Shown piece by piece: positions 1-63,263 of a DNA stretch of 63,263 nt. Below the pieces are notes generated by a model. The model ran no database searches. It saw only the letters and a program-made list of their open reading frames with translations, and had not been told where the DNA came from. This DNA is from Frankia torreyi (GTDB taxonomy: Bacteria > Actinomycetota > Actinomycetes > Frankiales > Frankiaceae), in the NCBI RefSeq assembly GCF_000948395.1, contig NZ_JYFN01000010.1, positions 56,636-119,898 of the forward strand. The letters run 5' to 3'. Both the position numbers and the translations under genes were made by a program. Each line of letters opens with the position of its first letter. Positions within the stretch are counted from its first letter, which is position 1.

Positions 1-2
1 AC

Positions 3-968
3 CTGCTCGACGCCCGCGCGGCGATCGAGCACTGGAAGGCGTCCGGACTGGACATCACCCCGCTGCTGCACAGCCCCGAGCGGCCGTTCGGCGGCTCGCT
101 GAACTGCACCTCCAGCCAGGACCACGGACTGGACAAGGCGCTGGACAACTCGCTGATCCAGCTCTGCGAGGGGGCCCTCGACGACGGCCGGCCGGTCTGG
201 CTGGAGATGCCGATCCGCAACGTCAACCGCACCGTCGGCACCATGCTCGGCTACGAGGTGACGAAGCGGTACGGCGCGGCCGGGCTGCCCGACGACACGA
301 TCCAGTTGCGCTTCACCGGGTCCGCCGGGCAGAGCTTCGGGGCCTTCGCCCCCAAGGGCATGACGCTGACGCTCGAGGGCGACGTGAACGACTACACCGG
401 CAAGGGTCTGTCCGGCGGCAAGATCTTCGTGTTCCCGCCGAAGGAGTCGCCGCTGCGCGCCGAGGAGAACATCGTCGCCGGCAACGTCCTGCTCTACGGG
501 GCGACGGCGGGAGAGGCGTTCTTCCGCGGGATCGTCGGCGAGCGGTTCTGCGTGCGCAACTCCGGGGCGACCGCGGTCGTCGAGGGCGTCGGCGACCATG
601 GCTGCGAGTACATGACCGGTGGAACGGTGCTGGTCCTCGGCTCGATCGGGCGTAACTTCGCCGCCGGCATGAGCGGCGGCGTGGCGTACCTGTTCGACCC
701 GGTCGAGGCCCGGATCAACACCGAGATGGTCGACGTCGAGGATCTGGAGGCCGCCGACGAGGCGGTCGTGCGCGACCTGCTCGTCCGCCATCGCCGGGAG
801 ACCGGCTCGACGGTGGCCGCGCGGCTCTACGCCGACTGGGAGAACGTGCGCGGCGCGTTCCGCAAGGTCATGCCGCGGGACTACAAGCGGGTGCTCACCG
901 CGATCCGCCAGGCCGAGGAGCAGGGCCTCGTGGCCGAAGACGTGATCATGGCGGCGAGTCGTGTCTGA
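3..968 (+). CDS. gltB: Glutamate synthase large subunit, C-terminal part (cut by window start)
   Basis: The frame is open from the first bases and ends at 968, giving about 321 residues of a protein that begins upstream of the window. It carries the GXGXG beta-helix domain that ends GltB (repeated Gly-rich turns such as GDVNDYTGKGLSGGK and EGVGDHGCEYMTGG). The catalytic glutaminase and FMN/Fe-S centre domain lies mostly outside the window. GltB and GltD together make two glutamates from glutamine and 2-oxoglutarate with NADPH. gltD follows after about 120 bp on the same strand, the usual gltBD order. The only real uncertainty is the missing 5' part. Confidence 0.97.
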   Translation: MLDARAAIEHWKASGLDITPLLHSPERPFGGSLNCTSSQDHGLDKALDNSLIQLCEGALDDGRPVWLEMPIRNVNRTVGTMLGYEVTKRYGAAGLPDDTIQLRFTGSAGQSFGAFAPKGMTLTLEGDVNDYTGKGLSGGKIFVFPPKESPLRAEENIVAGNVLLYGATAGEAFFRGIVGERFCVRNSGATAVVEGVGDHGCEYMTGGTVLVLGSIGRNFAAGMSGGVAYLFDPVEARINTEMVDVEDLEAADEAVVRDLLVRHRRETGSTVAARLYADWENVRGAFRKVMPRDYKRVLTAIRQAEEQGLVAEDVIMAASRV

Positions 969-1087
969 GCGGCGCGCGGTGCGCGGCGGCCGGCCGGCCG
1001 CGGAGACGCTGATCGCACCGAAGGTGATCTCGCCGAAGATGATCGCGCAGGGGGCCGGGCGGCCCGGACGGATCCGACAGGAGTGTC

Positions 1088-2530
<1,443 letters not shown>

Positions 2531-2534
2531 CGGT

Positions 2535-2564
2535 GACGGCTGCCTCCCGCGGGGGGCGGCCGTC
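2535..2564 (+). terminator. GC-rich hairpin after gltD
   Basis: GACGGCTGCC (2535-2544) pairs with GGCGGCCGTC (2555-2564), with one G-T wobble and a 10-nt loop, starting 4 bp after the gltD stop. There is no T-tract, as is common for actinobacterial terminators. Assignment as a terminator is by position and stem strength only. Confidence 0.5.
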
Positions 2565-2723
2565 GCGGCCGGTCCCGGCCGACATCATCGGTGCGGCCGC
2601 GTAGGCCGGAGGTTCGCAGCGGGTGACATTTCGCTGTGATGTGCCTTGCTCCGTGCCGGATCTGCCCTGATTGACCGAGATCTGCTGGGGGCATCGGCGC
2701 TGGTGGCGGTACCGTCCTGTCAT

Positions 2724-3320
2724 ATGAGGCTCGTGCTGCTCGGCCCCCCGGGCTCCGGCAAGGGAACGCAGGGCGCGCGCATCAGCGCCCGCCACGGCAT
2801 CCCCGCGATCTCCACCGGCCAGCTCTTCGACCGGCAGATCGCCGCGGGCACGCAGCTGGGCCGCCGCGCCGAGCGGTATGTCCGCGCCGGCGAGCTCGTG
2901 CCTGACGAGATCGTCCTGGACATGGTCGCCGAACGGCTCGACGGCAGCGTGGACTGCGCCGTCGGCTTCCTGCTCGACGGCTTCCCCCGCACCTACCCGC
3001 AGGCGGAGGCGCTGGACCGGATGCTCGCCGCGAGCTGCGGCCCCCTCGACGCGGTCGTCGACCTCGACGTCGACATCGACGAGGTGCTCGACCGCATCCG
3101 TCGCCGCGCGCACACCGAGGATCGCGTCGACGACGCCGACGACACCGCTCGCCGCCGGCTGAAGGTCTTCGCGGAGGAGACCGCGCCGCTGCGCCGCTAC
3201 TACGGTCGCAGCGGCCTGCTACGCACCGTCGACGGCGCGGGCACTCCCGACGAGGTTGCCGCCCGCATCGAGCGCGTGCTGGAGGACACCGCCCACCCCG
3301 AGCTGCACCACCCCGGCTGA
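2724..3320 (+). CDS. adk: Adenylate kinase-like nucleoside monophosphate kinase, short form
   Basis: The protein starts MRLVLLGPPGSGKGTQ, the P-loop of adenylate kinases, and continues with the NMP-binding pattern STGQLFDR and FLLDGFPRTYPQAEALD. The LID is short (RIRRRAHTEDRVDDADDTARRR) and has no Cys4 zinc site, so it is a short-type kinase of 198 residues. The reaction is ATP + AMP to 2 ADP. An in-frame start at 2646 would add 26 residues ahead of the P-loop strand; the ATG at 2724 puts the P-loop at residue 6-15 as usual. It lies outside the secY-adk-map context, so it could be a second adk paralogue or a related NMP kinase. Confidence 0.88.
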   Translation: MRLVLLGPPGSGKGTQGARISARHGIPAISTGQLFDRQIAAGTQLGRRAERYVRAGELVPDEIVLDMVAERLDGSVDCAVGFLLDGFPRTYPQAEALDRMLAASCGPLDAVVDLDVDIDEVLDRIRRRAHTEDRVDDADDTARRRLKVFAEETAPLRRYYGRSGLLRTVDGAGTPDEVAARIERVLEDTAHPELHHPG

Positions 3321-3342
3321 CCGCTCCGGCGGGGGAGCTCCG

Positions 3343-5658
3343 ATGAGCCCCCGGTTGCTGCCGCCCGCGATGACCGCGTCGGCGCGCGATATCTTGAACG
3401 CGGTGAGCCAGGGCGCGGATGAGCGGGAGCCGTCGGTACGGGCCGGGCGGGGCACGGGCGTCGCCGGGCCCTCGAACACGGGCCGCCGTCGCGCCGCGCA
3501 CGTCGGTCTCGTCGCCCTCGTCGTGTTCTGCGGGCTGCCGCTGGTGGTCATCCTCACCGCGGCGCGGACCGTGCTGAACCCGGCCTTCTACTCCCAGTCG
3601 CTGGCCCGGGCGCACGCCTACGACCGCATCTACACCGAGGTCCTGCCCGACCCGGCGGTCGACACCCTGCTCGCCGGGCTGCCGATCGACAGCTCACTGG
3701 TCACCGCGAACCTGCGCACGGTGCTGCCGCCGGCGACGGTGCAGGAGATGACCGACGAGCAGATCACCCGGATCGTCGACTACCTGCGCGCCCGTACCGG
3801 CGACGTCGAGCTCGCGGTCGACCTGCGGCCGATCTTCGGGAACATCTCCGGCCTTGCCAACCGCTACATCGCCGGCGAGCTCGGCACCGGCACCAGCTAC
3901 CGGGCCGCCTCCGTGCAGGACTTCACCCACGGCGTGCTGACCGCGCTGGACGACATCGCGGCGGGCCGCCCCCCGGCATCGCTGCCCAGCATCGAGCTGA
4001 CCCCGCAGGACACCGACCGGATCCTGCCGCTCGTGCTCGACCGGGTGGACCCGGCGACCCGCGCGCGCGTCGGCCCCGAGCTGCGGGCGATGCTGCGCTC
4101 CGGTGACGTCGCCGGAGCGCTGGCGCTGATCGGACCGCAGGTCTTCCAGGGCGACGAGCGGGCCACCGCCCGGCTGCAGGCGTCGCTGCACGGCTCCACC
4201 CTCGACCTCGGCCTGCGCCTGTCGGACCTGCGCGACTCCCCGGCGATCACCGCGATCGACCGCCTGCACGACGTCGCCGCCACCCTGACCTGGGCGACCG
4301 CGCTACTCAGCCTGATCATGGCGGGCGCGCTGGCCGGCATCGTCGTGCTGGCCGGGCGGCGGGGGGTGTCGCGGGTCCGCGCGGCGGCCGGGGCGATGAT
4401 CGCGGCCGGGCTCGGCGCGGCCCTGCTCGGGGCGGTGCTGCGCCTGACCCTGCCCAATCCGCTGACCTCGCTCGCCGGGCCGCGCTCGCCGCTGCCCCCC
4501 GGGGCGAGCAGGGTGCTCGTCGACTTCTCCCGGTACGCCTACGGGACGGTGGAGGGCGACTACCTGCGGGTCGTGGCCTGGACGCTCGTCGTCGGCCTCG
4601 CCGCCGCCGGACTGTCGTTGCTGGTCGCGGTGTCGGCCCGGTGGAGCCGGACCGGTCGCCGCCGCCGGGTCGCCACCGCGTTCGTCCTGGCCGTGCCCGT
4701 GATGGTCACCGTGACCTGGACCGCGTTCCCCGGCGCCGCCGCCGAGCCGCGCGAGCTGTGCGAGAGCAGCCCGTCGCTGTGCGACCGGCGTTACGACCAG
4801 GTGACCTACCTCGCGACCCACAACGCGATGGCGAACAGCGAGGACCGGTTCCTCGGTCCGTCCCAGGACCCGACGATCGTCCATCAGCTCGACTCCGGGG
4901 TGCGGACGTTGCTGCTCGACGTCCATCACTGGACGCCACCCGCGCAGGTCGAGACGTACCTGGCCACCCTGCCGCCGGCGACCCGCGCGGCGCTGGCACC
5001 GCTGAGCCGGGGCGCCGTGTCGACGCGGCCCGGCGTCTGGCTGTGCCACAACCTGTGTCAGCTCGGTTCGCTGGACTTCGTCGCGGAGCTCGGCCGGGTG
5101 CGGGACTGGATGGCCCGCAACCCGACCGAGGTGGTGACGTTGATCATCCAGGACGACGACGTCCCGGCCAGCGAGATCGCCGGCGGGGTCGCGGCGGCGG
5201 GGCTCGCCGGAATGGTCGCGACGCCGCCCGACGATCCCCACGGACGCTGGCCGACCCTGCGCACCATGATCGATTCGGGTCGGCGGCTGGTGGTCTTCAC
5301 CGAGCGCCAGGACCTGCCGGGCACCTTCCTGCGCGGCTTCTACCGGTACGCCGCCGACACGCCGTTCGACGCGAAGCGGCCCGAGGACCTGCGCGACTGT
5401 GTGCGCAACCGGGGCGCGGCCGGCGCGGGGCTGCTGCTGATGAACCACTGGCTCACCGATGCCGCGCCCAGCCGGCGGGCCGCGCTGACCTCCAACGCCG
5501 CCGACACCATCGTCGGCAGAGCCGAGCGCTGCCGCGCGCAGCAGGGGCGGACGCCGACGTTCGTCGCGGTCGACTTCTCGACGATCGGCACGGCGCAGAC
5601 CGCGGTGGACCGCCTCAATCGTCTCCCCGCTTCGGCCGCCTCCGCCGCCGGGGGCTGA
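3343..5658 (+). CDS. Multi-pass membrane protein with PLC-like phosphodiesterase domain
   Basis: About 771 residues from the ATG at 3343, which follows GGGGGAG; the longer frame from 3256 would overlap the kinase gene. One membrane helix lies near residues 50-75. A hydrophilic, presumably extracytoplasmic part of about 250 residues follows, then a cluster of four more helices (about 315-460). The C-terminal 300 residues look like a phosphatidylinositol-PLC X-type TIM barrel: YLATHNAM (His493), LLLDVHHW (His528/529), and later VTLIIQDDD and LVVFTERQD. The PLC pair of histidines is therefore plausible. The substrate is unknown. Predicted topology places the barrel outside the cell. Confidence 0.75.
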   Translation: MSPRLLPPAMTASARDILNAVSQGADEREPSVRAGRGTGVAGPSNTGRRRAAHVGLVALVVFCGLPLVVILTAARTVLNPAFYSQSLARAHAYDRIYTEVLPDPAVDTLLAGLPIDSSLVTANLRTVLPPATVQEMTDEQITRIVDYLRARTGDVELAVDLRPIFGNISGLANRYIAGELGTGTSYRAASVQDFTHGVLTALDDIAAGRPPASLPSIELTPQDTDRILPLVLDRVDPATRARVGPELRAMLRSGDVAGALALIGPQVFQGDERATARLQASLHGSTLDLGLRLSDLRDSPAITAIDRLHDVAATLTWATALLSLIMAGALAGIVVLAGRRGVSRVRAAAGAMIAAGLGAALLGAVLRLTLPNPLTSLAGPRSPLPPGASRVLVDFSRYAYGTVEGDYLRVVAWTLVVGLAAAGLSLLVAVSARWSRTGRRRRVATAFVLAVPVMVTVTWTAFPGAAAEPRELCESSPSLCDRRYDQVTYLATHNAMANSEDRFLGPSQDPTIVHQLDSGVRTLLLDVHHWTPPAQVETYLATLPPATRAALAPLSRGAVSTRPGVWLCHNLCQLGSLDFVAELGRVRDWMARNPTEVVTLIIQDDDVPASEIAGGVAAAGLAGMVATPPDDPHGRWPTLRTMIDSGRRLVVFTERQDLPGTFLRGFYRYAADTPFDAKRPEDLRDCVRNRGAAGAGLLLMNHWLTDAAPSRRAALTSNAADTIVGRAERCRAQQGRTPTFVAVDFSTIGTAQTAVDRLNRLPASAASAAGG

Positions 5659-5759
5659 TACGGCGGCGGCGGTGATGGTGGGAGCATGGATCGGCCATCG
5701 TGCGTTGCAACCAGCGAGAAGACGCCTTCGTCGACCCACACCCGCGCAAGGGAGCTCAG

Positions 5760-6215
5760 GTGCCCATCTGGAACCAGCTTCGGCAGTCCGCCCAGACGAT
5801 GCAGGGCCAGCTCGCCGCGAAGAAGAACGACCTGAAGAGCGGAGCCTTCCGCGATGCCAGTATGGCGATCTGCGCGCTGGTCGCGGCGGCGGACGGGACG
5901 ATCGATCCGGCCGAGCGTCAGCGGGTCGCGTCGTTGATCATTTCCAACGACGTGCTCAACAACTTTCCGGCCGACGACCTCCAGCGACGCTTCAACGACT
6001 ACGTCGGCAAGCTCCAGGCGGACTTCGAGTTCGGCAAGGTGTCCGTCCTGCAGGACATCGGCAAGACGAAGAAGAAGCCCGCCGAGGCGCGCGCCGTCAT
6101 CCAGATCGGGATCGTCATCGGCGGGGCGGACGGCACGTTCGACAAGAGCGAGCAGGCCGTCGTGCGCGAGGCGTGCTACGCGGTCGGGATCAGCCCCGAG
6201 GAGTTCGATCTGTAG
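5760..6215 (+). CDS. TerB-family tellurite-resistance-like protein
   Basis: A 151-residue all-alpha protein from the GTG at 5760, placed because AAGGGAG lies about 6 bp upstream; a frame open from 5700 would add 20 residues without a ribosome site. Two acidic DG motifs typical of TerB-fold proteins are visible: AAADGTIDPAERQ and GGADGTFDKSEQ, each in a metal-binding-like loop, about 80 residues apart. TerB proteins are linked to tellurite resistance and envelope stress, but the biochemical role is not settled. No other ter gene is nearby, so only the fold is predicted. Confidence 0.8.
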   Translation: MPIWNQLRQSAQTMQGQLAAKKNDLKSGAFRDASMAICALVAAADGTIDPAERQRVASLIISNDVLNNFPADDLQRRFNDYVGKLQADFEFGKVSVLQDIGKTKKKPAEARAVIQIGIVIGGADGTFDKSEQAVVREACYAVGISPEEFDL

Positions 6216-6293
6216 ATCCGCTCCGGGGTGCGGCGGTCGCCGCGCGCCTATCTCGTCACACTTCCTCCCCTGCTCGCCGGCGGAGTTGGATGC

Positions 6294-6333
6294 TCGGGCA
6301 CATCGCCCGAACGCGCTGACCTGCAAGTCAGCG
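6294..6333 (+). terminator. Two tandem hairpins between the TerB-like and TauE-like genes
   Basis: TCGGGC (6294-6299) pairs with GCCCGA (6305-6310), and CGCTGAC (6314-6320) pairs with GTCAGCG (6327-6333). Both stems are perfect and only 3 bp apart. They lie 80-120 bp after one gene and 95 bp before the next. They could end transcription or form part of the tauE leader. Confidence 0.35.
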
Positions 6334-6427
6334 GGTTGCCCGGGGAGCCGGCAGGCGGGCGCGGATGGCGGCGCCCACGTCCGCCCGGGTGCATCCCTGA
6401 CGTGACGGCGCGTGACGAGGAGGATGC

Positions 6428-7246
6428 GTGGGTCCAGCCGATGCCCTGCTGGCGGCCGGGGCGGGTCTGCTGGCGGGAGCGGTCAACGCCGTCGCCGGCG
6501 GGGGTACGCTGATCGCCTTTCCGGCCCTGCTCACCACCGGGCTGCCGGCGCTGACCGCGAACATCACCTCCTCGGTGGGCCTGCTCACCGGCTATGCCGG
6601 CGGTGCGCTGGGCTATCGCCGCGAGCTCGCCGACCAGGTTGACCGGCTGCGGGCGCTCGGACCGCCCGCGATGCTCGGCGGGATCGTCGGCGCGGTCGTG
6701 CTGCTGGCCACCCCGTCGGACAGCTTTCGGGCCCTGGTCCCGTACCTCGTTCTGGTGTCCTGTCTGCTGCTGGCGGCGCAGACCCGGCTGGCCGCTGTCG
6801 TGGCGCGGCGGCGGGCCGCGGCCGCCCCGGCCACGACCGCCCCGCCGGTCCCGGCTGCCTCGGCGGCGGGAATCGGCGGGTCAGGGAACACGGTCACCTG
6901 GCCCACCCGGATCGGGATCTTCGTGGCCGGCGTGTACGGCTCCTATTTCGGCGCCGGGCTCGGGGTGCTGCTGCTCGGCGTGCTGGGGATCCTGCTCGTC
7001 GACGACCTCCAACGCACCAACGCGCTCAAGACGCTGCTCGCCTTCGGCGTGAACGCCGTGGGAGTCGCGGTCTTCCTCATCACCGCGAAGGTCGCCTGGG
7101 GATTCGCGGGCATCCTCGTCGTCGCCTCGCTGCTTGGCGGCCTGCTCGGCGCCCGGATCGCCCGGCGGCTGCGCCCGGCTCTCCTGCGTGCGGCGGTGAT
7201 CACGCTGGGGGTCGGCGTGGCGATCGTGCTTATCATCCGGAACTGA
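6428..7246 (+). CDS. TauE/SafE-family sulfite/anion exporter
   Basis: A 272-residue membrane protein with about eight hydrophobic segments in two halves. The first half has GLLAGAVNAVAGGGTLIAFP, the family's signature loop with small residues; the second half has the matching GVYGSYFGAGLGVLLLGVLG, the internal repeat expected for this family. A Pro/Ala-rich loop (about 130-150) separates the halves. The family moves sulfite, sulfoacetate or related organo-acids outward across the cytoplasmic membrane. The GTG start at 6428 sits 4-5 bp after GAGGAGG. No sulfur-metabolism gene adjoins it, so the substrate is unknown. Confidence 0.88.
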   Translation: MGPADALLAAGAGLLAGAVNAVAGGGTLIAFPALLTTGLPALTANITSSVGLLTGYAGGALGYRRELADQVDRLRALGPPAMLGGIVGAVVLLATPSDSFRALVPYLVLVSCLLLAAQTRLAAVVARRRAAAAPATTAPPVPAASAAGIGGSGNTVTWPTRIGIFVAGVYGSYFGAGLGVLLLGVLGILLVDDLQRTNALKTLLAFGVNAVGVAVFLITAKVAWGFAGILVVASLLGGLLGARIARRLRPALLRAAVITLGVGVAIVLIIRN

Positions 7247-7259
7247 TCAGCGCCACGCG

Positions 7260-7299
7260 GGCCATCTCACCGCGGGCCATCTCACGGCCGGCCATCTCA
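7260..7299. repeat. 15-bp tandem repeat, three copies, just after tauE
   Basis: GGCCATCTCA begins at 7260, 7275 and 7290, giving a 15-bp period (unit roughly GGCCATCTCACCGCG). The array starts 14 bp after the TauE-like stop codon. Confidence 0.8.
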
Positions 7300-7671
7300 T
7301 CACGGGGCAACCGGCCGGACAACGTCCCGACCCGCGTCGGATAATCTTGCCGGTCCGCTCCTCGAATGACTCTCACGTCACTGTCACAATGGCAGCCCGA
7401 CGAGCCGGGCCCGGCGGAGCCGTATTCGGCGCCCCCGCATAATCTGTGTACGCAGTGTTCCCGAGGAACGCTCACGTAACGGCAATCCTGTGCGGATGGC
7501 GCAACATTATCGCGCCGCTGAGCGTCTATCAGCGGGGCTGCTGCCAGGCGTGATCCGCGCGGGGTCGGTGGGTCCTGTCGCGCCAGGGGGTGGCGCGGTT
7601 TTGCGGTACGCCAGCGCGGTCGGTCTGAGTGCCGACGCGACGCGCGTGGCTGGTCCGCTGGGAGGGGTCTT
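7300..7671. other. Non-coding stretch upstream of the apical-glycan locus
   Basis: About 370 bp without a convincing gene. It includes the least GC-rich stretch hereabouts (7430-7510, with TAATCTGTGTACG and CAACATTATCG), where the promoter for the downstream csl operon would be expected. No clear -35/-10 pair can be fixed by eye. Confidence 0.4.
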
Positions 7672-8427
7672 GTGTTCGACGATGAACCGATTGCAGTCGG
7701 GCGGGCCGGCGCGGCGCGGCCGGGGGCGCCACGGGTGAGCGGCCGAGGCCCGAGCGGCCCGTCGGCCGGGGTCGCGCGCTGGTCGGACCGGGCGCTGGCG
7801 CTGTGCGCCCTCGCCGGGCTGATCGCCGCGGCTTCCGTGCCGCGCACCTGGGCGCGCGCGACCCTGTCGGACCGCGGCTCGGCGCTGCTCGTGGTCTCCA
7901 GATCGGGCTGGCAGTTGCGTCCGGCCGGGCCGCTGGTGGTCGCGTTCGGCCTGCTCACGGCCCTGGTCTGCGTGCTGGCGCACCGCCGCGGCCGGGCCGC
8001 GCTCGGTGCGCTGCTGGCCCTGCTCGGCGCCGCCGTCACGGGTCTCGCGCTGAGCCGGCTGCACGCCGCCGACCCGCTCGTGCACACGATCGGCCGACTG
8101 CGCATCGGTACGTTCCAGACCGACGAGCCGGTCGCGGCGGGCACCGCCGGCGCGGGTCTGTGGGTCGCGGCCGTCGCTGGCATCGTGGTGGTGCTGGCGG
8201 CCGCGGGCTGGCTGCAGCTCACCCGCCGGGCCGCGGCGGCGGCTCAGGCGTCGACGGCCGGCGGATGGGCAGGCTCCGTCGGAGCGACGCAGGCCGGCTT
8301 CGCCCCTGTCTCCGGGCCCGCGTCCGCAGAGGTGTCCGCCGAGGTGTCCGGTGTGGGTCCGGCGGCTCCCGGTGGGATCCCGGGCGGCAACGGTGCCGCG
8401 GAACGCGGGGTCGACCATGGCCTATGA
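7672..8427 (+). CDS. Small four-helix membrane protein of unknown function, cslA-linked
   Basis: 251 residues from a GTG at 7672 preceded by GGAGGGG. Four hydrophobic segments are visible (about 40-60, 82-102, 107-125 and 160-180), with a low-complexity Ala/Gly/Pro-rich cytoplasmic tail of about 65 residues. The pattern (a hydrophobic start ending in R-x-W, then G..L.P, then paired helices) resembles Trp-operon-associated membrane proteins (Trp_oprn_chp), but weakly. It overlaps cslA by 11 bp, so the two are translationally coupled. A role helping polymer synthesis or export at the membrane is inference from position. Confidence 0.65.
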   Translation: MFDDEPIAVGRAGAARPGAPRVSGRGPSGPSAGVARWSDRALALCALAGLIAAASVPRTWARATLSDRGSALLVVSRSGWQLRPAGPLVVAFGLLTALVCVLAHRRGRAALGALLALLGAAVTGLALSRLHAADPLVHTIGRLRIGTFQTDEPVAAGTAGAGLWVAAVAGIVVVLAAAGWLQLTRRAAAAAQASTAGGWAGSVGATQAGFAPVSGPASAEVSAEVSGVGPAAPGGIPGGNGAAERGVDHGL

Positions 8428-10858
8428 CTATGCGTCGTTCTCGACGCTCGCCGGACCGCTCCTGGAGCCCCCCGCCAGCGGGGAGTACCACGTCGCCTAC
8501 CGCAAGATCATGGTGGGGCGCGCGCTCTACCAGGTGTTGCCGCAGCTCATCGCTACTGTGGGCCTGTCGTCGCTGTTCTTCGTCTGGCTGATCCAGCCGG
8601 AGCACTATCCGCACGCGAAGTACCTGCCGACCGCCGTGCAGGTCGGCAATGCCGTGATGTTCTGGCTGATCGTGGTCACGGAGGGTATTCGACTGCTGAA
8701 CTCGATCACCCTGTGCTGGTCGGCGTACATCATGCGCAATCCGGTGCCCGTGCGACCGCCGCGGGGTCTGCGCGTCGCCTTCACGACGACGATCGTGCCG
8801 GCGAAGGAGCCCCTCGACGTCGTCCGGGACACCCTCATCGCGGCCCGCAACATCCGCCATGACTCGACGATCGACGTCTGGCTGCTCGATGAAGGCGACG
8901 ACCCGGCCGTGCGCGCGATGTGCGCCGAGATCGGGGTCAACCACTTTTCCCGCAAGGGTGTGGAGCGCTGGAACACCGCTCGCGGCCGGTTCCGGGCGAA
9001 GACCAAGCACGGTAACCACAACTCCTGGCTCGACGCGCACGGCGACACCTACGACGTGGTGCTCTCCGTCGACCCGGACCATATTCCGTTGCCGAACTTC
9101 GCGGAACGCATGCTCGGCTATTTCCGGGATCCGAACGTCGCGTTCGTCGTCGGCCCGCAGGTCTACGGAAACTTCCGTCATTACCTGACCCGCGGGGCCG
9201 AGGCGCAGAACTACATGTTCCATTCCGTCGTCCAGCGGGCGGCAAACCGGTTCGCCGCCGGGATGTTCGTGGGCACGAACCATGCCTACCGGGTCGAGAC
9301 CTGGCGGCAGATCGGCGGCTTTCAGGACTCGATCACCGAGGATCTCGCGACGTCCTTCGCCGTCCACGGCGCCCGCAACCCGCAGACGAACCACCGCTGG
9401 ACCTCGGTCTACACCCCGGACGTCATCGCCGTGGGCGAGGGCCCGGCCACCTGGACGGACTTCTTCAGCCAGCAGCTGCGCTGGGCGCGCGGTGCCAACG
9501 AGGTCCTCGTCACCGAGGCCGCCGGTCGGATGCGCAAGCTTGCCTGGGGCCCGCGGCTGCACTACGCCACGCTCATGCTGCACTACCCGACGGTCGCTCT
9601 GACCTGGATCCTCGGCATGATCCTCACCACGACGTACATGGCGCTCGGCTCCACCGGGGTGGTCCTGCACGTCTCGGCGTGGCTGGCGCTCTACATCGAC
9701 GTGTTCGCCGCCCGACTGCTGCTCTACTTCTGGCTGCGCCGGTTCAACACCAGCCCGCACGAGGAGGCGGGCAGCGCCGGGATGTCCGGCATCTTCGTGT
9801 CGGTGCTGTGCACGCCGTTCTACTCGACCGCGCTGGTCGGGGCCGTCTTCCGGCGCAAGCTCGGCTTCGTCGTGACGCCGAAGGGCGACCAGGCGAGCCC
9901 GGACCGGCTGCTGACCTTCCGCAAGCACCTGTTCTGGGCGGCCTGGTCGGCCGGGTCGATCGCGGCCGCCGCCTCGCTCGGCCACCTGTACCCGGCGAAC
10001 ATGGTCTGGGTCTCGCTGTCGCTGGTGATCTGCCTGCTGCCGATCGGGTTGTGGAGCCTCGAACCGATCCTCGCACCGCGCCGTGCGGCGGCGCCGAACC
10101 CGCTGCCCGCCGCGCACGTGCCGGCGCCGCGCCGCGCGCCGCAGACCGTCGGGTCGGCCCGGTCCGCGCCCGTCCGCGCGGCCGCGGCCGGGTACCCGTC
10201 GGCCCTCGATCCGATCACCGAGGAGGTGCCGGCCGCCGTCGTCGCGGCGTTCGCCGACCCGGCGACGGAGCACGTGCCGATCCCCGCGGGGCTGGCCGGC
10301 GCCGGCGCGGCGGGCATCGGCAACGAGACCCTGACGATCGTCGGGTCGAAGGCCGCGGCCGCCGCGCCGGCGAGGGCGGCCGGCCGGGCGGGCGATTCCA
10401 CGGGCGTGGACGGTCCCACCATCCTGCTGTCCGCCCCCGCGGCGGCCGCCGCCGCGGCCCGGGTGGCGGCCGGTGCCGGTGCCGGTGCCGGTGGCGTCGG
10501 CCTGGGCGGCAGCGGCGGCGCCAGCGCTCGCGCCGGCGGCGTCGATCAGGACACCGTCATCACCCGCACGCTGCCCGCTGCTCCCGAGGAGCGGGCGCCG
10601 CGGGGCCAAGACCGGCCCGTGGACGGGCGCGAGCGGCGCCGAGAGCGCCGGGCGGCCGAACTGCCCGCCGACCTGCCCGCCTACGCCGACGACGAGCCCG
10701 TCTACGCCGAGCAGGAGACCATGCTGACCCCGCGCAAGGAGCTGGCCGGGGTGTCCGCCGCGGGCGAGCTGCCCGCCTACGTCGAGGACGTCACGATGAG
10801 GCTCACCCCGCGCCGCCGCCGCGTCACCCTGGACGGCACGCTTGAGGAGCTGGGCTGA
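8417..10858 (+). CDS. cslA: Cellulose synthase-like family 2 glycosyltransferase
   Basis: 813 residues. Two N-terminal helices (about 35-58 and 72-92) precede a GT2 domain with all processive-synthase motifs in order: LLDEGDD (about 156-162), the DxD-type DPD (about 220), ITED (about 306-309, catalytic Asp) and QQLRW (about 352-356). Further helices follow (about 395-545). The last 260 residues are disordered, Ala/Gly/Pro-rich and acidic. The enzyme should polymerise a beta-glucan from a UDP-sugar and thread it through the membrane. In Streptomyces the homologous CslA works with GlxA at hyphal tips. The ATG at 8417 overlaps the previous gene, and the stop overlaps glxA as TGATG. No PilZ c-di-GMP domain is evident. 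Confidence 0.93.
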   Translation: MAYDYASFSTLAGPLLEPPASGEYHVAYRKIMVGRALYQVLPQLIATVGLSSLFFVWLIQPEHYPHAKYLPTAVQVGNAVMFWLIVVTEGIRLLNSITLCWSAYIMRNPVPVRPPRGLRVAFTTTIVPAKEPLDVVRDTLIAARNIRHDSTIDVWLLDEGDDPAVRAMCAEIGVNHFSRKGVERWNTARGRFRAKTKHGNHNSWLDAHGDTYDVVLSVDPDHIPLPNFAERMLGYFRDPNVAFVVGPQVYGNFRHYLTRGAEAQNYMFHSVVQRAANRFAAGMFVGTNHAYRVETWRQIGGFQDSITEDLATSFAVHGARNPQTNHRWTSVYTPDVIAVGEGPATWTDFFSQQLRWARGANEVLVTEAAGRMRKLAWGPRLHYATLMLHYPTVALTWILGMILTTTYMALGSTGVVLHVSAWLALYIDVFAARLLLYFWLRRFNTSPHEEAGSAGMSGIFVSVLCTPFYSTALVGAVFRRKLGFVVTPKGDQASPDRLLTFRKHLFWAAWSAGSIAAAASLGHLYPANMVWVSLSLVICLLPIGLWSLEPILAPRRAAAPNPLPAAHVPAPRRAPQTVGSARSAPVRAAAAGYPSALDPITEEVPAAVVAAFADPATEHVPIPAGLAGAGAAGIGNETLTIVGSKAAAAAPARAAGRAGDSTGVDGPTILLSAPAAAAAAARVAAGAGAGAGGVGLGGSGGASARAGGVDQDTVITRTLPAAPEERAPRGQDRPVDGRERRRERRAAELPADLPAYADDEPVYAEQETMLTPRKELAGVSAAGELPAYVEDVTMRLTPRRRRVTLDGTLEELG

Positions 10859-12567
10859 TGGCCGACCGTCCAAGGCGGTCCGGATCGTCGCCGGATCCCG
10901 ACCCGCCGACCGTCTCCGACCTGCACGCGCTCGGCGCACCGGCGCCGGCCGACGATCCGCGGATGGCCCCCGTCGTCGCCCGGCCGACGACCTCCCGGCG
11001 GCGTCGGCGGCTCCTGCAGGCGACGATCATCGTGCTCGTCGTCCTCGCCGGCAACTTCCCGTACATGGACTCCTGGGCGTCCGACCGATACGACGAGTGG
11101 CGCTCCCATCAGCCCGCGTACATGCGGGACAACGGGCGCTGGGACATCGTCGCGGACAGCGGCTCGCGGTCCATCCATGCCGCACTGCTGCGCACCGGCA
11201 AGGTTCTGTTGATGGCCGGCTCCGGCAACGACAAGAACAACTTCGACGCCAAGCGGTTCGAGACCATCCTGTGGGATCCGACGGCGAACAGCTTCCAGAA
11301 GATCTACACGCCGTGGGACGTCTTCTGCGCCGGTCACGCGTTCCTGCCCAACGGCGACCTGCTCATCGCCGGCGGGACGAAGGCCTACGAGGTGCTGGCC
11401 CAGGACGCCCCCGACGGCAAGAAAAAGGAATACGAGGGGCTGAAGGACTCCTACGTGTTCGATCCGATCAGCCAGCGGTACGTCAAGACCGGATTCCTGC
11501 AGCATGCCCGCTGGTACCCGACGCTGGTCACGCTCGCCAACGGTGCCGTCGTCGCCGTCTCCGGACTCAACGAGAACGGCGACATCGACCCGGGCAACAC
11601 CGAGTCCTTCGACATCGCGAGCTCGGCCTGGATCGAGCATCCGGAGCTGGTCAAGGAATTCCCGACCTACCCGTCGCTGCTGCTCACCGCGGACGGGCGG
11701 CTGTTCTTCTCCGGCGCCAACGCCGGCTACGGGCCGGCGTCGCTGGAGGCGCGCCAGTCGGGGCTGTGGAACCTGACGAACAACCAGTTCCAGGCCGTTC
11801 CCGGGCTGCCGCTGCCTGAGGTCAACGAGACGGCCGGCACCGTGCTGCTCGCCCCGGCGCAGGACCAGAAGGTGATGTTCATCGGCGGTGGGGGCGTCGG
11901 CGACACCCAGGTGGCGACCGATCGCACCGCCATCGTCGACCTGTCCGCGCCGCAACCTGCCTGGCAGCGCGGTCCGGACCTCAGCTCGCCGAAGCGGTAC
12001 CCGGGCGCCGTGCTGCTTCCCGACGACACCGTGCTGGTCTCCGGCGGGTCGCGGCGCTACCGGGCGAAGGACACCCTCACCGCCGAGATCTACGACCCGG
12101 CGACGAAGGCGTTCCGCCCGGTGGCCGACCCGCACGTCGGCCGCGACTACCACTCCGAGTACCTGCTGCTGCCCGACGGCCGGGTCGCGGTCTTCGGCTC
12201 CAACCCGCTCAGCGACGACAACACGTTCGACACCCGCGTCGAGGTCTACTCGCCGCCCTACCTGTACGCCGGGGAGCGTCCGGTGATCAGTGGTGCCCCG
12301 GGCACGATCACCCGGGGCACCACGATCACGCTGCGTGCCTCGCAGAAGATCGGCAAGGTCCGGCTGATGCGGCCCGGCGCCTACACCCACGTGACCGACA
12401 CCGAGCAACGGTCGGTGGCGTTGCCGATCACGGCACAGGCGGACGGTACGGTCACCGTGAGCGTGCCGGACAATCCGAACGTTCTGCCGGGTGACTGGTA
12501 CATGCTCTTCGTCGACAACGGTGCGAACGTGCCGTCGGTCGCGACCTGGGTGCACGTGACCCCCTGA
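10858..12567 (+). CDS. glxA: GlxA-type mononuclear copper-radical oxidase (galactose/glyoxal oxidase family)
   Basis: 569 residues. A single N-terminal membrane anchor (about 45-65, after an Arg cluster) is followed by a Kelch-type propeller and a C-terminal early-set Ig domain (DUF1929). The copper-radical ligands are recognisable: Cys157 in FCAGH (partner for the thioether-linked Tyr, probably Tyr220 in RWYPT), Tyr431-His432 in RDYHSEY, and His511 in YTHV. The family oxidises primary alcohols or aldehydes with O2, releasing H2O2; in Streptomyces GlxA matures the CslA glycan. The start ATG overlaps the cslA stop, indicating a tight operon. Copper would be needed, and an SCO-type chaperone is encoded 3 kb downstream. 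Confidence 0.93.
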   Translation: MADRPRRSGSSPDPDPPTVSDLHALGAPAPADDPRMAPVVARPTTSRRRRRLLQATIIVLVVLAGNFPYMDSWASDRYDEWRSHQPAYMRDNGRWDIVADSGSRSIHAALLRTGKVLLMAGSGNDKNNFDAKRFETILWDPTANSFQKIYTPWDVFCAGHAFLPNGDLLIAGGTKAYEVLAQDAPDGKKKEYEGLKDSYVFDPISQRYVKTGFLQHARWYPTLVTLANGAVVAVSGLNENGDIDPGNTESFDIASSAWIEHPELVKEFPTYPSLLLTADGRLFFSGANAGYGPASLEARQSGLWNLTNNQFQAVPGLPLPEVNETAGTVLLAPAQDQKVMFIGGGGVGDTQVATDRTAIVDLSAPQPAWQRGPDLSSPKRYPGAVLLPDDTVLVSGGSRRYRAKDTLTAEIYDPATKAFRPVADPHVGRDYHSEYLLLPDGRVAVFGSNPLSDDNTFDTRVEVYSPPYLYAGERPVISGAPGTITRGTTITLRASQKIGKVRLMRPGAYTHVTDTEQRSVALPITAQADGTVTVSVPDNPNVLPGDWYMLFVDNGANVPSVATWVHVTP

Positions 12568-12750
12568 CGGCCGCCGCCGCGGCCGGTGGCGCCGGTCAGC
12601 CGGTCGGTCGGCAGGTCGGCCGGTCGGTCGGCCAGTCGGTCAGCCGGTCGCGGCGCGGTTGCGGCGGGGTCGCGGCCGGCGGGGGAGTGGGCCCCGCGGC
12701 GACCGCCCCACGCCGAGGTCGGCGAGGCCACCGTCGAGAGGAGTGCCTTC

Positions 12751-13998
12751 GTGCCGACGTCCAGGTCCCGGGCCGCCGTTCCCATGCCGCCGGGCGGCGA
12801 CCGTGTGTGGCCGGGCTGGCCGCGACGGGCCCCTGCCCCGCGCGGCCAGGGAGTGCGGGGGTGGCGCCCGTGCGCCTGCGGCCGTCCCCGCGGGGTCGCG
12901 GCCGTCTTCGCACTGGTCGCGGCGCTGGTCGTCACGCTGGTCGGGTGCGGCCCGGGCGGCGGCGGGAAGTCGGCCGGCGGGGCCGGCGGTGCCGTGGGCG
13001 TGGGCGCTGTCACGACCGCGGTGCCCGCCCCGGATCCGACCCGCTGCCCCGCGGGCGGCGGCGCCGGGACGGGTCCCTCCCTCGCCGCTTCCTCCCTCCC
13101 CGCCGACGGGGCCGTCGCCCGGGGCCGCGCGCCCCGCGGCCCGTTTCTCGTCGACCTGGCCAGCCAGGCGGCGCAGCAGGCGCAGGCCCATCCGGCCGAC
13201 GCCGCGGCCATCGCCCCGCTGGTCCAGACCTCGTCCGCCTTCTCGGTCGGCGACTGGATCACCGACGTCGTCGGCGAGGTCCACCGCCGGGCCGCCGCGG
13301 CTGCGACGGCCGGAGCCACCGCGGTGTTCATGGTTTACGCCATCCCGCACCGGGACGTGGGAGCCGGTTTCTCCGCCGGCGGGCTGCCCGACGCCGTCGC
13401 CTACCGCCAGTTCACCCGCCAGGTCGCCGCGGGCATCGGCGGCGCGGCGGCGGTCATCGTGCTCGAACCCGATGCGCTCGGGCAGATCGACCAGCTCGAC
13501 GCCGCGCAGGCGGCCGAACGCTACGCGCTGCTGCGCGACGCGGTCGACGTGTATGGCACGCTGCCGGCGACCAGCGTCTACCTGGACGGCGCGAACTGCG
13601 GCTGGATCGCCCCGGCGGTCATGGCCGGGCGGTTGGCGCAGGCCGGGATCGCGCACGCCCGCGGCTTCGCCGTCAACGTGGCGAACTATTACCGCACCGA
13701 GGACGAGGCCGCTCGCGCCGAGGTCCTCTCCCGCTTCGTCGGAGGGGCGCACTACGTCGTCGACACCTCCCGCAACGGCCGCGGCCCGGCGGTCGGGCTG
13801 ACGAACGCGTGGTGCAATCCGCCCGGACGCGGCCTCGGCGAGAAACCCACGACCAGCACGGGATATCCGCATGCGGACGCGTTCCTCTGGGTGAAGACGC
13901 CCGGCGCGAGCGACGGGGAATGCGGCCGTGGCGATCCGGCAGCGGGCACGTGGTGGCCGGAACAGGCCGCGGAGCTCGTGCGCAACGCCGCGGGCTGA
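12751..13998 (+). CDS. Lipoprotein glycoside hydrolase family 6 (cellulase-type), divergent
   Basis: 415 residues from the GTG at 12751, which has AGAGGAG 7 bp upstream; the frame stays open back to 12586 but only as low-complexity repeat. A lipobox LVGC follows a hydrophobic stretch (about 50-67). The GH6 barrel shows VIVLEPDALG (signature with the catalytic acid Asp) and late motifs VVDTSRNGRGP, WCNPPGRGLG and DAFLWVKTPGASDG. The first GH6 signature reads VYAIPHRDV: the usual Cys after Arg-Asp is Val, so one conserved disulfide is probably missing. Streptomyces also has a GH6 gene (cslZ) next to cslA-glxA, so trimming or releasing the glucan is the likely task. Confidence 0.9.
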   Translation: MPTSRSRAAVPMPPGGDRVWPGWPRRAPAPRGQGVRGWRPCACGRPRGVAAVFALVAALVVTLVGCGPGGGGKSAGGAGGAVGVGAVTTAVPAPDPTRCPAGGGAGTGPSLAASSLPADGAVARGRAPRGPFLVDLASQAAQQAQAHPADAAAIAPLVQTSSAFSVGDWITDVVGEVHRRAAAAATAGATAVFMVYAIPHRDVGAGFSAGGLPDAVAYRQFTRQVAAGIGGAAAVIVLEPDALGQIDQLDAAQAAERYALLRDAVDVYGTLPATSVYLDGANCGWIAPAVMAGRLAQAGIAHARGFAVNVANYYRTEDEAARAEVLSRFVGGAHYVVDTSRNGRGPAVGLTNAWCNPPGRGLGEKPTTSTGYPHADAFLWVKTPGASDGECGRGDPAAGTWWPEQAAELVRNAAG

Positions 13999-14016
13999 AC
14001 GCCGGCCGGTTATGCG

Positions 14017-14035
14017 CTCCCCCCGGACGGGGGAG
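14017..14035 (+). terminator. GC hairpin between the two GH6 genes
   Basis: CTCCCCC (14017-14023) and GGGGGAG (14029-14035) form a 7-bp stem with a 5-nt loop, 19 bp after the first GH6 stop. It may attenuate read-through into the second GH6 gene. Confidence 0.4.
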
Positions 14036-14165
14036 GGAAGTCTCCCGGTACGGAAGATTGCCCGATACCCGCCGGAGTGTCGCCATTGTGGCCGTCGATA
14101 TGCTCTTTTCCGACATCGGGGCACTGCGCGTCAACACCGCGCGGTCGCGTGCATTCGGAGGTCGC

Positions 14166-15503
14166 GTGTCGGACGCCTCGGGTCACCGCCGTCATCGTCG
14201 TCCCACCCCGTCGGCGGGGCGGGACGCGGCGGCCGCGGGCGCCCCACGGGGCCATCGTGGCCGGTTCTTCGCGCTGCTCTGGCCGTTGGCGGCGCTCATG
14301 GTGTGCGCCGGCTTCGGGCTCGAACAGCTCGTCATCGAGCCGGCCTACGGGTCCTCGGGCGGATCGAGCACGGTCGCCGCGCAGCCGGGCGTCGTCACCC
14401 TCACCCCTGCCCCGGCGCCGCCGGATCCGACGCCGGCCTCGCCGGGCACGGTCCAGGTGGCGAAGGCCGGCGTGGCACTCGCGCCGGCGGCCCATGCTAC
14501 CCGGCCGGTGGCGTCGGCCAGCACGGCGGTCGCGGTGGGCGGGCTCACCGCCGCGGGCACCGGGGGTTCCGGCGCGCCGGCCGACGCCGCAGCGTTGCCG
14601 GCGGTCGTCGGTGCGACGGCCGGCGACCCGTTCGCCGCCGCGACCCTCTACGTCGATCCCGCCGGCGACGCGGCCCAGGCGGTGCGCACGCTGCGCCAGA
14701 CCGATCCCGCCGGGGCACAGACGCTGTCCCGGCTGGCCGGCCGCTCCCACGCCGACTGGTTCGGCGACCCGGATCCCGCCACCGTGCGCACCCGCGTCGC
14801 CGACCGGGTTCGGGTGGTGCGGGCGGCCGGCGCGCTGCCCGTGCTCGTCGCCTACGCGATCCCGCAGCGCGACTGCGGCGGCGGCCAGTCGGCGGGCGGG
14901 GTCGCCGGCGAGTCCGCCTACCGGGCGTGGATCGCCGCCTTCGCCGCCGGCATCGGCTCCGGTCCCGCCGCGGTCATCCTGGAGCCGGACGCCCTGGCCC
15001 AGATCGACTGCCTGGCACCGGCCGCCGCCACCGCCCGGTACGCGATGCTCGGCTACGCCGTCGACCAGCTCGCCGCGGTCGGGGCCGAGGTCTACCTCGA
15101 CGCCGGCAACGCATCCTGGCATTCGGCCGCCGACACCGCCGCCCGGCTGCGGCAGGCCGGCGTCGCCCGCGCCCGGGGCTTCGCCCTCAACGTGTCGAAC
15201 TTCGACGAGACCGCCGACGAGACGGCCTACGGCGATGCGGTTGTCGCCGCCCTCGGCGGCACCGCCCACTACGTCGTCGACACCTCTCGCAACGGTCGGG
15301 GGCCGGCCGCCGACAACGCCTGGTGCAACCCGCCCGGCCGAGGCCTGGGCGTGGCCCCCACCGACCGGACGGGCAATCCGCGAGCCGACGCCTACCTGTG
15401 GATCAAGGTGCCCGGGGAGTCGGACGGCGCGTGCAACGGCGGTCCGGCCGCCGGCGGATGGTGGCTCGACTACGCCATGGGCCTGGCGAGCAGGGCCGCG
15501 TGA
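14166..15503 (+). CDS. Membrane-anchored glycoside hydrolase family 6 (cellulase-type)
   Basis: 445 residues from a GTG at 14166, 4 bp after GGAGG. An N-terminal membrane anchor (about 37-60) leads into a Pro/Ala/Val-rich linker (to about 150) and a full GH6 domain. Both family signatures are intact: VAYAIPQRDC (with the Cys that the neighbouring copy lacks) and AVILEPDALA with the acid Asp. Further matches are YVVDTSRNGRGP, WCNPPGRGLG and YLWIKVPGESDG. It is a paralogue of the upstream lipoprotein GH6. Its stop overlaps the next gene (GTGA), tying it to the copper chaperone. Confidence 0.92.
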   Translation: MSDASGHRRHRRPTPSAGRDAAAAGAPRGHRGRFFALLWPLAALMVCAGFGLEQLVIEPAYGSSGGSSTVAAQPGVVTLTPAPAPPDPTPASPGTVQVAKAGVALAPAAHATRPVASASTAVAVGGLTAAGTGGSGAPADAAALPAVVGATAGDPFAAATLYVDPAGDAAQAVRTLRQTDPAGAQTLSRLAGRSHADWFGDPDPATVRTRVADRVRVVRAAGALPVLVAYAIPQRDCGGGQSAGGVAGESAYRAWIAAFAAGIGSGPAAVILEPDALAQIDCLAPAAATARYAMLGYAVDQLAAVGAEVYLDAGNASWHSAADTAARLRQAGVARARGFALNVSNFDETADETAYGDAVVAALGGTAHYVVDTSRNGRGPAADNAWCNPPGRGLGVAPTDRTGNPRADAYLWIKVPGESDGACNGGPAAGGWWLDYAMGLASRAA

Positions 15504-16183
15504 CGACGCGCGGCGGGCCGTCGGGGCGGGGCCGCGCGGCGGTGCTGCTCGGCTGCCTCGTCGCGCTGCTCGGCCTGCTCGCCGCCTGCGGGCCCGCAGG
15601 CGGCTCGGGGTCGACGGCCGGGGGACCGGTACACCTCGACGACGTCGGCGGGGCCACCGGGGTGCGGGGCGTGCGCCTCGACCCCCCGGTGCGCCTGCCC
15701 GGCGTGACCCTCACCGACACCACCGGCCGGCCGTGGACCCTGCCGGCGGCCGCCGATGGCCGGCTCACCCTGCTGTTCTTCGGCTACAGCTCCTGCCCGG
15801 ACGTCTGCCCCACGACGGTCGCCGACCTCGCCGCCGCGGTGGGTCTGCTCACCCCCGCGCAGCGCGCCCGGGTCCGGGTGGTCGTCGCGACAACCGACCC
15901 GGCCCGAGACACGGGTCCGGTCCTGCGCCACTGGCTCGACCAGTTCGACCGATCGTTCGTCGGCCTGACCGGGCCGGCCACGGCGGTGACCCGACTCGCC
16001 GACACGGCCGGCGTCACCTTCAGCACGCCGACGCCGGCCGCGGATGGCACGATCGTGGTGCCGCACGGCAGCCAGGTCACGGCGATCGGCCCGGACGGCG
16101 TCGCCCGCGTCGGCTACCTCGCCGGCACCGCCGTCGCCGACTACGCCCACGACATCCCGCTGCTGCTCGCGGGAGAGAGCTGA
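15500..16183 (+). CDS. SCO1/SenC-family copper chaperone lipoprotein
   Basis: 227 residues, starting at a GTG that overlaps the GH6 stop by 4 bp. The lipobox LLAAC ends a 20-residue hydrophobic signal. The thioredoxin-like fold carries the copper-binding CxxxC (Cys99-Pro-Asp-Val-Cys103) and a distal His189 in VVPHGS, matching the Cys-Cys-His site of SCO proteins. SCO proteins load copper into secreted or membrane enzymes, classically the cytochrome oxidase CuA site. Streptomyces work links Sco to GlxA maturation. Here it sits in the same gene run as glxA, so delivery of copper to GlxA is the favoured role (inference). Confidence 0.92.
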   Translation: MTTRGGPSGRGRAAVLLGCLVALLGLLAACGPAGGSGSTAGGPVHLDDVGGATGVRGVRLDPPVRLPGVTLTDTTGRPWTLPAAADGRLTLLFFGYSSCPDVCPTTVADLAAAVGLLTPAQRARVRVVVATTDPARDTGPVLRHWLDQFDRSFVGLTGPATAVTRLADTAGVTFSTPTPAADGTIVVPHGSQVTAIGPDGVARVGYLAGTAVADYAHDIPLLLAGES

Positions 16184-16237
16184 GCGCGGGGCCCGACCGC
16201 CCGGCGCCACGCGACGGTGGCGAGGGGAGCGGCCCGG

Positions 16238-17575
16238 ATGCCGGACAGCACGCAGCCGGATACTTCTCGGCGGTCGGGTGCTTCCTGGCGGTCGGGTGCT
16301 TCCCGGCGGCGTGTTCTGCCGAGGTCGGGGACGTCGCCGTGGTCACCGGGGCGCCGGCCGCGACTGGCAGGGGCGCTCGTGGTGCTGGTCCTGGTGCCCG
16401 CGCTGGTCGGCTGCGGGTCGGGCGGCCGGACGCCGACCGGTGGCCCGGCCGACCGGCCACGCTATTTCGGCCCGGTGGCCCCGCCGGCGGGAGAGGGGTT
16501 CTACCGCCCGCCCGTGCCGCTGCCCGCCGGCCGTGCCGGGGATGTTCTGTGGTCGCGTCCCGTGCCGGCGGCGGGGCCGTTCGCCACGGCCGGGGCGCGG
16601 GTGGTCCAGGTGCTGTACCTGTCCAGCGGGGCGCTCGGTAGGCCGATCGCGGTCAGCGGCACCGTGCTCGTCCCCGTCCACCCGGCCGGCGACGCGCCGA
16701 TCCTCGGCTACGCGCCCGGCACCCAGGGGCTCGGCGACGACTGCGCGGCGTCGAAGGGACTCGCCGTGGGCGTCAACCTCGCCGTCGGGGCGATCACTGA
16801 GGCGCTGGGCCGGGGGTGGATCGTCGCCGTGCCCGACTACGAGGGGCTCGGCACCCCGGGCGAGCACACCTACGTCGTCGGGCCGGCCGAGGGGCACGCC
16901 CTGCTCGACATCGTGCGGGCCACCCCGCGGGTCGCGGGGCTCACCGGCGCGGCGCATCGGCGGGTCGGGCTGACCGGCTACTCGCAGGGCGGGGGAGCCG
17001 CGGTGTGGGCGGCGCAGCTCGCCCCCGCCTACGCGCCGGACCTGGACCTACGCGGGGTCGCCGCCGGTGGCGTGCCGGCCGACCTGGGGGCTGTCGGGCG
17101 CGCCCTGGACGGAAAGGGGGCCGCCGGGCTCGGTCTGGCGGCCGCGGTCGGCCTCGACGCGGCCTATCCGGACCTGCGGCTGAACGCGCTGCTGACCCCG
17201 TCCGGCCGCAGCGTGTTCGCCGCCGTTCGCACCGCCTGCTCGCTGGCCCTGGTCACCGGGTTCGCCGGCAGGCGGATCGCCGACCTGACGACCACCGATC
17301 CGATGACGCTGCCGCGCTGGCGGGCGCGGCTGGCCGAGAACACCCTGGGACGGGTGGCGCCCCGCATTCCGCTCTACCTCTACCACGCCACGTCGGACAG
17401 TCTGGTCGCCTTCGGCCAGGCGGCGCGCCTGCGGACGGAGTACTGCACCCGGCGGGTCGCGGTGACCTGGGCTCCCTTCCCCGGCGACCACATCGACGGG
17501 GTGGGGCGCACGCAGGATGCGCTGCGGTTCCTCGCCGACCGCTTCGCCGGCCTCCCGACGCACGGGAACTGCTGA
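16238..17575 (+). CDS. Secreted lipoprotein lipase/esterase (LIP-type alpha/beta hydrolase)
   Basis: 445 residues from the ATG at 16238 (GAGGGGAG upstream). An Arg/Ser-rich N-terminus contains an 18-bp duplication, then a hydrophobic signal ends in the lipobox ALVGC. The alpha/beta-hydrolase domain has the nucleophile elbow GYSQG (Ser249), a putative acid in YHATSDSLVAF and a terminal His in GDHIDGV, with the secretory-lipase pattern VPDYEGLGTPGEHTYVVG. It should hydrolyse acyl esters outside the cell. It follows the SCO gene by 55 bp on the same strand but has its own ribosome site; a link to the glycan locus is not shown. Confidence 0.87.
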   Translation: MPDSTQPDTSRRSGASWRSGASRRRVLPRSGTSPWSPGRRPRLAGALVVLVLVPALVGCGSGGRTPTGGPADRPRYFGPVAPPAGEGFYRPPVPLPAGRAGDVLWSRPVPAAGPFATAGARVVQVLYLSSGALGRPIAVSGTVLVPVHPAGDAPILGYAPGTQGLGDDCAASKGLAVGVNLAVGAITEALGRGWIVAVPDYEGLGTPGEHTYVVGPAEGHALLDIVRATPRVAGLTGAAHRRVGLTGYSQGGGAAVWAAQLAPAYAPDLDLRGVAAGGVPADLGAVGRALDGKGAAGLGLAAAVGLDAAYPDLRLNALLTPSGRSVFAAVRTACSLALVTGFAGRRIADLTTTDPMTLPRWRARLAENTLGRVAPRIPLYLYHATSDSLVAFGQAARLRTEYCTRRVAVTWAPFPGDHIDGVGRTQDALRFLADRFAGLPTHGNC

Positions 17576-17773
17576 CCCGCACACCGCCGCGCCGCGCCAG
17601 TTGCCGGATGCCATTCCCCGACCATTTCTTCGAATAGGGAGGCGGCGAATACGGGAAATGGTTGTCACTGTTCGGGGGATTCGTGATCTGCTCGCCGTCC
17701 ACCGCCGCGACGGTTATCCACAGCTTTCATGTTGCCTCTGGCTGGCGGGTCGATTCTGTTGGATTCTCGGTTC

Positions 17774-19009
17774 ATGACCTTTTCCCGCTCGGCCTCGACC
17801 CCGCCGACCCGACCCGTCGTCCGCCGCTACCCCGGTCTCGACCCCGCCGTCGCGCTGGCCCGCCGGCAGGGCGGGGTGATCACGTTCCGGCAGGCGATGT
17901 CCGTCGGCCTGACTCGCGGTCAGCTCCGCCAGCTCGTCCAGTCCGATCAGTGGAGCCACCCCGTCCGCGGTGCCTTCGTCGTCCCGGTCGTCCCCCTGAA
18001 CGAGGACGTCGCCGGGCCCGGCGACGAGCGGCGGGGCTCGGGCTGGGCGCCGGAGCCGGCGCCGTTCGCCGACGAGCCTCCTGCGGTCGCCGAGGATGGA
18101 TGGCACTGCGGGCACCTCGCCGCTCGTGGCGGCCCGCTCCTCCCGGTGCTCCCCGGTGGTGCGGTCCCCGCCGCCGCGGTCCCCGGTGGCGCGGCCCCCG
18201 CTGGCGTCTGCCCGGGGGTGTTCGCGCCGCCTCCCTTTCCCCTGTCGGCGCGCGTGCGGGCGGCACTCGTCGGCCGTCCGCACGCGGTCGTCTGCAACAT
18301 CACCGCCGCCCGGCTGCTCGGGTTTCCCGGTGGGGAGCCGGAGAATCCGGCCGAGCCCGTGCACCTGCTGCTGCCGCCCCGGCTCACGCGGGCGCAGCCG
18401 CGGGGAATCCGGCTGCATTTCACCGAGCTCGGCGCCGGCGAACAGGTCGACCTGGCCGGGATTCCCGTCACCTCGCCGGCGCGCACCCTCGCCGATCTCG
18501 TGCTCGCGGCGCCCAGCCGGGAGGCCGCCGTCACCGAGATGGACGCCGCCCTGCACAGCGGGGTCGTGCCGAACCTGCGTGCGGCCCGCGAGGCGGCGGC
18601 CGGGCGGCGGGGCTTCCGGCCGACGCAGGACTGGTGGGATCTGGCCGACGGGCGGGCGGAGTCGGCGCTCGAGACCCGGCTGCGGCTGCTGCTCGCCGAC
18701 GCGGGGCTCGCGCCGCCCCAGTTGCAGTGGCCGGTCCAGGACAGCGGCGGCCAGGCGATCGCGAAGCTCGACCTCGCCTGGCCGGAGCACCGGCTCGACG
18801 TGGAGGCCGACACGTACACCACGGCGAGCTCCGCCGAGGCGTTCCACCTGGAGCGGCTGCGCGGCAACCTGCTCGCCGCCCGGCGGTGGGCGGTGCTGCG
18901 GTTCAGCGCGCTGGACGTCGCCTGGTACCCGGAGCGGATCGTCGCCGCCGTCGACCGGTTCCTCGCCTCCCCCACGGCGTGGGACGAGGCGGAACGGCAG
19001 GCCTCGTGA
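17774..19009 (+). CDS. AbiEi-like/DUF559-type protein, orphan
   Basis: 411 residues if the ATG at 17774 is used (MTFSRSAS); an ATG at 17729 is also in frame and neither has a good ribosome site. The N-terminus resembles the winged helix of AbiEi antitoxins (GGVITFRQAMSVGLTRGQLR, then a W..P.RG turn near residue 60). A low-complexity insert (about 75-155) follows. The C-terminal third looks like the DUF559/Vsr-like nuclease fold (ALETRLRLLLADAGL, then AKLDLAWPEHRLDVEAD and LERLRGNLLAARRW). No AbiEii-type toxin gene adjoins it, so it is probably one of the many stand-alone copies in actinobacteria. Function unknown. Confidence 0.7.
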   Translation: MTFSRSASTPPTRPVVRRYPGLDPAVALARRQGGVITFRQAMSVGLTRGQLRQLVQSDQWSHPVRGAFVVPVVPLNEDVAGPGDERRGSGWAPEPAPFADEPPAVAEDGWHCGHLAARGGPLLPVLPGGAVPAAAVPGGAAPAGVCPGVFAPPPFPLSARVRAALVGRPHAVVCNITAARLLGFPGGEPENPAEPVHLLLPPRLTRAQPRGIRLHFTELGAGEQVDLAGIPVTSPARTLADLVLAAPSREAAVTEMDAALHSGVVPNLRAAREAAAGRRGFRPTQDWWDLADGRAESALETRLRLLLADAGLAPPQLQWPVQDSGGQAIAKLDLAWPEHRLDVEADTYTTASSAEAFHLERLRGNLLAARRWAVLRFSALDVAWYPERIVAAVDRFLASPTAWDEAERQAS

Positions 19010-19101
19010 GTATTGCCACCATCCGGACAAAGGCGTGCAAGGACTTGTGACAGGAAGTACATTCCAAGCCGCCCGGGCGTCCCACGCCTACGATCCGGAA
19101 C

Positions 19102-21009
19102 ATGAGCGTTCCATCGGCCGGGCTGTCGCTGGCCGCAGACTTTCCGGAGGCCACCCGCGCCGAGTGGCAGCAGCTCGTCCTGGGCGTCCTGCGCAAGTCC
19201 GGCGTGGCGACCGAGTCGAGTGCCGCCGGCGAAGTCGAGGAGCTGCTGGCCACGCGGACCTATGACGGCCCGCTGATCCGACCGCTCTACACCGCCGACG
19301 ACCTGCCCGCCGGCGGGGTGGGCCTGCCGGGCCTCGCGCCGTTCGTGCGGGGTGGTCGGCCCCAGGGCGCGGGCCCCACTGGCTGGGACGTCCGCGCCCT
19401 GCACGCCGGTCCCGACGCGAAGGCCGCCGCCGATGCCGTTCTCACCGACCTGGAGAACGGCGTCACGTCGCTGTGGCTGCGCCTCGGCTCCGGCGGGCTG
19501 CCGATCGGCGCCCTGGCCACGGTGCTCGGCGAGGTCTACCTCGACCTCGCCCCCGTCGTTCTCGACGCGGGCGCGCAGACCCGGTCGGCGGCCGAGGAGC
19601 TCTTCCGCCTCGCCGCCGCCCGCGGCGTGCCCGGCTCGCAGCTCGCCGGCAGCCTCGGCGCCGATCCGATCGGCCTGGCCGCGCGGGCGGGTCTGCCGGC
19701 GGACGGGCCGGCGGGGCTGACCGAGGCGGCGGCCCTCGCGGCGCGCTGCGTGGCCGAGTTTCCCGGCGTGCGGGCCCTCGTCGTCGACGCCCAGCCCTAC
19801 CACCGCGCCGGCGGCAGCGACGCCGAGGAGCTCGGTGCGTCGCTGGCCACCGGGGTCGCCTACCTGCGCGCGCTCACCGACGCGGGGCTGAGTCTGCCCG
19901 AGGCCCTCGGGCAGCTCGAGTTCCGTTACGCGGTCACCGCCGACCAGTTCTCCTCCATCGCGAAGCTGCGGGCCGCGCGCCGGCTGTGGTCCCGGGTCGC
20001 ACAGGTGTGTGGGGCCGAGCCGGCCGAGCGCGCCCAGCACCAGCACGCGGTCACCTCGGCGGCGATGATGACGCGGCGCGATCCCTGGGTGAACATGCTG
20101 CGCACCACCCTGGCCTGCTTCGGCGCCGGCGTCGGCGGTGCGGACGCGGTGACGGTTCTGCCGTTCGACACCCGCCTCGGCGTGCCCGACGACTTCTCCC
20201 GGCGGATCGCCCGCAACACCCAGACCCTCCTGCAGGAGGAGTCGAGCCTGATCCGGGTGATCGATCCGGCCGGTGGTTCGTGGTTCGTGGAGTCGCTCAC
20301 CGCCGAGCTCGCCGAGGCTGCCTGGGCCTGGTTCACCGAGATCGAGCGGGCCGGCGGGATCGTCGCCGCCCTGCGCTCCGGTCTCGTCGCCGAGCGGATC
20401 GCGGCCACCTGGGCCAGGCGCGCCGAGGCGATCGCCCACCGGCGCGATCCCCTCACCGGCGTCAGCGAGTTCCCCAACCTGGCCGAGAGCCTGCCCGAGC
20501 GCGTTCCGGCCCCGGCCGAGGAGCGTCCCACCATCGACGGGACGCCCGGCCTGCCCGAGATCCACTACGACGCCGACTTCGAGGCGCTGCGGTCGCGTGC
20601 CGACACCCACGCCGAGGCGGCCGCCCGCCCGGTGGTGTTCCTGGCCACCCTCGGCAGTGCCGCGGCGTCGACCGCCCGCGCCACGTTCGCCGCGAACCTG
20701 TTCCAGGCGGGCGGGTTCGAGACCCCGACGTCCGGCCCGGGTACCGACCCGGCCGCGATCGCGGCGGCCTTCGCCGCCTCCGGCGCCGCGGTGGCCTGCC
20801 TCTGCTCGGGCGACAAGGTGTACGCCGAGCACGCCGCCGCAGTGGCCCGGGCGCTGCGCGACGCGGGCGCCCGCCAGGTGTGGCTCGCCGGTCAGCCGGG
20901 CTCGCGCGCCCAGGCCGACGCCGAGGCGGGCATCGACGGGTACGTCTTCACAGGATGCAATGCGGTCGCCGTGCTCCAGGCGACGCAGGCCGAGGCGGGA
21001 GTGCGCTGA
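19102..21009 (+). CDS. mutA: Methylmalonyl-CoA mutase small subunit
   Basis: 635 residues, co-oriented with mutB and overlapping it by one base (TGATG). The TIM-barrel mutase domain is present: [34 protein letters not shown], and [30 protein letters not shown]. The C-terminal flavodoxin-like domain lacks the DxHxxG cobalamin ligand motif, as expected for the non-catalytic subunit. MutA pairs with MutB to interconvert methylmalonyl-CoA and succinyl-CoA. The start at 19102 is preceded only by a weak CCGGAAC site. Confidence 0.95.
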
Positions 21010-23258
21010 TGTCCGTGGACAGCTCGAACCGGCCCTCCGCCGCCATCCCGGACTTCTCCCAGGTGGAGCTCGGCGGCCCGCCGGCCGGCGCGGACACGCC
21101 CGAGGCCGCGTGGCGCACCGCGCTGGAGGCGGCGACCGGCAAGGACGTCGACGCCCTGACCTGGGACACCCCCGAGGGCATCGCGGTCAAGCCGCTCTAC
21201 ACTGCCACCGACACCGCCGGGCTCGACTTCCTGCGCACCTACCCGGGGATCGCGCCGTTCCTGCGCGGCCCCTATCCGGCGATGTACGTCACCCAGCCGT
21301 GGACGATCCGTCAGTACGCCGGGTTCTCCACCGCCGCGGCGTCCAACGCCTTCTACCGGCGCAACCTCGCCGCCGGCCAGAAGGGCCTGTCGGTCGCCTT
21401 CGACCTGCCGACCCACCGCGGCTACGACTCGGACCACCCGCGGGTCACCGGGGACGTCGGGATGGCCGGGGTGGCCATCGACTCCATCCTCGACATGCGC
21501 CAGCTCTTCGACGGCATCCCGCTGGACCGGATGAGCGTGTCGATGACCATGAACGGCGCGGTGCTGCCGGTGCTCGCGCTCTACATCGTGGCGGCCGAGG
21601 AGCAGGGGGTGGCTCCGGAGCAGCTCGCCGGGACCATCCAGAACGACATCCTCAAAGAATTCATGGTCCGCAACACCTACATCTACCCGCCGCAGCCGTC
21701 GATGCAGATCATCTCGGACATCTTCTCGTACACCTCGCAGAAGATGCCGAAGTTTAACTCGATCTCCATCTCCGGCTACCACATGCAGGAGGCCGGCGCG
21801 ACGGCCGACCTGGAGCTCGCCTACACCCTCGCCGACGGCGTCGAGTACATCCGCGCCGGCCTGGGCGCAGGGTTGGCGATCGACGCATTCGCCCCGCGGC
21901 TGTCGTTCTTCTGGGCGATCGGGATGAACTTCTTCATGGAGGTCGCCAAGCTGCGCGCGGCCCGGCTGCTGTGGGCGCGGCTGGTCAACCAGTTCTCGCC
22001 GACGAGCTCGAAGTCACTGTCGCTGCGCACCCACTCGCAGACGTCCGGCTGGTCGCTGACCGCCCAGGACGTGTTCAACAACGTGGTGCGGACCTGCGTC
22101 GAGGCGATGGCCGCCACCCAGGGTCACACCCAGTCGCTGCACACCAACGCCCTCGACGAGGCGCTGGCGCTGCCCACCGATTTCTCCGCCCGCATCGCCC
22201 GCAACACCCAGCTGCTGCTGCAGCAGGAGTCCGGCACCACCCGGGTCATCGACCCGTGGGGTGGCAGCCACTACGTCGAGCGGCTCACCTACGACCTGGC
22301 CCGCAAGGCGTGGGGTCACATCAGCGAGGTCGAGGCGTCCGGCGGCATGGCGCAGGCCATCGACGCCGGCATCCCCAAGATGCGCATCGAGGAGGCCGCG
22401 GCGCGTACCCAGGCGCGCATCGACGCCGGCCGCCAGCCGCTCATCGGCGTGAACAAGTACCGGGTGGCCGCCGACGAGGCGATCGAGGTCCTCAAGGTTG
22501 ACAACTCGGCGGTGCGTACCGAACAGATCGACAAGCTGCGCCGCCTGCGCGCCGAGCGTGACCCGGCCGCGGTCGAGGTGGCGCTGCACGCGCTCACCGC
22601 GGCCGCGGACGCCGCCCGCGACGGCCGTCGCGGTCCCGGCCTGGAGCAGAACCTGCTGGCGCTGGCCGTCGACGCGGCCCGCGCCAAGGCGACGGTCGGC
22701 GAGATCTCGGACGCGTTGGAGAAGGTCTACGGGCGCCATTCCGGCCAGATCCGTACCATCTCCGGGGTGTACCGGGACGAGGCGGGACCCGCCGGGAACG
22801 TCGCCGCCGCCCGCGAGGCCGCCGCCGAGTTCGAGCGCCAGGAGGGCCGCCGGCCGCGCATCCTCGTCGCGAAGATGGGCCAGGACGGCCACGACCGCGG
22901 CCAGAAGGTCATCGCCAGCGCCTTCGCCGACATCGGCTTCGACGTCGACGTCGGCCCGCTGTTCCAGACGCCCGCCGAGGTCGCCCGTCAGGCGATCGAG
23001 GCGGACGTCCAGATCGTCGGAGTGTCCTCGCTGGCCGCCGGGCACCTCACCCTGGTGCCCGCGCTGCGCGAGGAGCTCGCCGCGCTGGACCGGTCCGACA
23101 TCCTCATCGTGGTCGGCGGGGTCATCCCCCCGGGCGACTTCGACGAGCTGCGGGCCGCCGGGGCGGCGGCGATCTTCCCGCCGGGTACGGTCATCGCCGA
23201 CGCGGCGCTGGAGCTGCTCGCCACCCTGTCGGCGCAGCTCGGCCACTCCGCCGCCTGA
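21009..23258 (+). CDS. mutB: Methylmalonyl-CoA mutase large (catalytic) subunit
   Basis: 749 residues, starting in the TGATG overlap with mutA. The N-terminal barrel has the substrate-channel residues [18 protein letters not shown] and [12 protein letters not shown]. The C-terminal cobalamin-binding domain carries GQDGHDRG, with Asp626, His628 and Gly631 forming the DxHxxG base-off B12 motif, then the conserved GVSSLAAGH and GGVIPPGD. It rearranges (R)-methylmalonyl-CoA to succinyl-CoA by an adenosylcobalamin radical mechanism. The cofactor pathway is represented later in the window by cobL. Confidence 0.98.
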
Positions 23259-23347
23259 ACCGGTCGAGCTGTGGCATCTCTGGCAACGGCACCGCCGGCT
23301 ATGGCCTGGCCGGCACCGGCGCCGCCGGCTATGGCGTCGCTGACGTC

Positions 23348-24364
23348 GTGACCCGGCGCATCGATCTGACCGAGTACGCGGACGGCGTGCTGGCCTCGTC
23401 GCGGACCTGGATCGCGCGGGCCATCACGCTGGTCGAGTCCAGCCGGCCCGACCACCGGGAGCTCGCCCAGCAGTTGCTGGTGACCCTGCTCCCGCACGCC
23501 GGCAAGGCGCGCCGCGTCGGCATCACCGGGGTGCCGGGCGTGGGCAAGTCGACGTTCATCGACGCGCTGGGCACCATCCTGACCGGGCGAGGCCACCAGG
23601 TGGCGGTGCTCGCCGTCGACCCGTCGTCGACGCGGACGGGCGGCAGCATCCTCGGCGACAAGACCCGGATGGCCGCGCTGTCGGTGGACCCCGCGGCCTT
23701 CATCCGACCGTCGCCGACCGCGGGCACCCTCGGCGGGGTCGCGAAGGCCACCCGGGAGGCGATGGTGGTCATGGAGGCGGCCGGCTACGACGTCGTCATG
23801 GTCGAGACGGTCGGCGTCGGCCAGTCGGAGACGACGGTGGCCGACATGGTCGACACCTTCCTGTTCCTGACCCTGGCCCGCACCGGCGACCAGCTTCAGG
23901 GGATCAAGAAGGGCGTGCTGGAACTCGCCGACGTCATCGCGGTGAACAAGGCCGACGGCCCGCACGAGCTCGACGCCCGCCGCGCCGCCCGCGAGCTGGC
24001 CGGGGCGCTGCGGATGCTGCAGGGCTCCTCGGGGCCGCGCGACTGGAACACCCCGGTGCTCACCTGCAGCGCCGCCGAGCGCACCGGCCTCGACACCGTC
24101 TGGGCGCAGGTGGTCAAGCATCAGGACACCCTCGACGCCTCCGGCGAGCTCGCCGCCCGCCGCCGGCGCCAGCAGGTGGACTGGACCTGGGCGATGGTCC
24201 ACGACCGGCTGCTCGCCGAGCTGCGGGCGCACCCGCGCGTGCGGGAGATCGCCCCCGACCTCGAACGTCGCGTCCGCGACGGCACGCTCACCCCCGCCCT
24301 CGCCGCCGACGCGATCCTCGCCGCCTTCGGCGACCCTGCACCACCCTCCGGCACCGGGCGATAA
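23348..24364 (+). CDS. meaB: MeaB/ArgK-type GTPase chaperone of methylmalonyl-CoA mutase
   Basis: 338 residues from a GTG at 23348. It has the P-loop GVPGVGKST (about 59-67), VLAVDPSSTRTGGSILGDKTRM, the switch-like ETVGVGQSE and the guanine specificity motif NKAD. It guards MutAB, gating cofactor loading and rescue of inactivated enzyme. The 89-bp gap from mutB holds a duplicated block (ACCGCCGGCTATGGC at 23291 and GCCGCCGGCTATGGC at 23321) and no ribosome site ahead of the GTG. The same frame is open through the repeat but offers no start codon, so 23348 is the best start. Confidence 0.94.
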   Translation: MTRRIDLTEYADGVLASSRTWIARAITLVESSRPDHRELAQQLLVTLLPHAGKARRVGITGVPGVGKSTFIDALGTILTGRGHQVAVLAVDPSSTRTGGSILGDKTRMAALSVDPAAFIRPSPTAGTLGGVAKATREAMVVMEAAGYDVVMVETVGVGQSETTVADMVDTFLFLTLARTGDQLQGIKKGVLELADVIAVNKADGPHELDARRAARELAGALRMLQGSSGPRDWNTPVLTCSAAERTGLDTVWAQVVKHQDTLDASGELAARRRRQQVDWTWAMVHDRLLAELRAHPRVREIAPDLERRVRDGTLTPALAADAILAAFGDPAPPSGTGR

Positions 24365-24547
24365 CTCCCACGCCGCCCCGCGGTTCGCTTTGGCTCCAGT
24401 TCCTCGCTGTCTTGCACCGGACACGAAGATTGCCTGGTCAAGCGTCTACGATGATCGCACCATCTAGAGGGGCGAGAGCTCCGGCGGTCGGGGGCGGTCC
24501 AGGAGCCCCGGGGTGCCTCGGTGATCGTGTGGTTTTCGGGAGTCGCG

Positions 24548-27175
24548 GTGAGTTATCAGCTCGGTATCGATGTCGGATCCGCGAACACGATCGTTGCGGT
24601 CACGGACGGCGGCTGGCCCCGCGTGCTCGAACTCGGCGGGCAGCGGCGGCTGCCGTCGGTGGTGTTCGCGCCACCGGGCGGCGGTCTGCAGTTCGCCCGC
24701 GCGGCGGCCCGGCGCGCCCAGGCCGATCCGGCCCGGTCGGCGACCGATCTGCTACGCCGGCTCGGCGACGGCGGCCCGATCCTGCTCGGCGGCGCCGCCT
24801 ACAGCCGCGAGGGTCTGCTTGGCCGGCTGGTCGCCCATCTCGTCGGCCTGGCCGTTGATCAGCTCGGCGGGCTCCCGGACCAGGTGGTGGTGACCTTCCC
24901 GACGTTCTGGTCCCCGGGCCGGCGGGAGACCTTCACCGACGCGATCACCCAGCTCTCCGGGCTGGAGCTGCCGGTCGTGGCCCTGCCCGCGGCCGACGCG
25001 ATGGGGACGCTGCTCGCCCGCAGCTCGGTGACCCAGACGGTCGACCTCGTCGGCTGGTACGACCTCGGCGCGGGCTTCCTTGACGCCGCGGTCCTGTCCT
25101 TCTCGCCGTTCGGGTTCCAGCTCGTCGGCGCGCCGGCGGGGCTGCGTCACGGCGCCGGCCTCGATCTCGACGAGCTGCTGGTGGACCGGGTGCTGGCCGT
25201 GGCCGGCATCGCGCCCGCGCACCTCGACCGGGCCGACGCCGCCACCCGTGTCGCGCTCGCCCGCCTGCGCCGCGAGGCCGCGCAGGCCAAGGAGGTCCTC
25301 GCCGAGGAGGACGAGGTCGACCTGGCGGTGGAGCTGCCCGGCATCGACGCCTCGGTCACGCTGACCCGCGGCGAGCTGGAGACGCTCGCCGGCCCGACCG
25401 TCGACGACACCGTCGAGACCTTCCGGCGGGCGTTGCGCTCGGTGCCGGCGGACCCCGCCGACCTTTCTCGCATCCTGATGTCCGGTGGGGTGGCGCATCT
25501 GCCGCTGGTGGCGCGCCGGCTGCGTGCCGCCTTCCCGGAAATCGGCCGGATCGAGCACCGCGCGGACGCGGACGTGGCGATGGGCGCGGCACTGATCGCC
25601 GCCGACCTCGCCGATCGTTCCGCCCGGGCCGGTGGGGCGGTGTTCGGTGCCGTGGGAGCGGCGGGCGCCGGGGCCATCGAGGAGCCGTACGACGTCACCG
25701 CGGTCATCCGCCCGCCGGACGCCTCCAGCCTCACGTCGCTGCCGCCGTTCCTCTCCGGGGGCGGGACGCCGCCGCCGGGGGCCGGTGCCGGCGGGGCAGC
25801 CGGCGAGGGCGGGGCGGCGGTCGCCGCCGGATCGTCGGACGGCGGGACTCCGGGCCCCTACGGGGCGGCGGGCGGTTCACCCGGTTTCGGCGAGGCCACC
25901 GTGCTCACACCGGACGCCGGTCGCGGTCATGGCGCCGCCGGCCTGCCGGGTGGGGGCGGCGGTGGTGCGCTCGGCCAGCCGGGCGCGGCCCCCGGTGCCT
26001 ATGCCGCGGCCGCGAGCGCCGACGAGACCGGACTGCTCCCCGCGGACGCAGCGGGTGCGCCCGTGGGCGCCGCCGCGGACGCCGGGGGGTCGCATCGCGC
26101 CACGCAGGGAGGCGGCGGCGGGATCTTCGGGTCCCGTCGGGTCATGGTGGCCGCGGCGATCATCGCCGTCCTGTTCGTCGCCATCGGGACGACCGCCGGA
26201 GTCGTGCTCACGGGGCGCGACTCGGGTTCGGGCGGGGACTCCGTGGCCGCCGTCGGGGGAGCCTTCCCGACCACGGATCCGATTCCACCGTCGTCCAGTC
26301 CCACCTCCGAGCCGCCGGCCGCCACGAACCTCGTGCGGGTCGCGGGCTCCTCCGAGGTCGCCCCCATCACCGAGACCGCCTACAACGAGTTCCGCCAGAC
26401 CCAGCGCAACGTCACCGTCAACATCGAGGCGACCAGCACCGAGGACGGTTTCGCGGCCCTGTGCAGCGGCAAGGCCGAACTCGCCGACGCCTCCTTCGAG
26501 CTCACCCCGGGAATCGTCAAGGATCCCGGATGCGCGAAGCAGGTCGTCGGGTTCGAGGTCGCGCACCACACCCTGCCGATCGTGGTCAATCCACAGAACA
26601 CCTGGCTGCACTGCCTCAGCCTCAAGCAGGTCAAGCAGATCTGGGGCGCCGACTCGTCGGTGACCCGCTGGAGCCAGATCGACAGCTCGTTCCCGGACGA
26701 ACCGATCGCGTTCGTCGGCCCGCCCCACGACTCGGTGCAGGCGGAGGTCTTCAACGCGACCATCAGTGACGCCAGTGACCGCTCCCGCGCCTACCGGCAG
26801 GTGGACCTGAGCGGGGTCGCCAACGACGTCGCCGGCGACCGGTCGGCCATCGGTTTCCTGGATTACCCCACCTACGAGACGTTCGGCGCCAGGCTGCGCG
26901 GAGTGGAGATCAACAACGGCGAGGGGTGCGTCGCGCCGACCGCGGTGGCCGTCGGCACCGGGCTTTACCTGCCGCTGTGCAAGCCGCTGTTCGTCTACGC
27001 CCGCACCGACGCGCTGCGTCGGCCGGCGACCGCCGCCTTCCTGCGCTACTTCCTGGAGAATGGTCGCAAGATCGCCTTCGACGCGCACTACGTGCCGCGC
27101 AGCGACGACACGGTCGGGGAGAACGTCGCCAGGCTGGAGAAGCTGACGACGGGGGTGGGACCGGTACCCGCCTGA
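24548..27175 (+). CDS. Hsp70-like ATPase fused through a membrane helix to a PstS-like solute-binding domain (copy 1)
   Basis: 875 residues from the GTG at 24548 (CGGGAG upstream). Residues 1-350 form an Hsp70/actin-type ATPase: phosphate-1 loop GIDVGSANTIVAV, phosphate-2 WYDLGAGFLDAAV, a Lys/Glu-rich helix then VDLAVELPGID, and the adenosine motif LMSGGVAHLPLVARRL. No substrate-binding beta domain follows; instead there is a Gly/Pro/Ala-rich linker (about 360-530), one membrane helix (about 531-556) and an extracytoplasmic domain (about 592-875) resembling phosphate-binding PstS (RVAGSSEVAPITETAYNEF, then a conserved Cys pair region). So an ATPase inside is joined to a ligand-binding domain outside. 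Ligand and function are unknown. A strong hairpin follows the stop. Confidence 0.85.
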   Translation: MSYQLGIDVGSANTIVAVTDGGWPRVLELGGQRRLPSVVFAPPGGGLQFARAAARRAQADPARSATDLLRRLGDGGPILLGGAAYSREGLLGRLVAHLVGLAVDQLGGLPDQVVVTFPTFWSPGRRETFTDAITQLSGLELPVVALPAADAMGTLLARSSVTQTVDLVGWYDLGAGFLDAAVLSFSPFGFQLVGAPAGLRHGAGLDLDELLVDRVLAVAGIAPAHLDRADAATRVALARLRREAAQAKEVLAEEDEVDLAVELPGIDASVTLTRGELETLAGPTVDDTVETFRRALRSVPADPADLSRILMSGGVAHLPLVARRLRAAFPEIGRIEHRADADVAMGAALIAADLADRSARAGGAVFGAVGAAGAGAIEEPYDVTAVIRPPDASSLTSLPPFLSGGGTPPPGAGAGGAAGEGGAAVAAGSSDGGTPGPYGAAGGSPGFGEATVLTPDAGRGHGAAGLPGGGGGGALGQPGAAPGAYAAAASADETGLLPADAAGAPVGAAADAGGSHRATQGGGGGIFGSRRVMVAAAIIAVLFVAIGTTAGVVLTGRDSGSGGDSVAAVGGAFPTTDPIPPSSSPTSEPPAATNLVRVAGSSEVAPITETAYNEFRQTQRNVTVNIEATSTEDGFAALCSGKAELADASFELTPGIVKDPGCAKQVVGFEVAHHTLPIVVNPQNTWLHCLSLKQVKQIWGADSSVTRWSQIDSSFPDEPIAFVGPPHDSVQAEVFNATISDASDRSRAYRQVDLSGVANDVAGDRSAIGFLDYPTYETFGARLRGVEINNGEGCVAPTAVAVGTGLYLPLCKPLFVYARTDALRRPATAAFLRYFLENGRKIAFDAHYVPRSDDTVGENVARLEKLTTGVGPVPA

Positions 27176-27182
27176 CCAGGCG

Positions 27183-27209
27183 ACCGGCCCGCAGCGTGTG
27201 CGGGCCGGT
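27183..27209 (+). terminator. Perfect 11-bp hairpin after the first Hsp70-PstS fusion gene
   Basis: ACCGGCCCGCA (27183-27193) and TGCGGGCCGGT (27199-27209) pair perfectly around a 5-nt loop, 7 bp after the stop. It lies between convergent genes and could serve both. A 14-bp direct repeat (TCACGGACTCTCAG) follows at about 27284-27311, reaching the next stop codon. Confidence 0.65.
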
Positions 27210-27305
27210 TGATCTGCGTGGCAGGGTGGGGGACGCCGGCCGGGCGGTCGCACGGTGCGGCGAGCCTGCCGGCTCTCAGGTCACGGACTCTCAGATCACG
27301 GACTC

Positions 27306-27839
27306 TCAGGCGACGGAGTGGGTGACGGTGCAGGTGTAGGTGCCGACGATCACGTTCGTGGGAACGGCCACGGTGAGTGTCGGTTCCCACGAGACGGTGC
27401 TCGTGTCGAGATCCATCGTGGTGGCGGAGAAGGCGGTGCGGGAGGCGGCCAGCGTCACGGCACTCGTCGCGGTGGGCTGGCCGGGGCTGACCAGGGATGG
27501 CAGGCCGGTCGTGGCGGTGGCGGGGCCGGACCAGTAGATCAGCGACGCCCGGGGGATCGTCTCGTCGGACGCGCCGGTCCCGGTCGTGCAGTTCGTCGAG
27601 GTCACGGTGGCCGTCCAGGCGCCGACCAGAGCGGTGCTGGTGACGGTCGTCGTCGCCAGTTGGACGCTGAGCGGGTCGTCGCCGATCGCGTGCGAACCGA
27701 GGTTCGCCGTAGCGGGAGCGGTGATGGTCAGCGTCGCCTGGGCCGGACTGCCGGACCAGGTGACCAGCAGGATCACGAGGACCGTGAATGCCGAAAGCCT
27801 GCCTGTAGTCCGCCCGAGGCCGGGGAGGTTGCACCGCAT
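27306..27839 (-). CDS. Secreted WxL-like small surface protein A
   Basis: 177 residues. The ATG at 27839 has AGGAG 8 bp upstream. A signal peptide (hydrophobic LSAFTVLVILLVTWSG, cleavage near AQA-T) leads to a beta-rich, Thr/Ser-rich domain. It is a paralogue of the divergent neighbour: both share TITAPATA near the N-terminus, a W-x-A/S-x-V strand (GAWTATVTST here), an IYWSP/HYSPG-like turn, and near the end SWEPTLTVAVP with a closing YT-T-TH. This layout fits the WxL surface domain known from Firmicutes, supported by the adjacent DUF916-type gene. WxL domains bind peptidoglycan non-covalently. Two Cys (near Asn-Cys-Thr and Thr-Cys-Thr) may form a disulfide. Confidence 0.65.
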   Translation of the reverse strand: MRCNLPGLGRTTGRLSAFTVLVILLVTWSGSPAQATLTITAPATANLGSHAIGDDPLSVQLATTTVTSTALVGAWTATVTSTNCTTGTGASDETIPRASLIYWSGPATATTGLPSLVSPGQPTATSAVTLAASRTAFSATTMDLDTSTVSWEPTLTVAVPTNVIVGTYTCTVTHSVA

Positions 27840-28105
27840 CTCGACGACTCCTGACCGCATCCGCAGCACGATGCTGGCCTTGCTACCACGACGCACGAGG
27901 GTGGGTCTGGACCTCGGGGCCGGACGGGACGAGTCCGGCGGGGGCGGGGGCGAGCGGTGGCCGGGGAAGGCCGTCGAGACACGCGACTGTTGCTGTGTGT
28001 GTTCGTTCGCTACCCAGGGTGATAGCTTTCGCTGCGTGCCCGGCGGATCACATCTCTCGATACCGCAGCAGGGGCGCTCCGGCCTCACACAGGGGAGTAG
28101 TTACG

Positions 28106-28645
28106 TTGCGTAAGTCATCGCTGTTTCTTCTGAGCGCAGCCGCCGCGGCGGCCGCCCTTCTCGGCTCAGCGCTACCGGCCAATGCCGCGACCGCCGACAC
28201 CGTGGTGACCCTGACCCTCACCGGAGGGGCCGTGAACATCACGGCTCCGGCCACCGCTACCCTGACCGGCGCGATCGGGACGACGCCCGTGTCGGGTCCC
28301 CTCGGGCTCGTCACGGTCACCGACACCGAGGGCACCGAAGCGCCCTCCTGGGTGGCCAGCGTGTCCACCACCAACTTCAACGCGCCGGTGGGTTCCGGCA
28401 TCGCCCCGATTCCCGTCGCGAACATCCACTACTCGCCGGGCACGGTCACCCGCGTGAACAACACGGGAACCGCAAACGACGCCAACTTCACCGGCGAATT
28501 CGTCGCGGTCCCGACGGTGACGGCCACCGGCGGCCCCGGCATCAACTCGGCGTCATGGAACCCGACGCTGACGGTGGACATCCCGCCCACCGCCGTCGCC
28601 GGTACCAACTACACCGCCACGATCACCCACTCCACGGTGCCGTGA
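28106..28645 (+). CDS. Secreted WxL-like small surface protein B
   Basis: 179 residues from a TTG at 28106, chosen because AGGGGAG lies 8 bp upstream and the next residues (RKSSLFLLSAAAAAAALLG) make a normal signal peptide cleaved near ANA-A. The mature part contains VTVTDTEG followed by SWVASVSTTNF, the W-x-hydrophobic strand expected of WxL domains, and ends SWNPTLTVDIP...YTATITHS. It has no Cys. It diverges from paralogue A across a 266-bp region and is 13 bp ahead of the DUF916-type gene, so B and its partner form an operon. Role: probably a cell-wall-bound surface protein; ligand unknown. Confidence 0.7.
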   Translation: MRKSSLFLLSAAAAAAALLGSALPANAATADTVVTLTLTGGAVNITAPATATLTGAIGTTPVSGPLGLVTVTDTEGTEAPSWVASVSTTNFNAPVGSGIAPIPVANIHYSPGTVTRVNNTGTANDANFTGEFVAVPTVTATGGPGINSASWNPTLTVDIPPTAVAGTNYTATITHSTVP

Positions 28646-28658
28646 TCGGGGCTACGGG

Positions 28659-29687
28659 ATGAACAGAGGCACCCTCTTCGGTGCCCTCGCGGTGGTGGCC
28701 GGGATGCTCATCCCGGCCACCACCGTTCCTGCCGTGTCGGCCGCGCCCCGCAACGGGACCGTCAACTCCGACGGGACGTTCGGGATCAGGCTGGTCGAGG
28801 TCACCGCGTCGCTGTGGAAGGATCCCCGGGCCAGGCAGTACATCGTCGATCACCTCAACCCGGGCACCACGATGCGCCGCCAGGTGGAGGTCGTGAACAA
28901 CACCGACGCCCCGATGCGGATCGAGCTGTACCCGGGGGCCGCGAGCCTCGGTGAAAGCTCGTTCCACTTCGCCGAGGGGCGCAAGCCCAACGAGCTGACC
29001 ACCTGGGTCAGCCTGGACCGGAGCGCGATCGAGGTCGGCGCGCACTCCCGGGAGAAGGCCGTGGTGACTGTCGCCGTACCCCGGGACGCCTCGCCGGGCG
29101 AGCACTACGGCGTGCTCTGGGCGCAGGCGGGCAGCGCGGCGCCGAAGGGCAGCGGCTTCCAGATGGTCAACCGGGTCGGGATCCGGATGTACCTGGACAT
29201 CGGCCCCGGCGGCCCGCCCGCCGCCGGCTTCACCATCGCCGCACTCACCGCGAGCCGTCTGCTCGACGGGCGACTGGCAGTCGGTACCGAGATCCACAAC
29301 ACCGGTGGTCGGGCGTTGGACATGTCCGGCGAGCTGACGTTGACCAAGGGTCCGGGCGGCCTGCAGGCCGGACCGTTCCGGGCGAACCTCGGAACGACGA
29401 TCGCCCCTGGGGAGGTCAGCCCGGTCTCGTTCGCACTCGACGGGCAGATGCCGGCGGGCCCGTGGACCGCGACGGTGACACTGCACAGCGGGCTGGTCGA
29501 GCGGACCGCCACGGCGGTGATCCGTTTCCCTGACCGTCGCGGCGCCTCCGAACGGGTCCGAGTGAGTGGCGCCTCCACCCGCCGGGTCGCGGTCACGTCC
29601 GCGATCGTCACCGGCGGGTCGCTGTTCGGCGTCGGAATGCTGGTCATGCTCGCGCGCCGGTGGCGCCGACGCCGGTCGGCCTCCTGA
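28659..29687 (+). CDS. WxL-partner protein (DUF916/DUF3324-like), C-terminally membrane-anchored
   Basis: 342 residues. A signal peptide (cleaved near VSA-A, about residue 28) precedes two beta-sandwich domains. The first (about 38-180) reads like DUF916/WxL peptidoglycan-binding: LNPGTTMRRQVEVVNNTD, then TTWVSLD...IEVGAHSREKAVVTVAVP and SPGEHYGVLWA. The second (about 195-290) resembles DUF3324: GRLAVGTEIHNTGGRALD and APGEVSPVSFALDG. A final helix (about 305-328) and an Arg-rich tail anchor it. In Firmicutes these proteins accompany WxL proteins in surface complexes. It starts 13 bp after protein B and converges on the kinase gene, 18 bp apart. Confidence 0.75.
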   Translation: MNRGTLFGALAVVAGMLIPATTVPAVSAAPRNGTVNSDGTFGIRLVEVTASLWKDPRARQYIVDHLNPGTTMRRQVEVVNNTDAPMRIELYPGAASLGESSFHFAEGRKPNELTTWVSLDRSAIEVGAHSREKAVVTVAVPRDASPGEHYGVLWAQAGSAAPKGSGFQMVNRVGIRMYLDIGPGGPPAAGFTIAALTASRLLDGRLAVGTEIHNTGGRALDMSGELTLTKGPGGLQAGPFRANLGTTIAPGEVSPVSFALDGQMPAGPWTATVTLHSGLVERTATAVIRFPDRRGASERVRVSGASTRRVAVTSAIVTGGSLFGVGMLVMLARRWRRRRSAS

Positions 29688-29705
29688 TCCGCGGTCGGCA
29701 GGTGA

Positions 29706-32459
29706 TCAGCTCGCGCAGGCGTCGGACCAGGGGACGCCGGGGACGAATCGGCTCCACTCCGCCCGGCTCGGTGCCGCCCCCGGCTTCGCGCAGGCGCCCT
29801 GCCGCAGCCGCTGCGGGTCCAGCGTCCCGAGCAGGATCGTGCCCCTGTCGGTGGTCAGCGCGACGCTCCCCGCGGCGGTCGCGCTCATCGCCCGCACCGG
29901 CGAGTCCACGGTGCCCATGGGGATGAGCGCGGGCGCGGAAACGGCGAGATTCGAGTACGCGACGCTGCCTGCGCTGTCCGCGCTCAGCAACTGGTCGCCG
30001 GCGGCGAAGGCGACGGTGGTCACGGGCGCGGCGTGGCCGGGCAGGCGCTTCGCGACTCGCGGATGGTTCGGGTCGGCGACGTCGGACACCTGCAGGTTCT
30101 GGTCGTCGCCCCCGGTGGCCAGCAGCGTGCCGCCCGGGCTGAACGCCACCGTGTTGACGGCGCCGGTGTGGCCCGGCACCGAGCCCATCTGCGTGGGGTG
30201 GCGCGGGTCGCGCACGTTCCAGAGCTGGACGGTGCCGCCCACCCCGGCGATGGCGAGCACGGCCCCGTCGGGGCGCAGCGCCACCCCCGTCACCGGTCCG
30301 GACCGCCCGATCAGCAGTTGCAGGGAGGTGGGCCGGGCGGGGTCGGTGATGTCCCACAGCCCGACCGACCAGTCGACGCCGGCCGTGGCGAGCAGATGAG
30401 CCTTGGCGGACAGGGCCAGGCGGTGCACCGGAGTCGACTGGGTGCCGAGCGCGCCGAGCGGACGCGGCCTCGCCGGGTCGCTGACGTCCCACAGCCGACC
30501 GGCGTCGGTGGCCCCGCCGGTCGCCAGCGTCCGGCCGCCGTTGTCGAAGATCACCCCGCTGGCGTGGTCGTCGGCCGAGCCCTGCGCGGCGACGGTCGGC
30601 CGGCCGGCGTCGTCGAGGCGCCACAGGTGTAGCCGGCCGGCGTCGTCGGTGCCGGCGAGTGTCGTGCCATCCGGGCTGAGCGCGAGGTCGGAGTACGCCG
30701 ACGCGCCGGCGGGCACCCGTGTCGCGGTCGACTGCGCGAACGAGGCGATCAGCGCGTCCCGGGCCGCGGTGGTCGGGGCGAGCGTGTAGGCCGCGAGGCT
30801 GAGCCGCGCGGCGAGCTGCGGATCCTGGGCGCGACGTGCGGCGGCGTCGGTGGCCAGCCGCGTCGACGCGGCCGCTCGCTCGGCCGGGCTCGCGGCGCCC
30901 GGCCCGCCGCCGCCGCCCAGGACGATGACCGGAATCGCCACCGCGGCGGCGAGCAGGACCACCAGGGCGCCGGCGAGCACAAGCGCGCGGGGTCGGCGCC
31001 GGCGCCGGGTAGGCGGCGCGCTGTCCGGCGGACCACCCGGCGTCGTGGCTGCGCTGCCCGGTCCCTGTGCCGGCAGCGAGACGGATCCGCCTGGTGGGAC
31101 GGATCCGCCTGGCGGAAGGGACGGCGTCGCCGGCTCACCCGCACCGGTACGCCCCGCCGGGCCAGGGGAGCCGACCCGAGGTGGTGCCGAGCCCGGCGAC
31201 CCGCCGGGCGGTGGGGTCCGAGGTGAGACCGGGGGCGGGAAGGCCAGCGGCGCCGGCGACATCTGGGTCGCCGGCATCGCCGCGGCCGGTGGACCACCGC
31301 CGGCCGCGTACGGCGGCACCGCCGTGCCGGGGCGGCCGCCCCACGAGGCGGTCGCGGAGACCGTGGCCTCCCCGCCCGGTCCCGTGGCGGGCGGAACCGA
31401 TCCGCCGGACGCGGGTGCCCCCACCGAGCCGGTGAACCCTGCCCCCGCGATGCGCCCCGTAGCGCCTCCGGGACCCGCTGTGCCGGGTGGTGGCGCTGCC
31501 GGGCTCGGGGCTGCGGCGCCACGGCCACGCCGACCCCATCGCCGGGGCTGGGCGGCGGAGTTCTCGGCGGGCTCGTCCGGCGTTGCCTCCGGCGCCGGTC
31601 GAGCGGGCAGCGCCCCACCGCCGATCAGTGCCGTGCGCAGCTCCTCCGCGCTCGGGCGCGCCTCGGGGTTCTTCGCCATCGCGACCTCGATGAGGCCACG
31701 CAGTTCCCCGCTGACGCCGTCGAGCCGAGGCGGCTCGTTGATGATCCGGTAGAGGATCGCCTCCATCCGGCCGGTGCCGAACGGCGGCTGGCCGGTGGCG
31801 GCGAAGACCATGACCGCACCCCAGGAGAAGACGTCGACCGCCGAGGTGATCGGCGCGTCGAGAATCTGCTCGGGCGACATGTAGCCGGGCGTCCCGATGG
31901 CCTGGCGCACGTTCCGGCTGAGCTCGGTGTCGGCATTGAACTCGCGGGCCAGCCCGAAGTCGATCACCTTCGGGCCGACCGGGGACAGCAGCACGTTGCC
32001 GGGGGTGAGGTCCCGGTGCACGATCCCGGCGGCGTGGATGGCACTCAGCGCGGTGGTGACGCTGACGGCGAGCTGCTCGAGGTCGGCGGGCCGCATCGGC
32101 CCCCGGACCGAGACGTGCCGGGACAGCGTCGGGCCCTCGACGAACTCGGTCACGAGATACGGCTGCGGGCCGTGGGGGTCGGCGTCGAGCACGGCCGCTG
32201 TGGTGAACCGGCGCACCCGGCGCGCGCTTTCGGCCTCCCGGGCGAACCGGGCACGGAACTCGGGGCGCTGTGCGAGTTCCGGCCGGATCACCTTGATGGC
32301 CACCGCGGTGCCGTCGGGGGCCCGGCCGAGGAACACCGTGCCCATCCCACCCTGGCCGAGTCGGCCGATCACCTGGTAGGTGCCGAGGCGGCGGGGATCC
32401 TCGGGCTGCAGCGGGCGCGCCGTGTTCCCGGACAACGGTGGTGGTGTCGTCCCCGTCAC
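29706..32459 (-). CDS. Transmembrane Ser/Thr protein kinase with extracellular WD40-like propeller
   Basis: 917 residues from the GTG at 32459 (GGGAG upstream); a TTG at 32510 is also in frame. The kinase domain is complete: GQGGMGTVFLG, Lys56 in VAIKVI, HRDLTPGN (Asp150), DFG (Asp167) and GTPGYMSPEQ. A Pro/Gly/Ala-rich juxtamembrane stretch (about 285-485) leads to one membrane helix (about 488-512). Outside, after a helical Ala/Arg part, come about six WD40-like repeats (about 590-917), such as YSDLALSPDGTTLAGTDDAG and VNTVAFSPGGTLLATGGDD. A propeller could sense ligand or partner proteins. It lies 175 bp downstream of the second Hsp70-PstS fusion on the same strand. Confidence 0.92.
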   Translation of the reverse strand: MTGTTPPPLSGNTARPLQPEDPRRLGTYQVIGRLGQGGMGTVFLGRAPDGTAVAIKVIRPELAQRPEFRARFAREAESARRVRRFTTAAVLDADPHGPQPYLVTEFVEGPTLSRHVSVRGPMRPADLEQLAVSVTTALSAIHAAGIVHRDLTPGNVLLSPVGPKVIDFGLAREFNADTELSRNVRQAIGTPGYMSPEQILDAPITSAVDVFSWGAVMVFAATGQPPFGTGRMEAILYRIINEPPRLDGVSGELRGLIEVAMAKNPEARPSAEELRTALIGGGALPARPAPEATPDEPAENSAAQPRRWGRRGRGAAAPSPAAPPPGTAGPGGATGRIAGAGFTGSVGAPASGGSVPPATGPGGEATVSATASWGGRPGTAVPPYAAGGGPPAAAMPATQMSPAPLAFPPPVSPRTPPPGGSPGSAPPRVGSPGPAGRTGAGEPATPSLPPGGSVPPGGSVSLPAQGPGSAATTPGGPPDSAPPTRRRRRPRALVLAGALVVLLAAAVAIPVIVLGGGGGPGAASPAERAAASTRLATDAAARRAQDPQLAARLSLAAYTLAPTTAARDALIASFAQSTATRVPAGASAYSDLALSPDGTTLAGTDDAGRLHLWRLDDAGRPTVAAQGSADDHASGVIFDNGGRTLATGGATDAGRLWDVSDPARPRPLGALGTQSTPVHRLALSAKAHLLATAGVDWSVGLWDITDPARPTSLQLLIGRSGPVTGVALRPDGAVLAIAGVGGTVQLWNVRDPRHPTQMGSVPGHTGAVNTVAFSPGGTLLATGGDDQNLQVSDVADPNHPRVAKRLPGHAAPVTTVAFAAGDQLLSADSAGSVAYSNLAVSAPALIPMGTVDSPVRAMSATAAGSVALTTDRGTILLGTLDPQRLRQGACAKPGAAPSRAEWSRFVPGVPWSDACAS

Positions 32460-32634
32460 CGTGCCCCACTCCCGCGGGGCCGCCTCGGCCCCGCATGCCC
32501 CGCCCCGCAATCACGGCACGCCGACCTCAGCGTCCGTCTGACTCCATGTTCATACCAGGTGATGATGTAGTGCAGTGTCTCCGGATCAGACCAACATTGA
32601 CGTGTTCGCGACCGGTGAGCCGCCCTCTGGACGG

Positions 32635-35178
32635 CTACGCCGGTTTCACGGCCGGAACGCCGGCCGTCAGGTTCTGCACGATGGCGATGTTGTCACGCAC
32701 CGTGGCGTCGTCGCGGGCGATGTAGTGCGCCTGGGACGTGATCTCCTTCTGGTTCTGCAGGTAGTACCGCAGGAAGGCGGCCACCGCCGGCTTGCGCAGC
32801 GATGCCTTGTTCGCGTACAGGTACAGCGGCTTGCACAGCGGCATGTACATGCCGGTGCCGGCGGTGAGCGCGTTCGGCTCGACGCAACCGCGGCCGGAGT
32901 CGAGCTTGATGGCGCGCACCGCCCGGTTCGTCGTCAGGAAGTTCGAGTAATCCATGAAGGCGATGGCACCGCGGTCGCCGTCGACCCGGGCTGGGATCTC
33001 GTCGAGTTCCCGGGTCTCGTAGGCACGGGTGTTCGTCGAGCTGCCGGTCATGCTGGCGAGGAACACCTTGGCGTGGACGGTCGACGCCGCGGGGCCGATG
33101 GGGGACAGCGGAACGTTCGGGAAGCTCGGATCGACCTGGTTCCAGTTGGTCACCGTTGAGTCCCGCGCCCAGATGCGGCCGACCTGGGCCGTGGTCAGGC
33201 ACTGCGCCCAGGTGTTCTGCCTGCTCACCACGATCGGCAGCAGGTGGTGGGCGATCTCGAAGCCGGCGACCCGGGTCCCGCAGGCCTTGTCGGGCAGCGC
33301 GTAGGAGGCCCCGACGATGTCTGCCTGGCCGGCGCAGACCTTCTGGAAGCCGTCGTCCGTGTCGGTGCTGCCGACGCGGACGGTGACGCCCTTCGCCGAC
33401 TCGCGGAACAGGCTGTACGCCGTTCCGGTGATCGCGGCCACCTCCGCCGAACCCGTCGTGATCACTGCATTGGGATCGACGGCGCCGCCGCCGGCGCCTG
33501 CTCCGCCGGCGCCCGCCCCGCCCGCGATCCCGGCCGCCCGTTCGGCCGCGCGCATCGTGTCGGCGGGTAGCTGGGGATGCTGATCAACCGTCGAGCGGGG
33601 CGGTGCGGCAGCGGTCACCGAGGTGCCGTCGCCCCCGCCGGTCAGAACCAGGCCGAGAGTGACGCTTCCGGCGATGAACACGACCAGCGCCAGCACGCCC
33701 GCCAGGAGCCGGCGCCTCGGCCGACCGCCCGCCGACCAGCGCCGACGTCCGCCGGCCGCGGACGCCTGGGCGCCCTCACCCGACGCCGCGGCCGCGATCC
33801 CGCGCGGGCCGGCCGGCGCCGTCGGGGTGCCGGAACCCGCCCGGGCGCCCTGCGCGGCCGGATCCGGCGAACCCGGATCGCCCGCGGCCCCGGCCGCGGC
33901 CGCGGCCGCGGCACCCATCAAGGCACCCCCGGCCGCCGACGCACCCCCGGGCATCGACCCGTGGGACGCGCCGCCGGCGGCCCGCCGGTCGGCCGGACCC
34001 GACGACTCCGCCCTCGGTGGCGGGGTGTGCCCGACGACGGGCGGCACGCTTGGCGGCGGGGTTGTCGCGAAGGCGGCCGGGCCGAGCAGGACCGTCTCCG
34101 AGCTCGCCGGCTCGGCCACGGCGTCGCGCGCGGCGAGCAGCGCCGCCCCGAGGGCGAACTCGCCGTCGTGGCGGATCTCCAGCCGGCCCACGTCCGGAAA
34201 GTGCTCGCCGAGCAACCGGCTGACCAGTGGGATTCGTGCACCCGGACCGTAGACCGCGAGCAGGCCGAGCGCGCCGGTGTCGCTCGCCGCGGCGCGCACC
34301 GCCCGGGCCAGCACGCGGATCGAGTCATCGAGCAACGGCCGGACGAGCGACTCGTAGTCGTCCCGGCTGACCTGAACGACGGTGGTCGTGTCGCCGGTGG
34401 GCACGGCGACGTCGGCGAACGTCTCCTCGGTCAGGACCTCCCGGGCCTCGGCGCAGGCCGCGCCGAGGCGGGCGCCGTCGGCCGACGCCCGCGGGCCGCC
34501 GCGCAGACGCTCGCCCGCGTCGCCGACCAGCCCGGCGACGTGGGCGTAGAGCAGGTCGTCAAGCATCGAGGTCGACACGTCGGCGAGCCCGACCGGGGAA
34601 CCTACGGGCACGTAGCCGCCGGCCGTCGCGGTGAACACCGCCGCCTCGAACCAGTGCGACCCGAGCTGGTAGGTCGCCGCGCCGCGCCCGTCGGCCACGG
34701 GAGTGGTCTGCGAGAACAGGGCGGCCATCGCCTCCGTGGAGCTGCGGGCGACGACCGGAGTGGTGGTCTCCAGGCGGGCGATCGCGTCCGCGAGCCCCTC
34801 CTGCCGGCGCGCCGGCCAGGTCGCCGGGCTGGTCACGACGACCAGCTCCGGCGGTTCACCGCGCTGGGCGGTGGCTGTGCGGATCATCGCGTCGAGGAAG
34901 CGGGCGAGCAGTGCCGAGGCGGTGTAGCCGATCCCGCCGACGAGGATCGGCGTCGAGTCGCCGAGCCAGTGCACGAAGCCGTCGGCGGTCCGCTCCGGCT
35001 GGCTGGCTCGCAGCCGGACGGCTGAGCGCCCGACGCGCACCGAGCCGTCGGCGGCGAGATGGAGCACGGTCGGGATCTGCGGTTCGCCCTCGACGGCGAT
35101 GGCGGACGGCCAGCCGTTCTCCGCGATGGCGGCCGTGGTGACGTCGACGCCGGGACTGATGCCGAGCTGGTATCGCAC
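32635..35178 (-). CDS. Hsp70-like domain fused to PstS-like solute-binding domain (copy 2, degenerate ATPase)
   Basis: 847 residues from the GTG at 35178, preceded by CGGGGGAA. Same architecture as copy 1: Hsp70-like fold (1-350), Gly/Pro/Ala linker, membrane helix (about 487-510), PstS-like domain (about 573-847; TTGSAEVAAITGTAYSLF). The nucleotide site has decayed: phosphate-1 reads GISPGVDVTTAAI (the catalytic Asp is Ser), phosphate-2 reads TYQLGSHWFEAAVF (Asp to Gln) and the adenosine motif is VYGPGARIPLVSRLL. The binding-protein half is better conserved between copies (AHHLLPIVV, NTWAQCLTTAQV, YMPLCKPLYLYA). It is likely a pseudo-ATPase partner of copy 1, and may be cotranscribed with the kinase. 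Confidence 0.85.
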   Translation of the reverse strand: MRYQLGISPGVDVTTAAIAENGWPSAIAVEGEPQIPTVLHLAADGSVRVGRSAVRLRASQPERTADGFVHWLGDSTPILVGGIGYTASALLARFLDAMIRTATAQRGEPPELVVVTSPATWPARRQEGLADAIARLETTTPVVARSSTEAMAALFSQTTPVADGRGAATYQLGSHWFEAAVFTATAGGYVPVGSPVGLADVSTSMLDDLLYAHVAGLVGDAGERLRGGPRASADGARLGAACAEAREVLTEETFADVAVPTGDTTTVVQVSRDDYESLVRPLLDDSIRVLARAVRAAASDTGALGLLAVYGPGARIPLVSRLLGEHFPDVGRLEIRHDGEFALGAALLAARDAVAEPASSETVLLGPAAFATTPPPSVPPVVGHTPPPRAESSGPADRRAAGGASHGSMPGGASAAGGALMGAAAAAAAGAAGDPGSPDPAAQGARAGSGTPTAPAGPRGIAAAASGEGAQASAAGGRRRWSAGGRPRRRLLAGVLALVVFIAGSVTLGLVLTGGGDGTSVTAAAPPRSTVDQHPQLPADTMRAAERAAGIAGGAGAGGAGAGGGAVDPNAVITTGSAEVAAITGTAYSLFRESAKGVTVRVGSTDTDDGFQKVCAGQADIVGASYALPDKACGTRVAGFEIAHHLLPIVVSRQNTWAQCLTTAQVGRIWARDSTVTNWNQVDPSFPNVPLSPIGPAASTVHAKVFLASMTGSSTNTRAYETRELDEIPARVDGDRGAIAFMDYSNFLTTNRAVRAIKLDSGRGCVEPNALTAGTGMYMPLCKPLYLYANKASLRKPAVAAFLRYYLQNQKEITSQAHYIARDDATVRDNIAIVQNLTAGVPAVKPA

Positions 35179-35354
35179 GCGTTCCCCCGAGGTGCCCGTT
35201 CTGCTTACCCCGGCACAATCCCCCGTCTGCGCCGAAGCGTGGCACGATCATAACCGTCCACACTCGGCGGATCGCCGGTAGCGGGGGATTGATCGCTCTA
35301 CGATACGAATCGGATGCCGGGCCGCACCCGGCGCGCCCTGACCCGGGAGGCCGC

Positions 35355-36176
35355 GTGCTCCGCCGTGCCGCGAAGTTCGAGGTGACGCTGAACCCGACCG
35401 CGCAGTCCCTGCTTGCCCCGATGTCCGCCGAGCCTCGCCAGTTCCTGCTGGACCGGGCCCTGGACGAGTTCGTCGCCGATCTCGGCGCGCTGGACGAGGC
35501 GGCCGAAGCCATGGTGCCGGGCGCCGCCCGCCCGCGCATCGACACCGCCATCGACGCGGCCTCGCCCGCGGTGGTCGACGGCACCCTGCTCGTCTCCGGC
35601 CAGGAGGTGATGCAGACCTGGGAGGCGCCGCTGATGCGGGCCCTCGCGCAGGCGGTCACGAGGCCGGGGGGAGTGGTGCTGGAGATCGGTTTCGGTCTCG
35701 GGCTGTCCGCCGGATTCGTGCAGGAGATCGGGCCCGCCCACCACGTCATCGTGGAGGCGAACCCGCAGACCGCCGCGGTCGCCGAGCAGTGGGCGCGAGC
35801 CGACGGCCGGCGTGGCGTGGAGATCGTCATCGGGCGCTGGCAGGACGTGCTCGCCGGGCTCGGCCGGTTCGACGGCATCCTGTTCGACACCTATCCCATG
35901 GACGAGACCGAGGTCGACGAGTACGTCATGCGTGACGCGACCTTCGCCGAGCACTTCTTCGCGCCGGCCGCGGCGGCCCTGACCGACGGCGGCGCGTTCA
36001 CCTACTACTCCAACGAGATCGACTCGGTCTCCCGGCGACACCAGCGCGCGCTGTTGCGCCACTTCCGCACGTTCGCGGTCGAGATCGTCGACGGCCTGCG
36101 CCCACCCGCGGACTGCAGCTACTGGTGGGCGCCCTCGATGGCCGTCATCGTGGCCCGTGGCTCACGGCGGTCCTGA
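35355..36176 (+). CDS. GAMT/RMT2-type SAM-dependent methyltransferase
   Basis: 273 residues from the GTG at 35355 (GGGAGG 4 bp upstream); a TTG at 35289 would add 22 residues but its ribosome site is too close. A class I Rossmann fold has the SAM motif VVLEIGFGLGLSAG, preceded by VMQTWEAPLMRALA, the arrangement of guanidinoacetate and arginine delta-N methyltransferases, and followed by VIVEANPQ and GILFDTYPMDE. The C-terminal WWAPSMAVIVA strand is normal. The substrate is likely a guanidino or amino group on a small molecule. It is divergent from the second Hsp70-PstS gene; no pathway partner is nearby. Confidence 0.75.
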   Translation: MLRRAAKFEVTLNPTAQSLLAPMSAEPRQFLLDRALDEFVADLGALDEAAEAMVPGAARPRIDTAIDAASPAVVDGTLLVSGQEVMQTWEAPLMRALAQAVTRPGGVVLEIGFGLGLSAGFVQEIGPAHHVIVEANPQTAAVAEQWARADGRRGVEIVIGRWQDVLAGLGRFDGILFDTYPMDETEVDEYVMRDATFAEHFFAPAAAALTDGGAFTYYSNEIDSVSRRHQRALLRHFRTFAVEIVDGLRPPADCSYWWAPSMAVIVARGSRRS

Positions 36177-36230
36177 CCTGCGGCGGGGTCCTGACCTGCG
36201 GCGGTCCTGACCCGCCCGCGGAGCCTCCCA

Positions 36231-37298
36231 TCAGGCGGGCTGGTGCTCGGGCCGGTGACCGCCGCGGACCGCGTCGTCGCGGATCTTGCCAACCAGTTCC
36301 TCGAGGATGTCCTCCAGCGCGACGAGTCCCAGCACCGAGCCCTGGGCGTCGGTGACCCGGGCGAGATGGGCGCCCGACTGCTGCATCGTCGCGAGGGCCG
36401 TGCGCAGGCTGTCCTCGGCGCCGACATGCGCCAGCGGCCGGATCCACTTCGCCGCCACCGGGCTCGACCGCCGTTCCGGGCGGGTCTCCAACACGTCCTT
36501 CAGATGCAGGTAGCCGGTCATCTCGTCGCCGCCGTCCTGCACGGGGAAACGGGTGAACCCGGTGCGCGCGGCGAGCCGCTCGACCTGCCGCGGAGTGATC
36601 GTCGGCGGGACCGTGACCAGCCCGTCCGGCGCGAGCAGCACGGCGCGCGCCGTGCGCTCCTCGAACGACAGGGCTCCCGTCAGCAGCTCGTGCTCGTCCT
36701 CGGCGAGCAGGCCCTCCCGGTGCGACTCCTCGATGAGGCCGGCCACCTCGTCGCGGGTGAAGACGCTGGCCACCTCGTCCTTAGGCTCGACGCCGACGAC
36801 GCGCAGCGACATGCCCGCCACCGCGTTCAGCAGCATGATCACCGGCTTGCCCAGCCGGACGACGCCGACCAGCAGCGGAGCCAGCAGCAGCACGGCCCGA
36901 TCCGGCATGGCGAGCGCGATGTTCTTGGGCACCATCTCCCCGACGACCACGTGCAGGAAGGTCACCAGGGCCAGCGCGATCGCGAAGGACACCGGGTGCA
37001 GCAGCGCCGAGGGCAGCCCGGCCGCCTCGAAGGGGCCGTGCATCAGGTCCGCGATCGCCGGCTCGCCGAGCGCGCCCAGCCCGAGGGTGCAGACGGTGAC
37101 GCCGAGCTGCGCGCCGGCGAGCATCAGTGACACGTTCTCCATCGCGCCGAGGGTGATCCTCGCCAGCCGGGAACCGGCCTGCGCCATCGGCTCGATGCTC
37201 GTCCGCCGGGCGGAGATCAGCGCGAACTCGGCGCCGACGAACAGCGCGTTGAGCACCAGCAGCAGGATCGTGGCGGCGATCGCCAGCAGGCCGCTCAT
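36231..37298 (-). CDS. CNNM/CorC-type membrane protein, short form (DUF21 + CBS pair)
   Basis: 355 residues, starting in the ATGA overlap with the upstream paralogue. An N-terminal DUF21 transmembrane domain with about four helices (1-180; LNALFVGAEFALISARRTSIEP, MVPKNIALAMPDRAVLLLAP) is followed by two CBS motifs (about 215-335). The C-terminal CorC_HlyC domain of longer members is missing. The family handles Mg2+/Co2+ or Na+/Mg2+ exchange; older annotation calls it hemolysin. It probably acts as a pair with the long form just upstream. Confidence 0.9.
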   Translation of the reverse strand: MSGLLAIAATILLLVLNALFVGAEFALISARRTSIEPMAQAGSRLARITLGAMENVSLMLAGAQLGVTVCTLGLGALGEPAIADLMHGPFEAAGLPSALLHPVSFAIALALVTFLHVVVGEMVPKNIALAMPDRAVLLLAPLLVGVVRLGKPVIMLLNAVAGMSLRVVGVEPKDEVASVFTRDEVAGLIEESHREGLLAEDEHELLTGALSFEERTARAVLLAPDGLVTVPPTITPRQVERLAARTGFTRFPVQDGGDEMTGYLHLKDVLETRPERRSSPVAAKWIRPLAHVGAEDSLRTALATMQQSGAHLARVTDAQGSVLGLVALEDILEELVGKIRDDAVRGGHRPEHQPA

Positions 37299-38797
37299 CG
37301 TTGCGCCGCCCGCCCGAGCGCCTCGGGCGCGCCGCCCGCGGCCGGCTGGCGTGATCCGTCGCCGTGCGTCCGGGAGCCGGACCCGCCGCCACGCTCGCGC
37401 GGGCCGGTGGACCGCTCGCGGTGCCCCCCTGACCGATCGCGATCCCGCGTCCCCGTGGGCCGGTGCGTCGCAGCCGGGTCGTCCGCCATGGTGACCCCTC
37501 GCGGGGCCACCGGCTCCAGCCGGATCCGGTCCACCCGCCGGCCGTCCATCCGCTCGACGGTGTAGCGGACCCCCTCGACGGCCGCCGCGTCCCCCGCCCG
37601 GGGGATGCGGCCCAGCGCGCGGGCCACCAGACCGCCGAGCGTCTGGTACGTGTCGTCGGTCGGGATCGCGATCCCGGTGACGTTGCTCGCCTCCTCCGGA
37701 CGAAGCAGGCCGGACAACAGCCAGCTACCGTCGTGACGGCGCAGGGCCCGGGGGGAGACCCGATCGTGTTCGTCGACGACGTCGCCGACGATCTCCTCGA
37801 TCAGATCCTCGGCGGTGACCAGACCGTCCGTGCCGCCGAACTCGTCGACGACGATGGCCATCTGCAGCCCGCCGGCCCGCAGCGTCTCCAGCAGCGGCTC
37901 CAGCAGGAGTGTGGAGGGGACCGTGACCGGCGCGACCATGACGTCACGCACCGGTGTGTCCTCCCGGTCGTCCTCGGGGACGCCGACCGCGTTCTTGATG
38001 TGGATCACTCCCACGACGTCGTCGCTGTCCGCGCCGAGCACCGGGAACCGGGAGTGGCCGGTTCGCCGAGTGAGGGTGATGACCTCACTGATCGGCTCAT
38101 CGGCGTGCACCGTGCGCATCCGCATCCGTGGGGTCATCACGTCCTCGGCGGTCCGGTCACCGAACAGCAACGAGCGCTGCACCAGCGTCGCCGTCTCCTG
38201 CGACAGGGTGCCGTGCTCGGCGGACCGCCCCACCAGCGAGAACAGTTCCTGGGCGGAGCGGGCCGAGGCCAGCTCCTCCTGCGGAGAGATGCCAAGCCGG
38301 CGCAGCACGGCGTTCGCGGTCGCGTTCAGGAAGCGGATCAGCAGCCCGGTGGCCCGGGTGAACATCCGCTGCGGCCCCTGCACCGCCTTGGCCGTACCAA
38401 GCGGATGAGCCAGCGCCAGGTTCTTGGGGACGAGTTCGCCGAACACCATCGTCACGGCGGTGGCGAGCACCATCGCGACCACCACGGACAAGGCGCCGGC
38501 CAGCCCGTCGGAGGCACCGAGCGAGGTCAGCGGCCCGCGCAGCAGCTCGGCGATGGCGGGCTCGGTCAGGAAACCGATCGCCAGGTTCGTGACCGTGATC
38601 CCGAGCTGGGCGCCGGACAGTTGGGTGGACAGCCCGCGCAGGGCGGCGAGCACACCCCGGGCACCCCGCTCGCCCCGGTCGGCGGCCCGCTGCACCGACG
38701 GCCGGTCGGCGGTGACGAGAGCGAACTCTGCGGCCACGAAGACCCCGCAGATGGCGACGAGCGCCAGGCCCAGCACCAGCAGAAGCGCCTCGATCAT
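37295..38797 (-). CDS. CNNM/CorC-type membrane protein, long form (DUF21 + CBS + CorC_HlyC)
   Basis: 500 residues from the ATG at 38797. Order: DUF21 membrane domain (1-195; FVAAEFALVTADRPSVQR, VFGELVPKNLALAHP), CBS pair (about 215-340; TPRMRMRTVHADEPISE, VVDEFGGTDGLVTAEDLIEEIVGD), then a CorC_HlyC domain (about 345-430; LLSGLLRPEEAS) and an Arg/Gly/His-rich tail of about 60 residues. It is first in a two-gene operon with the short paralogue (4-bp overlap). Likely a divalent-cation transporter or efflux protein of the cytoplasmic membrane. Confidence 0.92.
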   Translation of the reverse strand: MIEALLLVLGLALVAICGVFVAAEFALVTADRPSVQRAADRGERGARGVLAALRGLSTQLSGAQLGITVTNLAIGFLTEPAIAELLRGPLTSLGASDGLAGALSVVVAMVLATAVTMVFGELVPKNLALAHPLGTAKAVQGPQRMFTRATGLLIRFLNATANAVLRRLGISPQEELASARSAQELFSLVGRSAEHGTLSQETATLVQRSLLFGDRTAEDVMTPRMRMRTVHADEPISEVITLTRRTGHSRFPVLGADSDDVVGVIHIKNAVGVPEDDREDTPVRDVMVAPVTVPSTLLLEPLLETLRAGGLQMAIVVDEFGGTDGLVTAEDLIEEIVGDVVDEHDRVSPRALRRHDGSWLLSGLLRPEEASNVTGIAIPTDDTYQTLGGLVARALGRIPRAGDAAAVEGVRYTVERMDGRRVDRIRLEPVAPRGVTMADDPAATHRPTGTRDRDRSGGHRERSTGPRERGGGSGSRTHGDGSRQPAAGGAPEALGRAAQR

Positions 38798-39281
38798 CGG
38801 TCGACCCCCGCGGGCGCTTCTCCACGCGTGGGCCGGCCGGAACTACATCCGGCGTCGTCGGAGTCCTTCATGATCCCTTCCGGTCGGTCCGGGTCGGCCC
38901 GGTGCGCTGGCCTTACCCGCGTCACGCGGGTTCAACGCGCCGGGCAGCCCGTCCGTTTCACGATGACCTGTCGTCGCCGGACGGTCCAGACCTCAGGGGG
39001 CGTTCGGTAGTAGATCACTGTGTGGTCCCGGGGACCGCGTGTCGACCAAGACCCCATCGCTCGGCCACGATCCGCCACGACCGTCGCCGGGTCCACGGGC
39101 GGTCGGCCACGAACGGCGGACTGGAAAGGCCGGTCGCGGGCCCGGGTGATTGCCAGGATGGGAGGAAGTGGCTCGGGTCCGACACGCACGAATTCCTCGA
39201 GTGTCACGGAGGGTGACAGCGGGAAGAAGGTGGGTGTCGTCGCCGGGTGCTGCCACCCAGCCGTCGGACTAGGAGGTCGCC
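38798..39281. other. Divergent intergenic region with two inverted repeats
   Basis: 484 bp between the CNNM operon (leftward) and the DUF4232 gene (rightward), with no convincing gene. ACCCGCG (38915-38921) pairs with CGCGGGT (38925-38931) in the leader of the CNNM operon. TGTCAC (39202-39207) pairs with GTGACA (39213-39218) about 65 bp ahead of the lipoprotein start. I looked for Mg2+ (M-box) and Mn2+ (yybP-ykoY) riboswitch motifs and could not recognise one. Confidence 0.45.
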
Positions 39282-40148
39282 ATGCATCGGCTTCAGACAC
39301 GGTCCGTGCCGATACCCGTCCGGCCCGATCGGGCGCCCGCGCTCCCAGCCGACCGCATGGCATCCCGGCCTCCCCGCCCGGGGGAACCAGGTTCGCGGCC
39401 GACGCCGGCGCCCGCGTCGCGGGCGGCGCTCCTCGTGGCGGCGGTGACCCTGCTGCTGGCCGCCGGCTGCGCTGGGAGCTCCGCGGGCGGGAAGGCCCCC
39501 GCCACGGTGACCGCGCCTCGCGGTGGTCCGCCAGCCGGATGGTCGCCTGCCCTGACGACGCCTGCCCTGACGACGCCTGCCCCGACGATGCCCGCCCCGA
39601 CGACGCCGGGCACGCGCGGGCCGGCTGCCCAGACCGCGGCTGAGCTGGGCGCTGCGGGGACGACCGGTGCCGGCGCGGCGGCCTCGGCGTCGAGGACGCC
39701 GGCCGGGAGTGTCACCGCGCCGGCTGGCGGGCTGTGCCCCACCGCCCGGCTGGCGGTGCGCTCCGCTGACGGTGAGGGCGCGGCCGGCAGCACGTACGAA
39801 CACCTGGTGCTGACCAACGCCGGCACCACGTCCTGCGTGCTGCGCGGCTTCCCCGGCGTCTCCTACCTCGACGCCGCGGGCCGTCAGGTCGGCGCGGCCG
39901 CGGTTCGGTCGGGTCCGGCGGGCCAGGTCGTCCGGCTGGCCCCCGGCGCCTCGGCCAGAGCGACCCTGCGCACCGTGCATCCCGGCATCCAGGAGGGCTG
40001 CGACGAGCCGGCGCAGAGGACACCCGTCGCCGCCTTGCGGATCTTCCCTCCGGCGAACACGACGGCCCTGCGGCTGGCGCTGTCCGATGTCTCGGCGTGC
40101 AGCAGTCCGGCCGTGCAGCAGTTGTCGGTGACCGCCTTCACCCGCTGA
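39282..40148 (+). CDS. DUF4232 lipoprotein
   Basis: 288 residues from the ATG at 39282, 5 bp after AGGAGG. A 45-residue N-terminus precedes a hydrophobic signal ending in the lipobox LLAAGC. Next comes a low-complexity linker including a 15-bp tandem repeat (four copies at 39548-39607, coding PALTT/PAPTM-like units). The C-terminal domain (about 150-288) matches DUF4232: LCPTARLAV, YEHLVLTNAGTTSCVLRGFPGVSYLDAAGRQV and HPGIQEGCDEP. Three or more Cys could form disulfides. The domain is common in exported actinobacterial proteins; its function is unknown. Confidence 0.88.
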   Translation: MHRLQTRSVPIPVRPDRAPALPADRMASRPPRPGEPGSRPTPAPASRAALLVAAVTLLLAAGCAGSSAGGKAPATVTAPRGGPPAGWSPALTTPALTTPAPTMPAPTTPGTRGPAAQTAAELGAAGTTGAGAAASASRTPAGSVTAPAGGLCPTARLAVRSADGEGAAGSTYEHLVLTNAGTTSCVLRGFPGVSYLDAAGRQVGAAAVRSGPAGQVVRLAPGASARATLRTVHPGIQEGCDEPAQRTPVAALRIFPPANTTALRLALSDVSACSSPAVQQLSVTAFTR

Positions 40149-40191
40149 CGCGTCATCGGCTGACCGCCGCCGCACCCACCGAGGGCGGTGG

Positions 40192-40827
40192 TCAGCCGGC
40201 GGCCGGGTCGGCCGCTCCCACGGTGCTCAGGGCGATGTCGACATAACGCCTGCTGATCTCCGTCGGCGTGAGTGGCCCGTCCGGGTGGTACCAGCCGGTG
40301 ATCGAACGCAGCATGCCGAGCAGCGCTCGGGAGGTGTCCGCGGGGCTGGTCATCCGGAACACCCCACTGCTGTTGCCGTCGACGAGGATGTCGAGCAGCA
40401 GGGTCTCGAGCTCCTTGCGCTTGGCAGCGTAACCGCGGCGGTTGGCCGGCTCCAGGTAACGCAGCTCGGAGTCGAGGACGGCCATCCGCACCCGGTGCGC
40501 CATGAAGAGCGTCATCGACTCGACGAACGCGACGAAGCGGGCACGGGCGGGCGCGCTCTCGCCCACCTCGGCGAGCGCGGCGCGGGCCCGGCCGAGCGCA
40601 TCCTCGATCCCCAGGTCCAACAGCGCCACGAGGATGCCCTGCTTGTTGGCGTAGTGGTAGTAGAGCGCGGGCACGGTGACGCCGGCACGGCGCGCGATGT
40701 CCCGCACCGTCGTGCCGTGGTAGCCGTGCTCGTAGAGGGCCTCCATCGCGCCCTGCAGGATCGGGGTGAGCTGGGGCGGGGCGAACTCGCGCCAGTTCGC
40801 CGCCGCCAGCACGGGTCCTGCCGTCAC
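40192..40827 (-). CDS. TetR-family transcriptional regulator
   Basis: 211 residues from the GTG at 40827, which has GGGAGG 6 bp upstream; the frame is open further but without a ribosome site. The N-terminal helix-turn-helix reads HGYHGTTVRDIARRAGVTVPALYYHYANKQGIL. The C-terminal ligand domain has MTLFMAHRVRMAVLDSELRYLE and LLGMLRSITGWYHPDGPLT, resembling regulators of fatty-acid or steroid degradation. It lies downstream of the thiolase gene on the same strand, with a minisatellite between. It is the best local candidate to bind the duplicated AGCGCTCGCT site ahead of the thiolase. Confidence 0.9.
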   Translation of the reverse strand: MTAGPVLAAANWREFAPPQLTPILQGAMEALYEHGYHGTTVRDIARRAGVTVPALYYHYANKQGILVALLDLGIEDALGRARAALAEVGESAPARARFVAFVESMTLFMAHRVRMAVLDSELRYLEPANRRGYAAKRKELETLLLDILVDGNSSGVFRMTSPADTSRALLGMLRSITGWYHPDGPLTPTEISRRYVDIALSTVGAADPAAG

Positions 40828-41009
40828 GATGGGCCTCCCGGGTGTGGCTGGTCCTGACCAGTGTGGACCGGCCGTCCCACACGCGGATCCGGACCGTGCG
40901 CAGGGTGACCGAACCGCCGCGAGCCCGCGTCCTCGGGGCGGATCGATCGACGAGCCGGTGCCGTCGACGGGCCAAGCCGCCGACGGCACCGCGTCACCAG
41001 GTCGGCCGG

Positions 41010-41117
41010 AGCCGCTCCGGACGTCCGAGCCGCTCCGGACGTCCGAGCCGCTCCGGACGTTAGAGCCGTTCGGACGCCCGAGCCGTTTCGGACGTCCGAG
41101 CCGTTTCGGACGTCAGA
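41010..41117. repeat. 18-bp minisatellite, six units, at the thiolase stop codon
   Basis: Units of GAGCCGCTCCGGACGTCC, some with GTT or GTA changes and one of 17 bp, run head to tail. Adjoining units form the perfect palindrome CGGACGTCCG. The last unit contains the thiolase stop codon (41113-41115). It may work as a bidirectional roadblock/terminator or be neutral slippage. Confidence 0.85.
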
Positions 41118-42306
41118 GTCGCTCGATGATGGTGGCGTTGGCCATGCCGCCGCCCTCGCACATCGTCTGCAGGCCGTAGCGGCCGCCGGTCGCCTCCAGG
41201 TAGTTGACCATGGTGGTGAGCAGGCGGGTACCCGACCCGCCCAGGGCGTGGCCGAGCGCGATCGCCCCGCCGCGCGGGTTGAGCTTGGCCGGGTCGGCCC
41301 CGGTGTCGCGGGCCCAGGCCAGGGGCACCGGCGCGAATGCCTCGTTCACCTCGAAGGCGTCGATGTCGTCGATGGACAGCCCGGACCGCTGGAGGGCCTT
41401 GCGGGTCGCCGGGATGGGGGCGGTCAGCATGAGCAGCGGGTCGTCGCCGGCCAGGGCGAAGGTGTGGAACCGGGCCCGCGGCCGCAGGCCGAGCTCGTTG
41501 GCCTTCGTCTCGCTCATGATCAGCACTGCGGAGGCGCCGTCGGTCAGCGGCGACGAGTTACCCGGCGTGATGCTCCACGTGATCTCCGGGAAGCGGGCCG
41601 CCCACTCCTCGGTGTAGAAGGAGGGCTTGAGCTGCTGCAGGCCCTCGAAGGTGGTCGTGGGTCGGACGGTCTGGTCGGCAAGGTGCTGGGTCTTTGTGCC
41701 GTCCGGCAGGGTGATCTCCACCGGGACGATCTCGTTCGCGAAGTCGCCGGCCGCCGCCGAGGCCGCGGCGAGCTGGTGCGAGCGGGCGGAGAAGGCGTCC
41801 AGGTCCTCGCGGTTGAGCTTCCAGCGCGCGGCGATCAGTTCGGCACCGATGCCCTGGTTGGCCAGGCCCTCCGGGTAGCGGGCGCGGAAACCCGGGCCGT
41901 TGGGGTCCTGGCCGATGACCGCGGAACCCATCGGCACCCGGCTCATCGACTCCACCCCACCGGCGATGACGACGTCGTACGCCCCCGCGATGACGCCCTG
42001 CGCGGCGAAGTGGGCGGCCTGCTGGCTTGACCCGCACTGGCGGTCGATGGTCGTGGCGGGCACCGACTCGGGGAAGCCCGCGGACAGCAACGCGGTGCGA
42101 CCGATGTTCAGCGACTGTTCGCCGACCTGGCCGACACAGCCCGCGATCACGTCGTCGACCAGCGCGGGGTCGAGGTCGTTGCGCGTGACCAGCGCCTTGA
42201 GCACGGTGGCCAGCAGCTCCACCGGGTGGGTCTCGGACAGCGCCCCCCCGGGCTTGCCGCGACCCGACGCCGTCCGGACCGCATCGACGATGACTGCGTT
42301 TTCCAT
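41113..42306 (-). CDS. Acetyl-CoA acyltransferase (thiolase II family)
   Basis: 397 residues, normal thiolase length. Nucleophile Cys91 in DRQCGSS, the NEAFAPVPLAW motif, GGAIALGHALGGSGTR with the active-site His, and CEGGGMANA with the second Cys are all present. Variants of this type (GDDPLLMLTAPIPATRKAL) are close to lipid/steroid side-chain thiolases such as FadA5. It cleaves 3-oxoacyl-CoA to acetyl-CoA plus a shortened acyl-CoA. The ATG at 42306 follows GAGGGAGATCCC. Two copies of an inverted-repeat operator lie 70-100 bp upstream, so control by a TetR-type repressor is likely. Confidence 0.93.
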   Translation of the reverse strand: MENAVIVDAVRTASGRGKPGGALSETHPVELLATVLKALVTRNDLDPALVDDVIAGCVGQVGEQSLNIGRTALLSAGFPESVPATTIDRQCGSSQQAAHFAAQGVIAGAYDVVIAGGVESMSRVPMGSAVIGQDPNGPGFRARYPEGLANQGIGAELIAARWKLNREDLDAFSARSHQLAAASAAAGDFANEIVPVEITLPDGTKTQHLADQTVRPTTTFEGLQQLKPSFYTEEWAARFPEITWSITPGNSSPLTDGASAVLIMSETKANELGLRPRARFHTFALAGDDPLLMLTAPIPATRKALQRSGLSIDDIDAFEVNEAFAPVPLAWARDTGADPAKLNPRGGAIALGHALGGSGTRLLTTMVNYLEATGGRYGLQTMCEGGGMANATIIERL

Positions 42307-42374
42307 GGGATCTCCCTCGTCACCAGCGAGGCGGACCGATCCGCCGCGCTGCCCGTGTCGCCCACCCGATGTCC

Positions 42375-42404
42375 AGCGCTCGCTTGGTTGTCTAGCGCTC
42401 GCTA
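42375..42404 (-). promoter_or_regulatory. Duplicated TetR-type operator upstream of the thiolase gene
   Basis: AGCGCTCGCT occurs at 42375-42384 and 42394-42403, 19 bp apart. Each is an inverted repeat AGCG-CT-CGCT; the second extends to TAGCGCTCGCTA. The spacing puts both copies on nearly the same DNA face. TetR regulators of acyl-CoA metabolism often bind such sites; the protein partner is inferred. Confidence 0.7.
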
Positions 42405-42637
42405 AGTAGACCCTGCCATGGTCCGCTCCGAGGTGCGCGGTCCTGCCGCCCTGGCCAGGATCGCACCGGGCGGGTCGTGCCGGGTTCCGCCTGGCGATCG
42501 TTCGAGTCGACGCTACGAGCCTGCTCTTGATGGGTCAACAAGCAGATTGGAGTGACAATTCCATATCTGCCGGCGTGGCGCGAGCGACCGGTCCGCCGCC
42601 GGGCCGGGCTGGGCGACCGTGAGCACTGCGTGAGCGT
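42405..42637. other. Intergenic stretch between the thiolase operator and the DUF309 gene
   Basis: No gene supported here. A lower-GC patch (CAACAAGCAGATTGGAGTGACAATTCCATATC, given only as a location near 42536-42567) is the likely promoter area for the leftward thiolase gene. No exact -35/-10 pair is assigned. Confidence 0.35.
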
Positions 42638-43288
42638 TCAGCGGACCAGCCGCGGCGGACGGTCACCGGTGGCGGCGCCGGGGAACACGTCTCCGCCGGC
42701 GGGGATGGCGGTCGAGCCGGGTGGGTCGCCCGTGACACAGGGCGGCTGGGGATGCGCGCGTTCCACGGCGGTGAGGCGGTCGGCGATCCACCCGCGCAGG
42801 CCGGCGATGTCCACGTCGTGCGGCGGGTGCTCGGCGTAGGGCGCCAGGTTGTCCGACGCGCGAACCAGCACGGCCACGCCACCTCGGACGTTGCCGCGGG
42901 CAAGATGAGTCATTCCCACGGCCAGTTGGGTCAGCCCGCGCCACAGACCGCGTTCGTCGTCCGCGGCGGCCTTCCAGGCAGCCTCGAGCGCCTCGTGCGC
43001 CTGAAAGGGGCGGCCGGTGTCGAGCAGATGCTGGGCGGCGGCGAGCGCGGCGCCCGGGGGCAGCGGGTTCGGCAGGCTCAGGGGCGCCACGCCCGCCGCT
43101 CCGTGCGGTAGGGGCCGGCCGAGAGCGTCGCGGGGGCGCTCGGCGGGTCGGGTCGACGGCGGTTGCGGTTCGGCACCGCCGCGTTCGCCCGCGGCCGCGC
43201 CTGGTCCATCCGGGCGGGGCCCCTGGTGCGTGGGCCCGGTGGACTCTGCCTTGGCGGGCACCGGCCCGAGGTCTCGTGGTCTGGTCAT
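42638..43288 (-). CDS. DUF309 domain protein
   Basis: 216 residues from the ATG at 43288 (ACGGGG upstream); a longer frame has no ribosome site. A low-complexity N-terminal part is followed by the DUF309 helical domain (about 80-160) with its signature FQAHEALEAAWK and GLWRGLTQLAVGMTHLARGN, including the conserved His-Glu pair, and a tail of no clear fold. Members are small helical bundles of unknown biochemistry. It is followed on the same strand by the thiolase gene after 331 bp, so they are probably separate units. Confidence 0.82.
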   Translation of the reverse strand: MTRPRDLGPVPAKAESTGPTHQGPRPDGPGAAAGERGGAEPQPPSTRPAERPRDALGRPLPHGAAGVAPLSLPNPLPPGAALAAAQHLLDTGRPFQAHEALEAAWKAAADDERGLWRGLTQLAVGMTHLARGNVRGGVAVLVRASDNLAPYAEHPPHDVDIAGLRGWIADRLTAVERAHPQPPCVTGDPPGSTAIPAGGDVFPGAATGDRPPRLVR

Positions 43289-43474
43289 CCCCGTCAGTGT
43301 GACCAGGCGGTGGGACTCTGTCGCCCGCGATGGTTCCGGGTGGCGCTCACCACTCGTCCGACTGGTGCCGGTGCGGCCGTGGCCCGTCTCGGCGGGAGAG
43401 CCGGGACGGGCCACGGGAGGAGTCGTGCTGGTTACGGGTGGGGGTGCGAGGCGCGAAGGATCAGGCGCTCAGCC

Positions 43475-44683
43475 TCAGCGGCCGGCGGCGGCGCGCAGCG
43501 CGTCGGCGCGGTCCGTGCGCTCCCAGGCGAAGTCGGGCAGCGGTCGGCCGAAGTGACCGTAGGCCGCGGTCTGGCGGTAGATCGGCCGCAGCAGGTCGAG
43601 GTCGCGGATGATCGCCGCGGGCCGCAGGTCGAAGACCTCGGTGACGGCCCGAGTGATCTCGGCCACCGGCACCGTCTCGGTGCCGAAGGTCTCGACGAAC
43701 AGGCCCACCGGCTCGGCCTTTCCGATCGCGTAGGCGACCTGCAGCTCCGCCCGGCGGGCCAGGCCCGCCGCGACGACGTTCTTGGCTACCCAGCGCAGCG
43801 CGTAGGCGGCCGACCGGTCGACCTTGGACGGGTCCTTGCCGGAGAAGGCGCCGCCGCCGTGGCGGGCGTACCCGCCGTAGGTGTCGATGATGATCTTTCG
43901 GCCGGTCAGGCCGGCGTCACCGATCGGCCCGCCGATCTCGAACCGGCCGGTCGGGTTGACGAGCAGCCGGTAGCCGTCCACCTCCAGCCCGAGGTTCTCC
44001 TCGGCCAGCCGCTTGAGCTCCGGCGCGATGACCTGATCGCGGATGTCCGGGATGAGGCGGGTCGCGAGGTCGACGTCCGCCGCGTGGTGCGCGGAGACGA
44101 CGATGGTGTCCAGTCGCACGGGCCGGTCGTCTTCGTCGTACTCGATCGTCACCTGGGTCTTGCCGTCCGGGCGCAGGTAGGGCAGCACGCCCTCGTGACG
44201 AACCTGGGACAGCCGCTGAGCGAGCCGGTGGGCCAGGGTGATCGGCAGTGGGAGCAGGTCGGGCGTCTCGTCGCTGGCGTAGCCGAACATGATTCCCTGG
44301 TCGCCGGCGCCCTGCTGGGCGAGCGCGTCCTCGCCGCCCTCGACCCGGGCCTCGTAGGCCTGGTCGACGCCCTGGGCGATGTCGGGGGACTGCGCACCGA
44401 TCGAGACCAGAACGCCGACGGTGGCCCCGTCGAAGCCCGTCGCGGCGTCGTAGCCGATCTCGGTGAGGGTGCGCCGCACCACCGAGGTCACGTCCACGTG
44501 GGCAGAGCTGGTGACCTCGCCGGCCACGTGGACGTGCCCCGTGGTCAGCAGCGTCTCGACCGCGACCCGGGAGCTCGGGTCGGCGGCCAGGTAGGCGTCG
44601 AGCAGGGCATCGCTGATCTGATCGGCCAGCTTGTCGGGATGACCCTCGGTTACGGACTCCGACGTGAACAGGCGGCGGGACAT
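43475..44683 (-). CDS. metK: S-adenosylmethionine synthetase
   Basis: 402 residues from the ATG at 44683, with GAGG 6 bp upstream. All MetK hallmarks are present: [20 protein letters not shown] at the N-terminus, [31 protein letters not shown], and the P-loop-like [20 protein letters not shown]. It makes SAM from Met and ATP as a tetramer. The 5' leader is long (about 600 bp to the next gene); the frame is open for 107 codons upstream but composition and the ribosome site argue for 44683. I could not identify a SAM riboswitch in the leader by eye. Confidence 0.98.
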
Positions 44684-45299
44684 GCGGGACCTCGTTTCGA
44701 TGCATCGCGGGAAGAAAGGAGCTGGCCGTGGCTGAGTCGGGCCCGATGGACTGCGGGGCCCGCCACGGGGAGATCGGTGGAGCGTGGCCGGGCCGCTTCG
44801 GCCGATCAGCGGCCGGCCCGACCATGTGGATGAACGGACAGCCCGGCGAACCTCGTCCGGGTAGGGCATCCGGCTGGCCCCGGGGACGGTGGGGCGCGGG
44901 GGCCGGACGGATCGCGCCCGCGAGAGGACGCTCATGTGAAGCTGGGCTGGCCGAGGGAGTCGCGCGGCGAGGGTGACCGGCCCCGCGCGGCGACGGCGGG
45001 GCATCCGGACACCGACGGACCTCAGGAACGCGCTGAGTGCACCGCCCGGGGCGGGGAGACCCCCGCGCGGCTCAGCGCGCGGTACAGATGGCGGAGCTCA
45101 CGAGGGCGAAGTCGACGTGACCACGCGTGACGAGGACGGCCGAGCACTGCACGCGGTGATCTCATCACGGGCGCCGCAGCGGCGTCAACCGTGCCTGGCC
45201 GTGGGCGTGCCTTGTCTCACCGAGGCCGCCATGCCAGAGTGGGATCATGCCGAGCCCGGACGACCCGACGTCCCGGGTCCCGGCCGGCCGGCGGTGACG
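44684..45299. other. Long metK leader / divergent intergenic region
   Basis: 616 bp without a confident gene. On the plus strand a GTG at 44728 has a very good ribosome site (AAAGGAG, 6 bp spacing) and opens an 82-codon frame to 44976 of Gly/Arg/Pro-rich composition; it would be antisense to the metK leader. Several GC-rich inverted repeats are visible around 44780-44822 (GGCCGGGCCGCTTCGGCC). Confidence 0.4.
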
Positions 45300-45374
45300 A
45301 TGCGCCGCCGGGTCCCGCTCGTGCGCCGGCGGGCGGTCGATCTCATGCGGGTCGCCAGCCGTCTCTGTAACTGA
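45300..45374 (+). CDS. Cysteine-containing leader peptide 1, upstream of the LLM oxidoreductase
   Basis: 24 residues: a basic start then VRRRAVDLMRVASRLCN and stop. It fits the short actinobacterial leader-peptide pattern R-R-[HA]-V-D-L-x-R-V-A-S-x-L-C, found ahead of sulfur and related metabolic genes and thought to act by ribosome-mediated attenuation (family knowledge). A GTG at 45294 is an alternative start. 165 bp of GC-rich sequence separate it from the oxidoreductase, enough for an attenuator; paired segments occur near 45412-45440. The Cys is the second-last residue, as expected for a cysteine sensor. Confidence 0.7.
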   Translation: MRRRVPLVRRRAVDLMRVASRLCN

Positions 45375-45539
45375 CCCGTCGCTGGTTCATGGCGCCGCGC
45401 CGCCATCCAGCCGCGATCGGGCGCCCGGCTCTGAGCGGGCCGGCGTCCGTCGCACTCCTACTTACTGTCATGTGGCGTCCCGCCTCGTGGGTCGGTCGTC
45501 CCCGTCGGGACCGGGTCGCCGTGCGGAGGTGGCGTGCTC

Positions 45540-46766
45540 ATGTCCCAGGCCGATCGTGTGTCCCAGACCGATCGTGTGCCCTTGTCCGTACTCGATCTGT
45601 CGCCCCGGTCGGAGGGCGCGTCCGCGGGTGACGCGTTGCGTAACACCCTCGACCTCGCCCGTCGCACCGAGGAGCTCGGCTTCCACCGATACTGGCTCGC
45701 CGAGCATCATCTGGTGCCCGGTGTTGTCTCCTCGGCACCGGCGGTCGTCATCGCGCTCGTGGCCGATGCCACGACCCGGATCCGGGTCGGCTCGGGAGCG
45801 GTTCAGATGGGTCATCACACGGCGGTGACCGTCGCCGAGGAGTTCGGGACCCTCGCCCAGATCCATCCGGGCCGGATCGACCTCGGGCTGGGGCGTCCCG
45901 CCGTCGACCGGCTGTTCGCCCCGGCGGACGGCGACGGCCCACCATCCGGGTCGGACCAGCCGGCCGCCGTGTCTGGTGGGCCCGTGTCTGGTGGGGCCGT
46001 GTCTGGTAGGGCGGTGTCTGGTGGGGCCGCGCCTGGCCGCGCGGCGACCGTCGTCGACGGGCTGTTGGTGCCGGCGCCGCCCCGGATGCGGCTGAACGCC
46101 GACCGGCTGCGCCGCCAGTTCGCACTCGTCGGCTACCGGCCGGGCGCGGGGGACGAGTACGGCCAGCAGGTCCGCGACATCCAGGCGTTCCTGCGGGGCG
46201 ACTACCGGACCGCCGAGGGCGAGCACCTGACGGTGCCGGCTGCTGAGGGTGCCGACCTGCAGATCTGGGTCCTCGGTTCCAGCCCGGGCGCGAGCGCCCG
46301 GACGGCCGGCGAGCTGGGACTGCCGTTCGTCGCGAACTACCACGTCTCGCCGTCCTCGGTGCTCGAGGCGGTGCAGGCCTACCGGGACGCCTTCGTCCCG
46401 TCGGAGTCGTTCGACCGGCCCTACGTGATGGTCTCGGCGGACGTGGTGGTCGGCCCGGACGAGGACACGGCCGCCGAGCTCGCCTCGCCCTACGGACTGT
46501 GGGTGCTGAGCATCCGGTCCGGGCAGGGGGCCCGTCCCTTCCCGAGCCCGGCGCAGGCGGCGGCCTACCCGTGGACCGCGGAGGAACGCACCCTCGTCGC
46601 GGACCGGGTCGAGACCCAGTTCGTCGGCGGCCCCGCCACTGTCGCGCGCAAGCTGGAGACGTTGCGGAAGGTGACCGGGGCTGACGAGTTGATTATTACG
46701 ACGATCGCGCACGATCATGCGGACCGGGTGCGCTCGTATGAGCTCCTCGCCGGCGTGTGGCAGTGA
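45540..46766 (+). CDS. LLM-class flavin-dependent oxidoreductase (luciferase-like monooxygenase)
   Basis: 408 residues from the ATG at 45540 (GGAGG 10 bp upstream; a GTG at 45534 is closer, spacing 4). The luciferase-like barrel is clear: LSVLDLSPRSEG near the N-terminus, LGFHRYWLAEHH, IRVGSGAVQMGHHTAVTVAEEFGTLA, HPGRIDLGLGR, and late LVADRVETQFVGGPATVARKLETL. A low-complexity insert (about 144-172, VSGGx repeats) comes from a 15-bp tandem repeat. It would use FMNH2 and O2 on an unknown substrate; the leader peptide just upstream suggests sulfur-linked control. Confidence 0.92.
   Translation: MSQADRVSQTDRVPLSVLDLSPRSEGASAGDALRNTLDLARRTEELGFHRYWLAEHHLVPGVVSSAPAVVIALVADATTRIRVGSGAVQMGHHTAVTVAEEFGTLAQIHPGRIDLGLGRPAVDRLFAPADGDGPPSGSDQPAAVSGGPVSGGAVSGRAVSGGAAPGRAATVVDGLLVPAPPRMRLNADRLRRQFALVGYRPGAGDEYGQQVRDIQAFLRGDYRTAEGEHLTVPAAEGADLQIWVLGSSPGASARTAGELGLPFVANYHVSPSSVLEAVQAYRDAFVPSESFDRPYVMVSADVVVGPDEDTAAELASPYGLWVLSIRSGQGARPFPSPAQAAAYPWTAEERTLVADRVETQFVGGPATVARKLETLRKVTGADELIITTIAHDHADRVRSYELLAGVWQ
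45969..46043 (+). repeat. 15-bp in-frame tandem repeat within the LLM gene
   Basis: GTGTCTGGTGGGGCC-like units start at 45969, 45984, 45999 and 46014, followed by one decayed copy. They encode VSGGP/VSGGA/VSGRA units in a surface loop of the barrel. Confidence 0.85.
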
Positions 46767-46974
46767 TCGTCCGGGGAGCCGCCGGCCGGGGGTCCGGGGT
46801 CGGCATCGCTTTGCGTCGTTCCTGACTGCTGGTTAACGTGGACCTCGTCGCGTGGCACCGCTGGCGGTGATCGCAGCCGGTGGATGTCCGGCCCACGCGG
46901 GTGACGGAGGAGGCATCGTGTCCGGCGACTGGTCTGGGAGCGTGGTGGCGCCGCGTCCTCGGCCGGGCGGCGGG

Positions 46975-47043
46975 ATGCACGAGCTCACGCACCGTCGGCA
47001 CATCGACACCTGCCGGGTCAACGCGGCCGCCTGTACCCGCTGA
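46975..47043 (+). CDS. Cysteine-containing leader peptide 2, upstream of the amidohydrolase
   Basis: 22 residues, including THRRHIDTCRVNAAAC then Thr-Arg-stop. The RRHID..RV..AAC core matches the same leader-peptide family as peptide 1, with one extra Cys in the middle. It lies 147 bp ahead of the amidohydrolase and 209 bp after the LLM gene. The ribosome site is weak (GGCGGCGGG just before the ATG). Function as an attenuator is inferred from the pattern and position. Confidence 0.6.
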   Translation: MHELTHRRHIDTCRVNAAACTR

Positions 47044-47189
47044 CGTCCCCAGCCTCCCTGACCTTCCCGCGCCCCGGGTTCGCCGGCGCCGCCCGCCCCT
47101 CGGGCCGCACCGTCGCCGGACCAGAGCCCGGACCCGATCCGTGAACCGGCGGCGGGAGGTCGTCGACACCGGCAGGAACGGCGTTGGTC

Positions 47190-48683
47190 ATGACCGATCC
47201 CCTTGCATCATCCGAACACCCGGATCCGCCGGGCCGGCCCGATCCCGCGGGCCAGCCCGAGCCCACGGGACGCCCGGCGGCCGGTCGGGCCGCGGGATCC
47301 GTGCGGCTCGCCTCACCGCGGGGGCTCGCGGCGACCAGCTTCACGCTGCGCGAGGCGCACGTCCTCGACGCGACCGGCCGTTTCGGCGAGCCGCTTGACG
47401 TGGCGGTGCGCGACGGCGTCGTGCGGGCCCTCGGACCGCGGCTCGCTGTCGACCCGGACGCCGTCGACGTCGACGCCCGCGGGCTGTGGCTGATGCCCGG
47501 CGTCGTCGACTGCCACGCGCATGTGACCCAGTCGACCTACGACCAGTTCGAGCTGGTGACGGCCCCGCTCTCCGCGCGATACCTGCAGACGGCCGACGCG
47601 CTGCGGGCATCGTTGCAGGCTGGCGTCACCTATCTGCGCGACGCCGGCGGCGCCGATGCCGGTGTCCGCGACGCGCTGGTGGCGGGCAGTGTGCCGGGTC
47701 CGCGGCTCGCGGTCTGCATCGTCGCGCTGAGCCGTTCCGGGCGCCATGGGGACGGCGGCATCCTCGGCCCCGGGCTGGAGTCCGCCGACGACGTCCTCGG
47801 ACCCGACTATCCGGGCCGGCCGCCGCACTCGGTGGTCGGGGCCGGTGGCCTGCCCGCTGCGGTGCGTGGCGTCCTGCGCGCCGGCGCCGACTGGGTGATG
47901 ATCTACGCCAGCGGCGGGGTGATGTCCGCGCGCCCGGGCAGTCCGGACTTCCAGTTCGGCCGCTCGGAACTGACCGCCGCGGTCGCTGAGGCGGCCCGCT
48001 ACGGCCGTCCGGTGATGATGCACGCCCTGGGCGAGCGGGCGGTCGAGGCGGCGGTCGCCGCCGGCGCACGTTCCGTCGAGCACGGCCTCGGGCTGAGCGA
48101 GCGGGCGGCTGCGGCGATGGCCGCCCGCGGGGTCACGCTGGTGCCGACCCTGACGCCCTACCGTGACCTGGCCGCGCTGGCGACCACCGGCCTGCTGCCG
48201 GGCTGGGCGGTGGATCGGGCCGAGGCGACCGCGGCCTCGCTCACCGAGACGATCGCCGTGGCCCGCGCGGCGGGGGTTCCCATCGCGCTGGGCAGCGATG
48301 CCCGCCATCGCACCCGCCACGGTGCCAACCTTGCCGAGATCAGCCAGTTGCGACGGGCGGGGCTCACCGCCCCCGAGGCGTTGCTCGCGGCGACCGCCAC
48401 CGGGGCGAGGCTGTGCGGGGTGGGGGATCGGCTGGGGCGGATCGCCGTCGGCTACACGTTCGACGCGATCCTGCTCGACGAGGATCCGGCGGAGCTGAGG
48501 ATCTTCGAACGCCCGGACGCGGTCAGCGGCGTGTTCCTCGGTGGCCGCCCGGTACTGGCACATCCGCGGCTGCCCGCCTCGATGACGGCCTCGGCTGCGC
48601 CGCCCGTGCGCCCGGTGCCGGACGGCGCAGACCGCGCCGCCGCCGGCCCGCGGGTGCTCCCGTCGGGGCCCGCCACCGGCTGA
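47190..48683 (+). CDS. Metal-dependent amidohydrolase (imidazolonepropionase/prolidase-like)
   Basis: 497 residues from the ATG at 47190. After about 50 low-complexity residues comes the composite amidohydrolase fold: VVDCHAHVTQ with the HxH metal pair, VTYLRDAGG, VMMHALGERAVEAAVAAGARSVEHG with two further His, and IALGSDARHR with the metal Asp. The closing strands (VGYTFDAILLDEDPAE) are typical. It resembles the group that hydrolyses peptidyl or cyclic amides with one or two Zn2+. A leader peptide sits upstream. The substrate is unknown. Confidence 0.88.
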   Translation: MTDPLASSEHPDPPGRPDPAGQPEPTGRPAAGRAAGSVRLASPRGLAATSFTLREAHVLDATGRFGEPLDVAVRDGVVRALGPRLAVDPDAVDVDARGLWLMPGVVDCHAHVTQSTYDQFELVTAPLSARYLQTADALRASLQAGVTYLRDAGGADAGVRDALVAGSVPGPRLAVCIVALSRSGRHGDGGILGPGLESADDVLGPDYPGRPPHSVVGAGGLPAAVRGVLRAGADWVMIYASGGVMSARPGSPDFQFGRSELTAAVAEAARYGRPVMMHALGERAVEAAVAAGARSVEHGLGLSERAAAAMAARGVTLVPTLTPYRDLAALATTGLLPGWAVDRAEATAASLTETIAVARAAGVPIALGSDARHRTRHGANLAEISQLRRAGLTAPEALLAATATGARLCGVGDRLGRIAVGYTFDAILLDEDPAELRIFERPDAVSGVFLGGRPVLAHPRLPASMTASAAPPVRPVPDGADRAAAGPRVLPSGPATG

Positions 48684-48786
48684 CCGGGGTGCGACGGCGC
48701 GCCGGGACCGTGTGTGCCAGTCACCTGCACCGGAAAGCCAACCGGCCTTCTTCGGACGTAGTTCCCTGTCAAGTTTCCGACTATTT

Positions 48787-48799
48787 CCGAAGTATTCGG
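48787..48799. promoter_or_regulatory. CCGAA-GTA-TTCGG inverted repeat ahead of the copper-storage-like gene
   Basis: A 5-bp perfect inverted repeat with a 3-nt spacer in a lower-GC stretch, 136 bp before the start of the Cys-rich protein. It could be a repressor site; no known copper-regulator consensus is claimed. Confidence 0.35.
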
Positions 48800-48934
48800 C
48801 GGAGGCTGTCCGCCGAGATGCGGATCCGCTTTCGAAAGCTATCGTCGGAGGAGCCCGGCCAGGCAGAAACAGCCGTCTGCCACGGGCTTCCCGGTATGGC
48901 GGATGAGCCGTCGCCCGCACCTCGGAGGTGTCCG

Positions 48935-49291
48935 ATGCAGCACGCCGAAATGATCAACGAGAACATGCGGAAAGCTATCGAGGAGTGTATGTCATGCTCT
49001 GCGCTGTGTGAGGAGACAATCTCCTACTGCATGGACATGCCCGGCACGATGATGGACGCTGCGGACATGCGGCTCATGATGGACTGCGCGGCGGTCACCA
49101 GGACCTGCGCCGACTTGATGTGTCGGATGTCGCCGTTCCACGCCGAGATGTGTGCCATGTGTGCACGGGTCTGTCGTGCCTGCGCCGAGATGTGTGAAAA
49201 GATGCCGCGCGACGCCCAGCTCGCCCGCCTTGCCCGGGCCTGCCGGTCCTGCCTGGACAGCTGCAACGCGATGGCGGGTGCCGCTGCCTGA
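48935..49291 (+). CDS. Four-helix-bundle copper-storage-like protein (Csp family)
   Basis: 118 residues from the ATG at 48935, 6 bp after GGAGG. It has 15 cysteines, spaced mostly as CxxC, CxxxC and pairs one helical turn apart (ECMSCSALC, TCADLMC, MCAMCARVCRACAEMC, ACRSCLDSC), and many Met. In Csp proteins such Cys line the core of a four-helix bundle and hold many Cu(I) ions. There is no signal peptide or Tat motif, so it should be cytosolic, like Csp3. It could buffer copper, which the nearby GlxA/SCO system consumes; no transporter or copper regulator adjoins it. Confidence 0.9.
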   Translation: MQHAEMINENMRKAIEECMSCSALCEETISYCMDMPGTMMDAADMRLMMDCAAVTRTCADLMCRMSPFHAEMCAMCARVCRACAEMCEKMPRDAQLARLARACRSCLDSCNAMAGAAA

Positions 49292-49575
49292 CCTGCCCGC
49301 GGGTCCGTCGCCGGCCTGTGGCGTCCTCGCGCCGCGTCGCCCTCACCGTTCCCGCTGAGCCTGTGTGACTTCCGTGTTCTCGCATGGCTGTGGTGGACGC
49401 GCCGCCCCTGCGTCTCGGATGTCCATCTCGGAGGTCGGAGTCCGTCTCGAGCACGCGACGTGGCGGACTCCGGCGACCCGGCGGTGTCGGTCGTGGTCCC
49501 CGGGGCACCTGCGCCCATGTGCTCCAGGCCGGTCTCGCCGCCGGCGGGAGCCGTTTTCGAGCATCACCCCGTCGT

Positions 49576-49612
49576 CCTCCGGGGCCCAGGCGGAAGCGCT
49601 GGGCCCCGGAGG
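49576..49612 (+). terminator. Perfect 14-bp hairpin
   Basis: CCTCCGGGGCCCAG (49576-49589) pairs with CTGGGCCCCGGAGG (49599-49612) with a 9-nt loop. It lies 285 bp after the Csp-like gene and just upstream of a promoter-like pair, so it would insulate the next unit. Confidence 0.65.
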
Positions 49613-49651
49613 CGGCCGACGGAAACATTCCGGTAGTCAGCATTAAGTATG

Positions 49652-49680
49652 TTGACATCCGATCGGAGCGCCGCCAGAAT
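49652..49680 (+). promoter_or_regulatory. Promoter for leader peptide 3
   Basis: TTGACA (49652-49657) and CAGAAT (49675-49680) are separated by 17 bp. The predicted transcription start, about 7 bp on, coincides with the ATG at 49687, so the small ORF may be translated from a leaderless mRNA. Confidence 0.55.
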
Positions 49681-49686
49681 CCGACC

Positions 49687-49788
49687 ATGCCTCATCCGGC
49701 GCGACGGCCGACCGCTCTGGTCATCCGTGGCCACATCGACTTCCTGCGTGTCGCTTCCGCGGTCTGTCCGGTCCGGGTGCCTCGCTAA
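49687..49788 (+). CDS. Cysteine-containing leader peptide 3, upstream of an alpha/beta hydrolase
   Basis: 33 residues including IRGHIDFLRVASAVCP. The GHIDFLRVASAVC core matches the R-H-V-D-L-x-R-V-A-S-A-x-C leader family; it is longer than usual, with eight residues after the Cys. It is preceded by a -35/-10 pair whose predicted start falls on the ATG. The alpha/beta-hydrolase gene begins 192 bp downstream. Attenuation is inferred. Confidence 0.6.
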   Translation: MPHPARRPTALVIRGHIDFLRVASAVCPVRVPR

Positions 49789-49980
49789 TCCATCCTTGCC
49801 GGCGCGCCGTCAGCGTTTCCCGGCGCCTCACCAGTGCTTCGCCGTCGCGCCATCGCCGCTGCCTCCACAGCCGCGCGGCCTGGCTGCGCCGGTCGGGCTT
49901 CCGCAGCCTCGCACGCGCTATTTTCGCCGTGCTGGAGCGCGCCGCCATCCGCGTCCGGACGGCTCTGATCGGAGCATGTT

Positions 49981-50634
49981 GTGTCCATTCCCCTCTCGTC
50001 GCCTCCCTCCCATCCGCGTCCGCGTGGCTACGTCGGCGGTCCTGGTTCCCGCTACTGGCCGAGCAGCGATCCGACCCGGCGTGCGGGGGCGAACGTGGTC
50101 CTCCTTCCCGGCCGTGGGGAATCCGCCGAAATTTTCGAGCACCTTGCCTTTCGGCTGGCACTCGACGGCTACCAGGTGACGTTTCTCGACCATGGGAGGG
50201 ACAGCGTCCTCGCCCTGGGAGAGGCGCGCGAACCGGGACTTCCGTTCGTTCTACTCGGCTCGGACAGCGGCGCCCTACGTGCGCTGGTCGGGGCCGCGTC
50301 GCCCGCCGTTCGCCCGGACGCGCTCATCCTGGTGGACCTGCCGCTGCTGCACCGCGCGGTCGCCGGAGAGCCGCCGGACCAGCCGATCCCACGGTCGCTT
50401 CCGGACCTGCCCATCCTGCTGCTGCATGGCGAGGATGACCGGGTGACTCCGTTTCCGCTTGTTCGTATGGCGACGCGGACCGCCCGCGGGGCCAGGCTCG
50501 CGTCCCTGCCCGGTGGCCGGGGCGTGCTGTCCGGCCCGGGCCGCCGCGCCGCCGGCGCGCACATCCTGCTCTTCCTGGAGAACCTGCGGACGCGGCGGCC
50601 GGCCCCCGCGCCGCGGTCCGCCTCGCCAGCCTGA
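49981..50634 (+). CDS. Alpha/beta hydrolase-fold protein
   Basis: 217 residues from the GTG at 49981 (GGAG 6 bp upstream). The fold is recognisable from NVVLLPGRGESAEIFEHLAFRL (oxyanion-side loop), the nucleophile elbow LGSDSGA (Ser in GxSxG), DALILVDLPLLH, and ILLLHGEDDRVTPF with the usual acid Asp. The catalytic His near the C-terminus is not clear (candidates in GAHILLF). It may be an esterase or lipase-like enzyme of unknown substrate. A leader-peptide ORF lies upstream. Confidence 0.8.
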   Translation: MSIPLSSPPSHPRPRGYVGGPGSRYWPSSDPTRRAGANVVLLPGRGESAEIFEHLAFRLALDGYQVTFLDHGRDSVLALGEAREPGLPFVLLGSDSGALRALVGAASPAVRPDALILVDLPLLHRAVAGEPPDQPIPRSLPDLPILLLHGEDDRVTPFPLVRMATRTARGARLASLPGGRGVLSGPGRRAAGAHILLFLENLRTRRPAPAPRSASPA

Positions 50635-51112
50635 CCGCACCGCACGCGTCCTGACTCGCCGGGCGGCGCGCCGGTTCCCGCGTCGCCCGGTGGCCCCTCG
50701 CCCTCTCGTGGCCCCTCGCCCTCTCGTGGCCCCTCGCCCTCTCGTGGCCCCTTGCCGTCCGGTTCGTCGGGTCGTCTCGCCGCCCGTTCACCGCCGAGGT
50801 CGTTCGTTTGTCGCCCCGCCGCCGTGAGTCTTGAATCCGGCGCTGCCGGTCCGGCGTCGGCGTGGGTTCCGGTGCTGCCACCGCGGTGCGTCCCACGCGG
50901 CGGGTGGTGCTGCGTGGGGTCCTTCCGGCCCTCGGTCCCGGCCTCCTCCTCCGATCGCGTCCCATCTTGCCCGGGGCAGACCGGGGCGTACCTCCGACAT
51001 CCGATGATCCTTTTCATCGTCCGAAGGTTCGGTTGATGTCCGAGTGTTGCGGTCTCGCAGCACTATGCACGCACGGTGACGGACGCGCGCCGAAATTCGT
51101 GCATAACTAGTA
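50635..51112. other. Non-coding stretch upstream of the c-di-AMP riboswitch
   Basis: 478 bp without a convincing gene. It includes the 18-bp repeat noted separately. A long frame exists on the minus strand across the repeat (Gly-Glu-Pro-Arg-rich), but it runs against the hydrolase gene and has no family match that I recognise. A lower-GC stretch at 51095-51140 leads into the riboswitch promoter. Confidence 0.45.
50692..50756. repeat. 18-bp tandem repeat, about 3.6 copies
   Basis: GGCCCCTCGCCCTCTCGT begins at 50692, 50710 and 50728, with a partial unit from 50746. It starts about 55 bp after the hydrolase stop. Confidence 0.85.
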
Positions 51113-51142
51113 CTTGTCACTACGGTACGTAGTTCGCTACGG
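51113..51142 (+). promoter_or_regulatory. Promoter of the riboswitch transcript
   Basis: TTGTCA (51113-51118) and TACGGT (51137-51142) with an 18-bp spacer fit a primary-sigma promoter. Transcription would begin near 51150, just before the riboswitch aptamer. Confidence 0.6.
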
Positions 51143-51159
51143 TTGCCGGGCACTAGTTG

Positions 51160-51345
51160 CTCCGGGCCGACGCCGAGTTCTGCCCACGGTCCGGGGTCCC
51201 TCCAAGACAGCTTGGGCAGAAGCGGGGGAACCAGGTTCCTCCGGGTGGCCCCGTCACGGCCGCCCTCGGGGTTAAGTCGCCTCCACGGAGACGACCGGGC
51301 TCCCCGGCCCGAACCCGACAGCTAACCTCGCAGGCGTACGGGAAG
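51160..51345 (+). ncRNA. c-di-AMP riboswitch (ydaO/yuaA type)
   Basis: The ordered conserved blocks of the actinobacterial ydaO aptamer are visible: GTTGCTCCGGGCCGACGCCG at the 5' end, then GGGCAGAAGCGGGGGAACC, the CTCGGGGTTAAGTCGCC element, CGGCCCGAACCCGACAGCTAACC, and the closing CGCAGGCGTACGGGAAGGA. These riboswitches turn off cell-wall hydrolase genes (rpf, NlpC/P60, SLT types) when c-di-AMP is high. Here the next large gene encodes a secreted lysozyme-like protein. Edges are approximate. Recognition is by motif order, not by a covariance-model search. Confidence 0.85.
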
Positions 51346-51354
51346 GATTCGACG

Positions 51355-51459
51355 TTGCCTGTGTATCGGGAACGCTCGGCTGCGGTCTCGATGACCGCCC
51401 TGGCGACCTGCGCTTTCTATGACGCGCCCTCGCCACGATGGGCGCCGTTCTCGCCCTGA
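51355..51459 (+). CDS. Possible 34-residue ORF between riboswitch and muralytic gene
   Basis: A TTG at 51355 (or GTG at 51361) lies 7 bp after GGAAGGA at the riboswitch 3' edge, exactly where the regulated start codon usually sits. The ORF (LPVYRERSAAVSMTALA then CAFYDAPS) ends at 51459 and matches nothing I know. It could be a true small protein, a coupling ORF, or the remnant of a regulated gene that has been truncated. Confidence 0.35.
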   Translation: MPVYRERSAAVSMTALATCAFYDAPSPRWAPFSP

Positions 51460-51817
51460 CGCAGCCGCGGGAACGTGCCATCGGCCGGTGCTAGCGGGCC
51501 GAACATGCGCGCGCATGGCATTACCGGCCCGCCTGACGGACCGCACGGGTCGCCGTCGGCGGTCGGCCGCGATCCCCGGACCGCCCGCATCGGGCGGCCA
51601 GGCGTGATGCGGCCGTCGCGCTGATCGGGCTGGAACTCTCACCAATCTCGGAGCTCGCCCCCGCCGTTTCTTTGCGCCGTTTGGCCGGGTGCAGCTTCGA
51701 AACCAGATAGTCCGTGCTGCCCTTATCTGGTGAGTGAGAACCGCTCCCCTCCGTTGAGCGGAAGCCATCACCGATTCCACACCTGTGTTCGACGACACCG
51801 AAATGAGATGTCAAAGA
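51460..51817. other. Structured leader of the lysozyme-like gene
   Basis: 358 bp with no further gene. Near its end GGTGA (51729-51733) pairs with TCACC (51768-51772) around CCGCTC (51741-51746) / GAGCGG (51756-51761), a two-step stem 45 bp before the start. It may be a separate promoter leader or part of a long riboswitch transcript. Confidence 0.4.
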
Positions 51818-52579
51818 ATGGCTAAGGGAAAGCATCGGAAGCGTTCCACCCGGCACCGTGGCGCCGTCATCGCCGCCGCCGGCGTGATCGGTGCCGGAGC
51901 CAGCATGCTCGCCACCGCGAGCCCGGCGAGCGCCGCCACCGGCTCCGTCTCGGACGTGACGATCGCCAGCGCGGCGGCGAATGCGGGCCTCGCCGGCTGC
52001 CGCGGCGTCCCGCTGTCCACCTGGGTGGCGGTCGCTCTCGCCGAGTCCGGCGGCAACACCTTCGCCCACGCCACGGTCGGTGAGGACTCCCGCGGACTCT
52101 GGCAGATCAACATGCGTGCGCACGCCGGCTGGGTGGGCAGCCGCAACCTCTACGACCCCGCCACCAACGCCTGGGCGGCGAAGCGAGTCTGCGACAGCCA
52201 GGGCCCCGCGGCCTGGACCACGTACGCCCGCGGCATGCACAACCGGTTCCTGGGGCGTGGCCAGGCCGCGGCGGCCGCCGTCTCCGGCGGCGTGAGCGTC
52301 CGCACCGTCTCCTACGCCGCGCCCGCGGCGCCCGCGCCCGCGGCGCCCGCGCCCGCGTCGGCGTTCCCGACCGGGTATCCGTCGCTCGCCACCGGCATCG
52401 GCTACCGGCAGGACGTCCAGCAGGTTCAGCGGAAGCTGGCCAACCTCGGTTACCCGATCCAGGTCGACGGCCAGTTTGGCTACCAGACGAACCACATGGT
52501 CAAGGACTACCAGCTCAAGCACGGTCTGCTGGTGGATGGCGTCGTCGGGCCCCAGACCCGCGCCAGCCTCGGCATCTGA
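51818..52579 (+). CDS. Secreted transglycosylase/lysozyme-like protein with peptidoglycan-binding domain
   Basis: 253 residues from the ATG at 51818 (MAKGKHRKRSTRHRG). A basic N-terminus and hydrophobic stretch give a signal peptide cleaved near ASA-A (about residue 40). The lysozyme-like domain (about 45-150) has LSTWVAVALAESGGNTFAHA with the catalytic Glu and EDSRGLWQINMRAH. An Ala/Pro linker leads to a peptidoglycan_binding_1 domain (about 190-253; DVQQVQRKLANLGYP, DGVVGPQTRASL). It should cut or remodel peptidoglycan, as Rpf/SLT proteins do in growth and sporulation. The upstream c-di-AMP riboswitch is consistent with this. A strong terminator follows. Confidence 0.9.
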   Translation: MAKGKHRKRSTRHRGAVIAAAGVIGAGASMLATASPASAATGSVSDVTIASAAANAGLAGCRGVPLSTWVAVALAESGGNTFAHATVGEDSRGLWQINMRAHAGWVGSRNLYDPATNAWAAKRVCDSQGPAAWTTYARGMHNRFLGRGQAAAAAVSGGVSVRTVSYAAPAAPAPAAPAPASAFPTGYPSLATGIGYRQDVQQVQRKLANLGYPIQVDGQFGYQTNHMVKDYQLKHGLLVDGVVGPQTRASLGI

Positions 52580-52599
52580 GGAATCGCAGGGCGGCCGCG

Positions 52600-52639
52600 G
52601 CGCCGCCGGGTGACGCTCCCGAGCCTCACCCGGCGGCGC
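52600..52639 (+). terminator. Perfect 14-bp hairpin after the lysozyme-like gene
   Basis: GCGCCGCCGGGTGA (52600-52613) and TCACCCGGCGGCGC (52626-52639) pair perfectly around a 12-nt loop, 20 bp after the stop codon. Confidence 0.75.
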
Positions 52640-52665
52640 TGTCGTGTGTGGCAGCCGGGCGTCGT

Positions 52666-52719
52666 CGCATCCCGCGGCGAGGACGCATCCCGCCGCGAGG
52701 ACGCATCTCGCCGGGGGAG
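52666..52719. repeat. 18-bp tandem repeat, three copies, ahead of the lasso regulator
   Basis: CGCATCCCGCGGCGAGGA-type units at 52666, 52684 and 52702, the third diverged. They lie between the terminator and the SARP gene. Confidence 0.8.
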
Positions 52720-52839
52720 AGGACTATCCGCCGGTCGAACGGGGTATTCCCTGCACCGGCCCAGACGGGGCCGCCGGTCCCCGGGCGAGGTGTGGAACGG
52801 GGCCCGATCAGCGAGGATCTCCGACCGACGAGGATCATC

Positions 52840-53838
52840 ATGGTCGACGAGCTCGGAACCGTTGCGGGCCCGATCGCCCGTCCCGGCGTCCGGACTCCCG
52901 GCGAACCAGGTCACGGCTCCCGGTGGTCCGGCTCCGCGGCGGCGGCGGCGCCCGGGCCCGGGTCCGGTGTCGTGTTTGCCGTGCTGGGCCCGCTTGAGGT
53001 CTGGCGTGGGCCGGGGGAGCGCGTCCGCATCGACCAGCGCAAGAAGCGGGCGCTGCTGCTCACGCTGCTTCTGCACGCCGGACGGTGGACCTCGGTGGAA
53101 GAGATGTGTCTGGCGCTCTGGCAGGACGATGCGCCCAGGTCTGCCCTCGGCAACATCAAGACCTACCTGTCCGAACTGCGGCACACGCTGCCCACGCCGG
53201 TCGGGGATCCGGCCGTGCCGGCGTCGATCAGGGCGGTGGGCCCGCGGGCCGCGGTCCTTCGCCGACCGGCCGGCCCCGGACGCATCGAGAGTCGCCCAGG
53301 GGAGTATCGCCTGATCGTCGCCCCCGACGAGATCGACGTCGTCCGCTTCGAGCAGGCAGTCGAACGCGGCCGGGTCGCGGCCCGCGCCGACGCGCCTGCC
53401 CAGGCCGCCGAGCTGCTGGAGCAGGCGCTCGGATGGTGGCGCGGAAGCGCGTTCGACGAGTTGCCGGCCGAGGTCGGTGGCGCCGAGAGCCTCCGCTTGG
53501 AGGAGGCCCGGTGGTCGGCCCGCGAGGCGCTGATAGACGCGCGCCTCGCACTCGGTGAGCACGACCAGGTGCTTCCGGCGTTGCGCGCGCTCGCCGTGGA
53601 GTACCCGACCCGCGAGCGTCTCTGGGCGCAGCTCCTCGTCGCCCTGGAGCGCAGCGGTCGCCGGGCCGAGGCGCTGCGTGAGTACCGCGGCCTGTACCGG
53701 CGGATGGTCACCGAGCTCGGGATCGAACCCGGTGCGGAGCTGCGCCGGGTCCATCAGGAGGTTCTGGACCCGGAGCGCGGCTGGCCGCGGTCCTCCTCGG
53801 AGCCGACGGGCATGCCGGCACCGCTGAACCGCCACTGA
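52840..53838 (+). CDS. SARP-family regulator (OmpR-type HTH + BTAD)
   Basis: 332 residues from the ATG at 52840 (CGAGGA, 5 bp spacing); the open frame starts earlier but only through the repeat. Residues about 45-140 form the winged helix (FAVLGPLEVWRGPGERV, KKRALLLTLLLHAGRWTSVEEM, NIKTYLSELRHTL). From about 165 the BTAD domain follows (YRLIVAPDEIDVVRFEQAVERG, AREALIDARLALGEHDQVLPALRAL, REYRGLYRRMVTELGIEPG). No NB-ARC domain follows, so it is the small SARP type. These activate neighbouring natural-product clusters; the lasso genes start 186 bp downstream. Confidence 0.93.
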   Translation: MVDELGTVAGPIARPGVRTPGEPGHGSRWSGSAAAAAPGPGSGVVFAVLGPLEVWRGPGERVRIDQRKKRALLLTLLLHAGRWTSVEEMCLALWQDDAPRSALGNIKTYLSELRHTLPTPVGDPAVPASIRAVGPRAAVLRRPAGPGRIESRPGEYRLIVAPDEIDVVRFEQAVERGRVAARADAPAQAAELLEQALGWWRGSAFDELPAEVGGAESLRLEEARWSAREALIDARLALGEHDQVLPALRALAVEYPTRERLWAQLLVALERSGRRAEALREYRGLYRRMVTELGIEPGAELRRVHQEVLDPERGWPRSSSEPTGMPAPLNRH

Positions 53839-54023
53839 ACGTCCCGCGGGAATCCCCTTGGGCGTGGGACCGCTCCGTCCGGTCCGCTGATCTGCGGTAG
53901 CGCTCGCAGGAGCGGGGCCGGCCCATCCGCCGGGAGGCGGGACACCTTTTGGATGCCGACCGTCGCGCGGCGGACTTTGCCTTCTGCCCGCCACGCGGAG
54001 GAACGCGAACAGGGAGGGCACCC

Positions 54024-54158
54024 ATGACGGCGACCTGTCCCAGCGCCTGGCGGCGGCCGGTTGATCTGCGGCAGCGGCCCCGGGCCGGGAGCGCGATCGC
54101 GCCGGTGGCGGATTCGATGCTGGCGGGCTTCTCCACTGAGCCCCTGGGGCTGTGGTGA
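54024..54158 (+). CDS. Lasso peptide precursor (A)
   Basis: 44 residues, ATG at 54024, 6 bp after AGGGAGG. The leader contains WRRPVDL (residues 9-15), an aromatic-x-x-Pro motif like the YxxP element recognised by the RRE protein. The best core starts at Gly22 (GSAIAPVAD, then SML, then AGFSTEPLGLW): Gly1 and Asp9 would close a nine-residue macrolactam, leaving a 14-residue tail ending in Trp. The residue before the cut is Ala, as in lariatin, but position -2 is Arg rather than the usual Thr. An alternative core starting at Ser31 with Glu39 as the ring acid is less likely. The stop overlaps the cyclase start. Confidence 0.85.
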   Translation: MTATCPSAWRRPVDLRQRPRAGSAIAPVADSMLAGFSTEPLGLW

Positions 54159-56020
54159 CCACGCCCATCACGGCTCGGCGGCCGGGCCACGACGCCCGGC
54201 TCGCGTCACCCCGGCCGAGCTGCTGGTTTGTCGCCCTGTCGGACCGGGATCCGGTGGTGCTGCCTGCCGCGGTCCGTCGGGTGCTGCGATACCCCTCGGG
54301 GCGGCCGTGGCTCGTCGGCGACTGGCCGGACGACGCGATGGTCAGCGCGGCGACCCATCGTGCCCGGATAGCACTGGTCGGCCGAGTCGAGGCGAATTCC
54401 AGCCAGCTCCTACGCCTGCTGATGGCCGCCCGGGATGTGCATTCCCTCGACGTCGCGCGCGCCGTGGCCGGGGACTACCACGTCATCGCCGAGATCAACG
54501 GGCAGTGCAGGCTCCAGGGCAGCCCGACCGGCACGCGGCGGATCTTCACCGCGTTGTCCGGGGGGCAGCACGTCGCCGCGGACCGCGCCGACGTCCTGGC
54601 CGAGCTGGCCGGCAGTGAGCTGGACCGCACGGCGCTGGCCCTGTCGCTGCTTGATCCATTCCCGCCATATCCGCTTGACGACCTCGTCCCGTGGGAGTCG
54701 GTCGAGACCGTGCCACCCGACCACTACCTGTTCCTGGATCGTGATGGACGGGTCGAGCGGATGCGCTGGTGGCGGCAGCCGGCGTCGGTGCGTTCGCGGG
54801 CCGAGGGCGCGCCGATCCTGCGAGCGGCCCTCGCCGAGGCGGTGTCCGTGCGGGTGGCAGCGGGACGCACCGTCAGCGCCGACCTGTCCGGCGGGCTGGC
54901 TTCGACCGCCGTGTGCTGCCTGGCGGCCCGCGGCCCCGCCGACATCGTCGCGGTCACCCGGATCGCCCAGGACCCCGATGGCAACGATGCACGCTGGTCA
55001 GCCGACGCGGCGGTCTCGCTGCCTGGTGTCGCTCGGGAGATTCTGCCCGCAAGCGAGCTCCCGCTTGTCTTCGACGGCATCGCCTCCGCCGATGAGGCGC
55101 TCGACCGTCCCTTCGTCGGCCTCGTGGATCGGGCGAGGATGCGGGCGGGCCTCGACCGCGTCGCTCTCTACGGTCCTCGCCTGCACCTGACCGGCTTCGG
55201 CGGTGAGCAGGTCGCGCAGGGGGCGCCGAACTACCTGTCTCGACTGGCTCGCCGACGGCCCTGGACCACGTTGCAGCACCTGCGCGGCTTCCGTGCCCGG
55301 GAGGGCTGGCCGTGGGCCGCGAGCCTGCGGATGATGCGCCGTCGGGACTACCGCGACTGCCTGTTCGACCTGGCCCGGGCCCTCGACCAGGCTCCGCTCG
55401 GGGGAGGCCCCGCGCGGCCCGAGTCCCCCCATGCGGCGGCGGCCCTGGACTGGACGCTGCCGCCGATCGTCCCGGGCTGGCTGACCCGCGCCGCCCTGAG
55501 GCTCATCGCCGAGGCCGTCGCCGACGTGGCTCGCCGAGACGCCCCCCTGGCGCCGACGCGGGACGGACACGCCGACCTGTTCGCGATCCGGGCCGCCGCG
55601 TCCGCCTTCCGGCTGTTCGATCAGATGGCCAGCCCGGTCGGCCCGCCGCTGAGCGCGCCGTTTCTCGACGACCGGGTCGTCCGCGCCGCGCTCGCCGTCC
55701 GGGCGGAGGAGCGCGCCTCTCCCTGGGAAAACGAGCCGCTGCTCAAGGAGGCGATGCGGCAGGTGGTACCGGCGAACTGCCTGCTTCAAAAGATCTCTGG
55801 CGGCGCCGACGCCGAGCAGGGCCGGGGGTTGCCTGCGAATCGTGGCGTTCTGGTCGGGCTGTGCGAGGACTCGCCGCTGGCCGACCTCGGACTCATCGAG
55901 CCGGAGGCGCTCCGGGAGGCGTGCCGGCAAGGGGCCGCGACGGACCGCCGGCTCCAGGCCCTCCGACCGACCTTCGCGGCCGACGCGTGGCTACGTACCC
56001 TCGCCGGCCGCTGCGGCTGA
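54155..56020 (+). CDS. Lasso peptide cyclase (C), asparagine-synthetase-like
   Basis: 621 residues from the GTG at 54155 in a GTGA overlap with the precursor (a GTG at 54152 is equivalent). An N-terminal glutamine-amidotransferase-like part lacking a starting Cys (1-205) precedes the ATP-dependent synthetase domain. The PP-loop, normally SGGxDS, reads SGGLAST (about residue 246): the Asp is Ala. The C-terminal region is normal (SAPFLDDRVVRAALAV and LLKEAMRQVVP). It should adenylate the ring Asp and join it to Gly1. Whether the altered PP-loop still binds ATP-Mg is open; the rest of the domain looks intact. Confidence 0.9.
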   Translation: MTTPITARRPGHDARLASPRPSCWFVALSDRDPVVLPAAVRRVLRYPSGRPWLVGDWPDDAMVSAATHRARIALVGRVEANSSQLLRLLMAARDVHSLDVARAVAGDYHVIAEINGQCRLQGSPTGTRRIFTALSGGQHVAADRADVLAELAGSELDRTALALSLLDPFPPYPLDDLVPWESVETVPPDHYLFLDRDGRVERMRWWRQPASVRSRAEGAPILRAALAEAVSVRVAAGRTVSADLSGGLASTAVCCLAARGPADIVAVTRIAQDPDGNDARWSADAAVSLPGVAREILPASELPLVFDGIASADEALDRPFVGLVDRARMRAGLDRVALYGPRLHLTGFGGEQVAQGAPNYLSRLARRRPWTTLQHLRGFRAREGWPWAASLRMMRRRDYRDCLFDLARALDQAPLGGGPARPESPHAAAALDWTLPPIVPGWLTRAALRLIAEAVADVARRDAPLAPTRDGHADLFAIRAAASAFRLFDQMASPVGPPLSAPFLDDRVVRAALAVRAEERASPWENEPLLKEAMRQVVPANCLLQKISGGADAEQGRGLPANRGVLVGLCEDSPLADLGLIEPEALREACRQGAATDRRLQALRPTFAADAWLRTLAGRCG

Positions 56021-56104
56021 GCGCAGGCGGGTCGCGGGCGCCCCGGCGCCGGCACGGATGGCCTGGGAGATCTGCCGAAGATCGACGGACCAGCGGGAGT
56101 GGAC

Positions 56105-56437
56105 ATGGTGATGTTGCGATCCGACGTGGTGCGGGCGCCGACCGAGTACGGTGCCGTGCTTCTGCACACCGAAGACGGGCGGTACTGGACGCTCAACCCC
56201 TCGGGTGATCTGGTTCTCCGCGTCCTGTTGGACGGGGGAGACGTCGCCGCCGCCGTGCGGGAGCTGTGCACGACCGTAGAGGTCGATCCGCAGGTCGCGC
56301 GCCGCGATGTCGAGGGTCTGCTGGCCCAGCTCGCCGACGTCGGCCTGATCGAGCCGGAGTCCGAGGCTCGCTGGTCGCCCGAGGTCGAGGCGGGATGCCC
56401 CGGCAACGATGCGGGCAGGCCGGAGGCACGGCGGTGA
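56105..56437 (+). CDS. Lasso RRE protein (B1, PqqD-like)
   Basis: 110 residues from the ATG at 56105 (GGGAG, 5 bp). It shows the RIPP recognition element: VRAPTEYGAVLLHTEDGRYWTLNPSGDLVLRVLLDGGD, then a helical DVEGLLAQLADVGLIE, as in PqqD-like proteins. It should hold the precursor leader via the aromatic-x-x-Pro motif and present it to B2 and C. Its stop overlaps the B2 start (GTGA). Confidence 0.92.
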   Translation: MVMLRSDVVRAPTEYGAVLLHTEDGRYWTLNPSGDLVLRVLLDGGDVAAAVRELCTTVEVDPQVARRDVEGLLAQLADVGLIEPESEARWSPEVEAGCPGNDAGRPEARR

Positions 56438-56868
56438 CGGCGCCGATGGTGGTCGAACGATCGGAGATCGCACTGCGCCCCGGGCGTCGACTGGGGGCGA
56501 TGGCCGCGGTCGGGGCGGCACGGCTGCTCGCTACTCAGTCGCCGGCACGCATCCGTCGGGTGCTGGGCCGGCTTGGCGAGGGCGCTCGGCCGGCGGACTA
56601 CGCCAGCGCGCTCGCCGCACGCCAGGCGGTGATGGCCGTGAGCCTCACCTGTCGGGAGGAACGAGGCTGCGTTCCCCGTTCGATCGCCACCACCCTGCTG
56701 TGCCGGATGACAGGCAGCGTGCCGACCTGGTGCGTCGGGGTGCGAACCGTCGCGCCGTTCGCCGCGCATGCGTGGGTCGAAGCGGACGGTGTGATCGTCG
56801 GTGAGTCGGTGCCGCCCGGATACCTGCGTGCGCTGCTCGCCGTCGGGCCGGGGACCGAACCGTGGTGA
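56434..56868 (+). CDS. Lasso leader protease (B2, transglutaminase-like)
   Basis: 144 residues from the GTG at 56434, overlapping B1. The transglutaminase-type Cys protease core shows CREERGCVPRSIATTLL with Cys79 as nucleophile and AAHAWVEADG with His112; the acid is probably in the following ADG. The N-terminus is a short helical part. It should cut the leader after Ala21 when the RRE protein presents the substrate. The small size and separate RRE gene are typical of actinobacterial lasso clusters. Confidence 0.92.
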   Translation: MTAPMVVERSEIALRPGRRLGAMAAVGAARLLATQSPARIRRVLGRLGEGARPADYASALAARQAVMAVSLTCREERGCVPRSIATTLLCRMTGSVPTWCVGVRTVAPFAAHAWVEADGVIVGESVPPGYLRALLAVGPGTEPW

Positions 56869-58931
56869 GGGGGCTGGCCGAGCTCTGGGCGTTGTTGCGT
56901 GGGCACGGACGGCCCGTGGTGATCGCCACGGTGCTGACCGTGATCGGTACCGGCGTCGGAGTGCTCCAACCACTGCTCGTGATGAGGGTGATCGACGCCG
57001 CGCAGGCCGGTGGTATCCCGTTGTGGCTGGTCGGGTCGCTTCTGGGTCTGTTCGTCTGCCAGGCGATCATTGACACCGTCGGGCACTACCTGCTGGAACG
57101 AGCCGGTCAGGGGATCCTGCTCGGCCTGCGCCGACGGCTGATCGGCCATCTGCTGGCGCTGCGGGTGCAGATCTTCGACACCCGTCGGATCGGGGACCTC
57201 ATCTCGCGGGCGAACACGGACACCACTGTGGTTCGGGAGGCGGTGGCCTACAGCTTCACCTCGCTCGTCACCAGCCTGATCGGGGTGGCCGGCGCCGTCG
57301 CCCTGATGGTGTGGCTTAATCCGTGGCTGTTCCTGCTCGTCCTCGCAGTGGTCGCGGTGGCCGGGGTGGTGGTCCTCGGTGCGCTGTCTCGCATCCGAGC
57401 GGTGTCCGAGCGTGGGCAGGCGAGCGTGGGAGGCATGACCGCGGACCTGGAACGGGCCTTGGTCGCGATCCGTACCGTGCGGGCGAACCGGGCCGAGGCC
57501 CGCGAGGCCGAGCGAATAGGCGATCACGCCTCCGCCGCTTACCAGGCAGGTATCCGCATGGCAAAGCTGGACTCGATCATTGCGCCCGCCATGCAACTGG
57601 CCGTGCAGGGCAGCGTCCTGGCCGTCCTGCTGGCCGGTGGGGTGCTGGTGGCTCGGGGCTCGGTCTCGCTCGGCAGCCTCGTCGCCTTCCTCCTCTACGC
57701 GACCTACCTGGTCATGCCGTTGTCTCAGCTCATCGAATCCGCCGCCACGATCCAGCGCGGGCTCGGGGCGCTCGCGCGGGTCAACGCCGTGTTCGCACTG
57801 CCGCGGGAGGACGACGACACCGTGTTGCGCGGTCCGCTGCGCACGATCGCGACCGCCTGGCCCGCCGGGTTGACACCGCCCGCCGTGGCCCTGCTCGCGC
57901 AGGGGGCGTCGGGGCAGGCTCAGGTCACGTGCTGCCCCTCGCCGGAGCAGGCGGCCGGAGCGGCTGGAGGGTCTGGAACGGCTGGAGGGGCTGGAGGGGA
58001 ACGGCCCGCGGTGGCCGCAGCGCGGGGGACGGTGGGTGAGGGCGACCGGGCGGCGGCGATCGAGCTGCGAGAGGTGCATTTTGCCTACACCACGACGCCG
58101 GTGCTGCGTGGAGTGTCGTTCCAGGTGCCCCGGCGGGGCCACGTCGCGCTGGTCGGAGCCTCGGGAGCTGGCAAGTCGACCGTTCTCGAACTCGTGGAGC
58201 GGTTCTACGATCCGGACGAGGGGCAGATCCTTTTCGCGGGCCGAAATGTCCGTTCCATCTCCCGCAGCAGTGCCCGGACCTGGGTGAACCTGGTTGAACA
58301 GAACACGCCGGTGCTGCACGGCACCCTGCGGGACAACATCGTTTACGCGATGCCGGACGCGGCCGAGGACGAGATTGCGCAGGTGGTGGCGACGGCTGGA
58401 TTGAGGGACCTCGTCAACCGGCTGCCTGATGGGCTGCACACCGCGGTAGGCGATCACGGCGTGCTGCTCTCCGGCGGCGAGCGGCAGCGGGTGGCGATCG
58501 CCCGTGCGCTGCTGCCGAACCCCGCCGTACTGCTGTTGGACGAGCCGACCTCGCAGCTCGATGCCGTCAACGAGCGTGTGCTGACCCAGGCGATGCGCCG
58601 GATCGCCGCCGAGCGCGCCCTGCTCGTCATCGCGCACCGCATCTCGACGGTCCGGGCGGCCGACCGCATCATCGTGCTGGACGAGGGCCGGGTGATCGCG
58701 GAGGGCACCCACGACGAGCTGATGGCGACCAGTGCGTTCTATCGGGGGCTCGCCACAGCCCCGCCGGCGCGGCCTGCGGGAGCGGCGGGAGACCGGACCG
58801 CGCGCGACGAGCAGCGGCGGCCGCCGGCAGGTCCGTTCGGACCGCCGCCGACGGAAGGCGGTGACAGCCACCCGGGGTCACTCAGTCCGCTGGGGCGCCG
58901 TCGGGCAGGGCGTCGTGCCGTCGTGGGGTGA
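56865..58931 (+). CDS. Lasso peptide ABC exporter (D)
   Basis: 688 residues, with GTG at 56865 in a GTGA overlap (56862 equally possible). A six-helix ABC transmembrane domain (about 20-305) is followed by a 70-residue low-complexity Ala/Gly insert and then the ATPase domain: Walker A GASGAGKST, Q-loop LVEQNTPV, signature LSGGERQRVAIARA, Walker B VLLLDEPT and the H-loop IAHRIST. A half-transporter that works as a homodimer. Export and possible self-immunity are expected. A Gly/Arg-rich tail ends the protein. The full A-C-B1-B2-D run is one operon. Confidence 0.93.
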   Translation: MRGLAELWALLRGHGRPVVIATVLTVIGTGVGVLQPLLVMRVIDAAQAGGIPLWLVGSLLGLFVCQAIIDTVGHYLLERAGQGILLGLRRRLIGHLLALRVQIFDTRRIGDLISRANTDTTVVREAVAYSFTSLVTSLIGVAGAVALMVWLNPWLFLLVLAVVAVAGVVVLGALSRIRAVSERGQASVGGMTADLERALVAIRTVRANRAEAREAERIGDHASAAYQAGIRMAKLDSIIAPAMQLAVQGSVLAVLLAGGVLVARGSVSLGSLVAFLLYATYLVMPLSQLIESAATIQRGLGALARVNAVFALPREDDDTVLRGPLRTIATAWPAGLTPPAVALLAQGASGQAQVTCCPSPEQAAGAAGGSGTAGGAGGERPAVAAARGTVGEGDRAAAIELREVHFAYTTTPVLRGVSFQVPRRGHVALVGASGAGKSTVLELVERFYDPDEGQILFAGRNVRSISRSSARTWVNLVEQNTPVLHGTLRDNIVYAMPDAAEDEIAQVVATAGLRDLVNRLPDGLHTAVGDHGVLLSGGERQRVAIARALLPNPAVLLLDEPTSQLDAVNERVLTQAMRRIAAERALLVIAHRISTVRAADRIIVLDEGRVIAEGTHDELMATSAFYRGLATAPPARPAGAAGDRTARDEQRRPPAGPFGPPPTEGGDSHPGSLSPLGRRRAGRRAVVG

Positions 58932-58997
58932 ACGGGCCGGGCATCCCTCCTCGGAACCCCGTCCCTGCTCCACCCGGCCTCGATCTCACCAGTGCCG

Positions 58998-60476
58998 CTA
59001 TCGCGCCGCCGGAGGGGCCAGGGCGGACTTGCGGACCTTGCCCATGGGATTGCGAGGTAGCTCGGTGACGAAGTGGATCTCTCGAGGCCGCTTGTGGACG
59101 GACAGTTCCCGGGCCACGAAGTCGGTGAGGTCTCCGGCCGCAGACCTGCTGCTCCTCCCGCCATCGAGCAGATCGGGGGCGACAACGAAGGCGGCGATCC
59201 GCTGGCCGAGATCGTCGTCGGGGAGGCCGATGACGGCGGCCTCCCGCACCTCCGGATGGGCCAGGAGCGCCGCCTCCACCTCACCCGCGCCTATGCGATA
59301 TCCCCCGGACTTGATGAGGTCGGTCGACCGCCGTCCGACGATCCGGTGGTGCCCGTCCGGCGCGATCACCGCAGCGTCACCGGTACGGAACCAGCCATCG
59401 GTCGTGAAGGTGTCGGCGGTGACCTCCGGGCTGCCCAGGTAGCCCCCGTACAGGGTCGGCCCCTGGACCTGCAACTCGCCGATGCTCTGCCCGTCGGCCG
59501 GCAGCGGAGCGCCGGTCTCGTCGTCGACGAGCCTGGTGCGTACGTCCTTCAGCGGCGGGCCTACCCAGCCGGCGCGGCGCTCGCCATCGGCGCGGCTGCT
59601 CGTCGTGATCAGCGTCTCGGTCATCCCGTATCGCTCTATGGGTGCCAGGCCGGTGAGCGTGGCGAGCCGATTCAGAATCGGCGTCGGCAGGGGTGCACTG
59701 CCGGAGACGAGCAGCCGAGCCGTGGCCAGGGCCCGGGCGCTGACCGGGTCGTCGCAGACCCGGGACCAGACGGTCGGCACGCCGAAGTACAGGCTGCCAC
59801 CGGCCGCCGCATACGCGGTCGGTGTCGGCCGGACGGTGTGGACCAGTCGGCTGCCGACCCGCAGCGCGCCGAGAACACCCAGGACGAGTCCGTGCACGTG
59901 GAACAGCGGCAGCCCGTGCACGAGGGTGTCTTCCGGGGTCCAGGCCCATGCCTCGGCGAGGGCGTCGAGGTCGGCGGCGATGGCCGCGGCGGGCACCATC
60001 ACGCCTTTGGGTGCTCCGGTCGTGCCGGAGGTGTACAGGATGAGCGCGGGCGGGGCGGTCGTGATCCCGACCGGTTCATCGACGCTCGCTGCGCTCGCGG
60101 GCGCCCTGTTCGTGGCGGACGGCAACGCCGTGCGGGCGGTGGGATCGACAGGCACCACCGGGATTGCCAGGTCGTCCCAGTCCGGGCTGCCGAGCAGCAG
60201 CTCGGCGCGCGAGTCCCGCAGGATGTGGCCGCGCTCCCGCGGCCCGGAATCCGGTGGCACCGGGACCGCGGGCACCCCGGCGAGCAGACATCCGACGACG
60301 GACACGACAGTGGCCATCGAGGCCTCGGCGTGCACCGCGACGGTCCCGGCTCCCGCGACGCGACCGGCGACGGTCGCTGCGGCCCCCAGCAGCTCGGCCC
60401 GGGAGAGGACCACATCCCCGACCTGCACGGCAGGAGCATCGTGATCGACGTCCAGGGGTGGGAACAGCAGCGTCAC
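58998..60476 (-). CDS. AMP-dependent acyl-CoA synthetase, MatB-like (malonyl-CoA synthetase)
   Basis: 492 residues from the GTG at 60476 (GAGAGGA, 7 bp spacing); this yields VTLLFPPLD at the N-terminus, like MatB proteins. A start at 60599 would take in the upstream repeat. Motifs: ILYTSGTTGAPKGVM (P-loop), LPLFHVHGLVLG, YGMTETLITTS, GWFRTGDAAVI and the hinge GYRIGAGEVEAAL, and near the end PRNPMGKVRKSAL with the catalytic Lys. Malonate or methylmalonate to CoA ester is likely, which would feed methylmalonyl-CoA metabolism (mutAB lies 37 kb away). It converges with the lasso exporter. Confidence 0.88.
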   Translation of the reverse strand: MTLLFPPLDVDHDAPAVQVGDVVLSRAELLGAAATVAGRVAGAGTVAVHAEASMATVVSVVGCLLAGVPAVPVPPDSGPRERGHILRDSRAELLLGSPDWDDLAIPVVPVDPTARTALPSATNRAPASAASVDEPVGITTAPPALILYTSGTTGAPKGVMVPAAAIAADLDALAEAWAWTPEDTLVHGLPLFHVHGLVLGVLGALRVGSRLVHTVRPTPTAYAAAGGSLYFGVPTVWSRVCDDPVSARALATARLLVSGSAPLPTPILNRLATLTGLAPIERYGMTETLITTSSRADGERRAGWVGPPLKDVRTRLVDDETGAPLPADGQSIGELQVQGPTLYGGYLGSPEVTADTFTTDGWFRTGDAAVIAPDGHHRIVGRRSTDLIKSGGYRIGAGEVEAALLAHPEVREAAVIGLPDDDLGQRIAAFVVAPDLLDGGRSSRSAAGDLTDFVARELSVHKRPREIHFVTELPRNPMGKVRKSALAPPAAR

Positions 60477-60520
60477 GTCCGGATCCTCTCGCCGCATCGG
60501 GAACCGCAGTCCGCGTCTCA

Positions 60521-60601
60521 GAGCTGTGGACATTTGGAGCTGTGGACATTCAGAGCTGTGGGCATTCAGGGCTGCGGGCATCTCTGGGGCTGTGGGCATG
60601 G
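60521..60601. repeat. 16-bp imperfect tandem repeat, five copies, in a divergent promoter region
   Basis: GAGCTGTGGACATTCA-like units begin at 60521, 60537, 60553, 60569 and 60587, the last two diverged. The array lies 45 bp ahead of the MatB-like start and about 185 bp ahead of cobL. Confidence 0.85.
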
Positions 60602-60784
60602 TCCCGGCGGCTTACCGCGACGGCCACCCCCCACGACGGTACGGGCTGTCGCGGTGGCGGAGCCCACGGTTTGTCAGACCTGGAGGCCGGGCCGCAGCCG
60701 GTGCTGATCCGGCACACGCAGCCGGCTTCGTGGTCCGGTCGACCCGTGGGCCTGTGGTCCGGCGCGGGACTACGCTGGCGTGCT

Positions 60785-62338
60785 GTGTCAGATCCAGCGT
60801 CGGTGTCGGGTTCGGTGTCGGGTCTGGTGTCGGAGTCCGAGCCCTCGTCCGACCCGAGGTCCGCGGATCCGTGTGTATCAGCGCGGGTGACCGTCGTCGG
60901 TGTGGGCGCGGACGGCTGGACCGGCCTGTCCACGGCGGCGCGTGACGCCGTCCGCTGCGCCGACGTTCTGCTAGGGGCGCAGCGACAGCTCGATCTCATC
61001 CCGGAACGGGCCGGTGGGCACCGGATCACCGCGCGCAGGGTGACCTGGCCGTCGCCGCTGCTGCCAGCCCTCGCCGACCTGCTCGCGGAGCACGGCATAC
61101 CGGTGGCCGGGACGAGCGGCGTCGACGCAGACACGGGCGCACAGCCCGGCGGCGATCCCCGGCGTCCCGCGGCGCGAAGCTCGAACCCTGTCGGCGACGT
61201 CTGCGTCCTCGCCAGTGGCGATCCGATGTTCCACGGGATCGGCACCACGCTCGTTCGCCTGCTCGGGGCGGATCGGGTACGGGTGTTCACCCATCCCTCG
61301 TCGGTGTCCCTGGCCTGCGCCCGTCTGGGTTGGGCCATGGACGGGGTCGACGTCGTGAGCGCGGTGGGCCGCCCGTTGGCTCAGGTACACGCCGCGCTCG
61401 CGCCGCATCGCCGACTACTGGTTCTCAGCGCTGACGGGACCACGCCCCTCGCGCTCGCTGATCTGCTGGTCGACCGCGGCTACGGCGCGAGCCCGATGAC
61501 GGTGCTGGAACGGCTCGGTGCGGCCGACGAGGCTCAGCAGCGGGCGACCGCCCATGAATGGGCGGTCGCGTCTGCCGTCTGGCGCGACGCCGCCTCTTCC
61601 CACCAAGGCAGCACGGTAGGCAGCCCACTAGGCAGCAGGGACGACAGCCCGCCGGGGCCGAGCAGCGAGCCGACGGTGCGGGCACTGCGCCCCCCGGCCG
61701 ACCTCAACGTGGCCGCCGTCGAGCCGTGCCCCGGGCCCGGGGCCGCCCACCGGCCGCGCTCACCCGGGTTGCCCGACGACGCGTTCGAGCACGATGGTCA
61801 GATCACCAAACGTGAAATCCGGGCGGTCACCCTGGCCAGGCTCGGTCCTGTTCCCGGCGAGCTGCTGTGGGACGTGGGGGCGGGCTCCGGCAGCATCGCC
61901 ATCGAGTGGATGCGCGCCCATGCCACCTGCCGGGCGATCGCCATCGAGCCCCGCGTCGATCGAGCGGAGCGTATCCGTCGTAATGCCACGAGTCTGGGAG
62001 TGCCCGGGCTGCAGGTCGTCGCGGGCCGGGCCCCGCAGGTCCTGGCGGGGCTGCCGGCACCCGATGCGGTCTTCGTCGGTGGCGGTGTCACGGCTGTTGG
62101 GCTGCTCGAAGCCTGCTGGGCGGCGCTGCGAGGCCGCGGCCGGCTCGTCGTCAACGCGGTGACCCTCGAGTCCGAGGCGGTGCTCGCGGCCTGGTACGCA
62201 CGGCGGGGCGGGGACCTGATCCGTCTGTCGGTAAGCCGAGCGTCACCGGTCGGTGGCTTCACCGGGTGGCGCTCGGCCATGCCGGTCACCCAGTGGACGG
62301 TCTGGCCGGGTGACCACGCCGCGGACAGCGGCTGCTGA
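60785..62338 (+). CDS. cobL: Precorrin-6Y C5,15-methyltransferase, decarboxylating (CbiE-CbiT fusion)
   Basis: 517 residues from the GTG at 60785. A Ser-rich start is followed by the CbiE-type methylase (about 40-275; VTVVGVGADGWTGLS, LASGDPMFHGIGTTL), a low-complexity linker with short repeats (about 275-325), and the CbiT-type domain (about 335-510; ITKREIRAVTLARLGP, LLWDVGAGSGSIAIEWMRA). It methylates C5 and C15 and removes the C12 acetate carboxyl in aerobic B12 synthesis. No ribosome site precedes the GTG; TACGCT at 60771-60776 could be a -10 for a leaderless message. Confidence 0.93.
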   Translation: MSDPASVSGSVSGLVSESEPSSDPRSADPCVSARVTVVGVGADGWTGLSTAARDAVRCADVLLGAQRQLDLIPERAGGHRITARRVTWPSPLLPALADLLAEHGIPVAGTSGVDADTGAQPGGDPRRPAARSSNPVGDVCVLASGDPMFHGIGTTLVRLLGADRVRVFTHPSSVSLACARLGWAMDGVDVVSAVGRPLAQVHAALAPHRRLLVLSADGTTPLALADLLVDRGYGASPMTVLERLGAADEAQQRATAHEWAVASAVWRDAASSHQGSTVGSPLGSRDDSPPGPSSEPTVRALRPPADLNVAAVEPCPGPGAAHRPRSPGLPDDAFEHDGQITKREIRAVTLARLGPVPGELLWDVGAGSGSIAIEWMRAHATCRAIAIEPRVDRAERIRRNATSLGVPGLQVVAGRAPQVLAGLPAPDAVFVGGGVTAVGLLEACWAALRGRGRLVVNAVTLESEAVLAAWYARRGGDLIRLSVSRASPVGGFTGWRSAMPVTQWTVWPGDHAADSGC

Positions 62339-63145
62339 TCAGCCGAGCAGATCCAGGACGCAGCGGTCGGCCGGCCCTCCCGGTATCGCGTGATCGGGTG
62401 CAGCCAGGTGCAGCCGCCAGTGGCGGTCGGCGCCCGCCGCATCGCCGATCTCGACGAGGTCGACAAGTGTGGCGTGGATCTGCCGGGTGGCATCGACGCT
62501 CAGCCGATTGTCGGTCGCCCGGTCGACGGCCGCCGTCGGCGCGGGCGATGCGTCGGGACTCGCGCCGACGGCCGCGTGCCCGTGCTGGGCGTTGGTCAAC
62601 TCGACGAGATGTTGCAGCATGCCGGTGACCACGGACAGGGACTTGTTGCCGGTGAGCTCGACCACGGCCAGGTGAAAGGCAGCCTGCGCCGCCGCGAGCG
62701 CGGCCGGATCGTCGGCGACCTCGTCGGCCTCGGCGAGGATGCCGCGCAGGACCGACACGTCTGCCGGACTGTGCCGCTCGGCGAGCAGCGCCGCGCACGG
62801 TGGCTCGATGACGGCGCTGGCCTGATGAACGTCGCCCAGGGTGGCGCCGCGATGTTCGAGGACGAGGCCGGCATAGCGGGCGGCAACCGTTGGACTCGGG
62901 AGGTGAACCCGTGCCCCGCCATGGGCCCCGCGGCGCACCGAGATCAGCGCCTCCGCCTCGAGGACCCGAAAGGCCTCGCGCAGGGTGGGCCGGGAGACGC
63001 CGAACTGCGTCATCAGGGTGGGTTCGGGGGGAAGCGCATCACCCTCGGTGAGTTCGCCGCGGATGATCCTCCGTCGTAGTTGGCTGGCAACCAGCTCCGC
63101 GGTCTTGGGGACACGGACCCGCCGGCCCACCGGTGCCGCGCTCAC
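62339..63145 (-). CDS. GntR/FadR-type transcriptional regulator (FCD domain)
   Basis: 268 residues if the GTG at 63145 is the start; the frame stays open upstream to the window edge, so the N-terminus may be longer. The winged helix reads LRRRIIRGELTEGDALPPEPTLMTQFGVSRPTLREAFRVLEAEALI. The FCD ligand domain (about 105-255) has AFHLAVVELTGNKSL and its metal-type His residues, interrupted by a Ser/Ala/Pro-rich loop (about 185-210). It ends directly against cobL, convergently. Ligand unknown; FadR-family members sense organic acids or sugars. Confidence 0.9.
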   Translation of the reverse strand: MSAAPVGRRVRVPKTAELVASQLRRRIIRGELTEGDALPPEPTLMTQFGVSRPTLREAFRVLEAEALISVRRGAHGGARVHLPSPTVAARYAGLVLEHRGATLGDVHQASAVIEPPCAALLAERHSPADVSVLRGILAEADEVADDPAALAAAQAAFHLAVVELTGNKSLSVVTGMLQHLVELTNAQHGHAAVGASPDASPAPTAAVDRATDNRLSVDATRQIHATLVDLVEIGDAAGADRHWRLHLAAPDHAIPGGPADRCVLDLLG

Positions 63146-63263
63146 CGGGACCGAACCGGTGGGCGGAGGAACTCGCGCGATCGGATCGTCGTCGGCCGGG
63201 CGGGAGCCCGGTGGCTCGGTCGCCGCCTGGCCGCCGACCGGTGCGGATGGTGCCTGCGATGAG

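Follow-up and report, generated by a model that had tools for sequence, protein, structure and literature searches.

What might a bacterium do with a membrane protein that carries an Hsp70-type domain inside the cell and a PstS-like binding domain outside? Two genes in the window (the whole stretch of 63,263 nucleotides from Frankia torreyi that was analyzed) raise this question. Frankiaceae are actinobacteria that include nitrogen-fixing plant symbionts. An earlier note on this DNA had proposed that the two products, here named P1 and P2, couple a chaperone-type ATPase to outside ligand capture as a sensor or transporter-like machine. The most economical reading of our analysis is that P1 and P2 are bitopic sensors or adaptors with a predicted nonhydrolyzing Hsp70 domain, acting with a neighboring kinase. 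We put this forward tentatively, giving it slightly less than an even chance.

P1 (875 aa; 24548..27175, plus strand) and its paralog P2 (847 aa; 32635..35178, minus strand) are each encoded by one uninterrupted open reading frame (ORF) and share the order Hsp70-type nucleotide-binding domain (NBD), linker, transmembrane helix (TM), and PstS-type periplasmic-binding-protein-like (PBP) domain. In P1, the NBD covers aa 1-356 (24548..25615), the membrane helix predicted by hydropathy aa 532-550 (26141..26197), and the PBP domain begins at aa 594 (26327..27172), all on the plus strand. The corresponding parts of P2, on the minus strand, are aa 1-356 (34111..35178), aa 494-512 (33643..33699, also by hydropathy), and from aa 570 onward (32638..33471). 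Matches to Pfam HSP70 (1.7e-28 for P1 and 1.8e-11 for P2) and PBP_like_2 (7.7e-18 and 2.4e-16) exceeded the curated cut-offs; the NCBIfam model PstS_2 (TIGR02136) matched with 2.5e-42 and 4.4e-37, in both cases under its whole-protein cut-off. Among solved sequences, the NBD came closest to DnaK and the ectodomain to 4jwo, which is a possible phosphate-binding protein. Furthermore, the AlphaFold model of the P2 NBD (pLDDT 91) matched the DnaK NBD in Foldseek (4e-26), and that of the P1 PBP domain (pLDDT 86.5) matched 4jwo (2.8e-28). Domain search and structure prediction thus confirmed the architecture described in the earlier note, namely, an Hsp70-like domain, a low-complexity linker, a single TM, and a PstS-like domain that does match PBP families. 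Nor do the proteins have an Hsp70 peptide-binding domain (SBD), as the earlier note had stated: the Pfam HSP70 match covers the NBD part only, ending at about profile position 375 of 599, and is followed by the linker and TM. No NCBIfam match to a T7SS-associated family was found for P1 or P2.

Each protein has a single strong hydrophobic segment, preceded by basic residues. The five Cys residues of P1 are all in the ectodomain, and neither a lipobox nor a signal peptide is evident at the N terminus. From these features we infer an N-in/C-out topology, with which they all agree.

An artefact caused by a missed stop codon or a frameshift was ruled out, since both ORFs are uninterrupted and the full-length fusion recurs across the family at approximately 40 to 95% identity. 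Indeed, P1-like fusions were present in nearly all Frankiaceae genomes searched, and the named records matching the fusion PBP profile all belong to Frankia, Parafrankia, or Pseudofrankia. Some genomes of genus g1 have P2, as do some of g2, where it lies apart from P1. Across P1 and P2 rows, 32 NBD and 49 PBP columns were invariant, and mean identity was 62.5% for the PBP domain versus 56.7% for the NBD. In two cases, P2 of Frankia sp. QA3 (L058, 12922-15470) and P1 of G007 (L030), the gene is seemingly split across two overlapping frames, by a frameshift or an assembly error.

The wider search used class-wide and phylum-wide samplings of 296 and 297 genomes, which overlap in part and include the genome of the window; the class-wide sampling also took in family members. 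In neither was a PBP fusion seen outside Frankiaceae. The PBP relatives there were of stand-alone length, with some longer open frames. Seven of the longer frames, among them the two longest with 1132 and 886 aa, were translated and turned out to be stand-alone PstS-type proteins with frames extending upstream by chance; the remaining long frames include those of G327 (674 aa) and G465 (512 aa). The rarity expected for the fusion was thus borne out in samplings of other Actinobacteria. Among titles and abstracts of open-license PMC papers, none described an Hsp70 NBD-TM-PBP fusion, and we regard it as provisionally novel.

The nucleotide-binding residues were scored by alignment to DnaK of the same genome, the numbering of which is used here. 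P1 shows the full Hsp70 NBD fold with recognizable phosphate-1, phosphate-2, and adenosine loops, and P1-type NBDs retain D8, D194, and the GG of the adenosine loop. In these NBDs, K70 is replaced by A, D, E, N, or Q, E171 by A or S, G197 by A, and T199 by F, H, L, S, or A. K70 and E171 were replaced in every fusion row, and T199 was never Thr (Ser in some). P2-type NBDs have diverged more strongly: the NBD of P2 in the window, also of full Hsp70 fold, lacks K70, E171, and T199 and has additionally lost D8, D194, two phosphate-2 glycines, and one adenosine-loop Gly. In DnaK, T199A strongly reduces ATPase activity, and T11 and K70 are gamma-phosphate sensors (PMC12406271, PMC13012618). Because of these losses and the published work on DnaK, we predict that P1 does no more than bind nucleotide, without ATP hydrolysis, and that P2 probably does not bind ATP in the canonical manner. 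The term chaperone-type ATPase is therefore not upheld, since every fusion has replacements at the residues that hydrolyze ATP or sense its gamma-phosphate. There is precedent for a nonhydrolyzing Hsp70: the noncanonical Ssz1 of the RAC complex binds ATP without hydrolyzing it (PMC10191838), and the P2 NBD model also matched 4gni in Foldseek. In contrast to P1 and P2, Ssz1 is ribosome-associated, keeps a rudimentary SBD, and has no membrane or PBP part. DnaK itself differs from P1 and P2 in its peptide-binding domain and intact K70, E171, and T199, whereas the fusions are membrane anchored and carry a sensor-type ectodomain.

In fold and in much of its sequence framework, the outer domain agrees with PstS_2 and 4jwo, and four ectodomain Cys residues are common to the fusions and to stand-alone actinobacterial PBP relatives. 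Unlike PstS_2 proteins, the fusions have a TM and an NBD in place of a lipoprotein signal. Phosphate-contact roles were assigned to residues of the PstS contact loops (GSS-T, SGTGG, AS-R, and S-G-T) from general features of PstS proteins and the 4jwo alignment. These residues are changed throughout the 24 fusion rows, and the 4 stand-alone actinobacterial rows all have them. In the fusions, the Thr of GSS-T became Glu, the Arg of AS-R became Phe or Tyr, and S-G-T became [ST]V[QHP]. The Asp of the ANDAL motif is His in most fusions and Asn or Glu in some. Since the contact loops are changed in every fusion row, phosphate binding in the PstS manner is unlikely. New invariant residues appeared as well, namely, the Glu mentioned above, an Asp, and the Cys-Lys of PLCKPL. 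The near or complete invariance of the new pocket-loop residues (E, D, mostly H) suggests selection for a new site and not decay. All fusions have the PLCKPL Cys as a fifth ectodomain Cys, which stand-alone relatives lack; it may be intermolecular.

A transporter-like machine finds no support in these data. The proteins have one TM only and so form no channel, and no permease or ABC ATPase (PstCAB) was found among the scanned genes around P1 and P2. Besides the replaced phosphate-contacting residues, the genome encodes elsewhere a separate PstS lipoprotein adjoining a PstC-type permease (G000:C99). Of the earlier note's two suggestions, the sensor stays as one option, and the transporter-like machine is disfavored.

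The conserved neighbor of P1 is a Ser/Thr protein kinase with a TM and a WD40 propeller (29706..32471, minus strand), the ORF of which lies 125 bp from P2 on the same strand. Its VAIK, HRD, and DFG motifs are intact, and the complete copies from other loci have VAIK, HRDL, and DFG motifs, a TM, and WD40 repeats (in L076, VAIK was not matched by the pattern), making the kinase apparently active. In several loci the contig terminates within the kinase gene, so that only the WD40 part is visible. The kinase is next to P1 in 20 of the 22 assessed loci, with WxL genes intervening in some Frankia. One exception is Frankia sp. AgB32 (L059), which has P1 and WxL-like genes and no WD40 kinase at the locus; the other is a Candidatus Frankia contig, in which an assembly gap directly follows P1. 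The two genes converge in most loci of Frankia and Parafrankia; in g6 genomes (including Pseudofrankia), they lie on the same strand, 51 to 238 bp apart. Since the orientation differs between groups and the kinase nevertheless stays beside P1, the adjacency outlasts inversion. Part of it may be general synteny, because the MCM/MeaB, MTase, and CNNM neighbors are largely syntenic too.

In the window, a small WxL-like secreted protein (27306..28088, minus strand), a second one (27995..28645, plus strand), and a WxLIP_PGBD-like membrane protein (28659..29687, plus strand; Pfam E=0.003, below the cut-off) are encoded between P1 and the kinase. This WxL-like trio occurs in some Frankia loci only and was ruled out as a general partner of P1. 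A census asking whether WxL/DUF916 genes always accompany the fusion thus pointed to the kinase as the conserved neighbor instead.

A possible link between fusion and kinase lies in the linker. Among 21 aligned fusions, its only invariant column is Thr384 of P1 (25697..25699, plus strand; context EEPYDV-T-AVIRPP), the counterpart of which in P2 is Thr362 (34093..34095, minus strand; context SE-T-VLLGP). The motif T-[ASV]-[VIL]-[VIL]-[RGA], defined after viewing this alignment, was present in 20 of 21 linkers versus 0.2 expected from shuffles, which do not remove the kinship among the sequences. Distal copies (EATVLT, DATVIG) numbered 8 in the P1 and P2 distal linkers, with 0.7 expected from shuffles, and the control with kinase linkers gave 2 matches versus 0.37 expected; on these counts, we rejected generic low complexity as the source of the motif. 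As the pattern was written post hoc and the shuffles leave relatedness in, all these counts describe the motif and do not prove it. The linker motif resembles the GarA ETTS site (PMC12321487). Moreover, the context of Thr384 in P1 is close to the preferences of PknA-dependent sites in a pLogo analysis, with acidic residues at -3 to -6, a hydrophobic one at +3, and a basic one at +4 (PMC7164672). Thr384 of P1 and Thr362 of P2 may therefore be candidate phosphoacceptors, or else part of a derived Hsp70 interdomain linker.

Taken together, kinase adjacency, the residue losses, the invariant Thr motif, and a precedent from other actinobacteria support a sensor that acts with the kinase. In that precedent, a route from the binding protein GlnH via GlnX to the kinase PknG has been proposed, and single-chain kinases with a solute-binding domain, such as MSMEG_1200, exist as well (PMC6069109). 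As in these systems, a binding protein on the outside would feed a Ser/Thr kinase; in contrast to them, an Hsp70 NBD is joined to the binding domain here, and a separate kinase has a WD40 ectodomain of its own. In our proposal, P1 and P2 cross the membrane once, N-in/C-out, and serve as sensors or adaptors. Their outer domain, derived from a PstS-type protein with the phosphate pocket gone, would probably sense an envelope protein or a small ligand other than phosphate. The Hsp70 domain inside the cell would act as a conformational or protein-binding module, which may still hold nucleotide in P1 and probably does not in P2. The output would run via the WD40-bearing membrane kinase, either by phosphorylation of the linker Thr or by direct modulation of the kinase. 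Against this coupling stand, besides the possible general synteny noted above, P1 without the kinase at the AgB32 locus and the possible sensor (WD40) that the kinase itself carries. If the proposal is true, evolution has recruited an Hsp70 fold for the cytoplasmic half of a bacterial transmembrane receptor and has turned a solute-binding domain from transport to signaling. Furthermore, the conserved P1-kinase gene pair would offer a directly testable sensor-kinase partnership in Frankiaceae, in a field in which the activation of bacterial Ser/Thr kinases has been called an outstanding question (PMC6069109).

The Thr motif can also be read without the kinase. P1 might be a ligand-gated allosteric module of the Hsp70 type, in which binding on the outside shifts the NBD and thereby acts on a cytoplasmic partner, the motif being a remnant of the NBD-docking interdomain linker and the kinase a mere neighbor. 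The position of the Thr near the hydrophobic interdomain linker of DnaK could explain its conservation for docking: the GAA-to-Thr spacing is 18 in many fusions, near the approximately 15 counted by eye in the DnaK linker of the same genome, the +2 and +3 positions are hydrophobic like VLLL in DnaK, and P1 retains D8, D194, and the GG of the adenosine loop. However, many other membrane Hsp70 relatives are without the motif, which speaks against a relic shared by all such linkers, the gamma-phosphate-sensing K70 is lost, and distal copies such as DATVIG recur more often than expected (8 versus 0.7). This explanation also leaves the kinase adjacency unaccounted for. We consider it unlikely as a whole, but NBD docking has to be taken seriously as an account of the Thr motif.

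Similarly improbable, in our estimation, is a purely structural or localizing role, in which the two domains, the inner one of the Hsp70/actin superfamily, tether a complex of surface proteins, peptidoglycan, and kinase in the envelope without any small-molecule ligand. It would suit domains that are strongly conserved, the PBP part even more than the NBD, while ATPase and ligand loops are degenerate, and it would give a use to the fusion-specific fifth Cys and to the WxL-like wall proteins close by in some Frankia; the retained PBP fold and the new, (nearly) invariant E, D, and mostly H in the pocket loops speak against it. Far less probable still is the version of the earlier note, an active Hsp70-type ATPase driving a transporter-like or capture machine. 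The overall Hsp70 and PBP folds and the retained D8 and D194 of P1 would agree with it, but K70, E171, and T199 (Ser in some) are replaced in the P1 type, P2 of the window also lacks D8 and D194, a single TM provides no channel, and PstS with a PstC-type permease is encoded elsewhere. A decaying fusion without function is hardly credible: the NBD of P2 is degenerate, and the QA3 P2 and G007 P1 genes each lie on two overlapping frames, but P1 is full length across the family and the 32 NBD and 49 PBP columns are invariant over P1 and P2 rows.

The sensor reading can be placed in a wider setting. With the NBD profile, we detected more membrane Hsp70 proteins in Frankiaceae, including the genome of the window, and in other actinobacterial families of the class, with a related NBD, linker, and TM layout. 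Their outer parts are a ricin-type lectin or a beta-propeller in several cases and have no Pfam match in others; none with a PBP outer domain was seen outside Frankiaceae. Unlike P1 and P2, the membrane Hsp70 proteins checked keep the catalytic residues (E171, D194, GGG, and T199), with the exception of K70. It is possible, with the balance somewhat against it, that the fusions represent a new receptor architecture, in which a probably nonhydrolyzing Hsp70 domain takes the place of a kinase or cyclase as the cytoplasmic sensor half. The PBP fusion would then be the Frankiaceae branch of a modular membrane Hsp70 set with exchangeable outer domains (PBP, ricin-type lectin, beta-propeller), some with similar STPK-like linker motifs.

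Two further Hsp70 proteins of the same genome were recorded. One is an Hsp70-TM-ricin-lectin protein (L038, 5667-7817) near a beta-helix/AAA gene, the NBD of which keeps its catalytic residues except K70, and the other is an Hsp70-WD40 protein (L041, 4266-7043) with no TM by hydropathy. In the window, P1 is adjoined at 19102-24364 by two ORFs resembling methylmalonyl-CoA mutase subunits and a MeaB-type GTPase (Pfam 2e-114). These mutase/MeaB genes are largely syntenic across the family, as are tandem CNNM/CorC-type membrane proteins (36231-38797).

Follow-up and report, generated by a model that had tools for sequence, protein, structure and literature searches.

Three adjoining genes of Frankia torreyi, here called A, B and W, probably encode a divergent actinobacterial homologue of the WxL-WxLIP (csc/elr) surface system, in which W holds the two small proteins A and B at the wall. 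They lie in a stretch of 63,263 nucleotides that was analysed as a whole (the window). WxL systems, familiar from bacteria of the gut and of food, have been described almost only in Bacilli and are tied there to virulence and gut hosts. The large related branch found here in soil actinomycetes, mostly missed by Pfam, implies a greater age or mobility of the system than has been described, and no tie to animal hosts. The results give a likely role to hundreds of genes annotated as 'hypothetical' or 'DUF916', and the fusions with ice-binding and LamG domains found in relatives make the surface-anchor role directly testable.

Gene content of the module

Gene A (27306-27839, minus strand, 177 aa), gene B (28106-28645, plus strand, 179 aa) and gene W (28659-29687, plus strand, 342 aa) exactly fill the span 27306-29687. 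A is transcribed divergently from B, and B lies directly upstream of W, which starts 13 nt past the end of B. A begins with ATG behind an AGGAG-type site and B with TTG behind AGGGGAG; longer reading frames starting at 28088 and 27995 overlap one another and are unlikely to mark the gene starts. The promoters of A and B are presumed to lie in the 266 bp between them (27840-28105), and no sigma-70-type promoter or terminator was found in the module region.

A and B are paralogous to each other, with 35% identity (BLASTP E 9e-12). W is 98% identical to its counterpart in Frankia tisae and 92% to that in F. gtarii. Against Frankia and Parafrankia orthologues W has a dN/dS of 0.23-0.28, B one of 0.20-0.46 and A one of 0.50-0.69. 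By this substitution pattern, and by the presence of the same set in further species, A, B and W are real protein-coding genes under constraint, with A the least constrained. By inspection, all three proteins start with a Sec-type signal peptide. In W this is followed by two Ig-like sandwiches, a C-terminal transmembrane (TM) helix and an RRWRRRR tail; the helix (residues 306-341 in the structure model) and the Arg-rich tail seen in the sequence occupy 29574-29684 on the plus strand. The predicted pI is 10.9 for W, 4.3 for A and 4.1 for B.

Homology to WxL and WxLIP proteins

In the Pfam search W matched PF06030 (WxLIP_PGBD) at E 0.003 and 18 bits, which is below the cut-off of 27.3 bits, and no W match to PF11797 (DUF3324) was listed. 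A and B gave no PF13731 match at E up to 1, nor was this family matched anywhere in the source genome at E up to 10. Single-sequence searches of A and B against Pfam, NCBIfam and PDB sequences returned nothing informative. Since Pfam is nearly silent on W, A and B, we made profiles of actinobacterial loci alone and ran them against Bacillota loci (sampled from Enterococcus, Listeria, Lactiplantibacillus, Levilactobacillus, Paenibacillus and Melissococcus) to which shuffled decoys were added, with E-values computed on the nominal database size.

The W profile finds the sampled Bacillota WxLIPs, mostly near full length, with a best E-value of 7.6e-27 and others such as 1e-22; in the best case, a Paenibacillus WxLIP, profile positions 64-331 are aligned and span both sandwiches. 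With the B profile, WxL proteins of L. plantarum and Paenibacillus are found over most of the length (E about 1e-10), and with the A profile a Paenibacillus WxL protein (E 1.4e-11). Shuffled decoys were absent from the matches listed. Comparison of profiles with hhalign gives 97.0% (E 1.2e-10) for the small WxL-like family against Bacillota WxL, as opposed to 1.5% for the crossed control, and 96.3% across 215 columns for W against WxLIP, as opposed to 0.2%. It is thereby shown that W belongs by descent to the WxLIP family (DUF916-DUF3324-TM) and, at the level of sequence, that A and B descend from the WxL domain family, their link to the Bacillota proteins running via intermediate actinobacterial sequences. 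Against PDB sequences the small-family profile returned just a weak glycoside hydrolase stretch, while with that of W a single repeat protein, weakly matched, and no WxLIP came up; the WxLIP match thus rests on the fold and on the profile comparison with Bacillota sequences.

Predicted structures

The model of W (pLDDT 84.9) consists of two beta-sandwiches and the helix 306-341. Its best solved matches are the E. faecium WxLIP chains 9i25_C (Z 15.5) and 9i1y_B (Z 15.2), the former from an entry whose title names E. faecium WxLIP bound to long WxL. Residues 38-292 of W (28770-29534, plus strand) match 9i25_C with an rmsd of 8.0 over 238 residues, and this large value suggests a different inter-domain angle in W. 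PapD-family chaperones score three units below the E. faecium WxLIP (Z 10-12.4). For the model of B (pLDDT 87.6) the fold matches are weak throughout (Z up to 8.2), with no solved WxL chain among the matches listed; many are pilin domains, including the donor-strand types CfaE, FimG, Csu, CfaB and EcpA. Such weak matches, at the level of common arrangements, are suggestive of a resemblance between the modelled B and pilins but by themselves no evidence for it.

Motifs of the small proteins and of W

Neither A nor B has the dual Trp-x-Leu motif (the second as YxxxLTWxL). Their second WxL is replaced by His-Ser-Thr/Val, A ending in THSV, and they are therefore WxL-like homologues rather than textbook WxL proteins. 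The first Trp (residue 82 of B) is invariant across 102 aligned domains. Where the locus has a window-type W, 38 of 45 domains read W-x-A at the first motif, equally many (38/45) have His at the second motif position, and 44 of the 45 show an additional Trp in WNPTL. Bacillota domains show W-x-L at the first motif (11/14) and Trp at the second (13/14), the latter being absent from every actinobacterial domain examined. As these sequences indicate, the essential part of the domain is not the dual WxL motif.

A V-x-D-x-R-G turn is found in most members of the small family. Ahead of the first Trp, most actinobacterial relatives have Asp-x-Arg-Gly, which reads D-T-E-G in B and is missing from A. 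In addition, A has a pair of Cys (TNC ... YTC). Ten A-type members have both Cys, and only two have a single one, in each case through truncation ahead of the second, so that a disulfide is predicted. With the exception of one truncated pseudogene, the domain ends 0-7 residues ahead of the stop codon in actinobacterial members. In W no NQIDKxxxYFDLK is found near the N-terminus, where the aligned place is DPRARQYIVDHLNPG. In the G-strand of W, Arg172 is invariant and Arg176 nearly so, while the residues there are variable in Bacillota. The altered motif of the small proteins and the Arg strand of W may represent a matched change in both partners.

These results bear on a preliminary description of the DNA, in which A and B were taken for secreted paralogues with WxL-type strands and W for a membrane-anchored protein with DUF916/DUF3324-like sandwiches. 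The latter is borne out by the profiles, by hhalign and by the fold. For A and B the paralogy, secretion and WxL homology (profiles, hhalign) hold and the dual motif does not. The profile check proposed there was likewise divided: Pfam alone was negative or sub-threshold, and profile-profile comparison was positive.

Distribution and gene pairing

A scan of representative genomes yielded 352 W relatives, and one is present in 82 of 296 sampled genomes of the class. Their scores fall in two groups, one window-like (E below about 1e-80) and the other weaker and DUF916-like. At least one WxL-like gene is nearby in all 79 actinobacterial loci kept, and in 77 of these it lies directly upstream of W on the same strand. 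The loci come from Frankia, Parafrankia, Pseudofrankia, Protofrankia, Streptomyces, Kitasatospora, Arthrobacter, Cryobacterium, Rhodococcus, Lentzea, Micromonospora, Streptosporangium and others, as well as from environmental MAGs. They show W and a small WxL-like gene to be a conserved unit across Actinomycetes. Phages gave no W match. The compact three-gene module of the preliminary description is real, and its notion of a distinct actinobacterial lineage is supported by the two separated W groups and by motif changes in the small partner that match them.

On plasmid copies the small gene is annotated as 'hypothetical', and W either likewise or as 'DUF916 domain-containing protein'. PF06030 is above cut-off in 19 of 296 sampled genomes of the phylum, and according to one survey about 9% of WxL sequences come from outside Firmicutes (PMC9772566), so that database annotation already shows part of the actinobacterial branch. 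In the open-access literature we found no paper on WxL systems in actinomycetes beyond the remark that Ang-2 genes, a group confined to Actinomycetota, have DUF916 genes as neighbours (PMC12537917).

Two side observations concern WxLIP-like genes elsewhere. PF06030-like matches occur in the control genomes of Thermotoga maritima and Methanosarcina acetivorans, outside Gram-positive bacteria, suggesting that the WxLIP fold is broader than described. In other Frankia (loci L066-L069) a further WxLIP-like gene, very divergent in sequence, is accompanied by a small secreted gene of its own and by a secreted protein of roughly 2000 aa; with W as query no such gene was found in the window genome.

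Neighbouring genes

Around the module lie two paralogous Hsp70-PstS fusion genes (24521-27175, plus strand; 32635-35178, minus strand), each with an N-terminal Hsp70-like and a C-terminal PstS-like substrate-binding domain and probably a TM segment between them, and a gene joining an AfsK-like Ser/Thr kinase domain to a WD40 propeller (29706-32435, minus strand). No LPxTG gene was seen adjoining the module. The Hsp70-PstS fusions are found beside the module in Frankia only, and so is the kinase-WD40 gene save for kinase-like matches near two Streptomyces loci. In a related Frankia (locus L063, 6700-6860) a clean deletion has fused the 5' end of A to the 3' end of W and removed B, yet both Hsp70-PstS genes and the kinase are kept. 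From the Frankia-only neighbours and this deletion it follows that the module is a separate unit. The pairing with Hsp70-PstS fusions and kinase that the preliminary description had proposed is therefore not upheld; its neighbourhood comparison succeeded for the WxL-like gene upstream of W and failed for Hsp70-PstS outside Frankia. Further along the window (54281-58931, plus strand), asparagine-synthase-like, PqqD-like and ABC transporter genes stand in a row resembling a lasso-peptide cluster.

Large proteins ending in a WxL-like domain

Cryobacterium suzukii has a protein with Ice_binding (E 1.9e-93) and Ig domains and a WxL-like domain at the C-terminus. A C-terminal WxL-like domain is also found on an ice-binding-like protein in two Frankia (about 115 kb from the module in a finished genome) and on a LamG/DUF2341/He_PIG protein in Lentzea. 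In one genome a protein with three ice-binding domains plus a WxL-like domain is encoded close to a W homologue and beside small WxL-like genes. As judged by eye, many of the other ice-binding-domain proteins of actinobacteria have an LPxTG/TM-like end instead, and the interchange of these ends fits an anchoring role. The C-terminal use of the domain in relatives supports its role as a surface anchor. In the window genome A and B are the only two WxL-like domains genome-wide. Its contig C110 holds a short remnant of an ice-binding-like (DUF3494) domain at about 204956-205084, and related Frankia carry DUF3494 intact, in a protein with a WxL-like domain at its end.

Proposed mechanism and alternatives

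Once exported, W would stay in the membrane of the producing cell, anchored by its C-terminal helix with the positive tail inside. Its first sandwich would hold A and B at the wall by completing their incomplete beta-sandwich in the fashion of PapD and pilins, and this hold would protect both proteins and retain them on the surface. In relatives the C-terminal WxL-like domain would present adhesin-like modules (ice-binding-like, LamG, Ig) on larger proteins; as the only clients in the window strain are A and B, the output there is likely a surface or wall complex of W with A and B. WxL and DUF916 proteins are reported to interact in vitro, and ElrA to accumulate only with the help of other elr genes (PMC4522977); with AlphaFold, a WxLIP strand is inserted into WxL (PMC10599100). 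Together with the anchor fusions, these published data lead us to favour W as a membrane-tethered chaperone or receptor for A and B. A more general idea can be put forward tentatively, with more doubt than confidence: monoderms may practise membrane-tethered donor-strand chaperoning, with an exposed strand of W, as a PapD-like receptor, completing WxL-like domains. In Actinomycetes the His-Ser-Val end that replaces the WxL motif and the strand of W bearing R172/R176 would then form a separate pairing code that anchors ice-binding and other adhesin-like domains.

W might also act as an assembly chaperone like PapD/FimC, giving a strand to A and B, which would then polymerise by strand exchange into a surface fibre. 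PapD-family proteins are indeed the closest solved folds to W after WxLIP, many donor-strand pilins are among the weak matches of B, and the fixed C-terminus of the small domain is pilin-like. However, W carries a membrane anchor, there is no usher (none is expected in a monoderm), the fold matches of B are common arrangements only, and a free N-terminal donor strand is not shown in A or B, so we consider a fibre improbable. Exceedingly unlikely is that A and B resemble WxL through convergence of Thr/Val-rich secreted beta-sandwiches: the empty single-sequence Pfam and PDB searches would agree with it, but not the near full-length profile matches with their clean cross-controls, the invariant Trp, the turn shared by most members and the near-universal adjacency to a WxLIP homologue.

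Two further explanations start from the surroundings of the module, genomic or ecological. Its adjacency to the Hsp70-PstS fusions and the Ser/Thr kinase is conserved in several Frankia species and could mean that all form one sensing or surface unit. However, W homologues of other genera and of plasmids lack this set beside them, the kinase gene converges on B and W rather than running co-directionally, and L063 lacks the module but has both fusions and the kinase; such coupling is very unlikely and was rejected as a general rule on account of the Frankia-only adjacency and the deletion. Frankia nodulates plants, and for Bacillota WxLIP an insertion into host membranes has been proposed (PMC10599100), from which one may picture a symbiosis adhesin whose C-terminal W helix enters the membranes of the plant. 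This we hold to be highly improbable, since Streptomyces, Arthrobacter, Lentzea, Micromonospora and environmental MAGs have the same module, and the Arg-rich tail past the helix agrees with the positive-inside rule for a helix in the membrane of the cell itself.

Comparison with known systems

PapD-like chaperones are soluble and periplasmic and have usher and pilin partners. What the module shares with PapD/FimC and pilins is the two-domain Ig chaperone fold of W and the weakly pilin-like B; it differs in the lack of an usher, the membrane anchor of W and the lack of a detected sequence relation, leaving a likeness of fold only. In csc clusters the genes are co-directional, and a large WxL protein (CscC) and an LPxTG protein (CscD) are usual. 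Read as a WxL-WxLIP homologue, the module is similar to the csc/elr clusters of Bacillota in its compactness and its content of one CscA-like and two CscB-like genes, whereas A is divergent and neither a large WxL nor an LPxTG partner was found at the locus.

W differs from WxLIP/CscA/ElrE (PF06030 + PF11797 + TM) in staying below the PF06030 cut-off without a PF11797 match, in having DPRARxYIVDHLxPG in place of NQIDKxxxYFDLK, and in having RVGIR in the strand that carries motifs such as YAYVV in Bacillota WxLIP; it forms its own group in Actinomycetes. Like the known proteins, it is secreted and very basic, has two Ig-like sandwiches followed by a TM helix at the C-terminus, is encoded beside a small WxL gene and has 9i25/9i1y as its best solved fold. 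Compared with CscB (small WxL, PF13731), A and B have Ala for the Leu of the first motif, THSV/THST for TWxL and the additional Trp in WNPTL, and A lacks the D-x-R-G turn and has its Cys pair. Nonetheless, the signal peptide, the single acidic C-terminal domain of ~150 residues, the invariant first Trp, Y-x-x-x-[IV]-T near the end, the partner gene directly downstream and, in most relatives, the D-x-R-G turn are all as in CscB. Finally, the split in charge between basic W and acidic A and B is the same as that between CscA and CscB (PMC1534035).
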